This document shows positions 1 through 64,000 of a stretch of 64,000 nt of DNA, in pieces (positions within the stretch are counted from its first letter, which is position 1; every line of letters begins with the position of its first letter). A program made the translations under genes and the position numbers. Location: positions 90,354,722 to 90,418,721 of the forward strand of contig NC_073691.1 in assembly GCF_029784155.1 (NCBI RefSeq), in the 5' to 3' direction. The notes under the pieces were generated by a model, which was not told the origin of the DNA, did no database searches, and was given only the letters and a program-made list of their open reading frames with translations. The DNA comes from Uranotaenia lowii (taxonomy: Eukaryota > Arthropoda > Insecta > Diptera > Culicidae).

Positions 1-624
1 CGCACTTTGAAATGCGGAATATCTTTTTTTTTAAATGTCTCCGATGAAGATCTTCTTCGGTGCTGTGCCAAGGTGGAATCCGCAAAACCATTTTCAGAAC
101 CTTGTTCTGAATCCTCTGGATGGCTTTTCTCCTCGTCGCGTAGCAGCTAGGCCAAATCGGAACTGCATACATTATCGCTGGTCGGAACACCTGTTTGAAG
201 ATGAGCATCTTATTTCGCAGAAACAACTTGGATTTCCTGTTGATGAGAGAATAAATAGATTTAGTGTATTTATTACATTTAGATTGAATATCTTCAATGT
301 GATTTTTAAAAGTAAGATTCCGATCAAGTGTAAGTCCCAAGTACTTCACGTGATCAGACCATTCTAATGAATTTCCATTAATAATTATGGAATGATTTTC
401 ATGAGGTTTTAAAACTTGAGCTCTTGGCTTATGGGGAAATAAAATAAGTTGAGTTTTGGAAGCGTTAGGAGAAATTTTCCACATTTTCAAGTAATTCAAA
501 AAGGAATTTAAATTTTGTTGCAATCTACTGCGTAAATTTCGACCTTTGGCTGAAAGCAAAGTATCATCAGCAAATAATCTTCTACCTTTTCCTTCTGGTA
601 CATCAGGAAGATCAGAAGTAAAAA
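1..624 (-). pseudogene. Jockey ORF2 fragment, C-terminal half of reverse transcriptase
   Basis: Read on the minus strand from 624 down, the frame gives the catalytic box LFADDTLLS near 575-549. It is followed by a thumb-like region with KYLGLTLDRNLTFKNHI around 345-300 and PAIMYAVPIW around 190-165, all typical of Jockey-clade reverse transcriptases. The sequence runs off the left edge of the window. Its upstream neighbour in the protein is the segment at 8162-8442. The two meet exactly across the Helitron borders (A at 624, T at 8162) with the frame kept. Confidence 0.85.
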
Positions 625-630
625 TCTATA

Positions 631-3130
631 TGACCCATTCCAGCGTGACGTCACAACGTTTGCAAAACAATTTTTTGGTATATTGTATGTAAGTTTTACA
701 GGTCATATCGCACATTGTTAAAAATTGTACATCATAGGGTCAAAATTTAATTCTCTACAATTTAAAACCAAAAGTATTTGTATAGAGTAGATAGTTAACA
801 AAATATAACCAAAAGGAATCGTGACGTCACAACGCGCCTCTTTTCCCACTTTTAAATTTTTTTTACAACGTCGCAATTTTCTGCTCTTCTATTTGATCAA
901 ATTTTATGAAAATTTCAGGAAAGTATCGGTTCATTACAACCAACAAATCACTGTTTTCGATTTTTTAAAATTTTGATGTCAATTTATTTTAGAGCGATTC
1001 AGTTTCGTGACGTCACAACGCACCATTTTTTTAAAGCAGGGTTTTGCAAAGCGTTGTGACGTCACGAAATTTGATGGTTAGCTACATGAAATAAATCAAA
1101 GTATAATCTTAAAATGAATACTTGATTTACTTAAAATGCTTAAAAACTTAATAAATAATGTGATTTGATGATGATATCGATCCATTTATTTCCAAAAATT
1201 AAATGGAATTTAATCTCAAAGGCTCATATAAGCAGATAAGGTTTGCAACACTGCTCACATCAATTTTATTCGAAGTTTTTTAATGCGATCATGTGAATAT
1301 TATTTAGGAAAAAACTAAAACTAGGAAATATTTATTCGTAAAAGCGTTGAAATGTGTTTCTGATTCTTTTTAATCTTTAATTGCAAAGGAAAGGAAAAAT
1401 AAATGATAATTTCAAAGCCTTCGATCTTGCCAAAGATAGTTAATCGACACTAGAGTGCCTAAATCAGCCATCTAATGAAAATCTTATAAGTTGCAAGCTT
1501 TCATTATGACAAATAGTTTATCTTAAGATCCCATTTCGACAATGGTTTAGTTAAAAAGGTTTTTGAGTTTCAAAAATTAGCTTCTGATGGGTCAAATACA
1601 AAAATACATGAATTTTCGTTAATCGTCGCTAATTTTGAACGTTCTAGCTGTTTTATGATAACTCTAATCGAAACTAATCGAAACTAATCGAAACGCGTTC
1701 CTCAGATAAAATATTGTCATAATCAAAGCTTTAAAATACTCAAATTAAAAGAAAAATTGGTTGATAAAGACCTAAATTATTGATGAAAAACGGTTTTTTT
1801 TTATCATGCCGAACCAAATCTACATAGTTCCATACAAACTTTAGGTGTGTTGCGCAACCTCTTTCCTTAGAATAATCTGACCCAAATTTTGCATGAGACC
1901 TTGTGGTAGTACATATTTGAATTTATTAAATTTTGTAATTCAGTTTAAAGTCTCTTTTGTGAGATTTATGTGAACACGGGGTTCGATTTGGATTTTCTAG
2001 TGACATTCTTTGAGGTGGAAATTTCAATAAAAGCAGTTTTCTATTAAAATAATTGAATTAATTTTAATAATTTATTTTCTATGAAAATCTTATGATTTTT
2101 TTTAATAAAAAAGTTAATCTATTAAGTTTACCAGTTTACCAGATTTTTTGAATCTCATTACATTTATTTCATGGAACTTATTTTGTTTGAACATAATGCC
2201 AGAAAGAAAAAGAAGCTTCTAGCAGTGTTTTTCATTCTAACATAGATATATGAAGTACTAGATCTTTAACAAGATTTTTATTCAAATCACAGATAACTAT
2301 CTGCTTTATGATTCACAAATATTCTTTTACAAAATCGATGAGGATTTCATTTGTTTGATAGTTTGTTTATTCTTGAATCACGCGTTTTTAAGTGCTGTTT
2401 TATATGTTTTATTAGAAATGTTTAAAAACAACTAAGTTAATGCAAAAAAAATAGATTCTTCGAAAACTTGATAATAGAATTCGTTTATTGAAGCACAATG
2501 TTGTGTTGAACTTGTATTGAAGAAATACTATCATAGTGTTAAGGTAAAAAGTCTTGAACGTTTTCGAAAAAAAGTAAATAAATTTTCGTGACGTCACAAC
2601 GCATTCTTTACCCGGGTGCAACTCACAACCTGCTAAACCGATTTTCAATCTAAAAATTGCATTAAATTCCACTCAAAAAATTTGAAGAGACCTCCAATTT
2701 TTGACAATATATGAAATTTCAGTAAATCATAAATTTAAAAACAGTAGAATTTTCGTGACGTCACAACGCTTAAAAATAGATACCTTTATCAACGACTCTA
2801 GAGCGTAAACTTGCAGTAACTGTTATTTATCTTATATCATGCTTAAAAGATGGCTTTTCTACCATCATTTTGCAGTAATTTGTTTTGACATAGCTAGATT
2901 TTTGATAAAGTTATATTATGAATGAAGAATATTTGCAAAAATCAATTTAATTTCATACTAAAATTTTTAAATTTCAACGTTAACATACTCAATTCCAAAA
3001 AAAGGTAGCTGAATATCTTTTTATGGAAAATGACACTCAAGAAATAACCTTTCTAACGCTATGTAATTTATATTTGGGTAATGAAAAATAAAAATCGGTT
3101 CTCCAGTTGAGGGGTGCTTGGAATGGGTCA
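631..3130. mobile_element. 2.5-kb TIR element with repeated TGACGTCA-core motifs
   Basis: The ends are inverted repeats, TGACCCATTCCA at 631 and its complement ending at 3130, flanked by TATA on both sides (627-630 and 3131-3134). It was inserted within the TATA-rich first bases of the Helitron. There is no long ORF; the longest minus-strand frame, at 2412-2672, is AT-rich and resembles nothing. Six perfect copies of a 15-mer lie near the two ends (see the repeat entry). TIRs with a TA-type target would fit several cut-and-paste superfamilies, and I cannot assign one. Confidence 0.78.
644..2768. repeat. six copies of CGTGACGTCACAACG
   Basis: Perfect copies lie at 644-658, 820-834, 1006-1020, 2587-2601 and 2754-2768 (direct) and at 1052-1066 (inverted). 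The core TGACGTCA is palindromic. Four copies are within 440 bp of the left end and two within 545 bp of the right end, which is a subterminal distribution. Such motifs are often transposase binding sites. The core also equals the CREB/ATF site, but no promoter role is shown here. Confidence 0.9.
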
Positions 3131-3480
3131 TATATATATAAGAAGCAATTTCTGTGGGTTTGTTTGTTTGTCCTCTATAGACTCAGCCATCTTTAGAGCT
3201 AGAGGGCTGAAATTTGGCATGGATGCTCATTAGGACCAGGAATGATGAAAAATGTTTTCATGATTTCGGTTGATCCCTTCTGAAGGGGGTCGTCTATACA
3301 AGACAAATATTGTTTTTGCGTTTTTCACGTTATTTTTCGTCGGATTGTGACCAAAATTTGCACATAGGGGTTTTATTTATTTATTTATTTTTTTATTTAT
3401 TTATTTCTGGAGTCTTTGACTATTGTCATACAGACTGATTGTTTAAGATTAGCTTATATTTAGATTACATTGCAATTAGG

Positions 3481-5307
3481 TTAGGTGACGTCACGGATTG
3501 CACATTTAAACTTAGATTTTGTAACATGATAGTCAAACAAGTGAGAAACAGCATTGAAAACTTCACAACATCGAAAGAGTGGGTGATTCTGTCCGAAGAC
3601 AGTCCTGCTTCTTGGCAGCCAAAACATGGTTTGATTACGCAGTCGGCGTGCTGGAACGTATATGTTCAATCTCTGAAGCAATTGCGGGCAGTCAACGGCA
3701 TTTGTCAAGATATCGTAAACGAAGGTGCGCTGTAGAAAGGTTCTTCTTTGGCTCAAAGACGTCATTGATAGCAAGGCACACCTCTCAGAATAGGGTGGTA
3801 ACCGTACGGGATCTTGCCATGGCAATCGTCGCAGGGCGTAGCGGAGGAATTTTTTCTGAATCCTTTCGAGTCTTTCGCTGTGGACAGAGTGGTAGGGTGC
3901 CCAGACCGGTACCGCATATTCCAGAACACTGCGTACCAATGAGCAGAAAACTGTTTTCAGAGCATACGGGTCCTCAAAGCTGAGTGTATTCCGACGCAGG
4001 AAGCCGAGCAAAGCGAAGGCTTTGGCTACAGTGGTCGCGGTGTGCTGAACAAATGAGAGCTTTTGGTCAAACGTTATTCCGAGGTCTTTAATAAAGCTTA
4101 CTCTTTCGAGAGAGGTGTCCCTTAGACCGTAGTCGTAGACAACAGAGGCTCTAGTTCTGAAAAAGCTTATACACTTGCATTTTTCGGCGTTAACCTCCAT
4201 ACCGTGTAATCCACACCATACTAATAATCGATCGACGTCCTCCTGAAGCGCAACACAATCCAATATCGAATCGATGGTCCGGTAGATTTTGAGATCATCT
4301 GCAAACAGCAGTTTCGGCGACTGAAGGAATGTTGCCAGGTCGTTAATAAAAATCACGAAGATGAGCGGTCCAAGATGACTACCCTGCGGAACACCAGACG
4401 GCATGTCGAATACGGAGGAGTGAGTCCCACGAATGTTTATAAAGCCTTTACGATTCAGCAGATACGAATACAGCCATTTAGTTGCCCACTCGGGAAATCC
4501 ATATCGATCAAGTTTTTCTCTTACGATTCTGTGAGGTACTTTGTCGAAAGCTTTAGCAAAATCTACGTATATCGAATCCACTTGCAGTTTTTTACCTGTT
4601 GCAGAATGCAAATCGCTGGCATAAATCATTAAGTTAGTCAAGGTTGATCTTTTTTTGATGAACCCGTGCTGGACATCGGTTAGAATTGGAGAGGCTGCTG
4701 AGTAGATTCTCTCGTATATCAGGACTTCTAGCACTTTGGAAAAGCAGCAAAGAATCGATATTGGCCTGTAATTCTCCACACGATGAGCATTTCCTGACTT
4801 ATGGATCGGTGAGATTGATGCGATTTTCCACAGAGTAGGAAAAGTACCTTCCGAGATCGATCGATTGAAAATCATGCACAGCGGTGTGACAAGCGAAGCA
4901 GCTATCTTTACAACAAGCGATGTTGGAATCCCATCAGGCCCAGATCCTTTCGAGGGATCAAGAGAATTTAGTACTTTAAGAACTTCTTGTTCACTGAAAA
5001 CGGGTTGCGGTAGAATGATGTCATAGCTAGGAAGTGTATCAAAGTACACATTATTACAATCAGGAGTGACTGGGCTATACACGCTGCTAAAAAAATCTGC
5101 AAACAAGTCAGCTGACTCTTTGATGTTTTCCGATGTGCGTCCTTGAAGCGTCATAGACGATGGGATACAATTAGTAAGGCGGCGGCTATTGATGTATTTC
5201 CAGAATGTCGAAGGATCTTGCTTCACGTTGCGTTCGATGTTAGAAATATATTGGTTGAAAACAGCGTTGCGAAGAGTCGAATATGCAATCTCTAGCCTTG
5301 AGAGCAT
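3481..5307 (-). pseudogene. CR1-like LINE ORF2, reverse transcriptase and C-terminal domain
   Basis: This is an open frame of 608 codons. It contains the reverse-transcriptase blocks in order: NYRPISILCCFSKVLEVL, QHGFIKKRST, YVDFAKAFDKVPH, SGVPQGSHLGPLIFVIF and LFADDLKIYR. After these come the LEYAVPVWAPYH and ALRRLPW region usual in CR1/Jockey-superfamily elements and a C-terminal domain without RNase H. The ATG at 5307 is internal. The true frame continues upstream to 5338 and, across the MITE, to the endonuclease at 6004. The RT part alone has no stop or frameshift, so the copy is fairly young. It is inactive because of 5' truncation and the MITE. Confidence 0.88.
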
Positions 5308-5340
5308 TGACTTGTTTTGGTCCGTTCGGTCTCGAAGGTA

Positions 5341-6001
5341 CCCGATCAGAAGAGAAAAACAAAATTATATCAAGATGAGATATTTTGATATTCAATTTTT
5401 TCCTATCAAAATGAGATATAATTTAGTACTCGTAGGATGTTAAAATATCTCAAATTATATCAAAAAATCTATGCGATCATAGCTAAATTATATCAATTTT
5501 AGATATGTTCCTATCAAGATTATATCTCATTCAGATAGCATAGTTTGATATTGGACAGAACAAATTATATCAAAATTATAACTTATCAAGTGTTAAGAGT
5601 TTCGAGAAAAATTTCTAGTAGATTGTCAATAAACAACATTATAAGCTCAAACCCTGCTCCATTTATGGTTTACCAATATTTGGATTCAGTTTTATGAATC
5701 TGTTGAGCGAAACTCATTAATGCACGGTTTGGGCCGTTGGCTTCGATGTCCGTGTTTCAGAAAAAGTTGCACGTATATCAAAATATGATATAATCATTTT
5801 ATTTTAGGACAATTCAAAAACAATCTTTATCATTGAAAATGAGCTCAATCCCATTCAAGTCTGTCAATCAGAATAAGATATAATGCAGATTAGAGAAACT
5901 TAAAATCGAAAATTTGGAGTACTTAATTATAACTGAATCATATGTAAATATCTTGGTGAGATACGTTTGAGTTATTATTTTGATATGCTCTCCTGATCGG
6001 G
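5341..6001. mobile_element. 661-bp MITE with TA target duplication
   Basis: The inverted ends are CCCGATCAGAAGAG at 5341 and the complement of CCCGATCAGGAGAG ending at 6001, flanked by TA at 5339-5340 and 6002-6003. Removing it with one TA rejoins the CR1 LINE frame: R-K-A-R-K-R-Y continues as L-R-D-R-T-D-Q-N. The interior is rich in short motifs of the form TATATCAAA and GATATAAT in both orientations, with no ORF. A TA target and 14-bp TIRs suggest a Tc1/mariner-type non-autonomous element. Confidence 0.88.
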
Positions 6002-6003
6002 TA

Positions 6004-6643
6004 GCGTTTACGGGCTTTGCGAACTAAGTTGCGGCTCCTCCGTAACTCAGAATTCCACCAAGGGAGCTTGTAAGGCTGATGTCGGGGTAGTCGTTTAGGC
6101 GGCGTGTGAATGTGTAAGACGTCCCAGAGATGATCATAGAAGGTTGATACAGCAACATCGATGTTCAGACCTTCGAAAAGTATTTGCCAGTTTGTGTTCA
6201 GTAACAATTCCATAACACGGTCGGTATCACAGTGCATAAAATCTAGATTTAGTCTATGCGAGCTAACGGGATCCGTAAGCTCGTCAGAAAAATAGTCGAG
6301 CAGTAAAACAGTTGGATAATGATGTCGGTCGGTGTTTAAAATTGCGTTTGGAGGGTGTAAAATATCAGCTAAATCGGGTCTATTCACAAACAGAAGGTCT
6401 AGAATTCTACCATTGGCGTTCGCAAGCGAACACATCTGAGACAACCCGCAGGCTATCGTCGATTCGATGACAGCAAGCTCCTGCTCGGTGGAGGCGTTTA
6501 CTGGTAAAAATCCATCTGCATCCTCGTCGAAGGTCCAAAGCAAATTCGGTAGGTTGTAATCCCCAGCCAAGACGATTATATCATTACTACTAATCATATT
6601 CGTCAAGAATTCGAGAGCAGACATGTGAGATGCATACATGGCA
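6004..6643 (-). pseudogene. CR1-like LINE endonuclease fragment
   Basis: The minus-strand frame shows LAGDYNLPNLLW around 6578-6543, the GDxN motif of LINE endonucleases, then ILDLLFVNR and a DRHHYPT motif equivalent to the catalytic SDH block. A linker LPWWNSELRRSRNLVRKARKR leads to the MITE border. Upstream of about 6643 the same open frame runs into Helitron sequence, so the first 20 or so residues readable from 6714 do not belong to the LINE. The N-terminal half of the endonuclease is missing, the usual result of incomplete reverse transcription. Confidence 0.8.
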
Positions 6644-6648
6644 GTTTT

Positions 6649-7500
6649 GAGAGATGATGAATTTATTCCAGGTATTGAATTTTGTGTCAGGGGTCGGCAA
6701 AAAGGGTCGTCCATATGAACTGTTCAGTGTTTATACTATATTGACATTTTTATGCATTGGATTGATATGAAAATTTGCACATCAGTGTTTTGAAGGACGA
6801 GCAATCGATTCCAGGTATTAAATTCAGGGTCAGGGGTTGGCCAAAGGGGTCGGCCATATCAACTTATTAATGTTTTTACTACATTGGCGTTATCATGCAT
6901 TGGATTGAGATGAAAATTTGCAGACGGGAATTTTAAGGAACGGAAAATCGATTCCAGCTATCTAATTTTGCAGAAGGGATCGGCAAAGGGGGTCGTCCAA
7001 ATCAACTGTTCAATGTTTTTGCGATATTGGCGTTATTATAGATTTGTTTTCATAAAAATTGGCATAAGAGTATTTTGAGGAACGATCATTCGATTTCAGG
7101 TTTTAAATTCAGGGTCAAAGTTCGGTCAAATGGGTCGTCCATATTAACGTTGTTTTTGCGATATTTATGCTTAAATACATTGGATTAAGGTGGAAACTTG
7201 GTACGCGGGAGTTTCAAGGGACGAGTCCAATTTTAATTCAGAGGTCTGCGAAAGGGGTCATCCATAATAAAACGTTCAATGTTTTTGCGGTATTGGCGTT
7301 ATTATGCATTAGATAGAGATGAAAATTTCCACATAGAAGTTTTGAGGAACGCTCAATTGATTCAGATTTCAAATCTCGAGTCAGGGGTCGGCAAAAATGT
7401 TCGTCCATATTTCCTGTTCACTGTTTTTGCTATGCTGGAGGTTATTCTGCGAGTCGAAATTTCACTTCTTTATCCTGACTGCAGGAAATGTTTCAGAGAA
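6649..7500 (+). repeat. degenerate ~145-bp tandem repeats in the Helitron
   Basis: About five to six diverged units recur at roughly 140-155 bp. Each has a GGTCGGCAAAGGGGTCGTCC-like segment, then ATGTTTTTGCGATATTGGCG, a TTATGCATTGGAT segment, GATGAAAATTTGCAC and GATTCCAGGTATTAAAT. A further, weaker unit is visible to about 8000, and the left Helitron arm (3320-3370) carries the start of another. Internal minisatellites are common in non-autonomous Helitrons. Confidence 0.7.
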
Positions 7501-8161
7501 GAAACGTTAGTATGAATGAGCTTAAAAAATCGATCACTGGACATTTGAGCTGAAACTTCTAGCATAGAGTGGTTTCTGGAGTCTGCACAAAGATGTGAAA
7601 TTTTGCACATCACGTCACGTGACTCTCAGAATAAGTCCCATTGTCTTGATTATACATAGGATTATAATGAAAATTTACACATGGGAGTTTTACAGCACAT
7701 GTTATTGATTTCACGTATCAAATTTTGACAAGGAATCAGTAAAAGAGTTCGTTTTACTGTTTACTGTTTAATGTTTTTGCAATAATTGTTTTATTATGCA
7801 TGAGATCCAGACAAAAATTCATTCACGGGTGTTTTACAAAACGGACAATTGATTTTTGAATTAAAATTTTTATTCAAACGACAGAAAAGGGGTTGTTAAT
7901 ATTACTTTTTCAATATTTTAGACATAATTTCGTTGTTATGCATCCGAAAAAGACAAAAATTCGTACACGGGTGTTCTTTTCGACGGTCCATCAATTTCTG
8001 ATTTGAAATTTCTGTTTGGTAGACAAGCAAATAGGTAGCTTGCAATTCTCTTTAGTGTTTTAAGCAATTTTTTGGTGAAAATTCGTCCCAATTACCAACC
8101 AAATTCAAAATCATCAGCTTTAAAGTTAAATGCGAAACGAAGTTCGTGCGGGATTAGCTAG

Positions 8162-8442
8162 TATTGTATAAAATTGACCCAAGTATAATGCCCTGAGGAA
8201 CATCAGCACTAATGGGTGTCCTTTCAGAGCATGAATTTTGATAGCTTACTTGCAAAGTTCGGCTAGTCAAGTAAATTTGAATGATTTTATTGAGATATAC
8301 AGGAAAATCAAATCGAGCTAATTTAGCTACTAAACCTTTGTGCCAAACACTGTCAAAAGCTTTTTCAATATCTATGTGAGCAACACCAGTTGAATAACCT
8401 TCAGATTTGCTAGCGTTAATCATATTAGTTACACTCAAAAGT
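8162..8442 (-). pseudogene. Jockey ORF2 fragment, central reverse transcriptase
   Basis: The minus-strand frame gives SVTNMINASKSEGYSTG, then HIDIEKAFDSVWH (motif A) and DVPQGIILGSILYN (motif B). It is bounded on the left by the Helitron (T at 8162) and on the right by the CR1-like insertion whose simple tail begins at 8443. It continues into 9844 and beyond upstream and into 624 downstream. Confidence 0.85.
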
Positions 8443-9843
8443 TTATTATTATTATTATTATTTATTACAAATCAACGGAACACATATTGGTCCAAATGAT
8501 GACTGATATAAAAAGAGTACTAAGTCTAATTACAGGGTTCTCAATACACTTAAAACTTTAGTACGGAAAACATCTCTCGAAACGTCGAAATCGAAGTGCT
8601 CAGAAAAACGGTTGAATGTTTTCATTACACCGATGATAGCGCTATTAGCTCCATAATTGTTCGAACGAATGGGAACATACAATCGAAGATCTTGACGGGG
8701 TCGCACACTTAGAGGAATGGCTTCTAGGAGCGTGGGGCAGTCAATTCGCGATGTCAAGAGATCGGCGACGAAGGAAGCTCGTGTTGCGTTTCTGCGGGCT
8801 TGAAGAGTGTCAATGTCTATGAGACGGCATCGATGTTCATAGCTTGGCAAGTGAAACGGGTCTTGTCAAGGCAGGTGTCTAAGGGCGAATCGCAGGAAGC
8901 GCGTCTGTATAGCCTCGATCCGTTCGGCCCCATTCTGGTAGTAGGGACACCAAACAGCTGATGCATATTCAAGGATAGAGCGAACAATACTGCAATACAA
9001 ACTTTTCAGGCAATACACATCCTTGAAGTCCTTGGACACTCGAAATAAGAATCCAAGGCTTCTCGAGGCTTTGTCGACAACGTAGTTTGTGTGTGTCCTG
9101 AATTCCAGCTTCCGGTCTAGAATTACACCCAGATCATTGATGTGTTCTACGCGTGCGATTGGCTCATCTCCGAGGAAGTACTCAGCGGAAAAAGGCTGCC
9201 GCTTTCTTGAAAAGCTGATGACTGCACATTTACTGCGATTCAAAGGCAGGCAGTTCATATCACACCAGTGTGCGAAGAGGTTAAATTGATTTTGTAGGAA
9301 ATGAATATCGTTCTGGCCGTTGATGTTGTAAAATAGTTTTAGGTCATCAGCATAGCATAGCTTTGGGCCGTCGAGGAGTGATAGCGCATCGTTGAAGTAG
9401 ATTAAGAAGATAATCGGCCCTAAATGGCTTCCCTGAGGCACCAGAAGAAGCAGAGAATTGTCTAGAGAAAGAGTCCTCCGTGCGAACTGTTAATTTACGT
9501 CCTGATAGGTAGTCTGGAACCAGTCAAGAAGAGTTCCACAGTAACCCAGGCGTTCGAGCTTTCCAATGGCAATATCGTGGTTGACTTTGTCGAATGCCGC
9601 AGACAAATCGGTGTAAATAGCGTCGGTTTGAGACTTCGCAGCAAAACTTTCATGCACGTAAGAAGTAAACGTCAGAAAGTTTCAGCAAAAGGAGTCAGCA
9701 AAACAGGCATGAAACGTTTGATAAAAGTAGCAGGTATTCCGTCCGGACCCGTGGAGAAAGAATTTTTGAGCTTAGCTGCTGCTTTAGAGATGACTGCATC
9801 CTCAACCACAATGTTGTTTATAGAGAAGCCCAGTGGCGCAATA
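8443..9843 (-). mobile_element. second CR1-like LINE fragment inserted in Jockey
   Basis: The 3' tail is an AAT repeat (plus strand TTATTATTATT at 8442-8463). The minus-strand coding order is ISKAAAKLKNSFSTGPDGIP near 9790-9730, a gap near 9675, DLSAAFDKVNHD near 9600, VPQGSHLGPIIFLIYFND at 9440-9390, YADDLKLFYN, then LEYASAVWCPYY and ALRHLP to 8866. The C-terminal domain then runs from 8850 to 8530. It is related to the LINE at 3375-6643 but is a different subfamily. It is 5'-truncated within the reverse transcriptase. Confidence 0.78.
8530..9720 (-). pseudogene. broken CR1-like reverse transcriptase
   Basis: Three pieces of one frame are visible: upstream of 9441 (motif A, AAFDKVNHD), 9441-8866 (motif B, YADD box, thumb) and 8850-8530 (C-terminal domain ending SVLRTL). 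A stop and frameshift at about 8866-8850 separate the last two. A stop around 9490 and a deletion near 9675 damage the N-terminal part. No RNase H domain is present. The catalytic pair is intact in the YADD box but the copy cannot encode a whole protein. Confidence 0.78.
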
Positions 9844-10995
9844 TGTGTACATAGTAGAACGTCCATGACGAAAACCAAATTGTTCATCAGGGAAAATAGA
9901 ATTCTGATTAATGTGAATCATAATTCTATTTAAAATAACTCTCTTAAATAGCTTACTTAAAGAAGGAAGAAAACTAATTGGTCGATAACATGAAGACTCT
10001 GAAACACTTTTTTCAGGTTTCAAATTGGAGTTACTTTGGCATTTTTTTCGTTTATTGGGAAAATAAGCCAAGTGAAAACATTTATTGAAGATTTTTACAA
10101 AATAATTTAAAGTACTTTCAGGCAACTTTTTAGTAAGAATATAGAAAATCCCATCTTCCCCCGGAGCTTTCATATTTTTAAATTTTTGAAAATCAATTTA
10201 AGTTCATCAATAATTGTCTCACAAGAACATTCAAATACATTTTGCTTAGAAAGTATATCATCAAATTGTAGGGAAATTTGAGCAATTAGACTCATAACGT
10301 TTAAATTAAAGTCATGAGCAGACTCAAACTGTTGGACTAATTTTTGTGCTTTTTCTGCGTTAGTTAAAAGAAGTTTATCTCCATCTTTCAAAGTCGGAAT
10401 TGGCTTCTGGGGCTTTTTCAGAATATAAGTTAATTTCCAAAACGGCTTGGAGTAGGGTTTTATGTCCTCTACTGCTTTTGCAAAATTTTCATTACGAATA
10501 AAATTTAAACGACGTTTGATCTCTTTTTGAAGGTCGCAATTTCAAATAAGGATCCCTAGTACGTTGATATTGGCGTCGACGAATGTTTTTCAGTCGTATC
10601 AAAACTGAAGATCATCATCGATCAAAGGTTGATTAAATTTATGTTTAACTTTAGATATTGAAGCGGCTTTAGCATTGACTATCGAAGTTGTCAAATTTTC
10701 TACAGCCAAATAAATATCTTCTATTGAATTCAGTGGAACGTTTACATCTAAATTAAGTTCAATAAAATTCCTATAACGCTCCCGGTCAGCTTTTTGAAAG
10801 TTAAAAGTTCATTTAAAAGGGTTTTCAATGGGACTTTGGAATGAAGAAAAAGTTACTGGAAGGTGGTCTGAATCGAGGTTCGCATGATTAACTAATAGAC
10901 TGCAATGCTCGCCTAAATCCGTTAGAATCAAATCAATTTTGGAGGGATTTCTAATTGAAGAAAAGCAAGTATGTCCATTAGGATATTCAACAGTA
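9844..10995 (-). pseudogene. Jockey ORF2 fragment, end of endonuclease to fingers of reverse transcriptase
   Basis: From high to low coordinates the minus strand gives YPNGHTCFSSIRNPSKIDLI and SDHLPVTF (endonuclease end, about 10985-10840). Next come a linker with KPYSKPFWKLTYILKK near 10480-10430, NAEKAQKLVQQFESAH, MKAPGEDGIFY near 10170, YRPISFLPSLSKLFKRVIL near 10000 and QFGFRHGRST near 9870. Frameshifts near 10540 and 10170 break the frame. The next downstream residues are at 8442. Confidence 0.82.
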
Positions 10996-11875
10996 GGGTA
11001 GAGTGGGGATACTTGATCCTCTTTTCTTATTTTCACCATATCTTTTTGGAAAAATTTAGCAACTCGCATTCTTTTACATTTTCTGACAGCGTGTAACTTC
11101 AAGTTTCTATGCTTCTAAAATTAGAACGATACTTGAACCCGTAGATGAACAAGAAGCATTTTCGTGGCAGTAAAAAAAATGCGATATTTTTGAAGTTAGG
11201 GGAGACTTGATATTTTATTCAGGAAGCCCTAATCCATGGAAAAAATCAAACAAAACCCCAAGATGGAATGTAAATCGACTATTTTGGTCATGTTTGTTCT
11301 CATTTCACAATCTATAATTGTCAGAAAAAAAATCTATAGCTTATTCTCAACCCTTATGACATTGCATACTTACGGGCGCAAGTTTTCTTCAGATAATTGA
11401 TAGATGTATATTAGCTATTGGATAAATATTAGTAATCTCGTAATCTGCAATGACCACGATCCATTGGGAAGAAGAATACACCGGGATCAATTGTACCCAA
11501 AATCAACATTTTAGAAAACTTTTTCTGAAAAAAAGTTGGGAGTTTTCCATCGCTTTGAAAATATTGTATTTTGAAGTTCATTTTACACTCGAAAGATTGA
11601 TGTATTGGAATAAATATTTTTGTTATCATATTTCCATATTAGGAACATTTTAAAATTATGAAAAAAGATCTTCAAGTCACATTTTGTGAAATTTTTCAAA
11701 CAAAGTTCAATAACTCAAAAACTTATTTTGTTAAAATTTTTTGAGCTTCAACCATTGCTGTTTTGTTCAATTTGGCACATTTTTCTAGATCATTTGATCT
11801 TTGTACGACATTCCAGTTTGGAGATATAGCTAAGGAATCAAGTATCCCCAGGGATCAAGTATCCTCATTCTCCCC
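10996..11875. mobile_element. 880-bp MITE with TA target duplication
   Basis: The inverted ends share GGATACTTGATCC: GGGTAGAGTGGGGATACTTG at the left, and the complement of GGGGAGAATGAGGATACTTG at the right. TA flanks are at 10994-10995 and 11876-11877. Excision with one TA rejoins the Jockey endonuclease frame (A-V-Y-Y-T-V-E-Y-P-N-G). The right end carries the GGATACTTGAT motif twice in tandem. There is no coding content; the short frame at 11855-12073 only crosses the border. Confidence 0.85.
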
Positions 11876-12194
11876 TATAATAAACTGCAGAGCAGTCATT
11901 AAATAAAATATTCCCATTGGAATTCGATGAAATATTATTCCAAGATTGGTATTTTGAATTAAAGTCTCCAATAATAAAAAATTTAGATTCATTTCTGGTG
12001 AGTTTTTGTAAATCTCCCTATCAAAAATTTTTCTATTCACCGCTACATTGAAAAGGCAAATATGCGGCAACAATTATAATTTTCCCCATAAACGTTTCTA
12101 GTTCAATTCCAATTGTTTCTAAGACTTTTGTATTGAAAGAAGGAAGAAGTCTAAATTTGAGACGACTATTGATGACAATAGCTACACCCCCACC
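11876..12194 (-). pseudogene. Jockey ORF2 fragment, central endonuclease
   Basis: The minus-strand reading gives GGVAIVINSRLKFRLLPSF, then IGIELETF, IIIVAAYLP, and near 11960-11930 FFIIGDFNSKYQSWNN, the GDFN catalytic block. A stop or frameshift interrupts it near 12030. It joins directly to QGGG at 32529-32540 across the 20-kb element and to 10995 across the MITE. Confidence 0.82.
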
Positions 12195-12540
12195 CAGGCT
12201 TCGGACACCTGTGTTAAATGCGCAAGCAAAGAGAGCGCAAGCAATCTCTCATTTTTTCCGGAATGGCAACCCGGCGCGAGCAAAACTTGCACGCAAAATG
12301 AACAGAATGAACACATGAATGAACTTTTTTTTGAATTGGCAGTTAAGAAAAACTAATTTAATAAAACTAAATTAACGATTTAAACAATGTTAAGCATTTT
12401 TGGGTACTAGAAAAAAAGCCCACAACTGAACAAAGACCACAAAATACTTTATAAACGTTCATAACATTCAATTTCCAGGTAAATTCATCATATAAGAACA
12501 AACATGACAACATATTGAATTTTTCACTATATTAACTTAA
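12195..12540. other. left subterminal region of the 20-kb element
   Basis: The first ~120 bp are GC-richer than the rest and carry repeated GCGCAAGC motifs (TAAATGCGCAAGCAAAGAG, then GAGCGCAAGCAATCTCTC). An inverted relative, GCTTGCGCATTTAACAGCAG, occurs at about 30790-30810. From about 12520 the sequence grades into the 180-bp satellite. No gene is visible; a 61-residue frame at 12133-12318 only crosses the element border. Confidence 0.6.
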
Positions 12541-15500
12541 TTTGAAAAGTTTGTTCAACAAAAACAAATGCGGCACTAAGCCACTATACTAGGTATGTTG
12601 GTTTTGATACTAGAAACAAAACGTAGTACTCAGAATTTTCCCTTACCCCGTGAATTTTCCGGAATTTCCACATCAGTGCATATATGTCGAAATATTAACT
12701 TTTTCACTATATGAACTTAGTTTGAAAAGTTTGTTCAACAAAAACAAATGCGGCACTAAGCCACTATACTAGGTATGTTGGTTTTGATACTAGAAACAAA
12801 ACGTAGTACTCAGAATTTTCCCTTACCCCGTGAATTTTCCGGAATTTCCACATAAGTGCGTACATGTCGAAATATTGACTTTTTCACTATATTAACTTAA
12901 TTTGAAAAGTTTGTTCAACAAAAACAAATGCGGCACTAAGCCACTATACTAGGTATGTTGGTTTTGATACTAGAAACAAAACGTAGTACTCAGAATTTTC
13001 CCTTACCCCGTGAATTTTCCGGAATTTCCACATCAGTGCATATATGTCGAAATATTAACTTTTTCACTATATGAACTTAGTTTGAAAAGTTTGTTCAACA
13101 AAAACAAATGCGGCACTAAGCCACTATACTAGGTATGTTGGTTTTGATACTAGAAACAAAACGTAGTACTCAGAATTTTCCCTTACCCCGTGAATTTTCC
13201 GGAATTTCCACATAAGTGCGTACATGTCGAAATAATGACTTTTTCACTATATTAACTTAATTTGAAAAGTTTGTTCAACGAAAACAAATGCGGCACTAAG
13301 CCTTTATACTAGGTATGTTGGTTTTGATACTAGAAACAAAACGTAGTACTCAGAATTTTCCCTTACCCCGTGAATTTTCCGGAATTTCCACATCAGTGCA
13401 TATATGTCGAAATATTAACTTTTTCACTATATGAACTTAGTTTGAAAAGTTTGTTCAACAAAAACAAATGCGGCACTAAGCCACTATACTAGGTATGTTG
13501 GTTTTGATACTAGAAACAAAACGTAGTACTCAGAATTTTCCCTTACCCCGTGAATTTTCCGGAATTTCCACATAAGTGCGTACATGTCGAAATATTGACT
13601 TTTTCACTATATTAACTTAATTTGAAAAGTTTGTTCAACAAAAACAAATGCGGCACTAAGCCACTATACTAGGTATGTTGGTTTTGATACTAGAAACAAA
13701 ACGTAGTACTCAGAATTTTCCCTTACCCCGTGAATTTTCCGGAATTTCCACATCAATGCATATACGTCGAAATATTGACTTTTTCACTATATTAACTTAA
13801 TTTGAAAAGTTTGTTCAACAAAAACAAATGCGGCACTAAGCCACTATACTAGGTATGTTGGTTTTGATACTAGAAACAAAACGTAGTACTCAGAATTTTC
13901 CCTTACCCCGTGAATTTTCCGGAATTTCCACATCAATGCATATACGTCGAAATATTGACTTTTTCACTATATTAACTTAATTTGAAAAGTTTGTTCAACA
14001 AAAACAAATGCGGCACTAAGCCACTATACTAGGTATGTTGGTTTTGATACTAGAAACAAAACGTAGTACTCAGAATTTTCCCTTACCCCGTGAATTTTCC
14101 GGAATTTCCACATCAATGCATATACGTCGAAATATTGACTTTTTCACTATATTAACTTAATTTGAAAAGTTTGTTCAACAAAAACAAATGCGGCACTAAG
14201 CCACTATACTAGGTATGTTGGTTTTGATACTAGAAACAAAACGTAGTACTCAGAATTTTCCCTTACCCCGTGAATTGTCCGGAATTTCCACATAAGTGCG
14301 TACATGTCGAAATATTGACTTTTTCACTATATTAACTTAATTTGAAAAGTTTGTTCAACAAAAACAAATGCGGCACTAAGCCACTATACTAGGTATGTTG
14401 GTTTTGATACTAGAAACAAAACGTAGTACTCAGAATTTTCCCTTACCCCGTGAATTTTCCGGAATTTCCACATCAATGCATATACGTCGAAATATTGACT
14501 TTTTCACTATATTAACTTAATTTGAAAAGTTTGTTCAACAAAAACAAATGCGGCACTAAGCCACTATACTAGGTATGTTGGTTTTGATACTAGAAACAAA
14601 ACGTAGTACTCAGAATTTTCCCTTACCCCGTGAATTTTCCGGAATTTCCACATAAGTGCGTACATGTCGAAATATTGACTTTTTCACTATATTAACTTAA
14701 TTTGAAAAGTTTGTTCAACAAAAACAAATGCGGCACTAAGCCACTATACTAGGTATGTTGGTTTTGATACTAGAAACAAAACGTAGTACTCAGAATTTTC
14801 CCTTACCCCGTGAATTTTCCGGAATTTCCACATAAGTGCGTACATGTCGAAATATTGACTTTTTCACTATATTAACTTAATTTGAAAAGTTTGTTCAACA
14901 AAAACAAATGCGGCACTAAGCCACTATACTAGGTATGTTGGTTTTGATACTAGAAACGAAACGTAGTACTCAGAATTTTCCCTTACCCCGTGAATTTTCC
15001 GGAATTTCCACATCAGTGCATATATGTCGAAATATTAACTTTTTCACTATATGAACTTAGTTTGAAAAGTTTGTTCAGCAAAAACAAATGCGGCACTAAG
15101 CCACTATACTAGGTATGTTGGTTTTGATACTAGAAACAAAACGTAGTACTCAGAATTTTCCCTTACCCCGTGAATTGTCCGGAATTTCCACATAAGTGCG
15201 TACATGTCGAAATATTGACTTTTTCACCATATTAACTTAATTTGAAAAGTTTGTTCAACAAAAACAAATGCGGCACTAAGCCACTATACTAGGTATGTTG
15301 GTTTTGATACTAGAAACAAAACGTAGTACTCAGAATTTTCCCTTACCCCGTGAATTTTCCGGAATTTCCACATAAGTGCGTACATGTCGAAATATTAACT
15401 TTTTCACTATATGAACTTAGTTTGAAAAGTTTGTTCAACAAAAACAAATGCGGCACTAAGCCACTATACTAGGTATGTTGGTTTTGATACTAGAAACAAA

Positions 15501-18480
15501 ACGTAGTACTCAGAATTTTCCCTTACCCCGTGAATTGTCCGGAATTTCCACATAAGTGCGTACATGTCGAAATATTGACTTTTTCACCATATTAACTTAA
15601 TTTGAAAAGTTTGTTCAACAAAAACAAATGCGGCACTAAGCCACTATACTAGGTATGTTGGTTTTGATACTAGAAACAAAACGTAGTACTCAGAATTTTC
15701 CCTTACCCCGTGAATTTTCCGGAATTTCCACATCAATGCATATAAGTCGAAATATTGACTTTTTCACTATATTAACTTAATTTGAAAAGTTTGTTCAACA
15801 AAAACAAATGCGGCACTAAGCCACTATACTAGGTATGTTGGTTTTGATACTAGAAACAAAACGTAGTACTCAGAATTTTCCCTTACCCCGTGAATTTTCC
15901 GGAATTTCCACATCAATTCATATATGTCGAAATATTGACTTTTTCACTATATTAACTTAATTTGAAAAGTTTGTTCAACAAAAACAAATGCGACACTAAG
16001 CCACTATACTAGGTATGTTGGTTTTGATACTAGAAACAAAACGTAGTACTCAGAATTTTCCCTTACCCCGTGAATTTTCCGGAATTTCCACATCAATGCA
16101 TATAAGTCGAAATATTGACTTTTTCACTATATTAACTTAATTTGAAAAGTTTGTTCAACAAAAACAAATGCGGCACTAAGCCACTATACTAGGTATGTTG
16201 GTTTTGATACTAGAAACAAAACGTAGTACTCAGAATTTTCCCTTACCCCGTGAATTTTCCGGAATTTCCACATCAGTGCATATATGTCGAAATATTAACT
16301 TTTTCACTATATGAACTTAGTTTGAAAAGTTTGTTCAACAAAAACAAATGCGGCACTAAGCCACTATACTAGGTATGTTGGTTTTGATACTAGAAACAAA
16401 ACGTAGTACTCAGAATTTTCCCTTACCCCGTGAATTTTCCGGAATTTCCACATAAGTGCGTACATGTCGAAATATTGACTTTTTCACTATATTCACTTAA
16501 TTTGAAAAGTTTGTTCAACAAAAACAAATGCGGCACTAAGCCACTATACTAGGTATGTTGGTTTTGATACTAGAAACAAAACGTAGTACTCAGAATTTTC
16601 CCTTACCCCGTGAATTTTCCGGAATTTCCACATCAGTGCATATATGTCGAAATATTAACTTTTTCACTATATGAACTTAGTTTGAAAAGTTTGTTCAACA
16701 AAAACAAATGCGGCACTAAGCCACTATACTAGGTATGTTGGTTTTGATACTAGAAACAAAACGTAGTACTCAGAATTTTCCCTTACCTCGTGAATTTTCC
16801 GGAATTTCCACATCAGTGCATATATGTCGAAATATTAACTTTTTCACTATATGAACTTAGTTTGAAAAGTTTGTTCAACAAAAACAAATGCGGCACTAAG
16901 CCACTATACTAGGTATGTTGGTTTTGATACTAGAAACAAAACGTAGTACTCAGAATTTTCCCTTACCCCGTGAATTTTCCGGAATTTCCACATCAGTGCA
17001 TATATGTCGAAATATTAACTTTTTCACTATATGAACTTAGTTTGAAAAGTTTATTCAGCAAAAACAAATGCGGCACTAAGCCACTATACTAGGTATGTTG
17101 GTTTTGATACTAGAAACAAAACGTAGTACTCAGAATTTTCCCTTACCCCGTGAATTGTCCGGAATTTCCACATAAGTGCGTACATGTCGAAATATTGACT
17201 TTTTCACTATATTAACTTAATTTGAAAAGTTTGTTCAACAAAAACAAATGCGGCACTAAGCCACTATACTAGGTATGTTGGTTTTGATACTAGAAACAAA
17301 ACGTAGTACTCAGAATTTTCCCTTACCCCGTGAATTTTCCGGAATTTCCACATCAATGCATATACGTCGAAATATTGACTTTTTCACTATATTAACTTAA
17401 TTTGAAAAGTTTGTTCAACAAAAACAAATGCGGCACTAAGCCACTATACTAGGTATGTTGGTTTTGATACTAGAAACAAAACGTAGTACTCAGAATTTTC
17501 CCTTACCCCGTGAATTTTCCGGAATTTCCACATCAGTGCATATATGTCGAAATATTAACTTTTTCACTATATGAACTTAGTTTGAAAAGTTTGTTCAACA
17601 AAAACAAATGCGGCACTAAGCCACTATACTAGGTATGTTGGTTTTGATACTAGAAACAAAACGTAGTACTCAGAATTTTCCCTTACCCCGTGAATTGTCC
17701 GGAATTTCCACATAAGTGCGTACATGTCGAAATATTGACTTTTTCACCATATTAACTTAATTTGAAAAGTTTGTTCAACAAAAACAAATGCGGCACTAAG
17801 CCACTATACTAGGTATGTTGGTTTTGATACTAGAAACAAAACGTAGTACTCAGAATTTTCCCTTACCCCGTGAATTTTCCGGAATTTCCACATCAGTGCA
17901 TATATGTCGAAATATTAACTTTTTCACTATATGAACTTAGTTTGAAAAGTTTGTTCAACAAAAACAAATGCGGCACTAAGCCACTATACTAGGTATGTTG
18001 GTTTTGATACTAGAAACAAAACGTAGTACTCAAAATTTTCCCTTACCCCGTGAATTGTCCGGAATTTCCACATAAGTGCGTACATGTCGAAATATTGACT
18101 TTTTCACTATATTACCTTAATTTGAAAAGTTTGTTCAACAAAAACAAATGCGGCACTAAGCCACTATACTAGGTATGTTGGTTTTGATACTAGAAACAAA
18201 ACGTAGTACTCAGAATTTTCCCTTACCCCGTGAATTTTCCGGAATTTCCACATCAGTGCATATATGTCGAAATATTAACTTTTTCACTATATGAACTTAG
18301 TTTGAAAAGTTTGTTCAACAAAAACAAATGCGGCACTAAGCCACTATACTAGGTATGTTGGTTTTGATACTAGAAACAAAACGTAGTACTCAGAATTTTC
18401 CCTTACCCCGTGAATTTTCCGGAATTTCCACATCAATGCATATACGTCGAAATATTCACTTTTTCACTATATTAACTCAT
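12541..18480 (+). repeat. 180-bp satellite, 33 tandem copies
   Basis: The block is exactly 33 x 180 bp with no indel; differences between units are a handful of substitutions. The conserved part covers about 140 bp, including AAACAAATGCGGCACTAAGC and CCCTTACCCCGTGAATTTTC. A ~40-bp variable segment defines three variants: CATCAGTGCATATATG with ATGAACTTAG, CATAAGTGCGTACATG with ATTAACTTAA, and CATCAATGCATATACG. There is no ORF. Partial units continue on both edges (12500-12540, 18481-18500). The period is near nucleosome length, as in many centromeric or heterochromatic satellites. Confidence 0.97.
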
Positions 18481-19560
18481 TTTGAAACGTTGTTCTAACA
18501 ACTGAATTTAGTTTGATTTAGATACTAGAAATAAAACATAGTTCAGCAGAACGTACTTTTATCTGACGATATTTTCGTTTAAATGCACTTCCAGAAATTC
18601 ATTGGATTGATTGTTTTTGTGTGCAGTTTTTGAGTGATGTGCTCAGAAATTTGGTCAAAAGTGAGCACTTTTCATGATTAATCCCTCAGTTTCCCAATAA
18701 CTTGGTATTTAAAATCACAGTGTTGAATTCCTTTGGAATATTGTACACAAGTTTTTTGCTGCATGCAAGTTTGGCTAAAAGGATTCATTTGTAAGCTTCA
18801 TTTTGTGCTTACACCGAACTAAAAATTACTATCAGTTTTACTTGAACATGTTTGCTTATCGTGAATTAATTAGTGAAGTGATTATTTTGTGAATCCTATT
18901 CAAGATAATATTTTATATTTTAATATGATTTTCCCTAATAAAAAAAACTATACATTATAAAAATGACAATTGAAATTTTTGAACATTGAGTGACAATGAG
19001 TATGTCGGAATATTGTGTTAGACTAATCTTTGAGCAAGTCTATCACATGTATATAACCTGATAAAATATTTCTAATCACTATCGCCAGTTTTAGTTTTTA
19101 TGATAACTTTTGTTCTATCATTTCTTACTAATATTTGTAGGGAAGTGCGCCTTAAATCAACTTATTCTTTTATTTATTACATGGATAATTTTGAGATTTA
19201 TCGTTACGCTGTATAAGGGAAATCAATGATTTTTATTAGAAACAACTTGCATAAAAGTTTCTCATTTCAAATTATTGTACGTTTAAAACAAAACAAAATA
19301 TTTAGCATATCCTAAAACTGGATGTTATTCATTTGGTTTGAATGCGAATAAAATTAAAGAAATTTTAAATTTGTGTCACCTATTCCTTATTATTTCTAAA
19401 CATATTTGCATATTTCGTTATTTTTATTCTGAAGTTTCAAGCTTAATAATATTAAGTTTGAAATATATTGTTATAAATAATTTGAATTTCGATTTTGCTA
19501 TTGTTTTTGCCATACCGACTCTTCTTTCTTTATAACTATTTTAACTATTTTAACAAATTC
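18481..19560. other. AT-rich spacer between satellite and short arrays
   Basis: About 1.1 kb of AT-rich sequence without a convincing ORF or inverted ends. The first ~60 bp still resemble decayed satellite. From 19340 a 65-codon frame opens that has no visible homology and runs into the repeats. Confidence 0.5.
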
Positions 19561-20838
19561 TTTGTTATATTTGTTATCTTTGTTATCTTTGTTATCTTTG
19601 TTATCTTTGTTATCTTTGTTATCTTTGTTATCTTTGTTATCTTTGTTATCTTTGTTATCTTTGTTATCTTTGTTATCTTTGTTATCTTTGTTATCTTTGT
19701 TATCTTTGTTATCTTTGTTATCTTTGTTATCTTTGTTATCTTTGTTATCTTTGTTATCTTTGTTATCTTTGTTATCTTTGTTATCTTTGTTATCTTTGTT
19801 ATCTTTGTTATCTTTGTTATCTTTGTTATCTTTGTTATCTTTGTTATCTTTGTTATCTTTGTTATCTTTGTTATCTTTGTTATCTTTGTTATCTTTGTTA
19901 TCTTTGTTATCTTTGTTATCTTTGTTATCTTTGTTATCTTTGTTATCTTTGTTATCTTTGTTATCTTTGTTACCTTTGTTATCTTTGTTATCTTTGTTAT
20001 CTTTGTTATCTTTGTTATCTTTGTTATCTTTGTTATCTTTGTTATCTTTGTTATCTTTGTTATCTTTGTTATCTTTGTTATCTTTGTTATCTTCGTTATC
20101 TTTGTTATCTTTGTTATCTTTGTTATCTTTGTTATCTTTGTTATCTTTGTTATCTTTGTTATCTTTGTTATCTTTGTTATCTTTGTTATCTTTGTTATCT
20201 TTGTTATCTTTGTTATCTTTGTTATCTTTGTTATCTTTGTTATCTTTGTTATCTTTGTTATCTTTGTTATCTTTGTTATCTTTGTTATCTTTGTTATCTT
20301 TGTTATCTTTGTTATCTTTGTTATCTTTGTTATCTTTGTTATCTTTGTTATCTTTGTTATCTTTGTTATCTTTGTTATCTTTGTTATCTTTGTTATCTTT
20401 GTTATCTTTGTTATCTTTGTTATCTTTGTTATCTTTGTTATCTTTGTTATCTTTGTTATCTTTGTTATCTTTGTTATCTTTGTTATCTTTGTTATCTTTG
20501 TTATCTTTGTTATCTTTGTTATCTTTGTTATCTTTGTTATCTTTGTTATCTTTGTTATCTTTGTTATCTTTGTTATCTTTGTTATCTTTGTTATCTTTGT
20601 TATCTTTGTTATCTTTGTTATCTTTGTTATCTTTGTTATCTTTGTTATCTTTGTTATCTTTGTTATCTTTGTTATCTTTGTTATCTTTGTTATCTTTGTT
20701 ATCTTTGTTATCTTTGTTATCTTTGTTATCTTTGTTATCTTTGTTATCTTTGTTATCTTTGTTATCTTTGTTATCTTTGTTATCTTTGTTATCTTTGTTA
20801 TCTTTGTTATCTTTGTTATCTTTGTTATCTTTGTTATC
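19561..20838 (+). repeat. 142 copies of the 9-bp unit TTTGTTATC
   Basis: 1278 bp equals exactly 142 x 9. Only a few units deviate (TTTGTTATA at the start, an ACC variant near 19970, a TTCG variant near 20093). Because 9 is a multiple of 3, long stop-free frames result. Confidence 0.97.
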
Positions 20839-20840
20839 GG

Positions 20841-22569
20841 TTTTCTGTTTTCTGTTTTCTGTTTTCTGTTTTCTGTTTTCTGTTTTCTGTTTTCTGTTTT
20901 CTGTTTTCTGTTTTCTGTTTTCTGTTTTCTGTTTTCTGTTTTCTGTTTTCTGTTTTCTGTTTTCTGTTTTCTGTTTTCTGTTTTCTGTTTTCTGTTTTCT
21001 GTTTTCTGTTTTCTGTTTTCTGTTTTCTGTTTTCTGTTTTCTGTTTTCTGTTTTCTGTTTTCTGTTTTCTGTTTTCTGTTTTCTGTTTTCTGTTTTCTGT
21101 TTTCTGTTTTCTGTTTTCTGTTTTCTGTTTTCTGTTTTCTGTTTTCTGTTTTCTGTTTTCTGTTTTCTGTTTTCTGTTTTCTGTTTTCTGTTTTCTGTTT
21201 TCTGTTTTCTGTTTTCTGTTTTCTGTTTTCTGTTTTCTGTTTTCTGTTTTCTGTTTTCTGTTTTCTGTTTTCTGTTTTCTGTTTTCTGTTTTCTGTTTTC
21301 TGTTTTCTGTTTTCTGTTTTCTGTTTTCTGTTTTCTGTTTTCTGTTTTCTGTTTTCTGTTTTCTGTTTTCTGTTTTCTGTTTTCTGTTTTCTGTTTTCTG
21401 TTTTCTGTTTTCTGTTTTCTGTTTTCTGTTTTCTGTTTTCTGTTTTCTGTTTTCTGTTTTCTGTTTTCTGTTTTCTGTTTTCTGTTTTCTGTTTTCTGTT
21501 TTCTGTTTTCTGTTTTCTGTTTTCTGTTTTCTGTTTTCTGTTTTCTGTTTTCTGTTTTCTGTTTTCTGTTTTCTGTTTTCTGTTTTCTGTTTTCTGTTTT
21601 CTGTTTTCTGTTTTCTGTTTTCTGTTTTCTGTTTTCTGTTTTCTGTTTTCTGTTTTCTGTTTTCTGTTTTCTGTTTTCTGTTTTCTGTTTTCTGTTTTCT
21701 GTTTTCTGTTTTCTGTTTTCTGTTTTCTGTTTTCTGTTTTCTGTTTTCTGTTTTCTGTTTTCTGTTTTCTGTTTTCTGTTTTCTGTTTTCTGTTTTCTGT
21801 TTTCTGTTTTCTGTTTTCTGTTTTCTGTTTTCTGTTTTCTGTTTTCTGTTTTCTGTTTTCTGTTTTCTGTTTTCTGTTTTCTGTTTTCTGTTTTCTGTTT
21901 TCTGTTTTCTGTTTTCTGTTTTCTGTTTTCTGTTTTCTGTTTTCTGTTTTCTGTTTTCTGTTTTCTGTTTTCTGTTTTCTGTTTTCTGTTTTCTGTTTTC
22001 TGTTTTCTGTTTTCTGTTTTCTGTTTTCTGTTTTCTGTTTTCTGTTTTCTGTTTTCTGTTTTCTGTTTTCTGTTTTCTGTTTTCTGTTTTCTGTTTTCTG
22101 TTTTCTGTTTTCTGTTTTCTGTTTTCTGTTTTCTGTTTTCTGTTTTCTGTTTTCTGTTTTCTGTTTTCTGTTTTCTGTTTTCTGTTTTCTGTTTTCTGTT
22201 TTCTGTTTTCTGTTTTCTGTTTTCTGTTTTCTGTTTTCTGTTTTCTGTTTACTGTTTTCTGTTTTCTGTTTTCTGTTTTCTGTTTTCTGTTTTCTGTTTT
22301 CTGTTTTCTGTTTTCTGTTTTCTGTTTTCTGTTTTCTGTTTTCTGTTTTCTGTTTTCTGTTTTCTGTTTTCTGTTTTCTGTTTTCTGTTTTCTGTTTTCT
22401 GTTTTCTGTTTTCTGTTTTCTGTTTTCTGTTTTCTGTTTTCTGTTTTCTGTTTTCTGTTTTCTGTTTTCTGTTTTCTGTTTTCTGTTTTCTGTTTTCTGT
22501 TTTCTGTTTTCTGTTTTCTGTTTTCTGTTTTCTGTTTTCTGTTTTCTGTTTTCTGTTTTCTGTTTTCTG
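20841..22569 (+). repeat. 247 copies of the 7-bp unit TTTTCTG
   Basis: 1729 bp equals exactly 247 x 7, with one clear variant (TTTACTG) near 22250. It follows the 9-bp array after only GG. The plus strand is purine-poor, so it may adopt unusual structures and is a likely site of length polymorphism. Confidence 0.97.
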
Positions 22570-22575
22570 TTTATC

Positions 22576-22932
22576 TTTTGTCTTTTGTCTTTTGTCTTTT
22601 GTCTTTAGTCTTTTGTCTTTTGTCTTTTGTCTTTTGTCTTTTGTCTTTTGTCTTTTGTCTTTTGTCTTTTGTCTTTTGTCTTTTGTCTTTTGTCTTTTGT
22701 CTTTTGTCTTTTGTCTTTTGTCTTTTGTCTTTTGTCTTTTGTCTTTTGTCTTTTGTCTTTTGTCTTTTGTCTTTTGTCTTTTGTCTTTTGTCTTTTGTCT
22801 TTTGTCTTTTGTCTTTTGTCTTTTGTCTTTTGTCTTTTGTCTTTTGTCTTTTGTCTTTTGTCTTTTGTCTTTTGTCTTTTGTCTTTTGTCTTTTGTCTTT
22901 TGTCTTTTGTCTTTTGTCTTTTGTCTTTTGTC
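22576..22932 (+). repeat. 51 copies of the 7-bp unit TTTTGTC
   Basis: 357 bp equals exactly 51 x 7, with one variant (TTTAGTC) near 22606. It is separated from the preceding array by about 6 bp. Confidence 0.96.
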
Positions 22933-22935
22933 TTT

Positions 22936-23560
22936 GAATTTAAGAATTTAAGAATTTAAGAATTTAGGAATTTAAGAATTTAAGAATTTGAGAATTTGAG
23001 AATTTAAGAATTTTAGAATTTTAGAATTTTAGAATTTTAGAATTTTAGAATTTTAGAATTTTAGAATTTTAGAATTTTAGAATTTTAGAATTTTAGAATT
23101 TTAGAATTTTAGAATTTTAGAATTTTAGAATTTTAGAATTTTAGAATTTAAGATTTTTAGAATTTTAGAATTTTAGAATTTTAGAATTTTAGAATTTTAG
23201 AATTTTAGAATTTTAGAATTTTAGAATTTTAGAATTTTAGAATTTTAGAATTTTAGAATTTTAGAATTTTAGAATTTTAGAATTTTAGAATTTTAGAATT
23301 TTAGAATTTTAGAATTTTAGAATTTTAGAATTTTAGAATTTAAGAATTTAAGAATTTTAGAATTTTAGAATTTTAGAATTTTAGAATTTTAGAATTTTAG
23401 AATTTTAGAATTTTAGAATTTTAGAATTTTAGAATTTTAGAATTTTAGAATTTTAGAATTTTAGAATTTTAGAATTTTAGCATTTTAGAATTTTAGAATT
23501 TTAGAATTTTAGAATTTTAGAATTTTAGAATCTTAGGATTTTAGAATTTAAGATTTTAAA
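22936..23560 (+). repeat. 8-bp arrays GAATTTAA then GAATTTTA
   Basis: A short run of GAATTTAA units (to about 22996) turns into roughly 65-70 units of GAATTTTA. These decay after 23530 into poorly matching units. The composition switches from T/C/G-rich to A/T-rich at 22936. Confidence 0.94.
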
Positions 23561-24609
23561 GTTTTTTAATTTTACAATTTCAAAATTTTAAAATTTTTAA
23601 ATTTCAGAACGAAATAATTTTAGAATTTTAGAACTATTATTTCTTAAGTTTTATATGCCTATTTGTTTTTTTTTTTTTCATTTTACTGATTTTTACTATC
23701 ATAATTAAAGAGGCTTTAAGTTTTGAATTTTGGAATGAAGGATTCAAAAACCTGGAAATCCTAGAAATAAGCAACACCACTTTATATTATAGAAAGATGA
23801 AATTTATTTTTTATCTACATTTTCATAACTGATTGAATGAAGAATGTTACTTATTAATTCAAGCACGTTCTGTTATTAATAAAAATCTCAATAGACAGTT
23901 ACTATAGAATATACTCATTTCAATTTCCTGTGAAATCTGGCGCATATGTTTCCAATTGTCATCATTAAATAAAGGTTTCTTAGATGCTAATTATATAAAT
24001 CCATGCTGTGAAACATGAAATTTCAACATGAGCACTATTTTCAGTGAACAGAAAGTTGTGTTGGGTTCATCTGAGCTGTCATAACATTATTTTGAGTTCA
24101 TCCTATTTCATCGAGTTTATCAAATTGTCTATTTTACTGCAAGAAGTGAATGTTTATGTAGCAACTTTTAAAGAAAATTTTATTATTTAAAAAATATCCT
24201 TACATCTAAAGTTAACAATGAAATGGACGAGGCACCGATCGAAAGAGCGTATAAACGGTTGTTTGTTTGCGATCTACGAAAGGTGTCTGCTATGGTAAGT
24301 GAATTTTGATTGCAATTTAATAGTGTTTCTTCCGCTCCAAATACTCACCTACTATCTTTAATTCTAGCTTGCTGATATGACCTTGATGGTCGAAATCGCG
24401 TCCGAAGGCACCGCTGAAGCCGAAAACGATCGACCCATATTTTGTGAATGTTAATCAGAAATGCTTGTGCCCAAGATTTTATTGAAAAAGTAATTGGCGC
24501 ATCTGGCCGAAAAAACACCAAAAAGGTTAGATTAAATTATTTAAATGTGAAAATTATGTTATTGAATAATTGTGAAATATGAAGTGAAAATAAATTTCTC
24601 CAATCTTAA
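23561..24609. other. AT-rich spacer with one possible small gene
   Basis: Mostly featureless AT-rich sequence. It contains the candidate two-exon frame at 24223-24454 and the TTAA flank of the piggyBac-like MITE. No inverted ends or RNA gene are seen. Confidence 0.4.
24223..24454 (+). CDS. possible two-exon small protein (52 aa) or gene remnant
   Basis: I do not recognise this sequence. An ATG in good context (GAAATGG) at 24223 opens 24 codons (MDEAPIERAYKRLFVCDLRK then VSAM) ending at a strong donor, ATG|GTAAGT at 24295. An acceptor TTCTAG ends at 24367. Exon 2 continues in the same frame for 28 codons (LADMTLMVEIASEG..., ending PIFCEC) to TAA at 24452-24454. The coding-like stretch is less AT-rich than its surroundings. 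It lies inside the 20-kb element, so it could be a captured host exon pair or the remnant of a transposon gene. Splice sites and codon-like composition are seen; expression and function are unknown. Confidence 0.3.
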
Positions 24610-25495
24610 CCCTTTCCTTCCCATGGTAGCACAGGTGATCCACAACTTTGCACAGCTCGCATTTAAACTGGGCGCTTTGGATCAACACCATTTTTTCACT
24701 GAATGTGTAGATATGAGTGAAGAAACATTGCACGAAATTTGAAGAAAATCGGTTCGCTAGGTTTTGCTTGACAGATCAAAAGCTGCAAAAAAGTAGATTT
24801 TTTTCGAATTTAAATCAAGTCGTCATTTGTTGTTCAATAACTTGACAAGTTTTTATAATTTCTTTCAAATAAAAATACTGACGTGCAGAAGGTTGCTTAT
24901 GCAAGCAGAATCAAATGATGGTTTACTTAGATTTCTACTAAAACACATAAATTTTTGAGTAAGTAAAGTGGATCACTGGTGATACACTGGGAACAAAACG
25001 TACTTTTGTTCTTGTGAAGCTTCTTATCAATACTCATGAAAATCATTTCGTCAACAAAAAAATCGCTTCAGGATTGTTGTTTCATTTGCTTAAATGACCA
25101 CATGCCTCAAAATATATGTAAAAGTTCGTGATTTTCTCGAAAAACGGCATGTTTTGTTTTCCTTGCGCAGTGTCATGGCGGCCATTGTTCAAGGCAAAAA
25201 TGAACTTTCGAGGGATGCGAATACCAAAGAATTTTTTTATCTAATAGGATCGTTTTAGTTTGTGATCAATGAAGTGATGAAATTCCACGTTTTTTTGCAA
25301 TTATTTCTTGTTTTTCATTTGTACCCTATGTGTTGTTATCTTCCCAATGGAGCACATATGATCCACCTCAAAAACCAAATTTATCAAATGAATCATTAAA
25401 GTAGGCCTCAATTATGCATCTTTTGTTCTAGAACATTAGCTGTAAATCAATATTTCTATTTTTAAAACGTGAAAAACCTCGTGGGAAGGAAAGGG
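24610..25495. mobile_element. 886-bp piggyBac-like MITE, TTAA target
   Basis: Perfect 14-bp inverted ends, CCCTTTCCTTCCCA at 24610-24623 and the complement at 25482-25495, are flanked by TTAA at 24606-24609 and 25496-25499. TTAA targets and CCC-starting ends are diagnostic of piggyBac-type elements. The motif TGATCCAC occurs near the left end (24646), near 25359 and inverted around 24970, each next to a TTCCCA-like sequence, forming subterminal repeats. No transposase is present. Confidence 0.88.
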
Positions 25496-25499
25496 TTAA

Positions 25500-26279
25500 G
25501 CAATTATTCCGTGTTATGAATCTTTTGAGTACAATTTTATATAGACTATTTCTTGTTGTTAATTTCTGTACATGAAGAAATTTTTTCCTGAAATTGATGT
25601 TTCATTTTATGATAAATTTCCATTCTTTAATAAGTTAGAAAAAAAGGTGAATGGTTAAGAGTTTTTCCAAAAATTATGTAGAATCAAGAATTTAAGTTGA
25701 GATGATTTGCTTAACAATCACCAAAAAAAACAGTTTTTTACTTCTTAAGGATTAAGTATTCATAGGTAATGAAACATTCCTAATAATTTCGATACGAAAT
25801 TGGCTAATTTCAAAACGTAAACAAACGGAATGAACTAATGAACGTTTTGTTTACAAATCAACGAAATGAGACGATAGAGAGGCTAATTACGCTCTCTTTA
25901 CTTGCGTATTTTACTCTGGTCACTCATTGTGAGCTTTTCAAGGCGCGTCGTTGCTGAAAAAAGTGTAAAAAAAACATCTAGGCGTTTAAATGAAGTACCT
26001 ACATCTGGGCGTTTAATAATCGGTGTCAAGTCAATTGAAAGGTGAAGCTGTTTTCTACACTACATAATATGAAATTTTAGAATAATAAAGAAAAAAGCAC
26101 ATTTAAAATCTTGGATTACGACAATCGTCGAAATCGTTATAATAATCCAAAGCAATTTTTTTCACTTATCTCTACGTGCTTCAAAAGGCAATGAAAATCC
26201 CAACATAAAATAATAAACAATAGATAAAATTATTTTATATTCATAATTTTAACAGTGTTTATATGAAGAGAAAAAAATC
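25500..26279. other. AT-rich spacer with a GAGAGGC/GCTCTCT motif
   Basis: No gene. Around 25870-25900 the sequence GAGAGGCTAATTACGCTCTC recurs in related form at 28350-28370 (GAGAGGCAGTTAACGCTCTC). Both lie just before decayed satellite copies, so they may be the same subterminal region of older copies of the 20-kb element's family. Confidence 0.45.
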
Positions 26280-26610
26280 GAAATTTACTTCCAAGTACAC
26301 TTATGTAAAATTTCCGTAAAATTTAGAGTACTACGTTTTGTATTCATGAATATAATCAATATACCTAGTGAAGAGGCTTGTTGAATTTTTTATTTGAAGT
26401 TCATAGAAAGAAAAAAACGCTTTTTGGACATGTATGCACTTATGTGGAAATTCCGGAAAATTTACGGGGCAAGGGAAAATTTTAAGTACATACTAGGTTA
26501 TGTTTTTAGTATCAAAACGAACATACCAAGTACAGTGACTAAGTGCCACATTTGGTTCTGATAAACAAATTCTTCAAATTTAGTTAGTTTCGTCAACTGA
26601 AGTAACATGC
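26280..26610 (-). repeat. decayed 180-bp satellite copies, inverted
   Basis: About two diverged units read in the opposite orientation to the 12541-18480 array. Recognisable parts are TGGAAATTCCGGAAAATTTA, GGGGCAAGGGAAAATTTTAA, AACATACCAAGTACAGTGAC and AAGTGCCACATTTGG. Confidence 0.75.
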
Positions 26611-28372
26611 AACACTTTTCAACATCAATGGTTTCTCAAAAATTGTATTGACAGCTGATCATACCGCTTATCCATCAAAAATTTTAAAAGTTGGTGGGAT
26701 ATAAAAAGATGTAATCATTTTTTTTTCTTATTATTTAAATTTTCTTAAACATGCGATTTTTATACCTTTCTCAGAAAAAGGGGTTGAATGCAGCAAACTT
26801 TCTTTTGAATAAAAAATAAAATGAAAACTTTTAAAAATTAATAGATTTAGATAAGCTTGTGGTGCTATAAATGCCCATGCCCAATGCCAAACACCAATTG
26901 CATTAAATTTGGTTTTGTTTGGATTTTTCAACAATAATGCTTTAGAATACTACAATAAATTCTACTAGCTGAAATCATAAAAATAAATTTTTGAATGGTT
27001 GGAATTTTTATGTTAACAAACGTGACGTGTGACGTGACGTGACGGTTAACAACCATATGTCCATGAATCAATATGATTTAAATTTATTTGCATCTTAACC
27101 GAGACTGGTAAGTGAATTAAAATTTTTTTTCAATATTGGTGACTGTTTGAAAAATATTTTTACACCAAGAGTGTTAGTAATAGAGAGTTTGATATTACTA
27201 GGCCAATTTTCATACGGGGAAAATTTTAAAACGGCATCGAAAAATGTTTCAATTTCTTTATCTTTTTCTCGATTTTTTAAATTTTCTCTGAGAACCAAAA
27301 ACATTACAAACTAGCTTAAGATGTAAAAGATTGTGTCATCATCATTTTGTAACCATTAAATGACAACTCGATTGCATTATTATTGAAAACAAAATTGAAT
27401 AAGAGCTGTGATATACAAATGTTGCCTCTAGCCCCTTATGATGCCTGTTTATTGGTATTGTGAAAAAAAAACGCTTTTCGACATGTATACTCGAATTGTA
27501 GAAATTTAAATAAAAAAACATGTTCTAGAATAAAAATGAATTCCAATTTTTTATTTTGATTGTGTTGTAAGGTCTCTATTGCACTATGTTATGAAATGTT
27601 TTGGTCCTTTGGAGATTGCATAATTATTTTTTTTCTAATTTTATTTATGCACAAATGAAGAAAAAATCAGTTTTAAAAAGGTCTAGTTGGTAGTTATTGA
27701 GGGTTGAACTGATTGTCATGATTTTTATCCAACCGTTATACTACATTCAGTTCTTATGTAGAACAATTAACATCAATAAATGGTTGTTAACTCGATTTAC
27801 TTAAAAGTGCTCAAATGTCAATTGATTATGGTTTTGTATAAAAATTTGTGTTTTGATTACTTTATTGTAACAAGGATCTTAAACTGCATTGACTTGAACA
27901 TTTCCATGGAAGACTTTGAACTAATTTTACAGTTTTGCAAATTTGAGTAGGGAAAATCCATTATTTTTCGAACTTTGATGGCCTATTTTATATAAAAATT
28001 ACCCGAAAATCCAACTTTTTCTGCACCGATCATGAAGAGCAAGAGTTATTCTAGAAAAACAAGTTTTAAAAGTGGAAAGTTTCTCGCAAATTCTTCGAAT
28101 TATCAACGAAAAAGGCAAATTTTCCATGTAGTTTGACAGATTTATCGTGATTATGACGACACAGTCTGTACCAATACTAGAGCAGGGCTGCCTTGGCACT
28201 ACCTTCTTTAAATATTCCTTGGATTTTTTCTTCATGTTTTACTTTTTCATCATTTTGGAGCATAATTCATTTATTGACATTTTGGAAAAGTAAACAAACA
28301 TTAGCTAAGAATGAACCACTTGCGTTCAAGTAAGCGAAAAGAGACATTTGAGAGGCAGTTAACGCTCTCTTA
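26611..28372. other. AT-rich spacer, no gene
   Basis: No convincing frame or RNA gene. A GTGACGTGTGACGTGACGTG microrepeat lies near 27020-27045. Near 27470-27500 a short decayed satellite piece (CGCTTTTCGACATGTATAC) is visible. The short minus-strand frames at 26731, 27095 and 27999 have no protein-like character. Confidence 0.4.
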
Positions 28373-28537
28373 AGCCTAGTCCACACTAGGAGACGGTTCG
28401 TCTCGAGACGGTCTCAGCGTCTCCCATTTTCTTCGGGAGACACTGCGACCGTCTCATTTTTCCAACAACAACAACAGACAACAAAGTTCGTCTCATAACA
28501 AAAATCGCCGTTCATGTTGCCTAGTGTGGACTAGGCT
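28373..28537. mobile_element. 165-bp Harbinger-like MITE, TTA target
   Basis: The inverted ends are AGCCTAGTCCACACTAGG at 28373 and the complement ending at 28537. TTA duplications lie at 28370-28372 and 28538-28540. The interior contains several GTCTC/GAGAC inverted motifs. A 3-bp TTA target is typical of PIF/Harbinger elements. Confidence 0.85.
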
Positions 28538-28599
28538 TTAGCCTGCTCAATCAACAAACACCACTCACCCTGAGTTCCTCGGGCGTCGCGGCATGGGAA

Positions 28600-29690
28600 A
28601 ATCAAAACGTTCCACCCACTTTTGGGGAAATTTCGGAAAACTTTCAGGTTAAGGGAAAATTATGATACCAACCTTTTTCTAAAAGATTCGAAATCAACAC
28701 AGTTGCTTATTGCGAATTTTTGTTGTTGAACAAACTTCAAATTATGCTGGAATATTGAAAAATCTAACATTTCGTTCACTATGCACTTATTGGGAAATTC
28801 CGGGAAATTCACGAGACCAGGAGATAATCTTAGTACCTACTAGATTTGTTTCTAGTATCAAAACCAACATATCTAGTATAGTGGCTTAGTGCTGCATTTG
28901 GTTTTGTTGAACAAACTTTTCGAATTATATTAATATAGTGAAAAATTCAATATAATGACATATATGTATTTATATGGAAATTCAGAAAAAAATCACGGGG
29001 TAAGGGAAAATTCTAAGTACTATGTTTTGTTTATAGCACCAAAACCAACATACCTAGTATAGTGGCTGAGTGCCGTTTTTTTCTGTTGAACGAATTTTTC
29101 AAATTCAGTTGCAATTGTGAAAAATTCAATATTTCAACATATGTACCCTTATGAGGAAAATCCGGAAAATTCATGGGATAAGGGAAAATTCTGAGTACAA
29201 CGTTTTGTTTATAGTATTAAAACTCACATATCTATCTAGTATATTGGTTTAGTGCCCCATTTGTTTTTCTTGAATAAACTTTTCAAATTAAATTTCTTTA
29301 TTGAAAAATTAAAAACAGCCTCAAGAAGAATGTTACATACAATGGAAATTCGGGAAAACTCACAGGGCCAGGGGAAAATTCTGAGTACTACAATTTGTTA
29401 CTGGTTTTAAGTTTTGTAAAAAATTTTTTTAAATTGAGTTGATATTGTGAAAAATACAAAATTTTGAAATATATACACTTATATGGAAATTACGGAAAAT
29501 GTACGGGGTTAGGGAAAACTTTGAGTACAAAGTTTTGTGTCAAGGATCTTTAACAAAAATACATACCTAATGCATACTGCAGCATTGTTGGACAAACTTT
29601 TCAAATTAATCTTGTAAAGTGTACAATTCAAAATTTCGACATACATATATAGATTTACGTGGAAATTCCTTAAAACTCATATGGTATGGA
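28600..29690 (-). repeat. decayed 180-bp satellite array, inverted
   Basis: About six diverged units with a spacing near 180 bp (GGAAATT...CGG cores near 28630, 28795, 28978, 29158, 29340, 29485 and 29660) carry AACATACCTAGTATAGTGGC and TTGTTGAACAAACTTTTC. They are the reverse complement of the young array and much more diverged from one another than its units. Confidence 0.85.
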
Positions 29691-29733
29691 AAGATTCTGG
29701 GTACTATTTTTTTCAGAATCCAAAAGATCATTA

Positions 29734-30206
29734 GGGGCCGTTCAGATATAACGTGGACAGAAAACTGAAATTTTTTACCCTCTCCTCCCCCAACGTGGAC
29801 AAGCGTGGACATTTAGCAAACCCCTAACTTCTCCCCGGATGTCCACGTGGACAGATTTGAGATTGTTTTTATTTTCTAAATTTGACAGAAAACACTACTT
29901 CTTGCTTTTTTTTTGTTGAAATGGATGATTTTGAGAAAAACGAAAAAGCATTTCCTGATATAAAATAATTATATAAATTTTAAATTTCTAAACTTTCATA
30001 TATATCACTTGCCTTCTAGTGGCTACTAGTTGTTTAAACTTAAACTGGAAAGCTTTGCAATTTATGATTTTGATTTAAACATCTTAATATTTTAGTGGAC
30101 TAAGTGGACATGACCAAAACTCCTACTCCCCTCTCCGTGGACAAGCGTGGACATTTCCATACACCCCCCTTTCCATAAGTTGTCCACGTGGTATGTGAAC
30201 GGCCCC
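29734..30206. mobile_element. 473-bp Harbinger-like MITE, TTA target
   Basis: The inverted ends GGGGCCGTTCA (29734) and TGAACGGCCCC (ending 30206) are flanked by TTA at 29731-29733 and 30207-30209. Multiple GTGGACA/TGTCCAC motifs (for example CGTGGACAAGCGTGGACA twice) lie near both ends. No coding sequence. Confidence 0.87.
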
Positions 30207-30209
30207 TTA

Positions 30210-31242
30210 TCGGTTTAAACAATTGGTGCTACATTTGATTTTGTTGATAATTTTTTTTTGTGCGCATGCACTTCGGTAGTAATTTTAGAACAAGTTTTTA
30301 TTGCCAGATGCCTTGCTTAAATATACTTTTGATGAGTAAGTGCTGTATTTTGTTTCTTTGAACAGATGTTTGGTTCAAATTTTAAAGTGTTCAATAATAA
30401 AATAACAGTTTATTTATATAGATATAAAAAAAAAATCACCAATGTTGAAGTTTTAAAACGAATGCTTTCATACAGCATTTAAAATTCTTAATTATTTTAT
30501 GGAATAATATGATAACCAGAGTATTAAGCATCATTTTTTACATGAGCAACGTTTTAATTTAAGAATATGACATGTTTGTTCCCTTGCATGTTTATGTTAT
30601 GTAGGTTAACAGCGAATTTTTAGATTATAACTTTATTTGCTAACTCAAATTATTCAATTATTCACTTTAAATTTCCCAATTATGAGTATAACAAGTTAGA
30701 CGTGAGCCGAAATTGCTTGCAAGTATTCTTTAAGCCGTGCTGCCAAAGAGACAAAATTGGTCACTCATTTTGCTTGCGCGAATCACTCACTGCTTGCGCA
30801 TTTAACAGCAGTGCTCGCAAACGCGTCTTCGCAGAGCAACAAATTTTCAAAACCAAACTTTTACGTAATGACTGTTTGATGTCAAATGTCTTAGAAATTG
30901 CATAAAACGTCTGGCACTGTCTGGGCCAGATCGGACCACGGGTTGGGAACGCTTAACGAGCCTGAAGTTTGTATGGGATTTTGAAACATTTTGTTTAGGT
31001 AGAATTCCCTCCGGCTGATTTCTTTTAAATACAGTTTTTCTTGTAGCTAAGTTATGACAAATATTTCATTCCAAGGCTGTAATACGTTTAATAAAAGTTA
31101 TTCAGCTTTAGAAACAGGCTAATATTTTAAATGATTCATCACTATTACAGAGGCGTCAGAATTTTCAACCGGCCCGACCGAAACGCTCAATTTGAAATGA
31201 AAAATTGAATCGTATAAGAAATGTTTTGAAATTTTTTGATAA
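30210..31242. other. spacer with an inverted copy of the 20-kb element's end motif
   Basis: AT-rich until 30690. A GC-richer patch at 30690-30860 contains GCTTGCGCATTTAACAGCAG (the inverse of the subterminal motif at 12210) plus TTGCTTGCAAG and GCTCGCAAACGCG. The 67-codon plus frame at 30702 overlaps this patch and looks accidental. Nothing else is identified. Confidence 0.45.
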
Positions 31243-31761
31243 AATTGCATAACTACAGGGGCTAAGCATCATGTCTTTCAGTACTTTTTCGGTTGTAGTT
31301 TTCACACAATTCAAAAAAAAAATCCTGAATTTGGAAATCTTCTAAGACTGACCCAAAGTATTTTTTTCATATAATTCTTGTCAAAATTGTTTCACAAATA
31401 ACTTAGTTTTTTTTTTATAAATTTGGTGAATTCATTAAATAAACTATTTTAAAATTCAACACAATTCACTCTTACTCGAATAAAACACTTTATTTGAATT
31501 ACTGACAGTAAAACGATAGTTATCTTCATTCTCGATTTGAAAAAAATTCATACATATGTGCAATGGTGTACAATGTTGTGGTATGTACAATATTTTCTTT
31601 TCGTATAAGTTAAATTATCTCAGTTATTTGTGTAACATCTTTGACAAGAACTATATCAAAATGAGTCAGTCCTTATATAGGAAAAAAATTAAGTGGAAGT
31701 TAAAAATACAACCGAAAAAGTACTGAAAGTCATATTGCTTAGCCCCTGTAGTTATGCAATT
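31243..31761. mobile_element. 519-bp TIR element, TAA target
   Basis: Long inverted ends of about 60 bp with few mismatches begin AATTGCATAACTACAGGGGC and include CTTTCAGTACTTTTTCGGTT. TAA flanks are at 31240-31242 and 31762-31764. The trinucleotide TWA-type duplication suggests a Harbinger-type MITE. The interior is AT-rich without an ORF. Confidence 0.82.
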
Positions 31762-32528
31762 TAAGTAAAAATTATCAAAACAATCCTCAACGATAAAATT
31801 ATTCCTTTAAAAAAAAGGTGTAAATAATCTTGAACAGAGCTTTTGAAAATTAAATCGGTCGAATATACCTCTAGTTTCACCGACAAATAACACAGAGTTA
31901 CAAAAGTCACTAAATGAAAAATTTATTAGAAAGTTAAAAATGAAAATTCAGAAATTAACAGAATAAAAAAAAGAGTTATAAGTTTAATTTCAAGGAAGAT
32001 TTGTTTTGAATGGATTTCTTAATTGGATGTGTTGCAACGCACACAGTAGTGTATATACAAAAATAAAATAGAAGCAGGTCATCGATCAATCAACGAAATC
32101 TCAAAATGACAAACTTCGCAATTTCGCATTTTTAAAAGTTGCAAATTTAGACCTAATTGTGAAGAGATTGCCCCTTGACTGGATAGTTTATTACGAATAA
32201 AAGTTTTTTAATCAATGTCAATTTTTTAACCAAAGTGTATTGTTTATTTCGGTTTTGATGTTATTATCTTTAAAAAAAAACAGCAAAAAGATTATCCATA
32301 GCGAACAACACCATCACTATGTGTACACTTCAAGAGTGCTCTTTGGGAGACGCACTTAAAAAGTACTCATTTCAATTTTGAGTGTTTTGTGAGTGACGAA
32401 AAATGCTCCCTGTGTGTATCGTCACTCTGCTCCAATCAACCACTCTTGCTCCACTCACAACAACATTGAAAGAGCGGAGCTGAAAAATACACCGCTCTTG
32501 TATTGCTCTGAGATGCGTCCGAAGCCTG
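31762..32528. other. right end of the 20-kb element
   Basis: AT-rich to about 32300, then a subterminal region with repeated GAGTG/CACTC words (AAGAGTGCTC, GAGTGTTTTGTGAGTGACG, CACTCTGCTCC, CACTCTTGCTCC). It ends in the 12-bp TIR. No gene. Confidence 0.5.
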
Positions 32529-32734
32529 CCCCCACCTTGTCGATCAAGTCGATCATTTCGAAAAATTTTAAAGAAAGCATTGCTTTTCAAGTTAATGTCT
32601 GGCTTCAAAAAAGTTTCAGTGATGGCAGCAATATGTATGTTTTGAGTTTTAAAAAATAAAAAGAATTCATCCTGGTTAGCCAGCAAAGATCTAGCATTCC
32701 AATTCATAATATTTAAACATCTATTTGGATCCAT
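32529..32734 (-). pseudogene. Jockey ORF2 start, N-terminal endonuclease
   Basis: ATG at 32734 begins MDPNRCLNIMNWNARSL, then AAITETFLKPD and FRNDRLDRQGGG. The N-WNARSL and TETFL blocks are the first two endonuclease motifs. The start overlaps the end of ORF1 by 14 bases (ORF1 stop TAG at 32721-32723), a common LINE arrangement. The frame is cut at 32529 by the 20-kb element and resumes at 12194. Confidence 0.88.
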
Positions 32735-34145
32735 GAGGGAATCGTAAAGTCATAATAATTTTGTTAGCATAATTAAAAGAAGTTTGGAAAGCTTCAAACA
32801 TTGAATTTGCTTTCAACATAAGTTGCATCATTTCCATTAAATTTTGATGCAAAAATTTTAATTTTTCCTCAGTAATCTCACCCAAATCAACAAAATTGTT
32901 TGGATCAGAAAATGAAGGAGAAGAACAAGTATTTGAATTTCGGGGATTTTCCCAAGCCTTCGCATGAACGTTGAGACTTGGTTTTTTCCCATTTTTATTA
33001 GTTAAACCTGAAGAGGGAAACCCATTTTCAACCACCTCTGAGAACGATAAACAACGAGTCTGTGGCGCAGAATCAGCCCAGGTAACATTAAATTCACTTC
33101 GGGTATTACCCAACCGTGATTCCAATGTAGGCCGAGGCTGACTGCGAACAGGCAGGTTGTTTGCCGGCCCGACGTGTGAAGACGAAAAAGAGGAAGGAGG
33201 AGAAGAAACTTTTCTGGAAACTTTGGGATTTTTCCTTGAAGCAATAATTTTTGCCCTGATGGGACAGTCTAGCGAATTCGAGGAATGATTACCTGCGCAA
33301 TTTGCACACTTGAAAAATTCTGTTTTTGGTTTATCACCACCATAAAGGCATTTAGATTTTTCATGATCGAATGAGCCGCAAAGCATGCATCTGGCATTCA
33401 TTCTACAATTTTTAGTGCCGTGACAAAAAGCTTGACAACGACGACATTGCGTAATATTTTGAAGGAAATTGGTTGAAGATTTTCGAAAAGGTTCGAATTT
33501 GACTCGACAATGAAACATAAGACTTTTCAAGAATTTGCAAATTATTAACTTGATCCTTTTTAAAATGGATCAAATAAAGCTCAGGAGCAAAACCAACACT
33601 ACTGATATTATTCGTGTTGGTTCTTTTCCTCATTTGAATTATTGAATCGGAGAAAAACCTAACAAAGAATTTAATTCAGTTGTGATCTCATCCGGTGTCT
33701 GATCGCCGGTGAGACCACGAAGTACAACTTTAAAGGGACAATCACTTCTAGTATCGTACGTAAAAAATTGGTGTTTTTTATTATTCAAATAATTTAAAAT
33801 TTTTTGAAAATCATTAAAAGATTCCGCCAAAATACGAGCAGTTCCCCTTCGACCGATCTGAAAAGAAATCTTCACATCCTTGACGGAAGTGACGATTTCT
33901 TTTCGAAAGGCATTGAAGTCAGAAATCGTGACCGTAATTGGTGGAACCTTTTCATTTTTAAGAGTATAAGAAGAAGAAGGTTTCCTAGTACTCTTATCAG
34001 AATTAAATATGAATATTTCCTCATCACCGATGTTATGAAGGACATCGAATGAATTGGAAATTTCAACTTTTTTGGGCGATGGACCTGAATTAGGTTCGGC
34101 AATTCGTTTTCTTCCGGCCCTTGAACCGGCCGATGACTTCCCCAT
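32721..34145 (-). pseudogene. Jockey ORF1 (gag-like nucleic-acid-binding protein), frameshifted
   Basis: ATG at 34145 starts MGKSSAGSRAGRKRIAEPN and runs to a stop at 33639. The protein resumes in another frame (33633 to about 33540) and then a third (33530-32721). The last part has three zinc knuckles, CRRCQAFCHGTKNC, CMLCGSFDHEKSKC and CANCAGNHSSNSLDC, followed by a Ser/Pro-rich tail. Known role: ORF1 of Jockey elements binds element RNA and delivers it to its target. Two frameshifts show this copy is dead. Confidence 0.85.
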
Positions 34146-34375
34146 GCTGCAAAGAAAAGAGAAAAATATGTATAAAAGAAAATAGAAATAATTTTAGCAC
34201 TGAAAAGTGCTGATTGAAAAACAGGTAAGGAAAAAATAAATAATGTAAAAATGTTCCTGCAGGTACACAGCAACGATACGATGCTCCGGCGTACGTGTTG
34301 ACGGCTCAACGGTACAGATGGAAGTGAAATAGGAGACACTGATTGCGGGCAGTTCAAAGCATCATTGAACTCTCT
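34146..34375 (-). other. probable Jockey 5' UTR
   Basis: Minus-strand sequence upstream of ORF1. It contains a GC-richer block at about 34260-34360 (complement of ACGATGCTCCGGCGTACGTG) that differs from the surrounding AT-rich DNA and would hold the internal promoter expected of a LINE. The boundary near 34375 is estimated, as no target duplication can be tested. Confidence 0.45.
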
Positions 34376-35009
34376 TGTGCTGACTTTTGAATTCCTTTCT
34401 TTCACCCGAGCAGTGAACATGAGGGGATTCACTTTCATTCGAGTAATGAAAGAAAACTTCTCGAAATTGAAATTTGCTAAAGTGAGACGAATTGAAGGAA
34501 ATTTCAATTCCATTCTTTCTCATTTCTTAAAGGTCTCAATTTATCGAGACATCCTTATGCCTCGAATGAAAAGTTTTGTTATGCGGAATGAAGATTTCCA
34601 TTAAGGTAAAATCTATTTCCGAGCATACGATTGAGTCGTTGATGCAATTTTTTTTCTAAAGAATGCCAAATTTGTGAAACCAATTGAATTTTTTTATTTC
34701 CTAAACTCTAGTTTCTCAAAATGAATTATATCATTGGAAAACTTATAAATTCTGCATGTTATTGTATCATTATTATTCAATTCCCTACAATTCTTTGAAA
34801 TCTCAAAAAATGTATGTTTGGAATAGCCAACACTCAAATAAATAAATTTATTGGATAAATAAAAATGTGTTAAAAATGGTAGAATTATTTTTTTTAACGA
34901 ATCGTTTCGGGTGCCGAAGATTAACGACACAATGGTGAAGGACATTTTTTTAGGATGAAATATCTGATGATGTCATAAATTTCACTTCGACGTATTACGG
35001 AACACCCCA
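34376..35009. other. AT-rich spacer
   Basis: No gene or clear element. Short frames on both strands have no protein-like features. A TTTCTTTCA...TGAAAGAAA inverted pair lies at about 34396-34460. Confidence 0.35.
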
Positions 35010-35250
35010 CTTTCTTACTAACAGATAAGGTATCTATAATTACGTTTATTTGTTGACCAGTTTGGATTTCGATATTTCCTGTCCACAGAACACGAAGAAA
35101 ATGCTTTTTGAGCTTTTTCAGCTGAGCCCGTGTGGCAGCGGCCTAAAGAATACTGCCACTGGGATACTGGTCCATGTCGTACGAGGCGACTTATCCAGTA
35201 CTTCCCGGTTACGTTTATGTCATATTTGTGTCTATTGAAAATCAATGAGG
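35010..35250 (-). pseudogene. fragment of a repeated protein-like sequence, copy 1
   Basis: Read on the minus strand, one frame gives FLRVLWTGNIEIQTGQQINV followed by IIDTLSVSKKVGCS. Nearly the same peptide, FLRVLWTGNIETQTGQQINV then ILDTFQVSGIRKGVG, is encoded at 42430-42330 on the same strand. The nucleotide match covers at least 35024-35098 against 42355-42436. I do not recognise the family. The change of frame with AEKAQKAF at about 35100 suggests decay. Confidence 0.5.
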
Positions 35251-35260
35251 CTGTATCTGG

Positions 35261-35734
35261 TGTGGTAGCCATCCTTTCACTACACACCTTACTTCTCAAT
35301 TTTACTACTCTAAACTATTCAACACCTTTTTTTTCAAACCACTTAAAAAACCTAGCAAAATACGTGCTATCGTTCAAAAATTCGAACCAAGAATAATCAA
35401 AACAGTCCGTTCGTTCATCCATCGTTCTCCTCAGTTCACTCTCCGTTCACTCATTCTCTCACGCGGAACTCGGAATACACATTCCAATCGCGTGTGCAAA
35501 ACTGTATTATTTTTAAACAACTTCAAACTTTTTTTCATAATCTATGAACTTAATAAGATACATTTCCGTTTACACATTCAAGTAAGGTGGCTACTCTACA
35601 AGCAATTGAATATAGCAATCAAGACTACTGAGACAAATATAATATTAAGTTTCAATCGAAGTTATTATAATTACATTTTAATATTTTAACTACCAATTTA
35701 TTATAAATCTTTCCCTCAGGCTATATCTACCACA
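35261..35734 (+). repeat. left LTR, 474 bp
   Basis: It starts TGTGGTAG and ends CTACCACA. Against the right LTR I count three substitutions and one T-run length difference, which implies a recent insertion. Confidence 0.93.
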
Positions 35735-36399
35735 TTCGCCTCCTTCTGTACTCTACTTTTAAAGAAAAAGATATGCTAGACATTTTATTCTCTAATATTC
35801 AATTTTCTTATTTGAAAATATATCCTGGATAAAATCAGATTAAAACCTCTTTTTTTAACTAACAAAAAGGGATACCAAAAGATAAAAATAACCTTATAGA
35901 ATTAACAATTATAGAATTCCTAAAACGACCAAAAAATAACTGTAAAAGGAATGTAAAAAATATTTACGAAAGCAATTGAAATTATTCATCTAACTGTATA
36001 TGATTTTCATAACTCGCTATGAAATCTTATTCCTTTTTTTTACGTATCGAGTCAAATCAAATCAACCTTGTATACACATCTCAGGTGGCGATGGAAATCC
36101 CATGCTAAGTGTTAGTAATTTTTTTTTTTTGTAAACATTGTAACTATGACAATTCGTGACGTCAGTTGCATTTTCAAACAAACAACCATCATCGCTGTAC
36201 CAGCAAAAACTAGAGAAAAAATCATTGCCAACTGCTGTTTACGATTCTCGTCTACATAAACATACTCGCAAGTGACCTTTTTAATTTGCTGGAATAGTAT
36301 GCTAATTTGTTCGTCACCTTTCTTTATACCTCATTGAAATCATATACTTCGCTGAGTGCATGAGTTCTGCCGTTCTCCAGTCACTCACTCATTTGACAG

Positions 36400-37440
36400 G
36401 TAAACAAGATGATTTTCTGTTTGTTTCTGTTTGTTCAAAAAACAAATCTTCGAATCCCCACTAGTGGAATCAGGAACAAGGAAACTCCGATGCGTCACCA
36501 AAATTTGCGGATAAGCAGAAGTAGGAACCATCCCAGAATGCATCGAGAACCAGAAACCACACAAATCAGGACAAGTAAAGTCCTCCGGCCAAAATTACGC
36601 CTGCAAAAAATAAATGGATATAAAATGTCTCCCGTTCCAGTTCTATACGACTGTCACTGTAGGTCCCCTTACACACGAAAACCACTCGGGCGACAATGGA
36701 ACTTTAAAAGAATCTCGAGGAAACCTATTAAACAAAGTGTTGCCATTTGAAGAATTGAATAAGCCGCTGCAGGATGGTAAGTGAATCTATGATTGACCAT
36801 TGGCTATGTAAATTTTGCCCTAAACCGATGTCATCAATCAGTCATTTGCTCAACTTAAACTTTGCCTATACTTAAATGAAGAGTCTGTAAAACAACAGTT
36901 TCCAAATCTATAAATATTTTTAGAAAGCCGCGGTATAGTCCGGAAACTCCACTGATTACCGAAGAAGCGACTCCAGCCAGAGGTAACAAACCGATCCAGA
37001 CATCAGCTGGGTAAGAAAACTCTTAAGAGTCCAAACCACAGGAACTATGAAAAAAAAACCAGGGAACATGTCATAGTCGAGGCGATGATTCAAGCAAACG
37101 GACAATTATTAGCGGCTCCTTTCTGGAACAACCTGGAGGCTCAAACAACTTGCTTAATAAAGGATGTGTGTAAACTTCAAACTCATAACTACCCTTGACG
37201 GCCTCTTTAACGACAACAACAAATCTCAACTGAAGTTCACATTCTACAAGAAGCGAACAAGAACGAATCAACCTTCTATCAAGAAGAATTTATAGAGCGA
37301 TTCAGAGAATGGATTTATTTCTGTTCGGTACCGATATCTTTCAAAAGGATCCTACAATTGAACACACCATACGACAATCAGCTTGCCTCAATCAGACTTC
37401 AGAGTAAACATTGTAGTAAACATGAAGCCTAGATTTTAAT
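36400..37440 (+). other. exon-like segment inside the LTR element
   Basis: This stretch is richer in G+C and shows several protein-like open pieces. One starts with ATG at 36614 (MDIKCLPFQFYTTVTVGPL, then NKVLPFEELNKPLQD) and meets a consensus donor GTAAGT at 36777. An acceptor-like TTTTTAG ends at 36923. Another open piece, near 37230-37435, includes STFYQEEFIERFREWIYFC and ends HCSKHEA followed by TAG. The phases do not join cleanly with the sites I tried. It may be a decayed gag-like or captured gene; I do not recognise a family. Confidence 0.35.
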
Positions 37441-38794
37441 TTTATATTGTACTCTACCCGATGTTTACGATCCGCATTGAAATCGTGCTTTGCTACTGCA
37501 TCAAAACCCGTTAAGAAATCGAAATAAATGACAAAATATTATCAAACTAAAATTTGGAAACAGTTTCTAAGTCAGTAGCTTAGTTAAATTTTTTTGTGTG
37601 GCTACCTTGATAGATTTGCCTGTGTTGGCAATGTAAACCAACTTTTGGAGTTGGAGAATTATGAAATATGGTTTCTGAAAAATTGAGTTAGTGCAACGTT
37701 ATGCAACTATTTCATAGAAGAAATCAGTTTTGTTCCAATCCTTGTATGTTCTGTGTTGTGTCATTTAACATAAGATGTTTACTGATAATTGTTTCAATTA
37801 ATAGTCTTTTATATTTCATTTTACGATTATTTTTACCGTTTAGTTTTTTTTTTTTTTTACTTTCGAATTGTTATACAAACTTCAATCATAGTTCGATCCG
37901 TAGTCTATTTTTTTGTGTTATTTGTGTGGTATCCGTCTTTCCGAATTATGATCTTGTTTCTAACCATTTTTCTTTTTCTGCATATTTCATTTGAAATTGT
38001 CAAATATGAAGAATACAAATAATAAAAAGGGAAATTTCAAATTCTATTGACTTCCGTTTGTGTATGTTGTTTTTTAATTTCTTATTTACATTTCATCATT
38101 TTCTTTGGATCGTAAAAATCATTGAATAAGAACATGAAACATTTCGGTATTTCATTTTATTATGTTTGTGACTTGCTGACCTCTCGCGCAAAACCAAATG
38201 GGACTTGACGTCTTGGATGTCGTCTTTCAACAAACTTTCAATGATCGATTTCATAACTTTTATGCTAACTCAACACATTTAAAACAACCTTCGGTACTCT
38301 GAGTAGATCTATCAATGTATATTGGAACAACGTGATCGAGTTTTGATCTGATATGTAGAATACAATTAAAATTCTACAATTACCATGAACCAACTAGGAA
38401 ATTGACTTTTCTTTCTGATCAGGTGAACCGAATCAGTTTAAATGCTCAATTCGAATCAAAATTATTGGGCATCAGGGTGCATATTACAAAATGTAAAGAG
38501 CCCACCGTATTCATTTCAGATGTGCCTTCAAACCACGTCACATAAAATTAGGCTGCTTTGTTCTCCGCTATTCACCAATCAAACACTTAAAAGTAAGGCC
38601 ATTCAATAATTGACGGATGACGTGAAATATTTCTTTTCTACTGTCAAGTACTTGTTGTCTACAAGCAATCCAACTTGAAGTTTCATCTTTTCAATAATTT
38701 ATTTTTTTTTTTTTGGGGACTTGGCATCTAGCAAGAAATTTTTCGAAAAATCCACTATAATGATCAATTACATAATTTTTTCTTTTAATTTAAT
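37441..38794. other. LTR-element interior, AT-rich
   Basis: No recognisable gene. Isolated degenerate relatives of the 110-bp unit occur near 38170-38260 (GACCTCTCGCGCAAAACC). Two overlapping hydrophobic frames at 37701-38022 are T-rich and unlikely to be real. Confidence 0.4.
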
Positions 38795-39610
38795 TTCATT
38801 TACATAGCAACCCCTCGTTTCGCATAAATTTAATGGGACTTGACTTTTGATGAGTATTTTCAATGATCTATAACTTTACTTTTCTTTATTTAATCTCATT
38901 AGTTTGTGACCTCTCGCACAAGCTTAATGGGGACTTGACCTCTCGCAAGTCATCTTTTGATGAACTCTTTCAGTGATCAATTACTTTACATTTCTTTATT
39001 TCATCTCATTAGTTTGTGACCTCTCGCACAAACTTAATGGGGACTTGACCTCTCGCAAGTCATCTTTTGATGAATTATTTCAGTGATCAATTACTTTACA
39101 TTTCTTCATTTCATCTCATTAGTTTGTGACCTCTCGCACAAACTTAATGGGGACTTGACCTCTCGCAAGTCATCTTTTGATGAATTATTTCAGTGATCAA
39201 TTACTTTACATTTCTTCATTTCATCTCATTAGTTTGTGACCTCTCGCTCAAACTTAATGGGGACTTGACCTCTCGCAAGTCATCTTTTGATGAACTATTT
39301 CAGTGATCAATTACTTTACATTTCTTTATTTCATCTCATTAGTTTGTGACCTCTCGCACCAACTTAATGGGGACTTGACCTCTCGCAAGTCATCTTTTGA
39401 TGAATTATTTCAGTGATCAATTACTTTACATTTCTTTATTTCATCTCATTAGTTTGTGACCTCTCGCACAAACTTAATGGAGACTTGACCTCTCGTAAGT
39501 CATCTTTTGATGAATTCTTTCAGTGATCATTTACTTTACATTTCTTTATCGTATCTCATTAGTTTGTGACCTTTCGCCCAAACTGAATGCGACTTGATGT
39601 CTAGCAAAAT
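38795..39610 (+). repeat. 110-bp tandem repeat, about seven copies
   Basis: The landmark AGTTTGTGACCTCTCGCAC recurs at 38901, 39011, 39121, 39231, 39341, 39451 and 39561, exactly 110 bp apart. Each unit has two CCTCTCGCA words and TGATCAATTACTTTACATTT. The outer units are the most diverged. Confidence 0.95.
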
Positions 39611-40602
39611 GAATTTTACTAAATTTAAATTACCATTATTTGTGATTCAATTTTATCTAGTCAATATACTTTTAAAAATTATATATCATCATTTATGTTC
39701 AACTGTAACTTTCAGATCATGGAGTAAATTAGAGTGTTAGTAAAAATGTGTACCCAATCGCAACTTCAATCGAACAAATAAAAAATCATACCTTGAAGAC
39801 AGGATTGTATCATAAAGTACGCAGGATTGTATAATAAAACTGATAGTATGATCGCCACTCAATATATGTTCGGGAATAGGAATTACCAATAAAACATGAG
39901 CTCAGGCATAAATTGTAGAAACAACATATCACCAAACTCCATCTTTTACATTGCAAAATGATTGAATGAATGAATATTTGATATGTTATGTACTGAATTA
40001 ATATACTTCTATTATACAACTATGAAATTTATTGAAGCATTAACTATAAATTACCATCTTAATTTTGACTTTATCTTCACAATCTTGACCAAGAATAATT
40101 AACTGCTGTAACTAAGGTAACAAACAAACAAGATATTAATGTTAATATGAACACTTGAGGAAACTCCCCAAAATATACTTTGTGTAATTCTTCGAAAGCC
40201 AAGTGAAATATTTCAAGTCCAACTATGACCTTTTTTTCATAATCATTTTTCAATAAATCTTATTCCAATGAATTTTATTCAAAATGTCTATTTTCTACAA
40301 ATTATTTAGATGATATTCTAGTGGTCTATACATTTTACATCCTACAAAGCACACTGTGCAATTAAAAAAAATAAAAACTACAAATTCATTGCAATATTTT
40401 TTTTTTTTAATCCTTCAAATGTTCATCTGAATAATATCAACATAATCCGTACAGACACAACTATATTTTAACGCTTGGCACCCCTGCCTGTGAATCGTAG
40501 CTTGAGTTATTCTTTTACAATTATTTCGCAAGCGACGCCATTTTTGTGAATTCAAATTAAATACACATTGTACTCACCCGATGGGAGCGTAAGCTGCGCC
40601 AT
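39611..40602. other. LTR-element interior, 3' part
   Basis: AT-rich and without a gene. No typical polypurine tract precedes the right LTR; the last bases are GGGAGCGTAAGCTGCGCCAT. Confidence 0.45.
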
Positions 40603-41077
40603 TGTGGTAACCATCCTTTCACTACACACCTTACTTCTCAATTTTACTACTCTAAACTATTCAACACCTTTTTTTTTCAAACCACTTAAAAAACCTAGCA
40701 AAATACGTGCTATCGTTCAAAAATTCGAATCAAGAATAATCAAAACAGTCCGTTCGTTCATCCATCGTTCTCCTCAGTTCACTCTCCGTTCACTCATTCT
40801 CTCACGCGGAACTCGGAATACACATTCCAATCGCGTGTGCAAAACTGTATTATTTTTAAACAACTTCAAACTTTTTTTCATAATCTATGAACTTAATAAG
40901 ATACATTTCCGTTTACACATTCAAGTAAGGTGGCTACTCTACAAGCAATTGAATATAGCAATCAAGACTACTGAGACAAATGTAATATTAAGTTTCAATC
41001 GAAGTTATTATAATTACATTTTAATATTTTAACTACCAATTTATTATAAATCTTTCCCTCAGGCTATATCTACCACA
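40603..41077 (+). repeat. right LTR, 475 bp
   Basis: Direct repeat of the left LTR (TGTGGTAA ... CTACCACA). The target copy TCTGG follows at 41078-41082. Confidence 0.93.
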
Positions 41078-41082
41078 TCTGG

Positions 41083-42329
41083 GAGGGGGAGAAAATAGGT
41101 CAAGGTCAATTATTGCATGCAGATTTCAGAAGTTTTTCAAGTTCAAAACATTTTAAGAAAATTTTTCGAATCTGAATCAGTTTTAAATTCTTGCTCGAAT
41201 TTTTGAACCTTTGTACGTATTTTCTCTCGAGAAGGGTATGCCAATTTAATTTTTATAATTGCGTCATGGCTTTTCAATCATTTAAGCCGTACAAATATCG
41301 TTTCCATTGAAAAATAGTTCAAACAAATATTTTCTTTTAGGTTGCCAAAAGGCCTGAAAATTCACTATTAAATCAAGTTTTTGATCAAAACTTGTATCGC
41401 ATGTCAACCGTCATATCTGTTTTACCTAATATATGTCACTTCTCTAGTATTGACACATGTTCCCTTAGCTTTACAATGGTTATAGTAAGAAGAGTCAAAG
41501 CTCCTCTAATATTGTACTCTGATATTTCGTTATCATACGTCAATCCTGGTTCAGGAATCCACTGCTACAGCTTCGTGCAGTGTTAATATCGCTTGTTTCA
41601 AATTTGGCGTCACAAGAACTCATTGTAGTCGTCTAACCAGAGCGCTAACTGGTCAGTTGAAATACAAATATATAAAAACAAGACTTTGTGTTCTGAATCT
41701 CCTGTATGGTTAAGCTATGATTCAGAGGTACTATTTTACCTATATTTAACTTCCACTTAGTGTGTACATGTCCTTATTATGCCCGACTACATTTCTTTAA
41801 TGTATGTCAGAATTTAACAAAGTAAGTTAAAAAAAGTCCTTATTTCCAATATTATGATTAAAAAAAATCTTTATTGCTTATAAACCCCAATGTGGATAGG
41901 CTAAATGCCAACCTTGCCATTATAAAATCGTTTATTTGCCCTCATTGTAGCATCCTGGTTAAAACATTTTCTGATCTTTGTAAACTCAAATCTCCTGAAT
42001 TTTGTAGTTGTGAATCAATAATGTATGATTCATTTTAGCTCATAAGTGCTTGTTTTTTTTTGCTAGAAAGTTTTTATGTCTCTCGCCTATCCTGTTATAA
42101 GTGTATCTAATTCTAAGAATTTAAACTAAAATAACAATCTGTCATTTTCACCCAATGTGGTTATAAGCTTCAATGCTTCAAAATCTCTACGTGGATCGGC
42201 TTGATGCCCTAAATATTTATTTATTTTCTAATCCTTTTATAGTTTTCAGGTTTCGCAGGTATATGATGAAATCTGTGCAAAAAAGGCTAGGCACAATTTT
42301 CCCGTTTGTTTGGATAATGTGCCGCTATT
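41083..42329. other. spacer, no gene
   Basis: AT-rich sequence with no convincing frame. The phrases ATGTGGATAGGCTAAATGCC (41890) and ACGTGGATCGGCTTGATGCC (42186) are two related copies about 300 bp apart, perhaps an old duplication. Confidence 0.35.
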
Positions 42330-42445
42330 AAGCCTACCCCTTTTCTGATACCTGATACCTGAAAGGTATCTAAAATTACGTTTATTTGTTGACCAGTTTG
42401 GGTTTCGATATTTCCTGTCCACAAAACACGAAGAAAACCATAACC
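42330..42445 (-). pseudogene. fragment of a repeated protein-like sequence, copy 2
   Basis: The minus-strand frame gives FLRVLWTGNIETQTGQQINV, ILDTFQVSGIRKGVG and then GLIAAHYPNKREN. It matches copy 1 at 35010-35250. It is cut at 42446 by a 2.2-kb TIR element. Beyond that element, 44690-44710 (GAGCTTTTTGAGCTTTT) resembles copy 1 at 35104-35122, so the copy probably continues there. Confidence 0.5.
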
Positions 42446-42503
42446 ACCCAAGTAACCATAAGCACTAAAATCTAGCATCAACTCTGCTCTAGCGTCAGCT
42501 ATA

Positions 42504-43675
42504 CTGCCCCTATTCGCATATGAGTCCCATGTGTAAAAACTGCAAACCGAGAAAAACGCTTGTAAAGTTTGAAACTTGTTTTCATAAAAACAATCGTATA
42601 AATCATTTGTTGGCAAAACCTATCAATACTTCGGATAGAAAACACTTCAAAGAATACTTCTGTTTACTTTTGCGCTAATACTAACTAATAATTACGGAGA
42701 AATTTCAATAAAACACTCATGTGACTCATATGCGAATATTCTTAACCCTCGAACAGAGATTATTCGCAAATGAGTCTCTGGTGCTAAAGTTATCGGCAAG
42801 TGGCAAGTACTTTTCTAACATATTTTTTTTCATTTGTTTACCATTCTTTTTGATGACAGAAGAAAGTTATCGAAAGATCTTGATTCCAAACTGATTTCAA
42901 TCAAGGTTTATTCGCCAAGTGGGATGTGTTTTCCAGTGTTTTTCCAAAACTTTGTTTTCATTCTTGTGAAATTTCTGCAAATTTATCATACATCTTCATC
43001 ATTTAATTCAATGTGTGTTACGGATACGCATATAACAACGACCAAAAGTTTGCTGGATTCAAGACAAAGGAGATTTCTCCCGGGAACATCTTCCTAGGTA
43101 ATAAACGAAAACAGTGGTATTGATATTGCTGTGCGCGTATAGAATAAAGTATTGAAAAAAGTTTGTTATTTTATTACCGAAACAACACTTCAAGTACCAC
43201 CTACCCGATCACACATTAGATCGTCGAAATTACCCATGAAGGAACCATCCTGACCGAAGATTGATCTATTAAGCGTTGTTCATCGGTTGATTTTTGTCAA
43301 AAAAATATTTTTGTTTACCAATTACTTATTGATGTTTTTTGTGACTAAGAACCAAATTTCTTCGGAATCATTTCGATACTATACGTTCAATTTTTATGTA
43401 AATTAATGTTTTAAGCATTAAATTATTGATTTAATTCATTTTCTATCCATCCTTTCCTTCAATTGTAAGCTCTGGCGCTTAATTTCGGTCATGGGACTCA
43501 TATGCGAATATTTTTCACATGGGACACATCAGGGGTCATATTTTTTCGAAATTTTGGGAACAAACTTCGAACAAAAACTTGTTTTATAGGTAAATTGGAG
43601 CACAAAGAAGCGTTTTCCATCGATAACTCAAAAACGATGAAAATGCACATGGGACTCATATGCGAATAGGGGCAG
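42504..43675. mobile_element. 1.17-kb MITE with TTCGCATATGAGTC repeats
   Basis: The ends CTGCCCCTATTCGCATATGA (42504) and the complement ending 43675 are flanked by TATA (42500-42503, 43676-43679). The inverted match is perfect over more than 30 bp. The motif CATATGAGTC or its complement recurs internally near 42724, 42764 (as CAAATGAGTC) and 43497. It has no transposase; frames inside are short. Confidence 0.85.
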
Positions 43676-43985
43676 TATAGTGCTTGATTCTGTGCATCAT
43701 TTTAGCTCTGTGAGCCAGGTTTGGCGAAATTAACTGCTGCATTAGTGCAGAAACTGGTATAACCCTATAAAAGCACTGTTATAGCATTGGTTGAAGCTAC
43801 AGCGTTGGCGGGCAAAATGCTGGGAAAATGCAAATGGCGTTCGAATGAGGTTCGACCATGCGAAAAAAAATTATTTTGGATTTTTGTTCGGTTAATTTTT
43901 CGGCCATGATACTAAATTTGTAATTATTTTTATATTCGCTTATGCATATTGAGGAGATCTCTCGGATTGAATTTTCTACATGATA

Positions 43986-44095
43986 TTTTTTTTTATTTTT
44001 CGGGTGAAGGTGACCTGGAATCGAACTCATGACATATGTGGCTCTGACATTTGACATTGACTCTGCCTGTGAACCTATCAGGTCCGCGTTAAATC
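43986..44095 (-). mobile_element. tRNA-derived SINE fragment
   Basis: On the minus strand the sequence ends CACCCGAAAAATAAAAAAAA, an A-rich 3' tail. Upstream is GAGTTCGATTCC (44028-44017), a good RNA polymerase III B box. A weaker A-box-like CAGGCAGAGTCA lies about 40 bases before it. The left boundary is uncertain. Confidence 0.5.
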
Positions 44096-44190
44096 TTTGA
44101 AAAAAAAGACCTATTTGAATCAAATTTCTAGCAACCGGTGCCCTGAATTTGCATTGATTCAGCATCAATCAATGCTAATGTGCTTTGGCC

Positions 44191-44342
44191 AGATGTCCGC
44201 GAGTTCGAGCCCAAGAGTAAACATCGAACACAGTTGTACCGGATAAGTTTTTCAATAACGATCCGCCAACTGTAACGTTGATAAAGTCGCGAATGCCATA
44301 ATTATGGTAAAACGACTATAATCGAAACAAAAAAAAAAAAAA
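44191..44342 (+). mobile_element. 5'-truncated tRNA-derived SINE
   Basis: The insert is flanked by the 11-bp direct repeat GTGCTTTGGCC (44180-44190 and 44343-44353) and ends with a run of A. It starts just before a B box (GAGTTCGAGCC at about 44201-44211), so the A box has been lost. The body continues CATCGAACACAGTTGTACCG and ends ACTATAATCGAAAC before the tail. It resembles mosquito tRNA-type SINEs in layout. Confidence 0.78.
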
Positions 44343-44781
44343 GTGCTTTGGCCTAATGCCACTGTAGTATTTACATAGTGCTTAAAAGCATTAAAGCAAG
44401 CTTTTGTGATGCCAATTTAATGCTTAGAAAATATAGCATTTGTTATTCTGATTTAGAGCAATGTTGCATTTCAAAAGCATTGTGCAAAGCTGATAGAATG
44501 CAAGTTGCATTTTAAAAGAGTGGTATAATTCTAACATGATGCAGCATAGCACTCGAAGGGCTGTTGTAATGCAAAATTGCACTTGATGTGCTGATATAGT
44601 GTAATTTAGCCTTTGAATGCTGGTGTAAAGCTATAAAAATGCAAAGCTTTAGTGCTTATGGTTACTTGGGTATTTTCACATCATTTCCTGTTACTGGAGC
44701 TTTTTGAGCTTTTACTCTGAAAACTCGGAAAGGAAAAGGAAATGTTCGTTTCCAAAACTAACCTTATTACAAGTAAACAAT

Positions 44782-45344
44782 TCATTGGTTCTGCAGAGCT
44801 TGTAGAAGTCGGACGCGTTTGTCTCATGGTCTTATCAAGGGGTGTTCGATAGAAGAAACTACAGCTTTCTACATCCGGGTATAGTTACCGTTAGTGCAGT
44901 TTGTTACGCGAAATTTCGACAAATACATAATTGCCGCGTGTTTTGTGACCAAAATGATAAGGACGGATCACACAACGGATTTTCATCCATCGAATCACCC
45001 TTGAGGCTGGTAAACCATCGTTGCTGCCATTGTACTCTCCATCATCGTAGAACAATAGGACTCAAGACATAATCGCCAGCCAGTCAGCACAAAAGGCTTC
45101 GCTGTTGGTTCGGTAGCAGATTGGAACAGGGTGTACCAAATAAACTGATCCGGTTTAAAGTGCCATAGCCGGTGAAAAACCACGTGGTGGAAAAAAAATT
45201 AAGAAGTGCTTCCAAATTGTGAGTTCTTTTTTCATTTTTCTTCTCTTTTCTCCTTCTATTTTTTCTCCTTATTTTAGTTTTTGAATATATTTTGCATTGC
45301 TCATATTTTCAACACGGAAGACATTCGTGTCTCCGTAAGAAATA
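44782..45344 (+). promoter_or_regulatory. I-type LINE 5' UTR with expected internal promoter
   Basis: Starts TTCATTGGTTCTGCAG directly after the target duplication and is much less AT-rich than the flanking DNA for the first ~400 bp. A pyrimidine-rich stretch (45220-45290, TTTTTCTTCTCTTTTCTCC) precedes ORF1. Full-length LINEs of this kind transcribe from an internal promoter here; no specific element is identified. Confidence 0.5.
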
Positions 45345-46771
45345 ATGAGCGATGGCGGGGGGTTAAACCCGTCATCGGTGGACGAAGAGGAAGCCATGTA
45401 CGAGAATGAAGAGCATTTGGAGGATTCAGATAATGCTGGTCCCTCAAGTGCTAATCATTCTCGTACGTCTATTAATCACCCACAGTTGACAGTATAGCTC
45501 CTCGACTCCGAACCTACACAGATGGTTTGTCTTTTTCTGGGCCATGGGTGGTTTTCATCCGGCCCAAAGCTAACGGTAAACAGCTCAACGTAGTGCAGAT
45601 CACGAAAGATCTGGCGAGATGGTCCTCCGTAACCAGCGTGACTAAGGTGCGACCCAACAAGTTGCGCGTTGTCGTGGACAATCGTAAATCCGCTAATGAA
45701 ATTGTTGCCAGCAAATTCATTAACTTAGAGTACCACGTATACATTCCGTCTCGAAACGTAGAGATAGAGGGCGTGATCTCTGAAATGAGTCTGGACGCTG
45801 GGTACGTTAAATCCCACGGCGTTGGTAAGTTTAAGACCCTTGATTCGACTTCGGTCGAAATCTTGGATTGCCGCCAACTCAACACTACCTCCGTCGTAGG
45901 AGGAGTTAAAAAGTACTCACCTTCAGCCTCATTTCGAGTGACCTTTGCGGGTACCGCCCTCCCTCACTACGTCTTGATTGACGGAGTTTTGAGGCTTCCT
46001 GTGCGGCTCTTCGTGCCTCGCCCGATGGAATGCAAAAATTGCATTAAATTGGGGCATACAGCTTCCCATTGTTGTAGCAAGAAGCGTTGCCCCAAATGCG
46101 GGGAGGTTCATGGGGATGGAGCGTGCTCAGCAATAGAACAGAAATGTATCTATTGCGGGGGCTCACCTCATGACATCTCCTTGTGCGAGGCGTTTAAGAG
46201 CCGCTGGGATAGTCAAAGGCGCTCTTTGAAGGAACGGTCAAAACGTTCCTATGCCGCCATACTAAAGGGCGCGGCACCTCCGATCCAACCGCAGTCCAGT
46301 AACATTTTCACAGTGCTGCCAGTTGACAATGAAGACACAACAGATGAGGAAAACCCGTTTATTTTTGTAGCGAACTCGCGAAAACGTTCGAAACCATCTA
46401 CTAAGACCCCCAAGATTCCGAATAAAATCCCGACAATCAGCCCTCCAATCAACATTACTAAAAAAGTGATTGCTGCAGACAAGAAAAAACAAATTCCTCC
46501 TGGATTCCGCGCGACCTTTTCCCCACAGAATACAACAACAGCAGGTGGGGCTTCTAAGGCTCCCGTTACTAATGCGGTTTTGTCAGAATCAACTCAACAA
46601 CCGGGACTTTTTAAGTTTTCTGACATAGTTAATGGAATTTTCTCGTTTTTTAACGTTTCTGAATCCATAAGAAGCATTGTTAGTGCAATGCTTCCTATGG
46701 TTAAGACATTTTTGAAGCAGATGATGCAAACTTGGCCCCTTCTTTCAGTGTTTATCTCTCTCGATGGCTAA
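45345..46771 (+). pseudogene. I-type LINE ORF1 (gag-like), frameshifted near its start
   Basis: ATG at 45345 (MSDGGGLNPSSVDEEEAMYE) runs for 50 codons to TAG at 45495-45497. The protein continues one frame over (SIAPRLRTYTDGLSFSGPW) from about 45490 to the stop at 46769-46771, so a single small indel near 45480-45494 separates the two. The main frame has three zinc knuckles, CKNCIKLGHTASHC, CPKCGEVHGDGAC and CIYCGGSPHDISLC, at about 46030-46190. A basic region and a C-terminal amphipathic segment follow. It is an RNA-binding, particle-forming partner of ORF2. It is inactive unless the frameshift is bypassed. Confidence 0.87.
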
Positions 46772-49700
46772 TTTACGCCGAGAGGTCGGAGATATCACTG
46801 TTCTACAGTGGAATTGCCGTAGTCTAATCCCTAAAGTGGATCCGTTTAAATTTCTTCTTTATGAAACTAGTTGCGATATTTTTGCCCTTTCTGAAACATG
46901 GCTATCTTCTCAATCAAACATCTCATTCCACGATTTTAACATTATCCGTCTGGATCGCAACGATTCTTATGGAGGGGTGCTTTTGGGGATCAATAAGCAC
47001 CACTCCTTTTATAGAATAAACCTCCCTTTATCAGGAGGAATTGAAGCTGTTGCATGTCATATAACTATAAGAGGTAAGGACTTATGCGTTGTCAGTTTGT
47101 ACTGGCCTCATAGAGTTGCAATGCATCGAAATCACCTAGAGGACCTGAGCTCAGTGCTTCCTAAGCCCAGGTTGATCCTGGGTGACTTCAATTCACATGG
47201 AACTGTCTGGGGAGAACAAACGGACGATTGTCGTTCTACTCTTATTTATGACATTTGTGACAGTTTCAATTTAACAATTTTGAACACAGGTGAAAAAACA
47301 CGGCTACCTAAACCTCCTGCAAGACAAAGCGCAATTGACCTCTCACTCTGCTCAAATTCACTATCATTGGATTGCCAGTGGAAGGTAATCCCTGATCCCA
47401 ATGGTAGTGATCATTTGCCTATCAAAATTACAATCACCAATGGGGTCAGCTCTTCGAATTCTACGAATATGACATATGACCTTACAAGACACATCGACTG
47501 GAAAAAGTACTCGGACGAAATAACAACAGCCATCGATTCTATGAATGTTTTGCCTCCTTTAGAGGAGTACCACTTTCTTTCACGTTTGATACATGAAAGT
47601 GCACTTTGCGCACAAACAAAACCCATCCCAGATTCATCAGTTCCTCGAAGGCCTCCAAACCCATGGTGGGACCAGCATGCAGTGTTCCAAGCTTTATAAG
47701 GACAAATCAAAAGCTTTCAAAGATTTTCGGAAATATGGAACTCTCGTCCTTTTTAATGCTTATCTTACCCTTGAAAATCAGTTCAAAAAATTAATCAAAG
47801 GGAAAAAGAAGGCGTATTGGCGGAATTTTGTGGGCGGTTTATCACGGGAAACTTCCTTGAGTACCTTATGGAAAGTGGCACGAAGCATGCGCAATCGATC
47901 ATCTACAAATGAAAGTGAAGAATATACACATAGATGGATATTAAACTTCGCACGGAAAGTCTGCCCAGATTCTACACCTGTACAAAAAATAATCCGGAAT
48001 GTGCCTCCAGATAGGTGTGGTCTGGATTCCAGCTTTTCGATGGTCGAATTTTCACTTGCCCTCCTCTCTTGTAACAATTCAGCTCCGGGAATTGATAAAA
48101 TCAAATTCAACTTGTTGAAAAACCTTCCGGACGCCGCCAAATTTCGCTTGTTGAATTTATTTAATCAATTTTTGGAAAACAACATTGTTCCTCAAGAGTG
48201 GAGACAAGTGAAAGTTATCGCTATCCAAAAGCCCGGAAAACCAGCGTCCGATGCGAATTCGTACCGTCCAATAGCGATGTTGTCTTGTATACGCAAATTG
48301 ATGGAGAAAATGATTTTGTTTCGTTTGGATAAATGGGTAGAAGCAAATGGTCTCCTTTCAGATACTCAATTTGGGTTTCGAAGGGGCAAAGGGACAAACG
48401 ATTGTCTTGCTTTGCTGTCTTCAGAGATACAAATGGCGTACGCAAAACGTGAACAAATGGCTTCAGTGTTTCTAGACATAAAGGGAGCTTTTGATGCAGT
48501 CTCAATAGAGGTGTTGTCAGACAAGTTGCACTCCCGGGGTCTGCCTCCTTTATTGAACAACATCTTATACAGCTTGCTTTGTGAGAAACATCTGAACTTT
48601 GCTCACGGAGATATTGCAGTTAGAAGAACCTCTTACATGGGCCTCCCGCAGGGTTCATGTTTGAGTCCACTTTTGTACAACTTTTACGTAAGTGACATCG
48701 ACAGCTGTCTCTCTGAAGGCTGCACTTTAAGACAACTTGCAGATGATGGCGTAGTATCTGTAACAGGTGATACTGAGCCACATCTGCACAGACCTTTACA
48801 AGATACTTTAAACAGATTGTCTTCCTGGGCTTTGGGGCTTGGGATCGAGTTCTCTCCAGAGAAAACGGAGTTTTTAGTTTTCTCTAAAAAACATAGACCA
48901 GCTCAACCACAGCTCCAATTTCTTGGCAGAACGATCACTCAATCGAGGTGTTTTAAGTATCTTGGGGTTTGGTTTGATTCCAAATGTACCTGGAGAGCAC
49001 ACATTGAGTATCTGAAAGGAAAATGCCAACAGAGAATCAATTTTCTCCGATCAATCACTGGCACCTGGTGGGGAGCCCATCCAGAAGATCTTTTAAAATT
49101 GTATCGAACAACTATTCTTTCAGTGATGGAATATGGTAGCTTCTGTTTCCAGTCGGCTGCCAAAACTCACCTCATCAAACTCGAGCGTATCCAATACCGT
49201 TGTCTTCGCATCGCTTTGGGCTGTATGTCCACAACGCACAACATGAGTCTTGAAGTTTTGGCAGGAATACTTCCTTTGAAAGATCGATACAATCTACTAT
49301 CACTTCGGTTCCTCATTAGGTGTGAGGTCATGAACCCATTGGTGATCTTTAATTTTGAAAGGTTACTAGAGCAAAATCTTCATACCAGATTTATGTCTAT
49401 ATACCATGTCCTCATGTCAATGCAGGTAAACCCTTCTTCGTACTCTTCAACTCGTGTTTTCATCCCAGACTACGATAATTCTTCTGTCCAGTTTGATTTG
49501 TCTATGCAGCAGGAAATTCGTGGAATCCCGGATTCGCATCGCCCACTTCAGATTCCAAGAATTTTCGAAGCTAAATATAGACACGTCGATGCTGACAAAA
49601 TGTACTTTACCGATGGGTCTCTAATTGAGGAATCAACGGGATTTGGAGTTTTCAACGAAACAACTAGCGCCTCTTATAACCTCCAGTCACCATGCTCTGT

Positions 49701-50451
49701 ATATATAGCAGAGTTAGCTGCTATTCACTGGGCCTTGGACAGCATCGCCTCACGGCCTGTTGGGCACTACTACATTGTAACGGATAGTCTAAGCTCGGTT
49801 GACGCAATACACTCAATACGACCGGGAAAGCACTCGCCGTTCTTCCTAGAGAAGATACGGGATATTTTGAGTGCTTTAACAAGACGTCGCTTTTCCATCA
49901 CCTTTGTTTGGGTTACCTCGCATTGCTCGATAGTGGGCAATGAGAAGGCAGACTCTCTGGCAAAGGTGGGGGCGACGGAAGGCGACACGTATCCACGTGA
50001 AATCGTCTTCAACGAATTCTACTTCTTGGTACGAGGGAACTCTCTTGTCAACTGGCAGCGCAAATGGAACGAGGATGACAAGGGTCGGTGGCTCCACTCG
50101 ATTATCCCAAAGGTAAGCCTTAAACCATGGTTCAATAGATTGAACTTGAGTCTGGATTTTATTCGTATATTTTCCCGTCTCATGTCCAATCATTGTTCCT
50201 TAGACGCGGTACTCTATCGTTTTGACATTGCTGGCAGCAATTTGTGTAGTTGCGGCCAAGGTTACCATGACATCGAGCATATTGTTTGGTCGTGTGAGGT
50301 CCATCTTGTCGCCAGAACGAATTTAATAGACTCCCTTAGGGCCCGAGGAAACCCACCTAATGTTCCAGTTAGAGATGTACTAGCTGTGCTAGATTTGGAC
50401 TACATGTTCGAAATCTACCTTTTTCTAAAAGCTATCGATCTTCGTCTATAA
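46764..50451 (+). pseudogene. I-type LINE ORF2: endonuclease, reverse transcriptase, RNase H; one frameshift
   Basis: ATG at 46764 overlaps the ORF1 stop by 8 bases. The endonuclease has LQWNCRSLIPK, FALSETWLS, LILGDFNSHG and NGSDHLPIKI. The frame breaks at about 47673-47682, where a 4-base insertion (ATGC between CAGC and AG) puts a stop at 47697. Without it the frame would run straight on. The reverse transcriptase (48030-49000) has SYRPIAMLSC, QFGFRRGKGTND, FLDIKGAFDAV, LPQGSCLSPLLYNFY and LADDGVVS. RNase H (49600-49980) has YFTDGS, AELAAIHWAL, VTDSLSSV and NEKADSLAK. A terminal CSCGQGYHDIEHIVWSC motif ends the protein at 50451. All catalytic residues are present. Confidence 0.92.
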
Positions 50452-50623
50452 TTTCTTTTTTATTTTCATATTTCCCTTTCTATCTTCCTTTCTCCTCTCA
50501 CAAAGTGTTAAGTTAAGAAAACAATTGTAAACAACAAAATCGATTTTGGCTCCTTAAAGCCTAAAGGTATGAGCCGTTTCAAATAAAGAATTGTTAAAAA
50601 AAAAAAAAAAAAAAGTAAACAAT

Positions 50624-50958
50624 AATGGGTAGGGACTTTCGAATATGTTCTACTAATTAAAAAGCTAGATTTCCAAACTTAATGCAATATTTCTTTTACA
50701 TCATACATTCTACCAGACACTTCAACATTTTTCCACATAAAACTTTGCCGTAAAATTATACGGTTTAGCGACTAAAATGGTTTCTTTAATATTTTTTATA
50801 CTGCTGCATCTGTTGTGATTTTTTTTGTATGTCCAAAAACTTTAATCTCGTAAAATTTGTTTTGTTCCATACGATTTAAGATAAAATAAATGAGGAAAAA
50901 ACAAAACAATAAATGAAATGAAACAAAAATCTTGAAGACTTTTCTTATCGATGCTATT
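50624..50958. other. spacer between the I-type LINE and the host gene; probable 3' UTR
   Basis: The 335 bp between the LINE's target duplication and the stop codon of the minus-strand gene are AT-rich and non-coding. They probably include the gene's 3' UTR. I see no minus-strand AATAAA here. Confidence 0.5.
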
Positions 50959-53900
50959 TTACAGACTATCTTCACCTAGCGGAGGCAAGTCCGGCGTTCT
51001 TACGCCATTGTTGTCTAGTTGATCTAGAATGTCGTCATCGTCTGAGATATCGTCAACGTCATCCAGAGATGAAAAGGATTGGTTCTTTTTCTCGGGTGTT
51101 GTGGTACCCTCCGCAGGTTTATCAGCATCGTGAGTTTCATCTGCTTTTTGTTCCGTCTGTGTTACCTCATTGTTATGTTCAATTTTCTCTGCAGATTCCT
51201 CCTCAGTAACATATTTCTCTTCATTCTCTTCTGGTTGAGTTTCATCTTTTAAATTAGACGACTCTTCTTCGTTTTTATTCTCTTTTTGATCGTTTTGCAC
51301 TTCTTCGGGAGCAGAATTAGATTGTTGAACGTTGTCTTGACTCACTTCGTTTTCCGAGTCCGATATTTCTACCCCGAGAATATTAACGAGTGAATCTTTG
51401 ACATTTTGGATTTCTTCTTCCTGCTTATCGAAAGTGTCGAAATCTGTGTCTACCGGTTCCTCTGATGTCGATTGTAGACAATCTCCCGTTGTTTTTTTAA
51501 TCGATTCGGTTTCCCCGTTCAGATCCTTCATTTCAACATCAACTGGTGAAGCAGCTTTGGCTTCGTGCATTTCTACATCATCTGGCTGGTCGACATCTTT
51601 CATTTCGGCATCCGGCGAGTCGGCATTATCATCGGAAGTTTTCATAGGTTCTGCTGTATCCGTTTCCACTTCTCCGGCTGAATTGGAGTCTTCAGCATCC
51701 ATAGGAGCTGACGTATCCACAGTACTAGTAGACTGCTCTTCCTTGACTTCCTCAGTATCAGTGGATTCTAATGGCTTATCCCTTGTTTCGGCAATGTTTC
51801 CAGTGGTGTCTGTAGGTTTATCCGTATTTTCGGATACATCGTGATTCTGCGTACTGTCACAGGGATTTCCTTCTGTGTCGCAGCTTTTATCCTATGGGGT
51901 GGTAACAAACATTAGTTTTTTATATTCAAATGAATACACAAAAAATGTTATAGTGTGGTGATATTGATATAAGTTAATTATTAATTTTAAAGTTGTTAAT
52001 AAAAATCTTTCTATCACACATATTCATTACCTTTCCGAGAAGATCATCCTCCGCTTGATTTTTCTCAACGACTGGTGGCGTTTCTGATTTTTCACGTCTT
52101 TCGTCACTATTCTTATCTTTCACATTAGCTGCTGTTTCATCAGCTACAGACGCAGACGATTCAGCTTCACTTATCTTTTCGGTAACATTCTCTTCTAAGT
52201 CATTATTATTTGGGGTCTGCTTCACCCCTCTTCGCGATCTGCCATTTTCTGGTGTAGAGGGAGAAGTTCCATTTGGAGTTTTTGAGTCTTTAGGGCCCTT
52301 TTTATTTCCTCTTTTAAAGCCTTCATAGTCTGCATCATCTTTGTCGTCATCTTCATCGCTTTCTTCGTCGTCATCTCTACCACTCAGATCCACTCTTTCA
52401 ACATATTTGATACTAGGTGAATCGGAAAATTTGACCTTTTTCTTTGCCGAGTTTGGGCTTTCGATTCGTTCTGTAATTAGAATACTTTTCCTCTTCCCTA
52501 CGGAACTGATACTGGTGTTCTGAAAATCAACCATGTCCTCCTCATCCAAACCAATAAACTCTTCCTTTCTCGGCTTGCGTGATAAACGAGCGGCCTTGTC
52601 ATGTGCTATCGTTCGATTCATATAACTGGACAGATCTACATGCTCTATCTGAACGGACAGCGGACGGAGGTCGGTGTTGAAAATATGGTTCAATTCTTCC
52701 GTTGTTGGTTTTTGAGGAATAACTCGTATAGGGGAATGTGATGTTTTGGTTTTAGGGCGCTTTTGTTTTTTCCAGTTCATTTTTGGCATCGGTAGCTTTA
52801 TGAAAAATTTGTCACTACTTTTTGACCCTACAAGAAGGTATGATAAATAACATTTAAAAAAAACTTGAAGTTAGTTCAAATTACCTTTTCCTTTAGATCC
52901 GCTAGGGCTGCTACTTGAACCTTTCTTCATTCCAGGGCGGTTCACTGTCGGAGTCAACTTAGTTAGCATTACCGGAAGTACGGCGCCGTCTTCAAGTTTC
53001 GAACGTTTAGTGGGCTGCTCGTCGCGGCTCCCTGCTGAGGTACGACCTCTTTTAACTCCACGATTTTCATTTTTACTGTGTTTTTGCAGCCCACAGATAC
53101 TGCCCAACGTGTCCAGATCTATTTTCCACAAGGCCACATTACATTCCCTTAAAGTTGCAAACTGTTTGCAGATGCGCTGCGTATTGGCATAATTTTTTGC
53201 CAACTTTTCGTACTTGATACTTATTTCCAACAGATAGAGGCAGGTCACACATGCTTTGACCGCATCCGTACTGCTGAAATCAATAGTTGTGCATTGTTTC
53301 CGAAGGTAGTCTACCACGCGTTCAACGTCGGGTTCTGTGAGAGTGATTTCGGATTTACACACAAAACAGTTATCTGGTTCGATATCGGAAGCAGCTTCGA
53401 TATTGTTTTTGAACTGGTTTATTTGACCGATGTTGAAATGGCACTCGGCACATATGCGACATTCTTCAGAGGTAACCTAAAAATAGATAGAAAAAGGACT
53501 TAAAAACAGAAATTTACGTGGGTAACCAAAAACAGGAAAACTATTTAGATGATAAATTTATATTTTTCAATCAGTTGAACAGGTCCACTTACATTGCGAT
53601 AAAAAAAAATTAAAATGTTATGTTACGACTAGGTTCTAATCGGTTTTCTACCACATATCTTCTCGTCATTCATTTTTGTGTAATGTGATTGCAAAATTAT
53701 TTCAAGAATGTTTATAAACAGGTACTTCAAGATAAATATTATTTTCAATTTATTAGCTGCCATTCTGGAAAATAATTTATGGATCTCTAAATATTCTCGA
53801 TATCCGATAGCATCATAAAAACGTTCAATAAAAACAAATACTATCTACAAATCTGACACCATGAAATTTTGGCATATTTATCAACCGGATGTTCTTGATA

Positions 53901-54236
53901 AATTCTCATTCCCTCAGTAGAAATGATTCTGCCTGAAACATCAAAAAATGTTACAAAAAATGCGCATGTCCGGAGTTCTGAAGTCGGATCCATAGGTGCT
54001 CACTGATCTGGATGCCAAAGGTGGCCATTTTTTACCGCCGAATTAGTTTGTTCGATTTCAAACAGCTCCATTGCAGAAACATCAGTCTTACTACAATTTT
54101 TGTTTAAATGAATAACTTTTAGAAATCTTACCTCCAAATTGTACACTTTCCGAAGAGTCTTCACGGTTTCTTGGTCTTTGACCAAGATCTGTCTCTGTTT
54201 CAAACAGAATAGACACGTTTTGCCTTTGAAACTCAT
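50959..54236 (-). CDS. four-exon host gene: acidic protein with two ZAD-like zinc modules
   Basis: Exons at 54236-54132, 53476-52885, 52827-52031 and 51891-50959 join with GT-AG introns (655, 57 and 139 bp) and consistent phases into about 808 residues. ATG at 54236 is the first one; the extension upstream has only a GTG. The N-terminus has two modules of the form CxxC...CxxC: C8/C11 with C44/C47 and C72/C75 with C111/C114. A helix rich in hydrophobic residues follows each. This resembles the insect zinc-finger-associated (ZAD) fold, but no C2H2 fingers follow. Basic clusters (KRGRTS, KKQKRPKTK) suggest nuclear import. Around residues 380-420 and through the last 310 residues the protein is very rich in Asp and Glu. 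Its function is unknown to me; a chromatin or transcription role is inference. Confidence 0.85.
52828..52884 (-). other. 57-bp intron of the host gene
   Basis: Donor AAAAG|GTAATT at 52884 and acceptor CTTGTAG ending at 52828 on the minus strand. Reading through would add L-N and a stop, so splicing is required to join ...GSKGKG to SKSSDKFFIKLP. Introns of this size are usual in dipterans. Confidence 0.85.
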
Positions 54237-54698
54237 TATGTTGACACAGAATCCTATTTTGATGTTATTTTCCCCAAAGATCTGGAATGATGATGTACAA
54301 AACGGTTTCACCAAACTTATAGGAAGATTAGTTAATTTTTCTGGCGCTCTTCAGTGACATCGCTTGATATTTGTGTTATATTTCCAGGCAATTCGTATAA
54401 ACATTCACGTTGCTGTTGCAATAGCAGCTTCGCAGGAGTTTTAAAATTTCCGCTTATAGTCGGGTCGGGAACTATAAAACAAGGAAAATCGAGCTAAATA
54501 ATCCTCAAAATATTTTCCAACACGAAGCGCTTCACTTTTTCGCTCTTTTTTCGGTGTTTGACGTTTAACTGTTTTTGCGTTTCTGATGCGTGACATAAAG
54601 AAAGAGAAATTCGAAAAGCCCTTTTTTACGACTATCTACACAGTTGGAAATATTGCGTATTCAGAGAAAAATTGGATTCACGCAACGGTAGTTAGACC
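54237..54698. other. upstream region of the host gene
   Basis: It holds the expected promoter and 5' UTR of the minus-strand gene. No TATA box is obvious. No plus-strand gene is convincing, and the frame at 54586-54888 crosses into the MITE. Confidence 0.4.
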
Positions 54699-55161
54699 CT
54701 GGGTTGCCAGGTGCCCAGATTTGTCTGTAAAACCAAGACTTTTGACCCTTCGACCAGATATTGGTCAGACACAGATTTTGCCCAGATTTTTGCTCAGAGT
54801 ACCCAGATTTTACAGACTTTTGAAATTCAATGATGAAATCAATATTCATGTATCGGATTTGATCCGTAGGTGCCAGATTAGACTGTAAATCTCGCTTGTA
54901 TGCATGGGTATTAGATCAATCATTCATTAAACTTATTTTTTGTAAATAAGATCGGCATGGTACGTGGTAGGAAACCGTGTTAGTTATATAGTTCCAAATA
55001 GTTCTCTACTCGACCTACACAACCCCCCCCCCTTCTCCGCTCACACGCATCGTCAAAATTCTGGTTCAGTACCAAATTTGTGATCCTCCTTGTTCACAGA
55101 CACACACAGACTTTTTTTCAAAATTACCCAGATTTTTTATCCTCAACACCTGGCATCCCTG
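54699..55161. mobile_element. 463-bp hAT-like MITE upstream of the host gene
   Basis: Ends CTGGGTTGCCAGGTG (54699) and CACCTGGCATCCCTG (ending 55161) are flanked by the 8-bp duplication GTTAGACC (54691-54698 and 55162-55169). Subterminal CCCAGATTTT words repeat several times near both ends. No coding content. It lies about 460 bp upstream of the host gene's start codon. Confidence 0.88.
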
Positions 55162-55169
55162 GTTAGACC

Positions 55170-55382
55170 CGAAATTTGACAACCGTAATTTGACAGCTCG
55201 ATTGATGGGCTGCATTTTTGTCAGTGTAACCGAGTAACACTGAAGAAAATAATCTTATATCTGAGGTTTCTTTTCTGGTGGTGTTTTTTGTTGTCCTTCG
55301 ATAAAGAGTAACAAATGCGAATAAAAAGGTAGGTAGAAGTGAAATATGATTTTGCAAATTCAAAATCAAAATCGCTTTCAGG
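55170..55382. other. sequence upstream of the split transposase-like exon
   Basis: No ORF. TTTCAG at 55376-55381 directly precedes the GTATGGCG at the start of the exon-like sequence and could be an acceptor. Confidence 0.35.
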
Positions 55383-55532
55383 TATGGCGCTTTTGAGAGC
55401 AGAAATGGAGAAGCATGCGTCTCCTAATACAATTCCCCATTGTTTGTTTGGGTACTATTTTTTGGGACTGGAAAAAGTAGAGCTTGCCAAAATTTACAAC
55501 AACAACAACAACAATCGGAAATTGGGTTAGCA
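55383..55532 (+). pseudogene. N-terminal helix-turn-helix of a transposase-like protein, first part
   Basis: ATG at 55383 opens MALLRAEMEKHASPNTIPHC, LFGYYFLGLEKVELAKIYN, then an AAC repeat (five to six Asn codons). The segment GYYFLGLEKVELAKIYN looks like the first helices of a DDE-transposase helix-turn-helix. The protein would normally go on with a second recognition helix; that is found in another frame (IGNWVSKFDNSTERLTDATG) which starts at about 55513, is cut by the hAT insertion at 55533 and resumes at 63287. The frame shift lies at the AAC repeat. The family assignment (Tc1/pogo-like or domesticated) is inference. Confidence 0.6.
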
Positions 55533-55878
55533 CAGGGGTGAGCAACCCGCGGCCTGCGGGCCGCATGTGGCCCGCGAGCCCCTTTTGTGCAGCCCGCGAA
55601 GCTTTTTTCAAATTTTTATGCCGTAACTATTTTCTACAATGGATAGTTAGGAAAATTTCAAATTGTTAACTTTTTCTGGCATTTTAAGCGTTTATCATGT
55701 TCTGTTCAAAGCATAAATGCAATATTGGCATAACGTTTTATTTTTTATTTTTTTTACTCAGCATACTTTTTCCTTATTAATTAACTCCTTCCACTTTGAG
55801 AGCAAAATCCGTTAAAGTGAGTCGGAAGAACAGCCAAAAATCGGAACCTTTACATGATCAAAAGTGTTTCGAAGCCCT

Positions 55879-57326
55879 CCCAGGCAACCAAAAGTCGCAT
55901 ACTAACTTAAACACGGGATTCCAAAGTTCACATTTGGTTGCACAATGGTTTTACGGGACTTTCAAGGAACTCATATTACGTAAAAGTTACTCAGATACTT
56001 CCATCGCCTTCTGAAGGGCTAAAGCATTAAAAATAGAACTTCAATGGACCTTTTATGCGACATCTTCTTGAAGGCAATCATAGTGTCTGCTATGCTCTTT
56101 CTAACGAACCATAAGATCACATCTGGAACCTTTAGGAGAATTTCAAGCGGTTTGTCAAATATTTCTGACATTTCTGTAATTTTTTTTCTGATTGTTTACA
56201 TCTGCAGAACTTTCAATGCAATTCGATAATTTATAGTTTGTGATAGCCAAGAGAAAGTGAGTTTCACCACCAGGAGGAAAAATTGCTAACGGCCCTTGGC
56301 GAGCATCAGCAACCGACCGGACCTGGTCAGGAAAAACTTATATCACCATGGATATAATGAAAACCAGGCAGTTCCGCCTGAGCGAGGCAATTGTTACTCT
56401 TCATCAATCATTTTCCCGTCTGCGAAATAGGAAATCCTTATGGTCAAGACCGGTGTTCTTAAGCCTCCCAACCAGCTTTAATGCGGATCATCATCACCAA
56501 ATATCCCATTTCGAAATTCCTAGAGAATCCAATCAAAGTCAGCAACTTTGACCGGGGAGGTAGTTCTTGTGGCAAGTATTTTAATCTGTGTTTGGCTATG
56601 CTGGCGATTTGGACACATTCACATGGTTCCGGAAGGCCGAGCCACTGGACAAGCCAATGGTTTGTCGCAATTTTTTTTATTTTAAAATATTGTGTGTAAA
56701 TTTTATTGGTGTTGAAAAACGTGCGATTGAAAAAAAACTCGAATAAATAAAAATTCTGATGAGAAAGTTTTGTATTTCTTTTTTAACTCAATGCAAGTCC
56801 ATTGTTAGTTAATATTTTTAACTTTCACATTATTTTATCATAAAGAAATTGTTCTCTAACTAGAGAGCTCAAAAAACTTTCTAGTTTAAATACAGCTTTG
56901 AGCAGTAAATGGGGCATGAGCTGGTATGGTCGAGCGGCTAGAGGTTTTTACTTCTAACCTAGAGATCAGTGGATCGAATCTCGAGGTGGTAAGCAGCTGT
57001 TTTTGGCTTCGAAAGTAAATAAACACGAAAATATACCTGTAATTATGTAAACATTCAAGTCAATGAGAAAATTCTAGGTAGACCGGCAATCCAGAAATCT
57101 GTCATCTGGTTGTCAGAGCAATCTGTCAATCGGATTTTTTTTTCGGCGCGTAGAAGTTCCTTGATATTCTCTTAGAGGCTGAATAGCGTTCTCTACAGCC
57201 ACCTGTACGAACTTCAAAGTAGCTTTAAGAACTTAAATTTTGGGCTGATTAGCATTCTCTAGGACCACCTGCAGAAGCTGATTAAGCTTCTGTGGTACCA
57301 CTTTATGGAACTTTTGGTTGCTTGGG
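55879..57326. mobile_element. 1.45-kb TIR element inside the hAT
   Basis: The left end CCCAGGCAACCAAAAGT (55879) matches the complement of the right end, CCCAAGCAACCAAAAGT (ending 57326), with one mismatch. A target duplication is not resolved. It contains a tRNA-like region at 56918-56990. A 67-codon frame at 56348 and a 72-codon frame at 56481 are in a GC-richer patch but match nothing I know. Confidence 0.65.
56918..56990 (+). repeat. tRNA-like sequence (SINE head or decayed tRNA)
   Basis: TGGTCGAGCGG at 56927-56937 fits an A box and GATCGAATC at 56972-56980 fits a B box. AGGTT...AACCT between them can form an anticodon-like stem. The acceptor ends do not pair, so I do not call a functional tRNA. 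Confidence 0.5.
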
Positions 57327-57805
57327 CTTTTAGTAAAGTCACTATTTTCATTTCAAGCAAAAATAAAGTTGAATGATAAAAAATACACAGTAAACTGAAA
57401 TCACCGAGTTCGGTAATTAATTTTACAGAACGTGTTCTGTAATTCGAAAATTTTCGGTGATTGATGAATCTGACGTCTTGTTTTCACCGAGTTCTGTAAA
57501 TCGTACCGAGGTTCGTTTATTTTTACGTAAACAAATCTGTTTGCCGTAAATTTTCGGTAAATAACACCGAAAACTGTAAAGTGAACTGCAAATAGAGCCA
57601 CTATCAAGACAAACGTCAAAATTCGTTTACCTTTTTTTCTCTTCAGACTTTTCTTCTTTCACTCTTGCAACCGTAAATCGGCTTGCTCTATTTTAATCGT
57701 GCATGTGCAAGAGTAAAATGCTAAGCAAGCGTAATTTTTTCGAAAGTTGCCGGTTAGATGTGTGATTTTAGTTGGTGAAATTGTTGGTAAATAAATAGGT
57801 ACCAG

Positions 57806-58101
57806 ATGATTCGACATCACCATCAACGAAATCAATATCAACAATCCAACGCTCTTGCAGCTAAAGCAAACTTCCGCCTGAAAATTGCACCGCTGTATGC
57901 CCCCAGCACTGGTCCCCAGATGGAAGCGATGTTCGAAGCAATGTTACCCTGACCCAAAAGCATCTCTGCCTATTCCAGGTTTCCGGAACAGATCGGCAAT
58001 ACCTCCGATAGAAAGGCAGAAGCAGCTGATGCTGTGAGTTTTGGGCAGAAACATACGCCAAGCATACGCCGGAGTAATCGTAATTATCGGGAGCGGAAAA
58101 G
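57806..58101 (+). pseudogene. exon-like fragment inside the TA-flanked element
   Basis: ATG at 57806 opens MIRHHHQRNQYQQSNALAAK and continues to ...MEAMFEAMLP, then one TGA at 57950. The same frame stays open for 49 more codons (AYSRFPEQIGNTSDRKAEAA ... NRNYRERK) up to a donor-like AAAAG|GTTAGT at 58102. The stretch is clearly less AT-rich than its surroundings. I do not recognise the protein. It may be a captured host exon or an eroded transposase. Confidence 0.4.
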
Positions 58102-59099
58102 GTTAGTAGTTTTCTTCTTGTTAAGTTTTTTTTAAGAAAGCTGGCTGCATTAGAGCATGATTCTGGATTAGACCTTCCGATGAATCCTTGTTGCTGTGAA
58201 GACAACTCCCCAACAGGAACCGCAATTTGGTTATTTGAGTTATGTTCTTATTTCGTTTGAAATGTGTCAGATGAATTTGACTTTGTCTTTTATTTTGGAT
58301 GTTTTTTAGGTAGAACAGCAAAATAAGTAAGCAGTTTGAAAACAATGGTCACATATGAGGACATATGTTTTTTTTTCCTGCAAAACGCAACAACAGAAGG
58401 ACGATGGCTGCTATGGAAGGGGCTTGGCGTAAAGTGTCAGACTGATGAACATTTTTGCAAAAACCGTCCGAACATTTTTTGACTCAAGCATTCAGTCAAT
58501 CCGAAAAAGGTAATAACCGTAAAACTTGAAATATGCTAATTGCTCCTGGTGATTTTTATTTTTTTTTATAACTTTTTTAGGATTCTGCGACCCAGTTGCA
58601 CTGATGCTTAAGTCCTCGAGAGATATTTTGGAAATCAGATGTTTTTTAAATTCAAAACAATTTCATAGTAAACAACATGTCTGTTAAGAAATGTTGTGAG
58701 ACATTAACAATATATGCGTTTTAATTTAATTCCTATTTTATATTTTTTGAACTTGATATCAACTTGCTACAGTCAATTTTAATTTATTGGTTGCATTACT
58801 TAAAATAAGGCATGGAATCCTGAATTGATGATGTGGTTTATTTCGCACAGCACAAACTTCGATGTGAGATAACACGAGTCGATTCCAGAAAGTGCTCCAT
58901 GCCAAAAAAAACTTCGTTTTGATTGAGCCTCTAATGCTCATCAGATCTGTTTCGCTTGTAGTGTCGCCTGAAAATGCCAGTAATTTACTGAAAACTGTGA
59001 AATGTTCGGAAATTTTCACCGAACATCGTAAAACATTCGGTAATTTCAGTTTGTGCATCATACACAGTAAACGAAAATTACCGAATTCGGTAATTTTTC

Positions 59100-59264
59100 T
59101 ACCGAAATCCTAACATGTGTAAATCGTTAAACTGTTCTGTAATTTTTTCGGTAAAAAATAAACGAACATCGGTAAAGCGACTCTTCATTTACCGATGTTC
59201 GTTTATTTTTTACCGAAAAAATTACCGAACAGTTTAACGATTTACACATGTCAGGATTTCGGTA
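59100..59264. repeat. palindrome 1
   Basis: Two ~77-base arms, starting TACCGAAATCCTAACATGTG and mirrored to GGATTTCGGTA, with only a couple of mismatches around an ~11-base spacer. The left outer part (CACAGTAAACG at 59064) has lost its partner. Confidence 0.9.
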
Positions 59265-59268
59265 CACA

Positions 59269-59507
59269 CACAGTAAATGAAAATTACCGAGTTCGGTAAT
59301 TTTTTTACCGAAATCCTAACATGTGTAAATCGTTAAACTGTTCGGTAATTTTTCCGGTAAAAAATAAACGAACATCGGTAAATCGACTCTTCATTTACCG
59401 ATGTTCGTTTATTTTTTACCGAAAAAATTACCGAACAGTTTAACGATTTACACATGTTAGGATTTCGGTAAAAAAATTACCGAACTCGGTAATTTTAGTT
59501 TACTGTG
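59269..59507. repeat. palindrome 2
   Basis: A near-perfect inverted repeat of 239 bp with outer ends CACAGTAAATG and TAGTTTACTGTG. The centre is the same GACTCTTC spacer as palindrome 1. Confidence 0.92.
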
Positions 59508-59744
59508 CAGTAAACGAAAATTACCGAGTTCGGTAATTTTTTTACCGAAATCCTAACATGTGTAAATCGGTAAACTGTTCGGTAATTTTTTCGGTAAAAA
59601 ATAAACGAACATCGGTAAATGAAGAATCGATTTACCGATGTTCGTTTATTTTTTACCGAAAAAATTACCGAACAGTTTACCGATTTACACATGTTAGGAT
59701 TTCGGTAAAAAAATTACCGAACTCGGTAATTTTCGTTTACTGTG
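59508..59744. repeat. palindrome 3
   Basis: A near-perfect inverted repeat of about 237 bp, starting CAGTAAACGAAAATTACCGA and ending in its complement. The spacer is GAAGAATCG, the inverse orientation of the spacer in palindromes 1 and 2. Confidence 0.92.
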
Positions 59745-60660
59745 TAAAAAATTACCGAACTCGGTAATTTTCGTTTACTGTGTAAACTGAAATTACCGAA
59801 TATTTTACGGTGTTTGGTTAAAACTCCTGAAGTTTGCAGTTTTCGGTAAAAATAACTGGCATTTTCAGACGACACTACAAGTGAAACATATCCATTCTGA
59901 TGAGCATGAGAAGCTCAGTCAAAACGACGTTTTTTGCATGGAGCACTTTCTGGAATCGACTCGTGTTATCTCACATCGAAGTTCGTCATTTAGGTAAAAA
60001 TAAAAAATACCCATTTTTCGGTAAAAGTTACCGGATTTTCGGTAGTAATTACAGACATATCGGTAAAAATCACCGGATTTTTGGTAAATATTACCGAACT
60101 TTTTGAAGTTGTCTGGTAAAATTTACCGGTAATTCGGTAGTAATTACAGATATTTCGGTAAACTCTACAGATTTTTCGGTAAATATTACCGAAATTTTAC
60201 AGTTTTTTCGGTAAAAATGATCCATATTTCGATTATAATTACGGTATTTCGGTAAAAATTTTAGGGATTTCGGTAAAATTTTTAGGGATTTCGGTCAGAA
60301 TTTTAGGTATTTCGGTAATAATTACAGGTGTTTCGGTGAACTGTACCGGTTGCTCGGTTCATATAACCGAGCTTTTATAGTTTTTTGGTTAAAAATGACC
60401 GACCTTTCGGTAATAATTAAAGACATTTCGGTTCAACCATACCGGTTTTCGGTAATATAACGAGCTGTCATGTTAACAACTGTCAATATTTTGACAGATG
60501 ATCTGCCGAGTTTTGGTTATTTTTTACCGAAAAAGGTCCGTAATATTTGACAGCTGTCACTCCTCGGCCATGAAAAAATTACCGAACAGTTTAACGAACT
60601 CCACATGTTAGGATTTCGGTAAAATAATTACCGAACTCGGTAATTTTCGTTTACTGTGTA

Positions 60661-61450
60661 TGCTCAGCAGATAATTTTTGTTTTAAATTATTCTATCCAA
60701 TGCGACAAAAAGGCTTGTTTTGTTAGAATTCAAATAGGCAACTGGCAAAAAAAATTAAACTAAAAACTTGAGATATATTTTTTATTTCTGAATATTGACG
60801 AAAATTACGAAAATTAAATAATAGAGTCTGGGTGAACGATTTTAGATTGTTTATCAACATGAATCAGCCGGCATCAAAGTTACGCACAAAAATTATTAGT
60901 TCTTGATAAAACCAAGGTTATTAGATCACAAGGTTCTCTGACTTTGTCAGTAAGTAGGCGAGGAAAACGCGGTGAGTTTCAGTAAGTTTGTTTGTAAATA
61001 TCGGAAAAATTGTTCAAGCTGAGGGCTTTGTTGGTAAACAAACTCCACGTACTCCATAGTAGCCAAATCAAAATGGCTGAATCGGAAGTTTCTCATATCG
61101 TTACACCTCTTATATATACATACCTTGGATAAAACAATAGATATCTGAAATTCTGTGATTCCATCCAAAATATCTTTGACGATTATCTGTGATGCTTTTT
61201 TTAAGAAATTTGATAGAAGATTTATCACAAACATCGATGAATTGAGTTTTTTCACTTATTATTCGCAATCCACATTACCAAATATAGCCCTAGAAATCCT
61301 ATCTCAATGATATCTAAATACGATTAAAAATGATAAAAATGTGAATAAAAATTCTTGAATAGAATGTAGTTTTGAAAAAAGTTGCTTAAAACTATGTGAA
61401 ATTGAACATTTTTTCTGTGATTTCGACAACCTTGATCAACATCCAATACA
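60661..61450. other. hAT interior, AT-rich
   Basis: No gene recognised. A 102-codon minus frame (61255-60947) starts at an ATG but has no motif and a normal AT bias; I regard it as chance. Confidence 0.4.
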
Positions 61451-63013
61451 CTGCCGTAATCTGGCAATCTGACGTATGCGCCAGCGAGTAAAATTTTCAG
61501 TACGGAGCTTTTTGCAAAAACGTTTTTTTATTTAGCCTCCGAGCAAATTTCAATAATCAAATCTGTACACTATGAGTTTAAACGGTGACAAAACATGGCC
61601 AAATACATAATTTGTGGAAAAAGGTTTATCAATGGAAGTTATGTTACCAACGTCATTTTGTTGTGGAAACAGCTATTATTTTTCACTGTTTCCAAGACCA
61701 AATGACGTACATCCATCGTAGCATGCGACAAACCATTTCCAGATATTTTCTTTCACAATCAGTTAAATATTCACGGCTCGTGGAGCTGTATCTGAACAAA
61801 AAAAAGAGTTAATAGCTGAGTGCGGTAGCATGAGCGAGAGTGAGCCTGAGGATAATTCGGTAATGGAACAGGTGGACTAACGAAGCGTATTCTTCAATAG
61901 GTTATCCGCGAACGGAACGCAGCTACTTCTTTCAACCCAGCATTCAGATGAAACAATCTGTTCTGAGCAAACTGAAATCTCGCCCGAAACTGTGCGACAT
62001 GAAACAGGTCCGATTCACGCGAGGATGTTTCGATTTCAGCTACAAGACACGTTTTGGAGGAGAATTCTGGAAAGTTAAACAATTTACTCAATCGCATTGA
62101 AGGAAGTACAAAAGCCAACATTCAGTCTTCAATCAACTCTTTTATTCAATAGCTTGGATAGAGGTATCGAAAAGTCAAAAAAGGAACATATTATTAAGAA
62201 ACTCTGTCCTGTGACAAGACAAACGACAGTATTGGGAAGACAAACGACAGTATTGGGAAGATCTTGAAGTTAGCGATAACATTGAACAATTCTCAATATT
62301 GATAATATCATTCTAGTCAACAATTTTGAAATAAATTAGAAATAAACCGATTATATTATTCTTCCTCTATAATTACCTAACGTATAACTTATGAATTTAA
62401 ATCAAAAAACTAATAATCCAACCAGCTTGTCAATATTTTCACATACTATCTTATAATCAGGTTTTAGATGAAGTCCTATTGAGTTTGCTTCTTGCAAAAA
62501 GAAAGTCCGCACTAAACGCGTCATTCATTATGCAAAAACTATGAAACACAAGGACTTAATTAAGACCCAAACCTACCTCCTTCCGCCCTTCCAAACCTCC
62601 TCGTGAATAGGCAAAGCCATTGACACCTAATAATCATTTTCTAAGTATAATGGTATAAAGGTTTTGTCCCTCATTTCTATTAGTCCTGAAGCTGCCACTA
62701 GTAATTAACTAGTAGTTTTTATGCGTAGAATGAAAGAATTAGACACAGCCAATCTTTTATTATGGTCCTCACACTCACTGTTACTTTGAGACGTAATAAA
62801 AACGTTGCAAACATATTTTTTTTAAACTTACGTCACTTTGAGTAGAAATGGCGCATACGTCATTTTGTTTTCATAATGTTATGTTGGTATTTTTTAACAT
62901 TTCTGAACATATTTTTATGTAATTACGTCGAGTTTGGTATCTTCTATCGTTCAACTGCAAAAAACACAAATCGGTAATGTTGGCGCATACGTCAGTTTGC
63001 CAGATTACGGCAG
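61451..63013. mobile_element. 1.56-kb TIR element, TACA flanks
   Basis: Inverted ends CTGCCGTAATCTGGCAATCT (61451) and the complement of CTGCCGTAATCTGGCAAACT (ending 63013) match over about 33 bp with one mismatch. TACA lies on both sides (61447-61450 and 63014-63017). The subterminal word GCGCATACGTCA appears at both ends and again near 62849; related ACGTCATTTTG words occur near 61650 and 62857. There is no long ORF. Confidence 0.82.
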
Positions 63014-63286
63014 TACAGAACTTCAATTAAGGGTTTTTTAACGTTTGTAGGGGAAAAAATCTAGACTTTGAGAACAACTTTAAATTCTGGAAAAAAATCA
63101 CACTCTTGGTTATCACTGTGGTAAGCTCCAGAAGATTCTTAAATGGAAGTTCTCGCCAGAATTTGTAGTTATGAAAAATTATGTGAAGCTCTGATAATTA
63201 TCACAAAAAAATTATTCCAAGTGCGGCCCGCCGGCAAAATTTCAAATTTAACTTGGCCCCTTGGTTCAAAAGGTTGCTCACCCCTG

Positions 63287-63414
63287 GGTTAGCAAGTTTG
63301 ATAACTCAACGGAACGGTTAACAGATGCAACAGGAAAAAAATCTTTTTAAAATTTTCCGAAACAGAGCGGAAATGGATCGTTCAACAATTCCTACAACAT
63401 CAACGATTGCTCCA
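63287..63414 (+). pseudogene. transposase-like helix-turn-helix, second part
   Basis: Directly after the hAT, the frame begun at about 55513 goes on as SKFDNSTERLTDATGKK. One base short in the following A-run, it continues as IFLKFSETERKWIVQQFLQH. The block with F-x-K-F-x-E-x-x-R-K-W is what I would expect downstream of the helix-turn-helix in this kind of transposase. Further protein is not found; the sequence after about 63420 is out of frame or unrelated. Confidence 0.5.
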
Positions 63415-64000
63415 TCGGAAAATTCATTTTCATTAGTAGTCAATGAAATTCTCGATTGCACAGATGAAATGAAATTCCCGATTGCACAGATGTCGATCAC
63501 ATTTGATTCCATTTTATTATTTTTTATATTTTTTACTTACGTTGTATGTTGATCGGTAGAAATTAAGTAGCCAAATGTTTTCAAATTGTTTGTTTAATTG
63601 AATAAATGTTTCTAAAATATCAATGGTTTTCTTTAAATAAAAGATATTGAAAAAAAATCTGAAAAATGTTTAGGGTTGGTTTAGGCAACCATTTTTTTTT
63701 AAATCAGTGGTTGTTTCAGTTGTTTTATCACGAAAATAGGTAATAAAATAATACATTTCATGCTAATTGATAAAGAATAGTTTTTGAAATATATTTTGTT
63801 CTACAACTATAAGAGATAATATTTTTATAACTCAATTTGTTAAGGAATGGTAAATATGTAAGACTGAAGTCAACTTTTCTACTGCAAATTAATGGAATTA
63901 GATTTTTTCTTGAGACGTCGAAAACAATAATCCCTTCACTATATTTTTTGTAATTATGACATGGACTATAAATGATTCTGAACAAAGTGATGCTTGTTCC
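63415..64000. other. right-edge spacer
   Basis: AT-rich. A short direct duplication (TCTCGATTGCACAGATGAAA and CCCGATTGCACAGATG, 63451-63492) is the only structure. No reliable gene. Confidence 0.35.

What the first reader, a model, noticed from the sequence alone, without database searches (positions are those of the whole stretch)
12195..32528. A 20.3-kb hAT-like element that carries a whole satellite array
Seen: perfect 12-bp inverted ends, an identical 8-bp direct repeat (CCCCCACC) on each side, and restoration of a Jockey endonuclease frame when the insert is removed. Known: 8-bp duplications and CAG-type ends mark hAT transposons, which are normally 1-5 kb. Inference: a non-autonomous giant that moved, or grew after insertion, with 6 kb of satellite and 4 kb of simple arrays. 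This would be a vehicle for seeding satellite DNA around a genome.
Basis: partly seen in the sequence, partly recalled or inferred. Interest (0 to 1): 0.92.

Follow-up and report, generated by a model that had tools for sequence, protein, structure and literature searches.

The report
Giant transposon family carrying satellite arrays

Summary
In detail: 12-bp ends, 8-bp duplication, gap-free Jockey endonuclease frame when the insert is skipped. The outer ends belong to a real hAT family (17 of 18 relatives fetched have identical 8-bp TSDs; one encodes the hAT dimerisation domain). But the hAT copy is only 12195-12206 plus 30813-32528. Between lies another element, here called X (12207-30812, 18,606 bp), with its own sharp ends. 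Genome-wide there are 29 exact left and 25 exact right ends (mirror control 0), forming 23 pairs of 1.3-41.4 kb (21 over 10 kb) on three chromosomes. Of 22 non-window pairs, 19 have exact 9-10-bp TSDs. A copy on C3, read in part, is 98-100% identical in aligned blocks, with the same microsatellite arrays in the same order but different lengths. A diverged subfamily carries a 179-bp array in the same place, ~70% alike. So X does spread satellite DNA, by DNA transposition, but is not hAT. It works like Tetris/Foldback (probably Mutator-type) elements; its transposase is not found. The window's X lacks a TSD and the hAT beside it has lost ~278 bp, so the 20.3-kb compound probably never moved as one unit.

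The parts
10809..12194 (-). Jockey-type non-LTR element, rest of the endonuclease downstream of the insert; pieces further down to about 8.5 kb look like its reverse transcriptase but were not tested
   Evidence: ORFs; joined endonuclease frame
12187..12194 (.). hAT target-site duplication, left copy CCCCCACC
12195..12206 (+). left terminal inverted repeat of the hAT host copy; hAT positions 13-290 (of L005) are missing behind it
12207..30812 (+). element X: satellite-carrying transposon, 18,606 bp, inside the hAT copy; no TSD in this copy
   Evidence: sharp left edge; sharp right edge; whole-genome ends
12207..12227 (+). X left terminal repeat ACCTGTGTTAAATGCGCAAGC
12512..18501 (+). X left arm: 180-bp satellite array, 33 copies, 97% alike
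18502..19558 (.). X spacer without tandem repeats
   Evidence: within a 98% collinear block of the C3 copy
19559..23633 (.). X simple arrays in series: TCTTTGTTA, TGTTTTC, TTTGTCT, GAATTTTA; same order, other lengths, in the C3 copy
23962..24437 (+). X interior block best kept across subfamilies (65-73%), with exon-like but decayed stretches
24609..25496 (.). nested element with TTAA-type ends, absent from the C3 copy (empty site there)
26298..26595 (-). X right arm: inverted, diverged satellite copies
28377..28538 (.). small nested palindromic element, absent from the C3 copy
28613..29724 (-). X right arm: about six inverted satellite copies; the five aligned here are 71-85% identical to the left array
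29730..30210 (.). older nested repeat in X, partly present in the short derivative L066 and, elsewhere in the copy, in L108
30792..30812 (-). X right terminal repeat (read inward ACTGCTGTTAAATGCGCAAGC)
30813..32528 (+). rest of the hAT host copy (from about position 291 of L005), ending in its right terminal inverted repeat 32517-32528
31217..31787 (.). nested foldback-type repeat in the hAT remainder
32529..32536 (.). hAT target-site duplication, right copy CCCCCACC
32537..34193 (-). Jockey-type element, upstream part: start of the endonuclease and gag-like ORFs (gag by eye; no Pfam hit for 32721-33569)
   Evidence: ORFs

Best explanation
The 20.3-kb insert is two nested transposons. A hAT copy (about 1.7 kb of it left, a 0.57-kb nested repeat included) jumped into a Jockey element and made the 8-bp duplication. 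Into it went X, an 18.6-kb non-coding element with short imperfect terminal inverted repeats, satellite monomers in opposite orientation in its two arms, and 4 kb of microsatellite arrays. X belongs to a family of at least 23 end-to-end copies (1.3-41 kb) that move as units by cut-and-paste DNA transposition with 9-10-bp target duplications. It therefore deposits ready-made satellite arrays at new loci. Shown: ends, TSDs, near-identity of the window copy and a C3 copy over the stretches compared, satellite monomers behind all 19 other left ends read. Inferred: a transposase supplied in trans, most likely Mutator-like (from the 9-bp TSD and foldback anatomy); homogenisation of the left array inside each lineage; loss of the window copy's TSD and of hAT positions 13-290 by a deletion that ends at X's left tip.
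For: Left edge of homology at 12207 in 19 of 19 other loci read, with unrelated flanks (two of them, L057 and L059, share a flank) and satellite monomers downstream in all 19. Right edge: 25 other X matches end at window 30810-30822, 18 of them exactly at 30812 (40 of 1426 candidates scored). 29 left and 25 right exact ends, mirror controls 0. 23 convergent pairs, median 23.3 kb, 21 of 23 over 10 kb. TSD in 22 non-window pairs: 19 exact at 9-10 bp, 1 with 8 of 9, 2 none; of 364 mismatched end combinations 1 reached 6 bp. C3 copy: aligned blocks covering most of window 18407-30813 are 98-100% identical, all four simple arrays in the same order, with empty sites for two of the window's nested elements; its first 306 bp are 100% identical. 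L108: own 179-bp array, 97-98% homogeneous, ~70% identical to the window's monomer, same place. hAT host: PF05699 in relative L009, 40.8 bits against a cut-off of 21.4.
Against: No transposase was found in the parts of X and its copies that I read, so Mutator-like is by TSD and anatomy only. X's terminal repeats are short (about 21 bp, imperfect) and the two leaders share only about 40 bp, unlike the long inverted repeats of classical foldbacks. Two of 22 non-window pairs and the window copy lack TSDs. Of the large copies I read only the right 14.8 kb and the left end of the C3 copy and one 8-kb copy (L108); the interiors of most 13-41 kb copies were not read. The simple arrays differ in copy number between the window and C3.
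Confidence: 0.87

Rival explanations
1. One reading: one giant non-autonomous hAT moved with the satellite as cargo, or grew by expansion of its own repeats.
For: Perfect 12-bp ends, 8-bp duplication, restored Jockey frame; X lies wholly between hAT ends.
Against: 18 of 18 other hAT copies fetched lack the satellite; X has 22 other end pairs of its own, 19 of them with exact 9-10-bp TSDs; hAT positions 13-290 are gone at the left, while Hermes needs about 220 bp of each end (PMC10368747, passages).
Confidence: 0.04
2. X is a cut-and-paste element of a superfamily other than Mutator (for example Merlin or an undescribed group with 9-bp TSDs).
For: No transposase known; short terminal repeats; a 9-bp TSD is not unique to Mutator-like elements (recall).
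Against: Aedes Mutator-like families have 8-9-bp TSDs and mostly tandem repeats inside their ends (PMC5225508, passages); Tetris has 8-10-bp TSDs and 220-bp tandem repeats in its ends (PMC4079207).
Confidence: 0.3
3. X copies were spread by duplication, ectopic recombination or circular DNA re-insertion, not by a transposase.
For: One locus (C3:230.9 Mb) has an X right end abutting an X left end; C2:313.69 Mb has two left ends with one flank.
Against: Constant ends and different 9-10-bp TSDs at 19 of 22 pairs.
Confidence: 0.04
4. Assembly artefact in 12.2-32.5 kb.
For: Long arrays are hard to assemble; reads were not available.
Against: The same order of arrays and spacers is assembled at a separate locus on C3, and the ends recur at many loci.
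Confidence: 0.02

Closest known systems
Tetris, foldback transposon of Drosophila virilis (PMC4079207; abstract, section 10 and part 1 of section 16 read)
   Same: Non-coding, 8-10-bp TSDs, tandem repeats (220 bp) in inverted arms; its repeats also form satellite-like arrays of up to 66 copies, amplified inside the element
   Different: Three structurally complete copies were described, inverted repeats up to 1.7 kb, and the authors suggest that larger arrays may have disrupted transposition. X has 22 other end pairs, mostly 13-41 kb, 19 with exact TSDs, plus microsatellite arrays; X's own terminal repeats are short and imperfect.
Muta1 and other Mutator-like elements of Aedes aegypti (PMC5225508, passages)
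   Same: 8-9-bp TSDs; tandem repeats in foldback-type ends (Muta1); many non-autonomous copies with unrelated interiors
   Different: Muta1 is 3.2 kb and codes for a transposase, with 12-bp subterminal repeats; the passages seen mention no 180-bp satellite; no transposase found for X
Cg_HINE Helentrons of the Pacific oyster (PMC7492417, passages)
   Same: Dispersed non-autonomous elements that carry satellite-like arrays, with subfamily-specific monomers
   Different: Helentrons; arrays mostly up to 5 monomers, longest 29.3; X has TSDs and inverted ends
Galileo, P superfamily (search listing; mentioned in PMC4079207 section 16)
   Same: Foldback-like ends with internal tandem repeats that bind transposase
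   Different: Its family codes for a transposase; sequence relation to X was not tested
hAT superfamily (host copy; PMC3942097 and PMC3517528, passages)
   Same: 12-bp ends, 8-bp TSD, dimerisation domain in relative L009
   Different: Window TSD fits neither nTnnnnAn nor nnnTAnnn; the host copy is reduced to about 1.7 kb around X

Membership tests
hAT superfamily (outer element) | Short terminal inverted repeats (10-25 bp) | tested here: met
   12 bp perfect; the same in the 18 relatives, which were chosen by it
hAT superfamily (outer element) | 8-bp target-site duplication | tested here: met
   Window 8/8; 17 of 18 relatives 8/8, one 4/8
hAT superfamily (outer element) | hAT transposase in the family | tested here: met
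   L009, same ends and TSD, PF05699 E 2e-10 in one of three stop-separated pieces, the other two without a Pfam hit; none in the window insert (106 ORF pieces of 38 aa or more scanned)
hAT superfamily (outer element) | Ac or Buster target pattern (subgroup only) | tested here: not met
   CCCCCACC fits neither pattern (patterns); bears on the subgroup, not the superfamily
Foldback / Tetris-type element (X) | 8-10-bp TSD | tested here: met
   19 of 22 non-window pairs exact 9-10 bp; window copy none
Foldback / Tetris-type element (X) | Tandem repeats in opposite orientation in the two arms | tested here: met
   Left array +, right copies -; also in the C3 copy, and one inverted copy in L108
Foldback / Tetris-type element (X) | Long terminal inverted repeats | tested here: inconclusive
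   Only about 21 bp at the tips and about 40 bp near them; satellite arms 71-85% alike
Foldback / Tetris-type element (X) | No coding capacity | tested here: met
   No transposase domain in 106 window pieces; outside simple arrays the longest ORF pieces in the C3 stretch and in L108 are 119 and 102 aa, not searched for domains
Mutator superfamily (X) | Moved by a Mutator-like transposase | not tested
   No autonomous relative found; the wider end search did not complete
Helitron/Helentron (X) | No TSD, insertion between A and T (recall) | tested here: not met
   9-10-bp TSDs

The most novel reading that the evidence does not exclude
X is a dedicated satellite vehicle: a DNA transposon lineage that keeps a homogenised satellite in one arm as a working part of transposition, re-homogenises it in each subfamily, moves 10-40 kb of satellite and microsatellite as one unit, and is the main or only dispersal route of this satellite in the genome.
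Probability: 0.4. Interest if true: 0.9.

Novelty: new variant of a known kind. Interest (0 to 1): 0.78.

Why it matters
How satellites get to new places has been argued from short arrays in Helentrons, or from foldback elements thought to stop jumping once their arrays grow. Here 19 clean 9-10-bp duplications frame elements of mostly 13-41 kb, and satellite monomers stand behind every one of the 19 other left ends that were read; two copies on different chromosomes also share 4-5 kb of microsatellite in the same order. Two subfamilies hold different but homogeneous satellites in the same arm, so satellite turnover can be followed inside a countable mobile element rather than in a heterochromatin block. 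It would make the seeding of satellite DNA directly testable in one insect genome.

Tried and rejected
Rejected: a giant hAT (see rivals); a macrotransposon made of two hAT copies (considered, dropped when X's own edges appeared); a P-type outer element (27-31-bp ends in Anopheles P elements, PMC1562414 passages). A transposase relic in the insert: Pfam on 106 stop-free pieces of 38 aa or more, the tandem arrays left out, gave one DUF2427 hit at 8.5e-5 (which piece, I did not trace) and three hits above 0.03, nothing of a transposase; the exon-like stretch near 24.2-24.5 kb matched nothing in Pfam or PDB, and its alignment to six X copies showed frame-breaking gaps. Rfam: nothing at gathering scores. 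Satellite and end patterns in viral and prokaryote contigs: nothing. Jockey endonuclease in Pfam: only a weak hit (0.19, joined) and none for the halves, so the empty site rests on the protein alignment.

Left open for lack of answers or letters: the wider search TGTTAAATGCGCAAGC for an autonomous relative; full interiors of most X copies; the spacer search 18502-19540; the 365 hAT-end places that one search counted but did not list.
Full report
1. The observation. Ends plus repeats alone are not overwhelming: in 40 simulated windows of like composition three such pairs arose, and the window itself has a second pair at 55533-63286. The Jockey test is much stronger. With the insert skipped and one TSD kept, the endonuclease frame runs through, and the three public relatives found align across the junction without a gap.

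2. The outer element is hAT. The own genome (1.078 Gb, 2009 contigs; window at C1:90354722-90418721) holds 233 and 232 exact copies of the 12-mer; the tool's mirror control is void for this word. Among the 100 places listed I counted 19 convergent pairs, the window included, and fetched the other 18. Seventeen have identical 8-bp flanks, and these duplications differ from copy to copy. Of 20 further single places read, 18 look like family ends by eye. The window's right end aligns to 17 of the 18 over 182-613 bp at 74-89%, and to L009 over 41 bp. L009 (4.8 kb) carries a transposase in stop-separated pieces; one of three has the hAT dimerisation domain PF05699 above its cut-off, the other two have no Pfam hit. 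None of the 18 has the satellite.

3. The inner element. The window's left end beyond the first 12 bases matched none of the hAT copies and ends read. Searched against the genome it gave 30 matches, 17 of them others at 88-100% and 12 weaker ones at 76-82%. In the 19 other loci read, similarity begins at window 12207, upstream DNA is unrelated (L057 and L059 share a flank), and satellite monomers follow in all 19; in 17 of 19 the array runs to the end of the 1.5 kb held. A search with 30420-31000 (40 of 1426 candidates scored) showed the other edge: 25 other X matches end at window 30810-30822, 18 of them at 30812, and five hAT matches start at 30813. The tips are ACCTGTGTTAAATGCGCAAGC and, read inward from the right, ACTGCTGTTAAATGCGCAAGC. 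Exact 20-mers of these tips occur 29 and 25 times, mirror controls 0. They make 23 convergent pairs of 1,299 to 41,351 bp, median 23,251, total 527 kb: 5 on C1, 9 on C2, 9 on C3; 6 left and 2 right ends stay unpaired.

4. Movement. Of the 22 pairs other than the window, 19 have exact 9-bp (17) or 10-bp (2) duplications and one has 8 of 9. Two have none; in one of these the left end abuts the right end of another X copy. Among 364 mismatched end combinations one reached 6 bp. Of the C3 copy at 10857500-10881158 I read the left end (L050) and the right 14.8 kb. Its aligned blocks agree with window 18407-30813 at 98-100%. The four simple arrays stand in the same order, with about 139, 301, 121 and 115 copies against 142, 249, 52 and 87 in the window. 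It lacks two of the window's nested elements and has a 2.6-kb insert of its own. So X moved with its arrays, and these nested elements came later. A 1,299-bp derivative with its own TSD keeps both leaders and less than one whole left monomer.

5. The satellite belongs to X. Left monomers are 97.2% alike on average; six right-arm copies in opposite orientation are 71-85% like them. In L108, of a diverged subfamily, the left array has a 179-bp monomer, 97-98% homogeneous and about 70% like the window's; four right-hand blocks are 91-98% kept and two others 79-80%. The place of the array is thus older than the split, and its sequence has been replaced evenly in each line (inference). Every satellite match listed lies in one of 10 X copies, but only 20 of 115 candidates were scored and the listing of 201 matches was cut. 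An interior probe found 19 matches, the window's own included: 16 inside paired X copies and 3 beside unpaired X ends. I did not show that no array exists outside X.

6. The window compound. To the right of X the hAT resumes at position 291 of copy L005; positions 13-290 are absent on the left and X has no TSD here. A deletion from hAT position 12 to X's tip explains both. That it ends exactly at X's tip, perhaps as an adjacent deletion by X itself, is inference. Because Hermes, a hAT element, needs some 220 bp of each end (PMC10368747, passages), the compound probably did not move as a hAT.

7. Classification. X works like Tetris and other foldback elements, and 9-bp TSDs suit Mutator-like elements, which in Aedes have repeat-bearing ends (PMC4079207; PMC5225508). 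I do not file it as a member: no transposase was found and its terminal repeats are short. Five searches of the open library listed, by title and start of abstract, no report of an inverted-repeat DNA transposon of this size carrying satellite; I did not open most of the papers listed, and subscription journals are not covered.

Noticed in passing
window 55533-63286: Second hAT-like insert, 7.75 kb: ends CAGGGGTGAGCA, TSD GGTTAGCA (fits the Buster pattern nnnTAnnn), containing palindromic CCGAATTCGGTAA-type tandem repeats at 59.06-60.66 kb.
   Followed up: partly
window 26590-27435: This part of X is 65-68% like the middle of hAT copies L014+L015, L019 and L022 (and part of L016), in reverse; either a shared third repeat or old exchange between the two families.
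   Followed up: no
G000 C3:230908705/230908706 (L082, L103, L108): An X right end, two bases short, directly abuts an X left end: tandem X-X junction.
   Followed up: partly
G000 C2:169133915 (L056): An extra inverted left end with its own satellite array inside the 26.4-kb X copy C2:169131704-169158140.
   Followed up: no
G000 C1:81085983 (L105): Unpaired exact X left end followed by different sequence after about 24 bp: possible related element with another interior.
   Followed up: no
G000 C3:10876722-10879301 (L090): 2.6-kb insert of 181-bp tandem repeats inside the right arm of the C3 X copy: another array-carrying insertion.
   Followed up: no
G000 C3:370245442: An X left end about 25 kb from the end of C3 (370,270,374 bp), its right end not found.
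   Followed up: no
window 35261-35735 and 40603-41078: 476-bp direct repeats, 99% identical, 5.3 kb apart: LTR-like pair; a 110-bp tandem array lies between at 38844-39597.
   Followed up: no
window 24210-24437: Exon-like stretch with splice-like borders in X's conserved interior, with frame-breaking gaps among the six copies aligned.
   Followed up: partly
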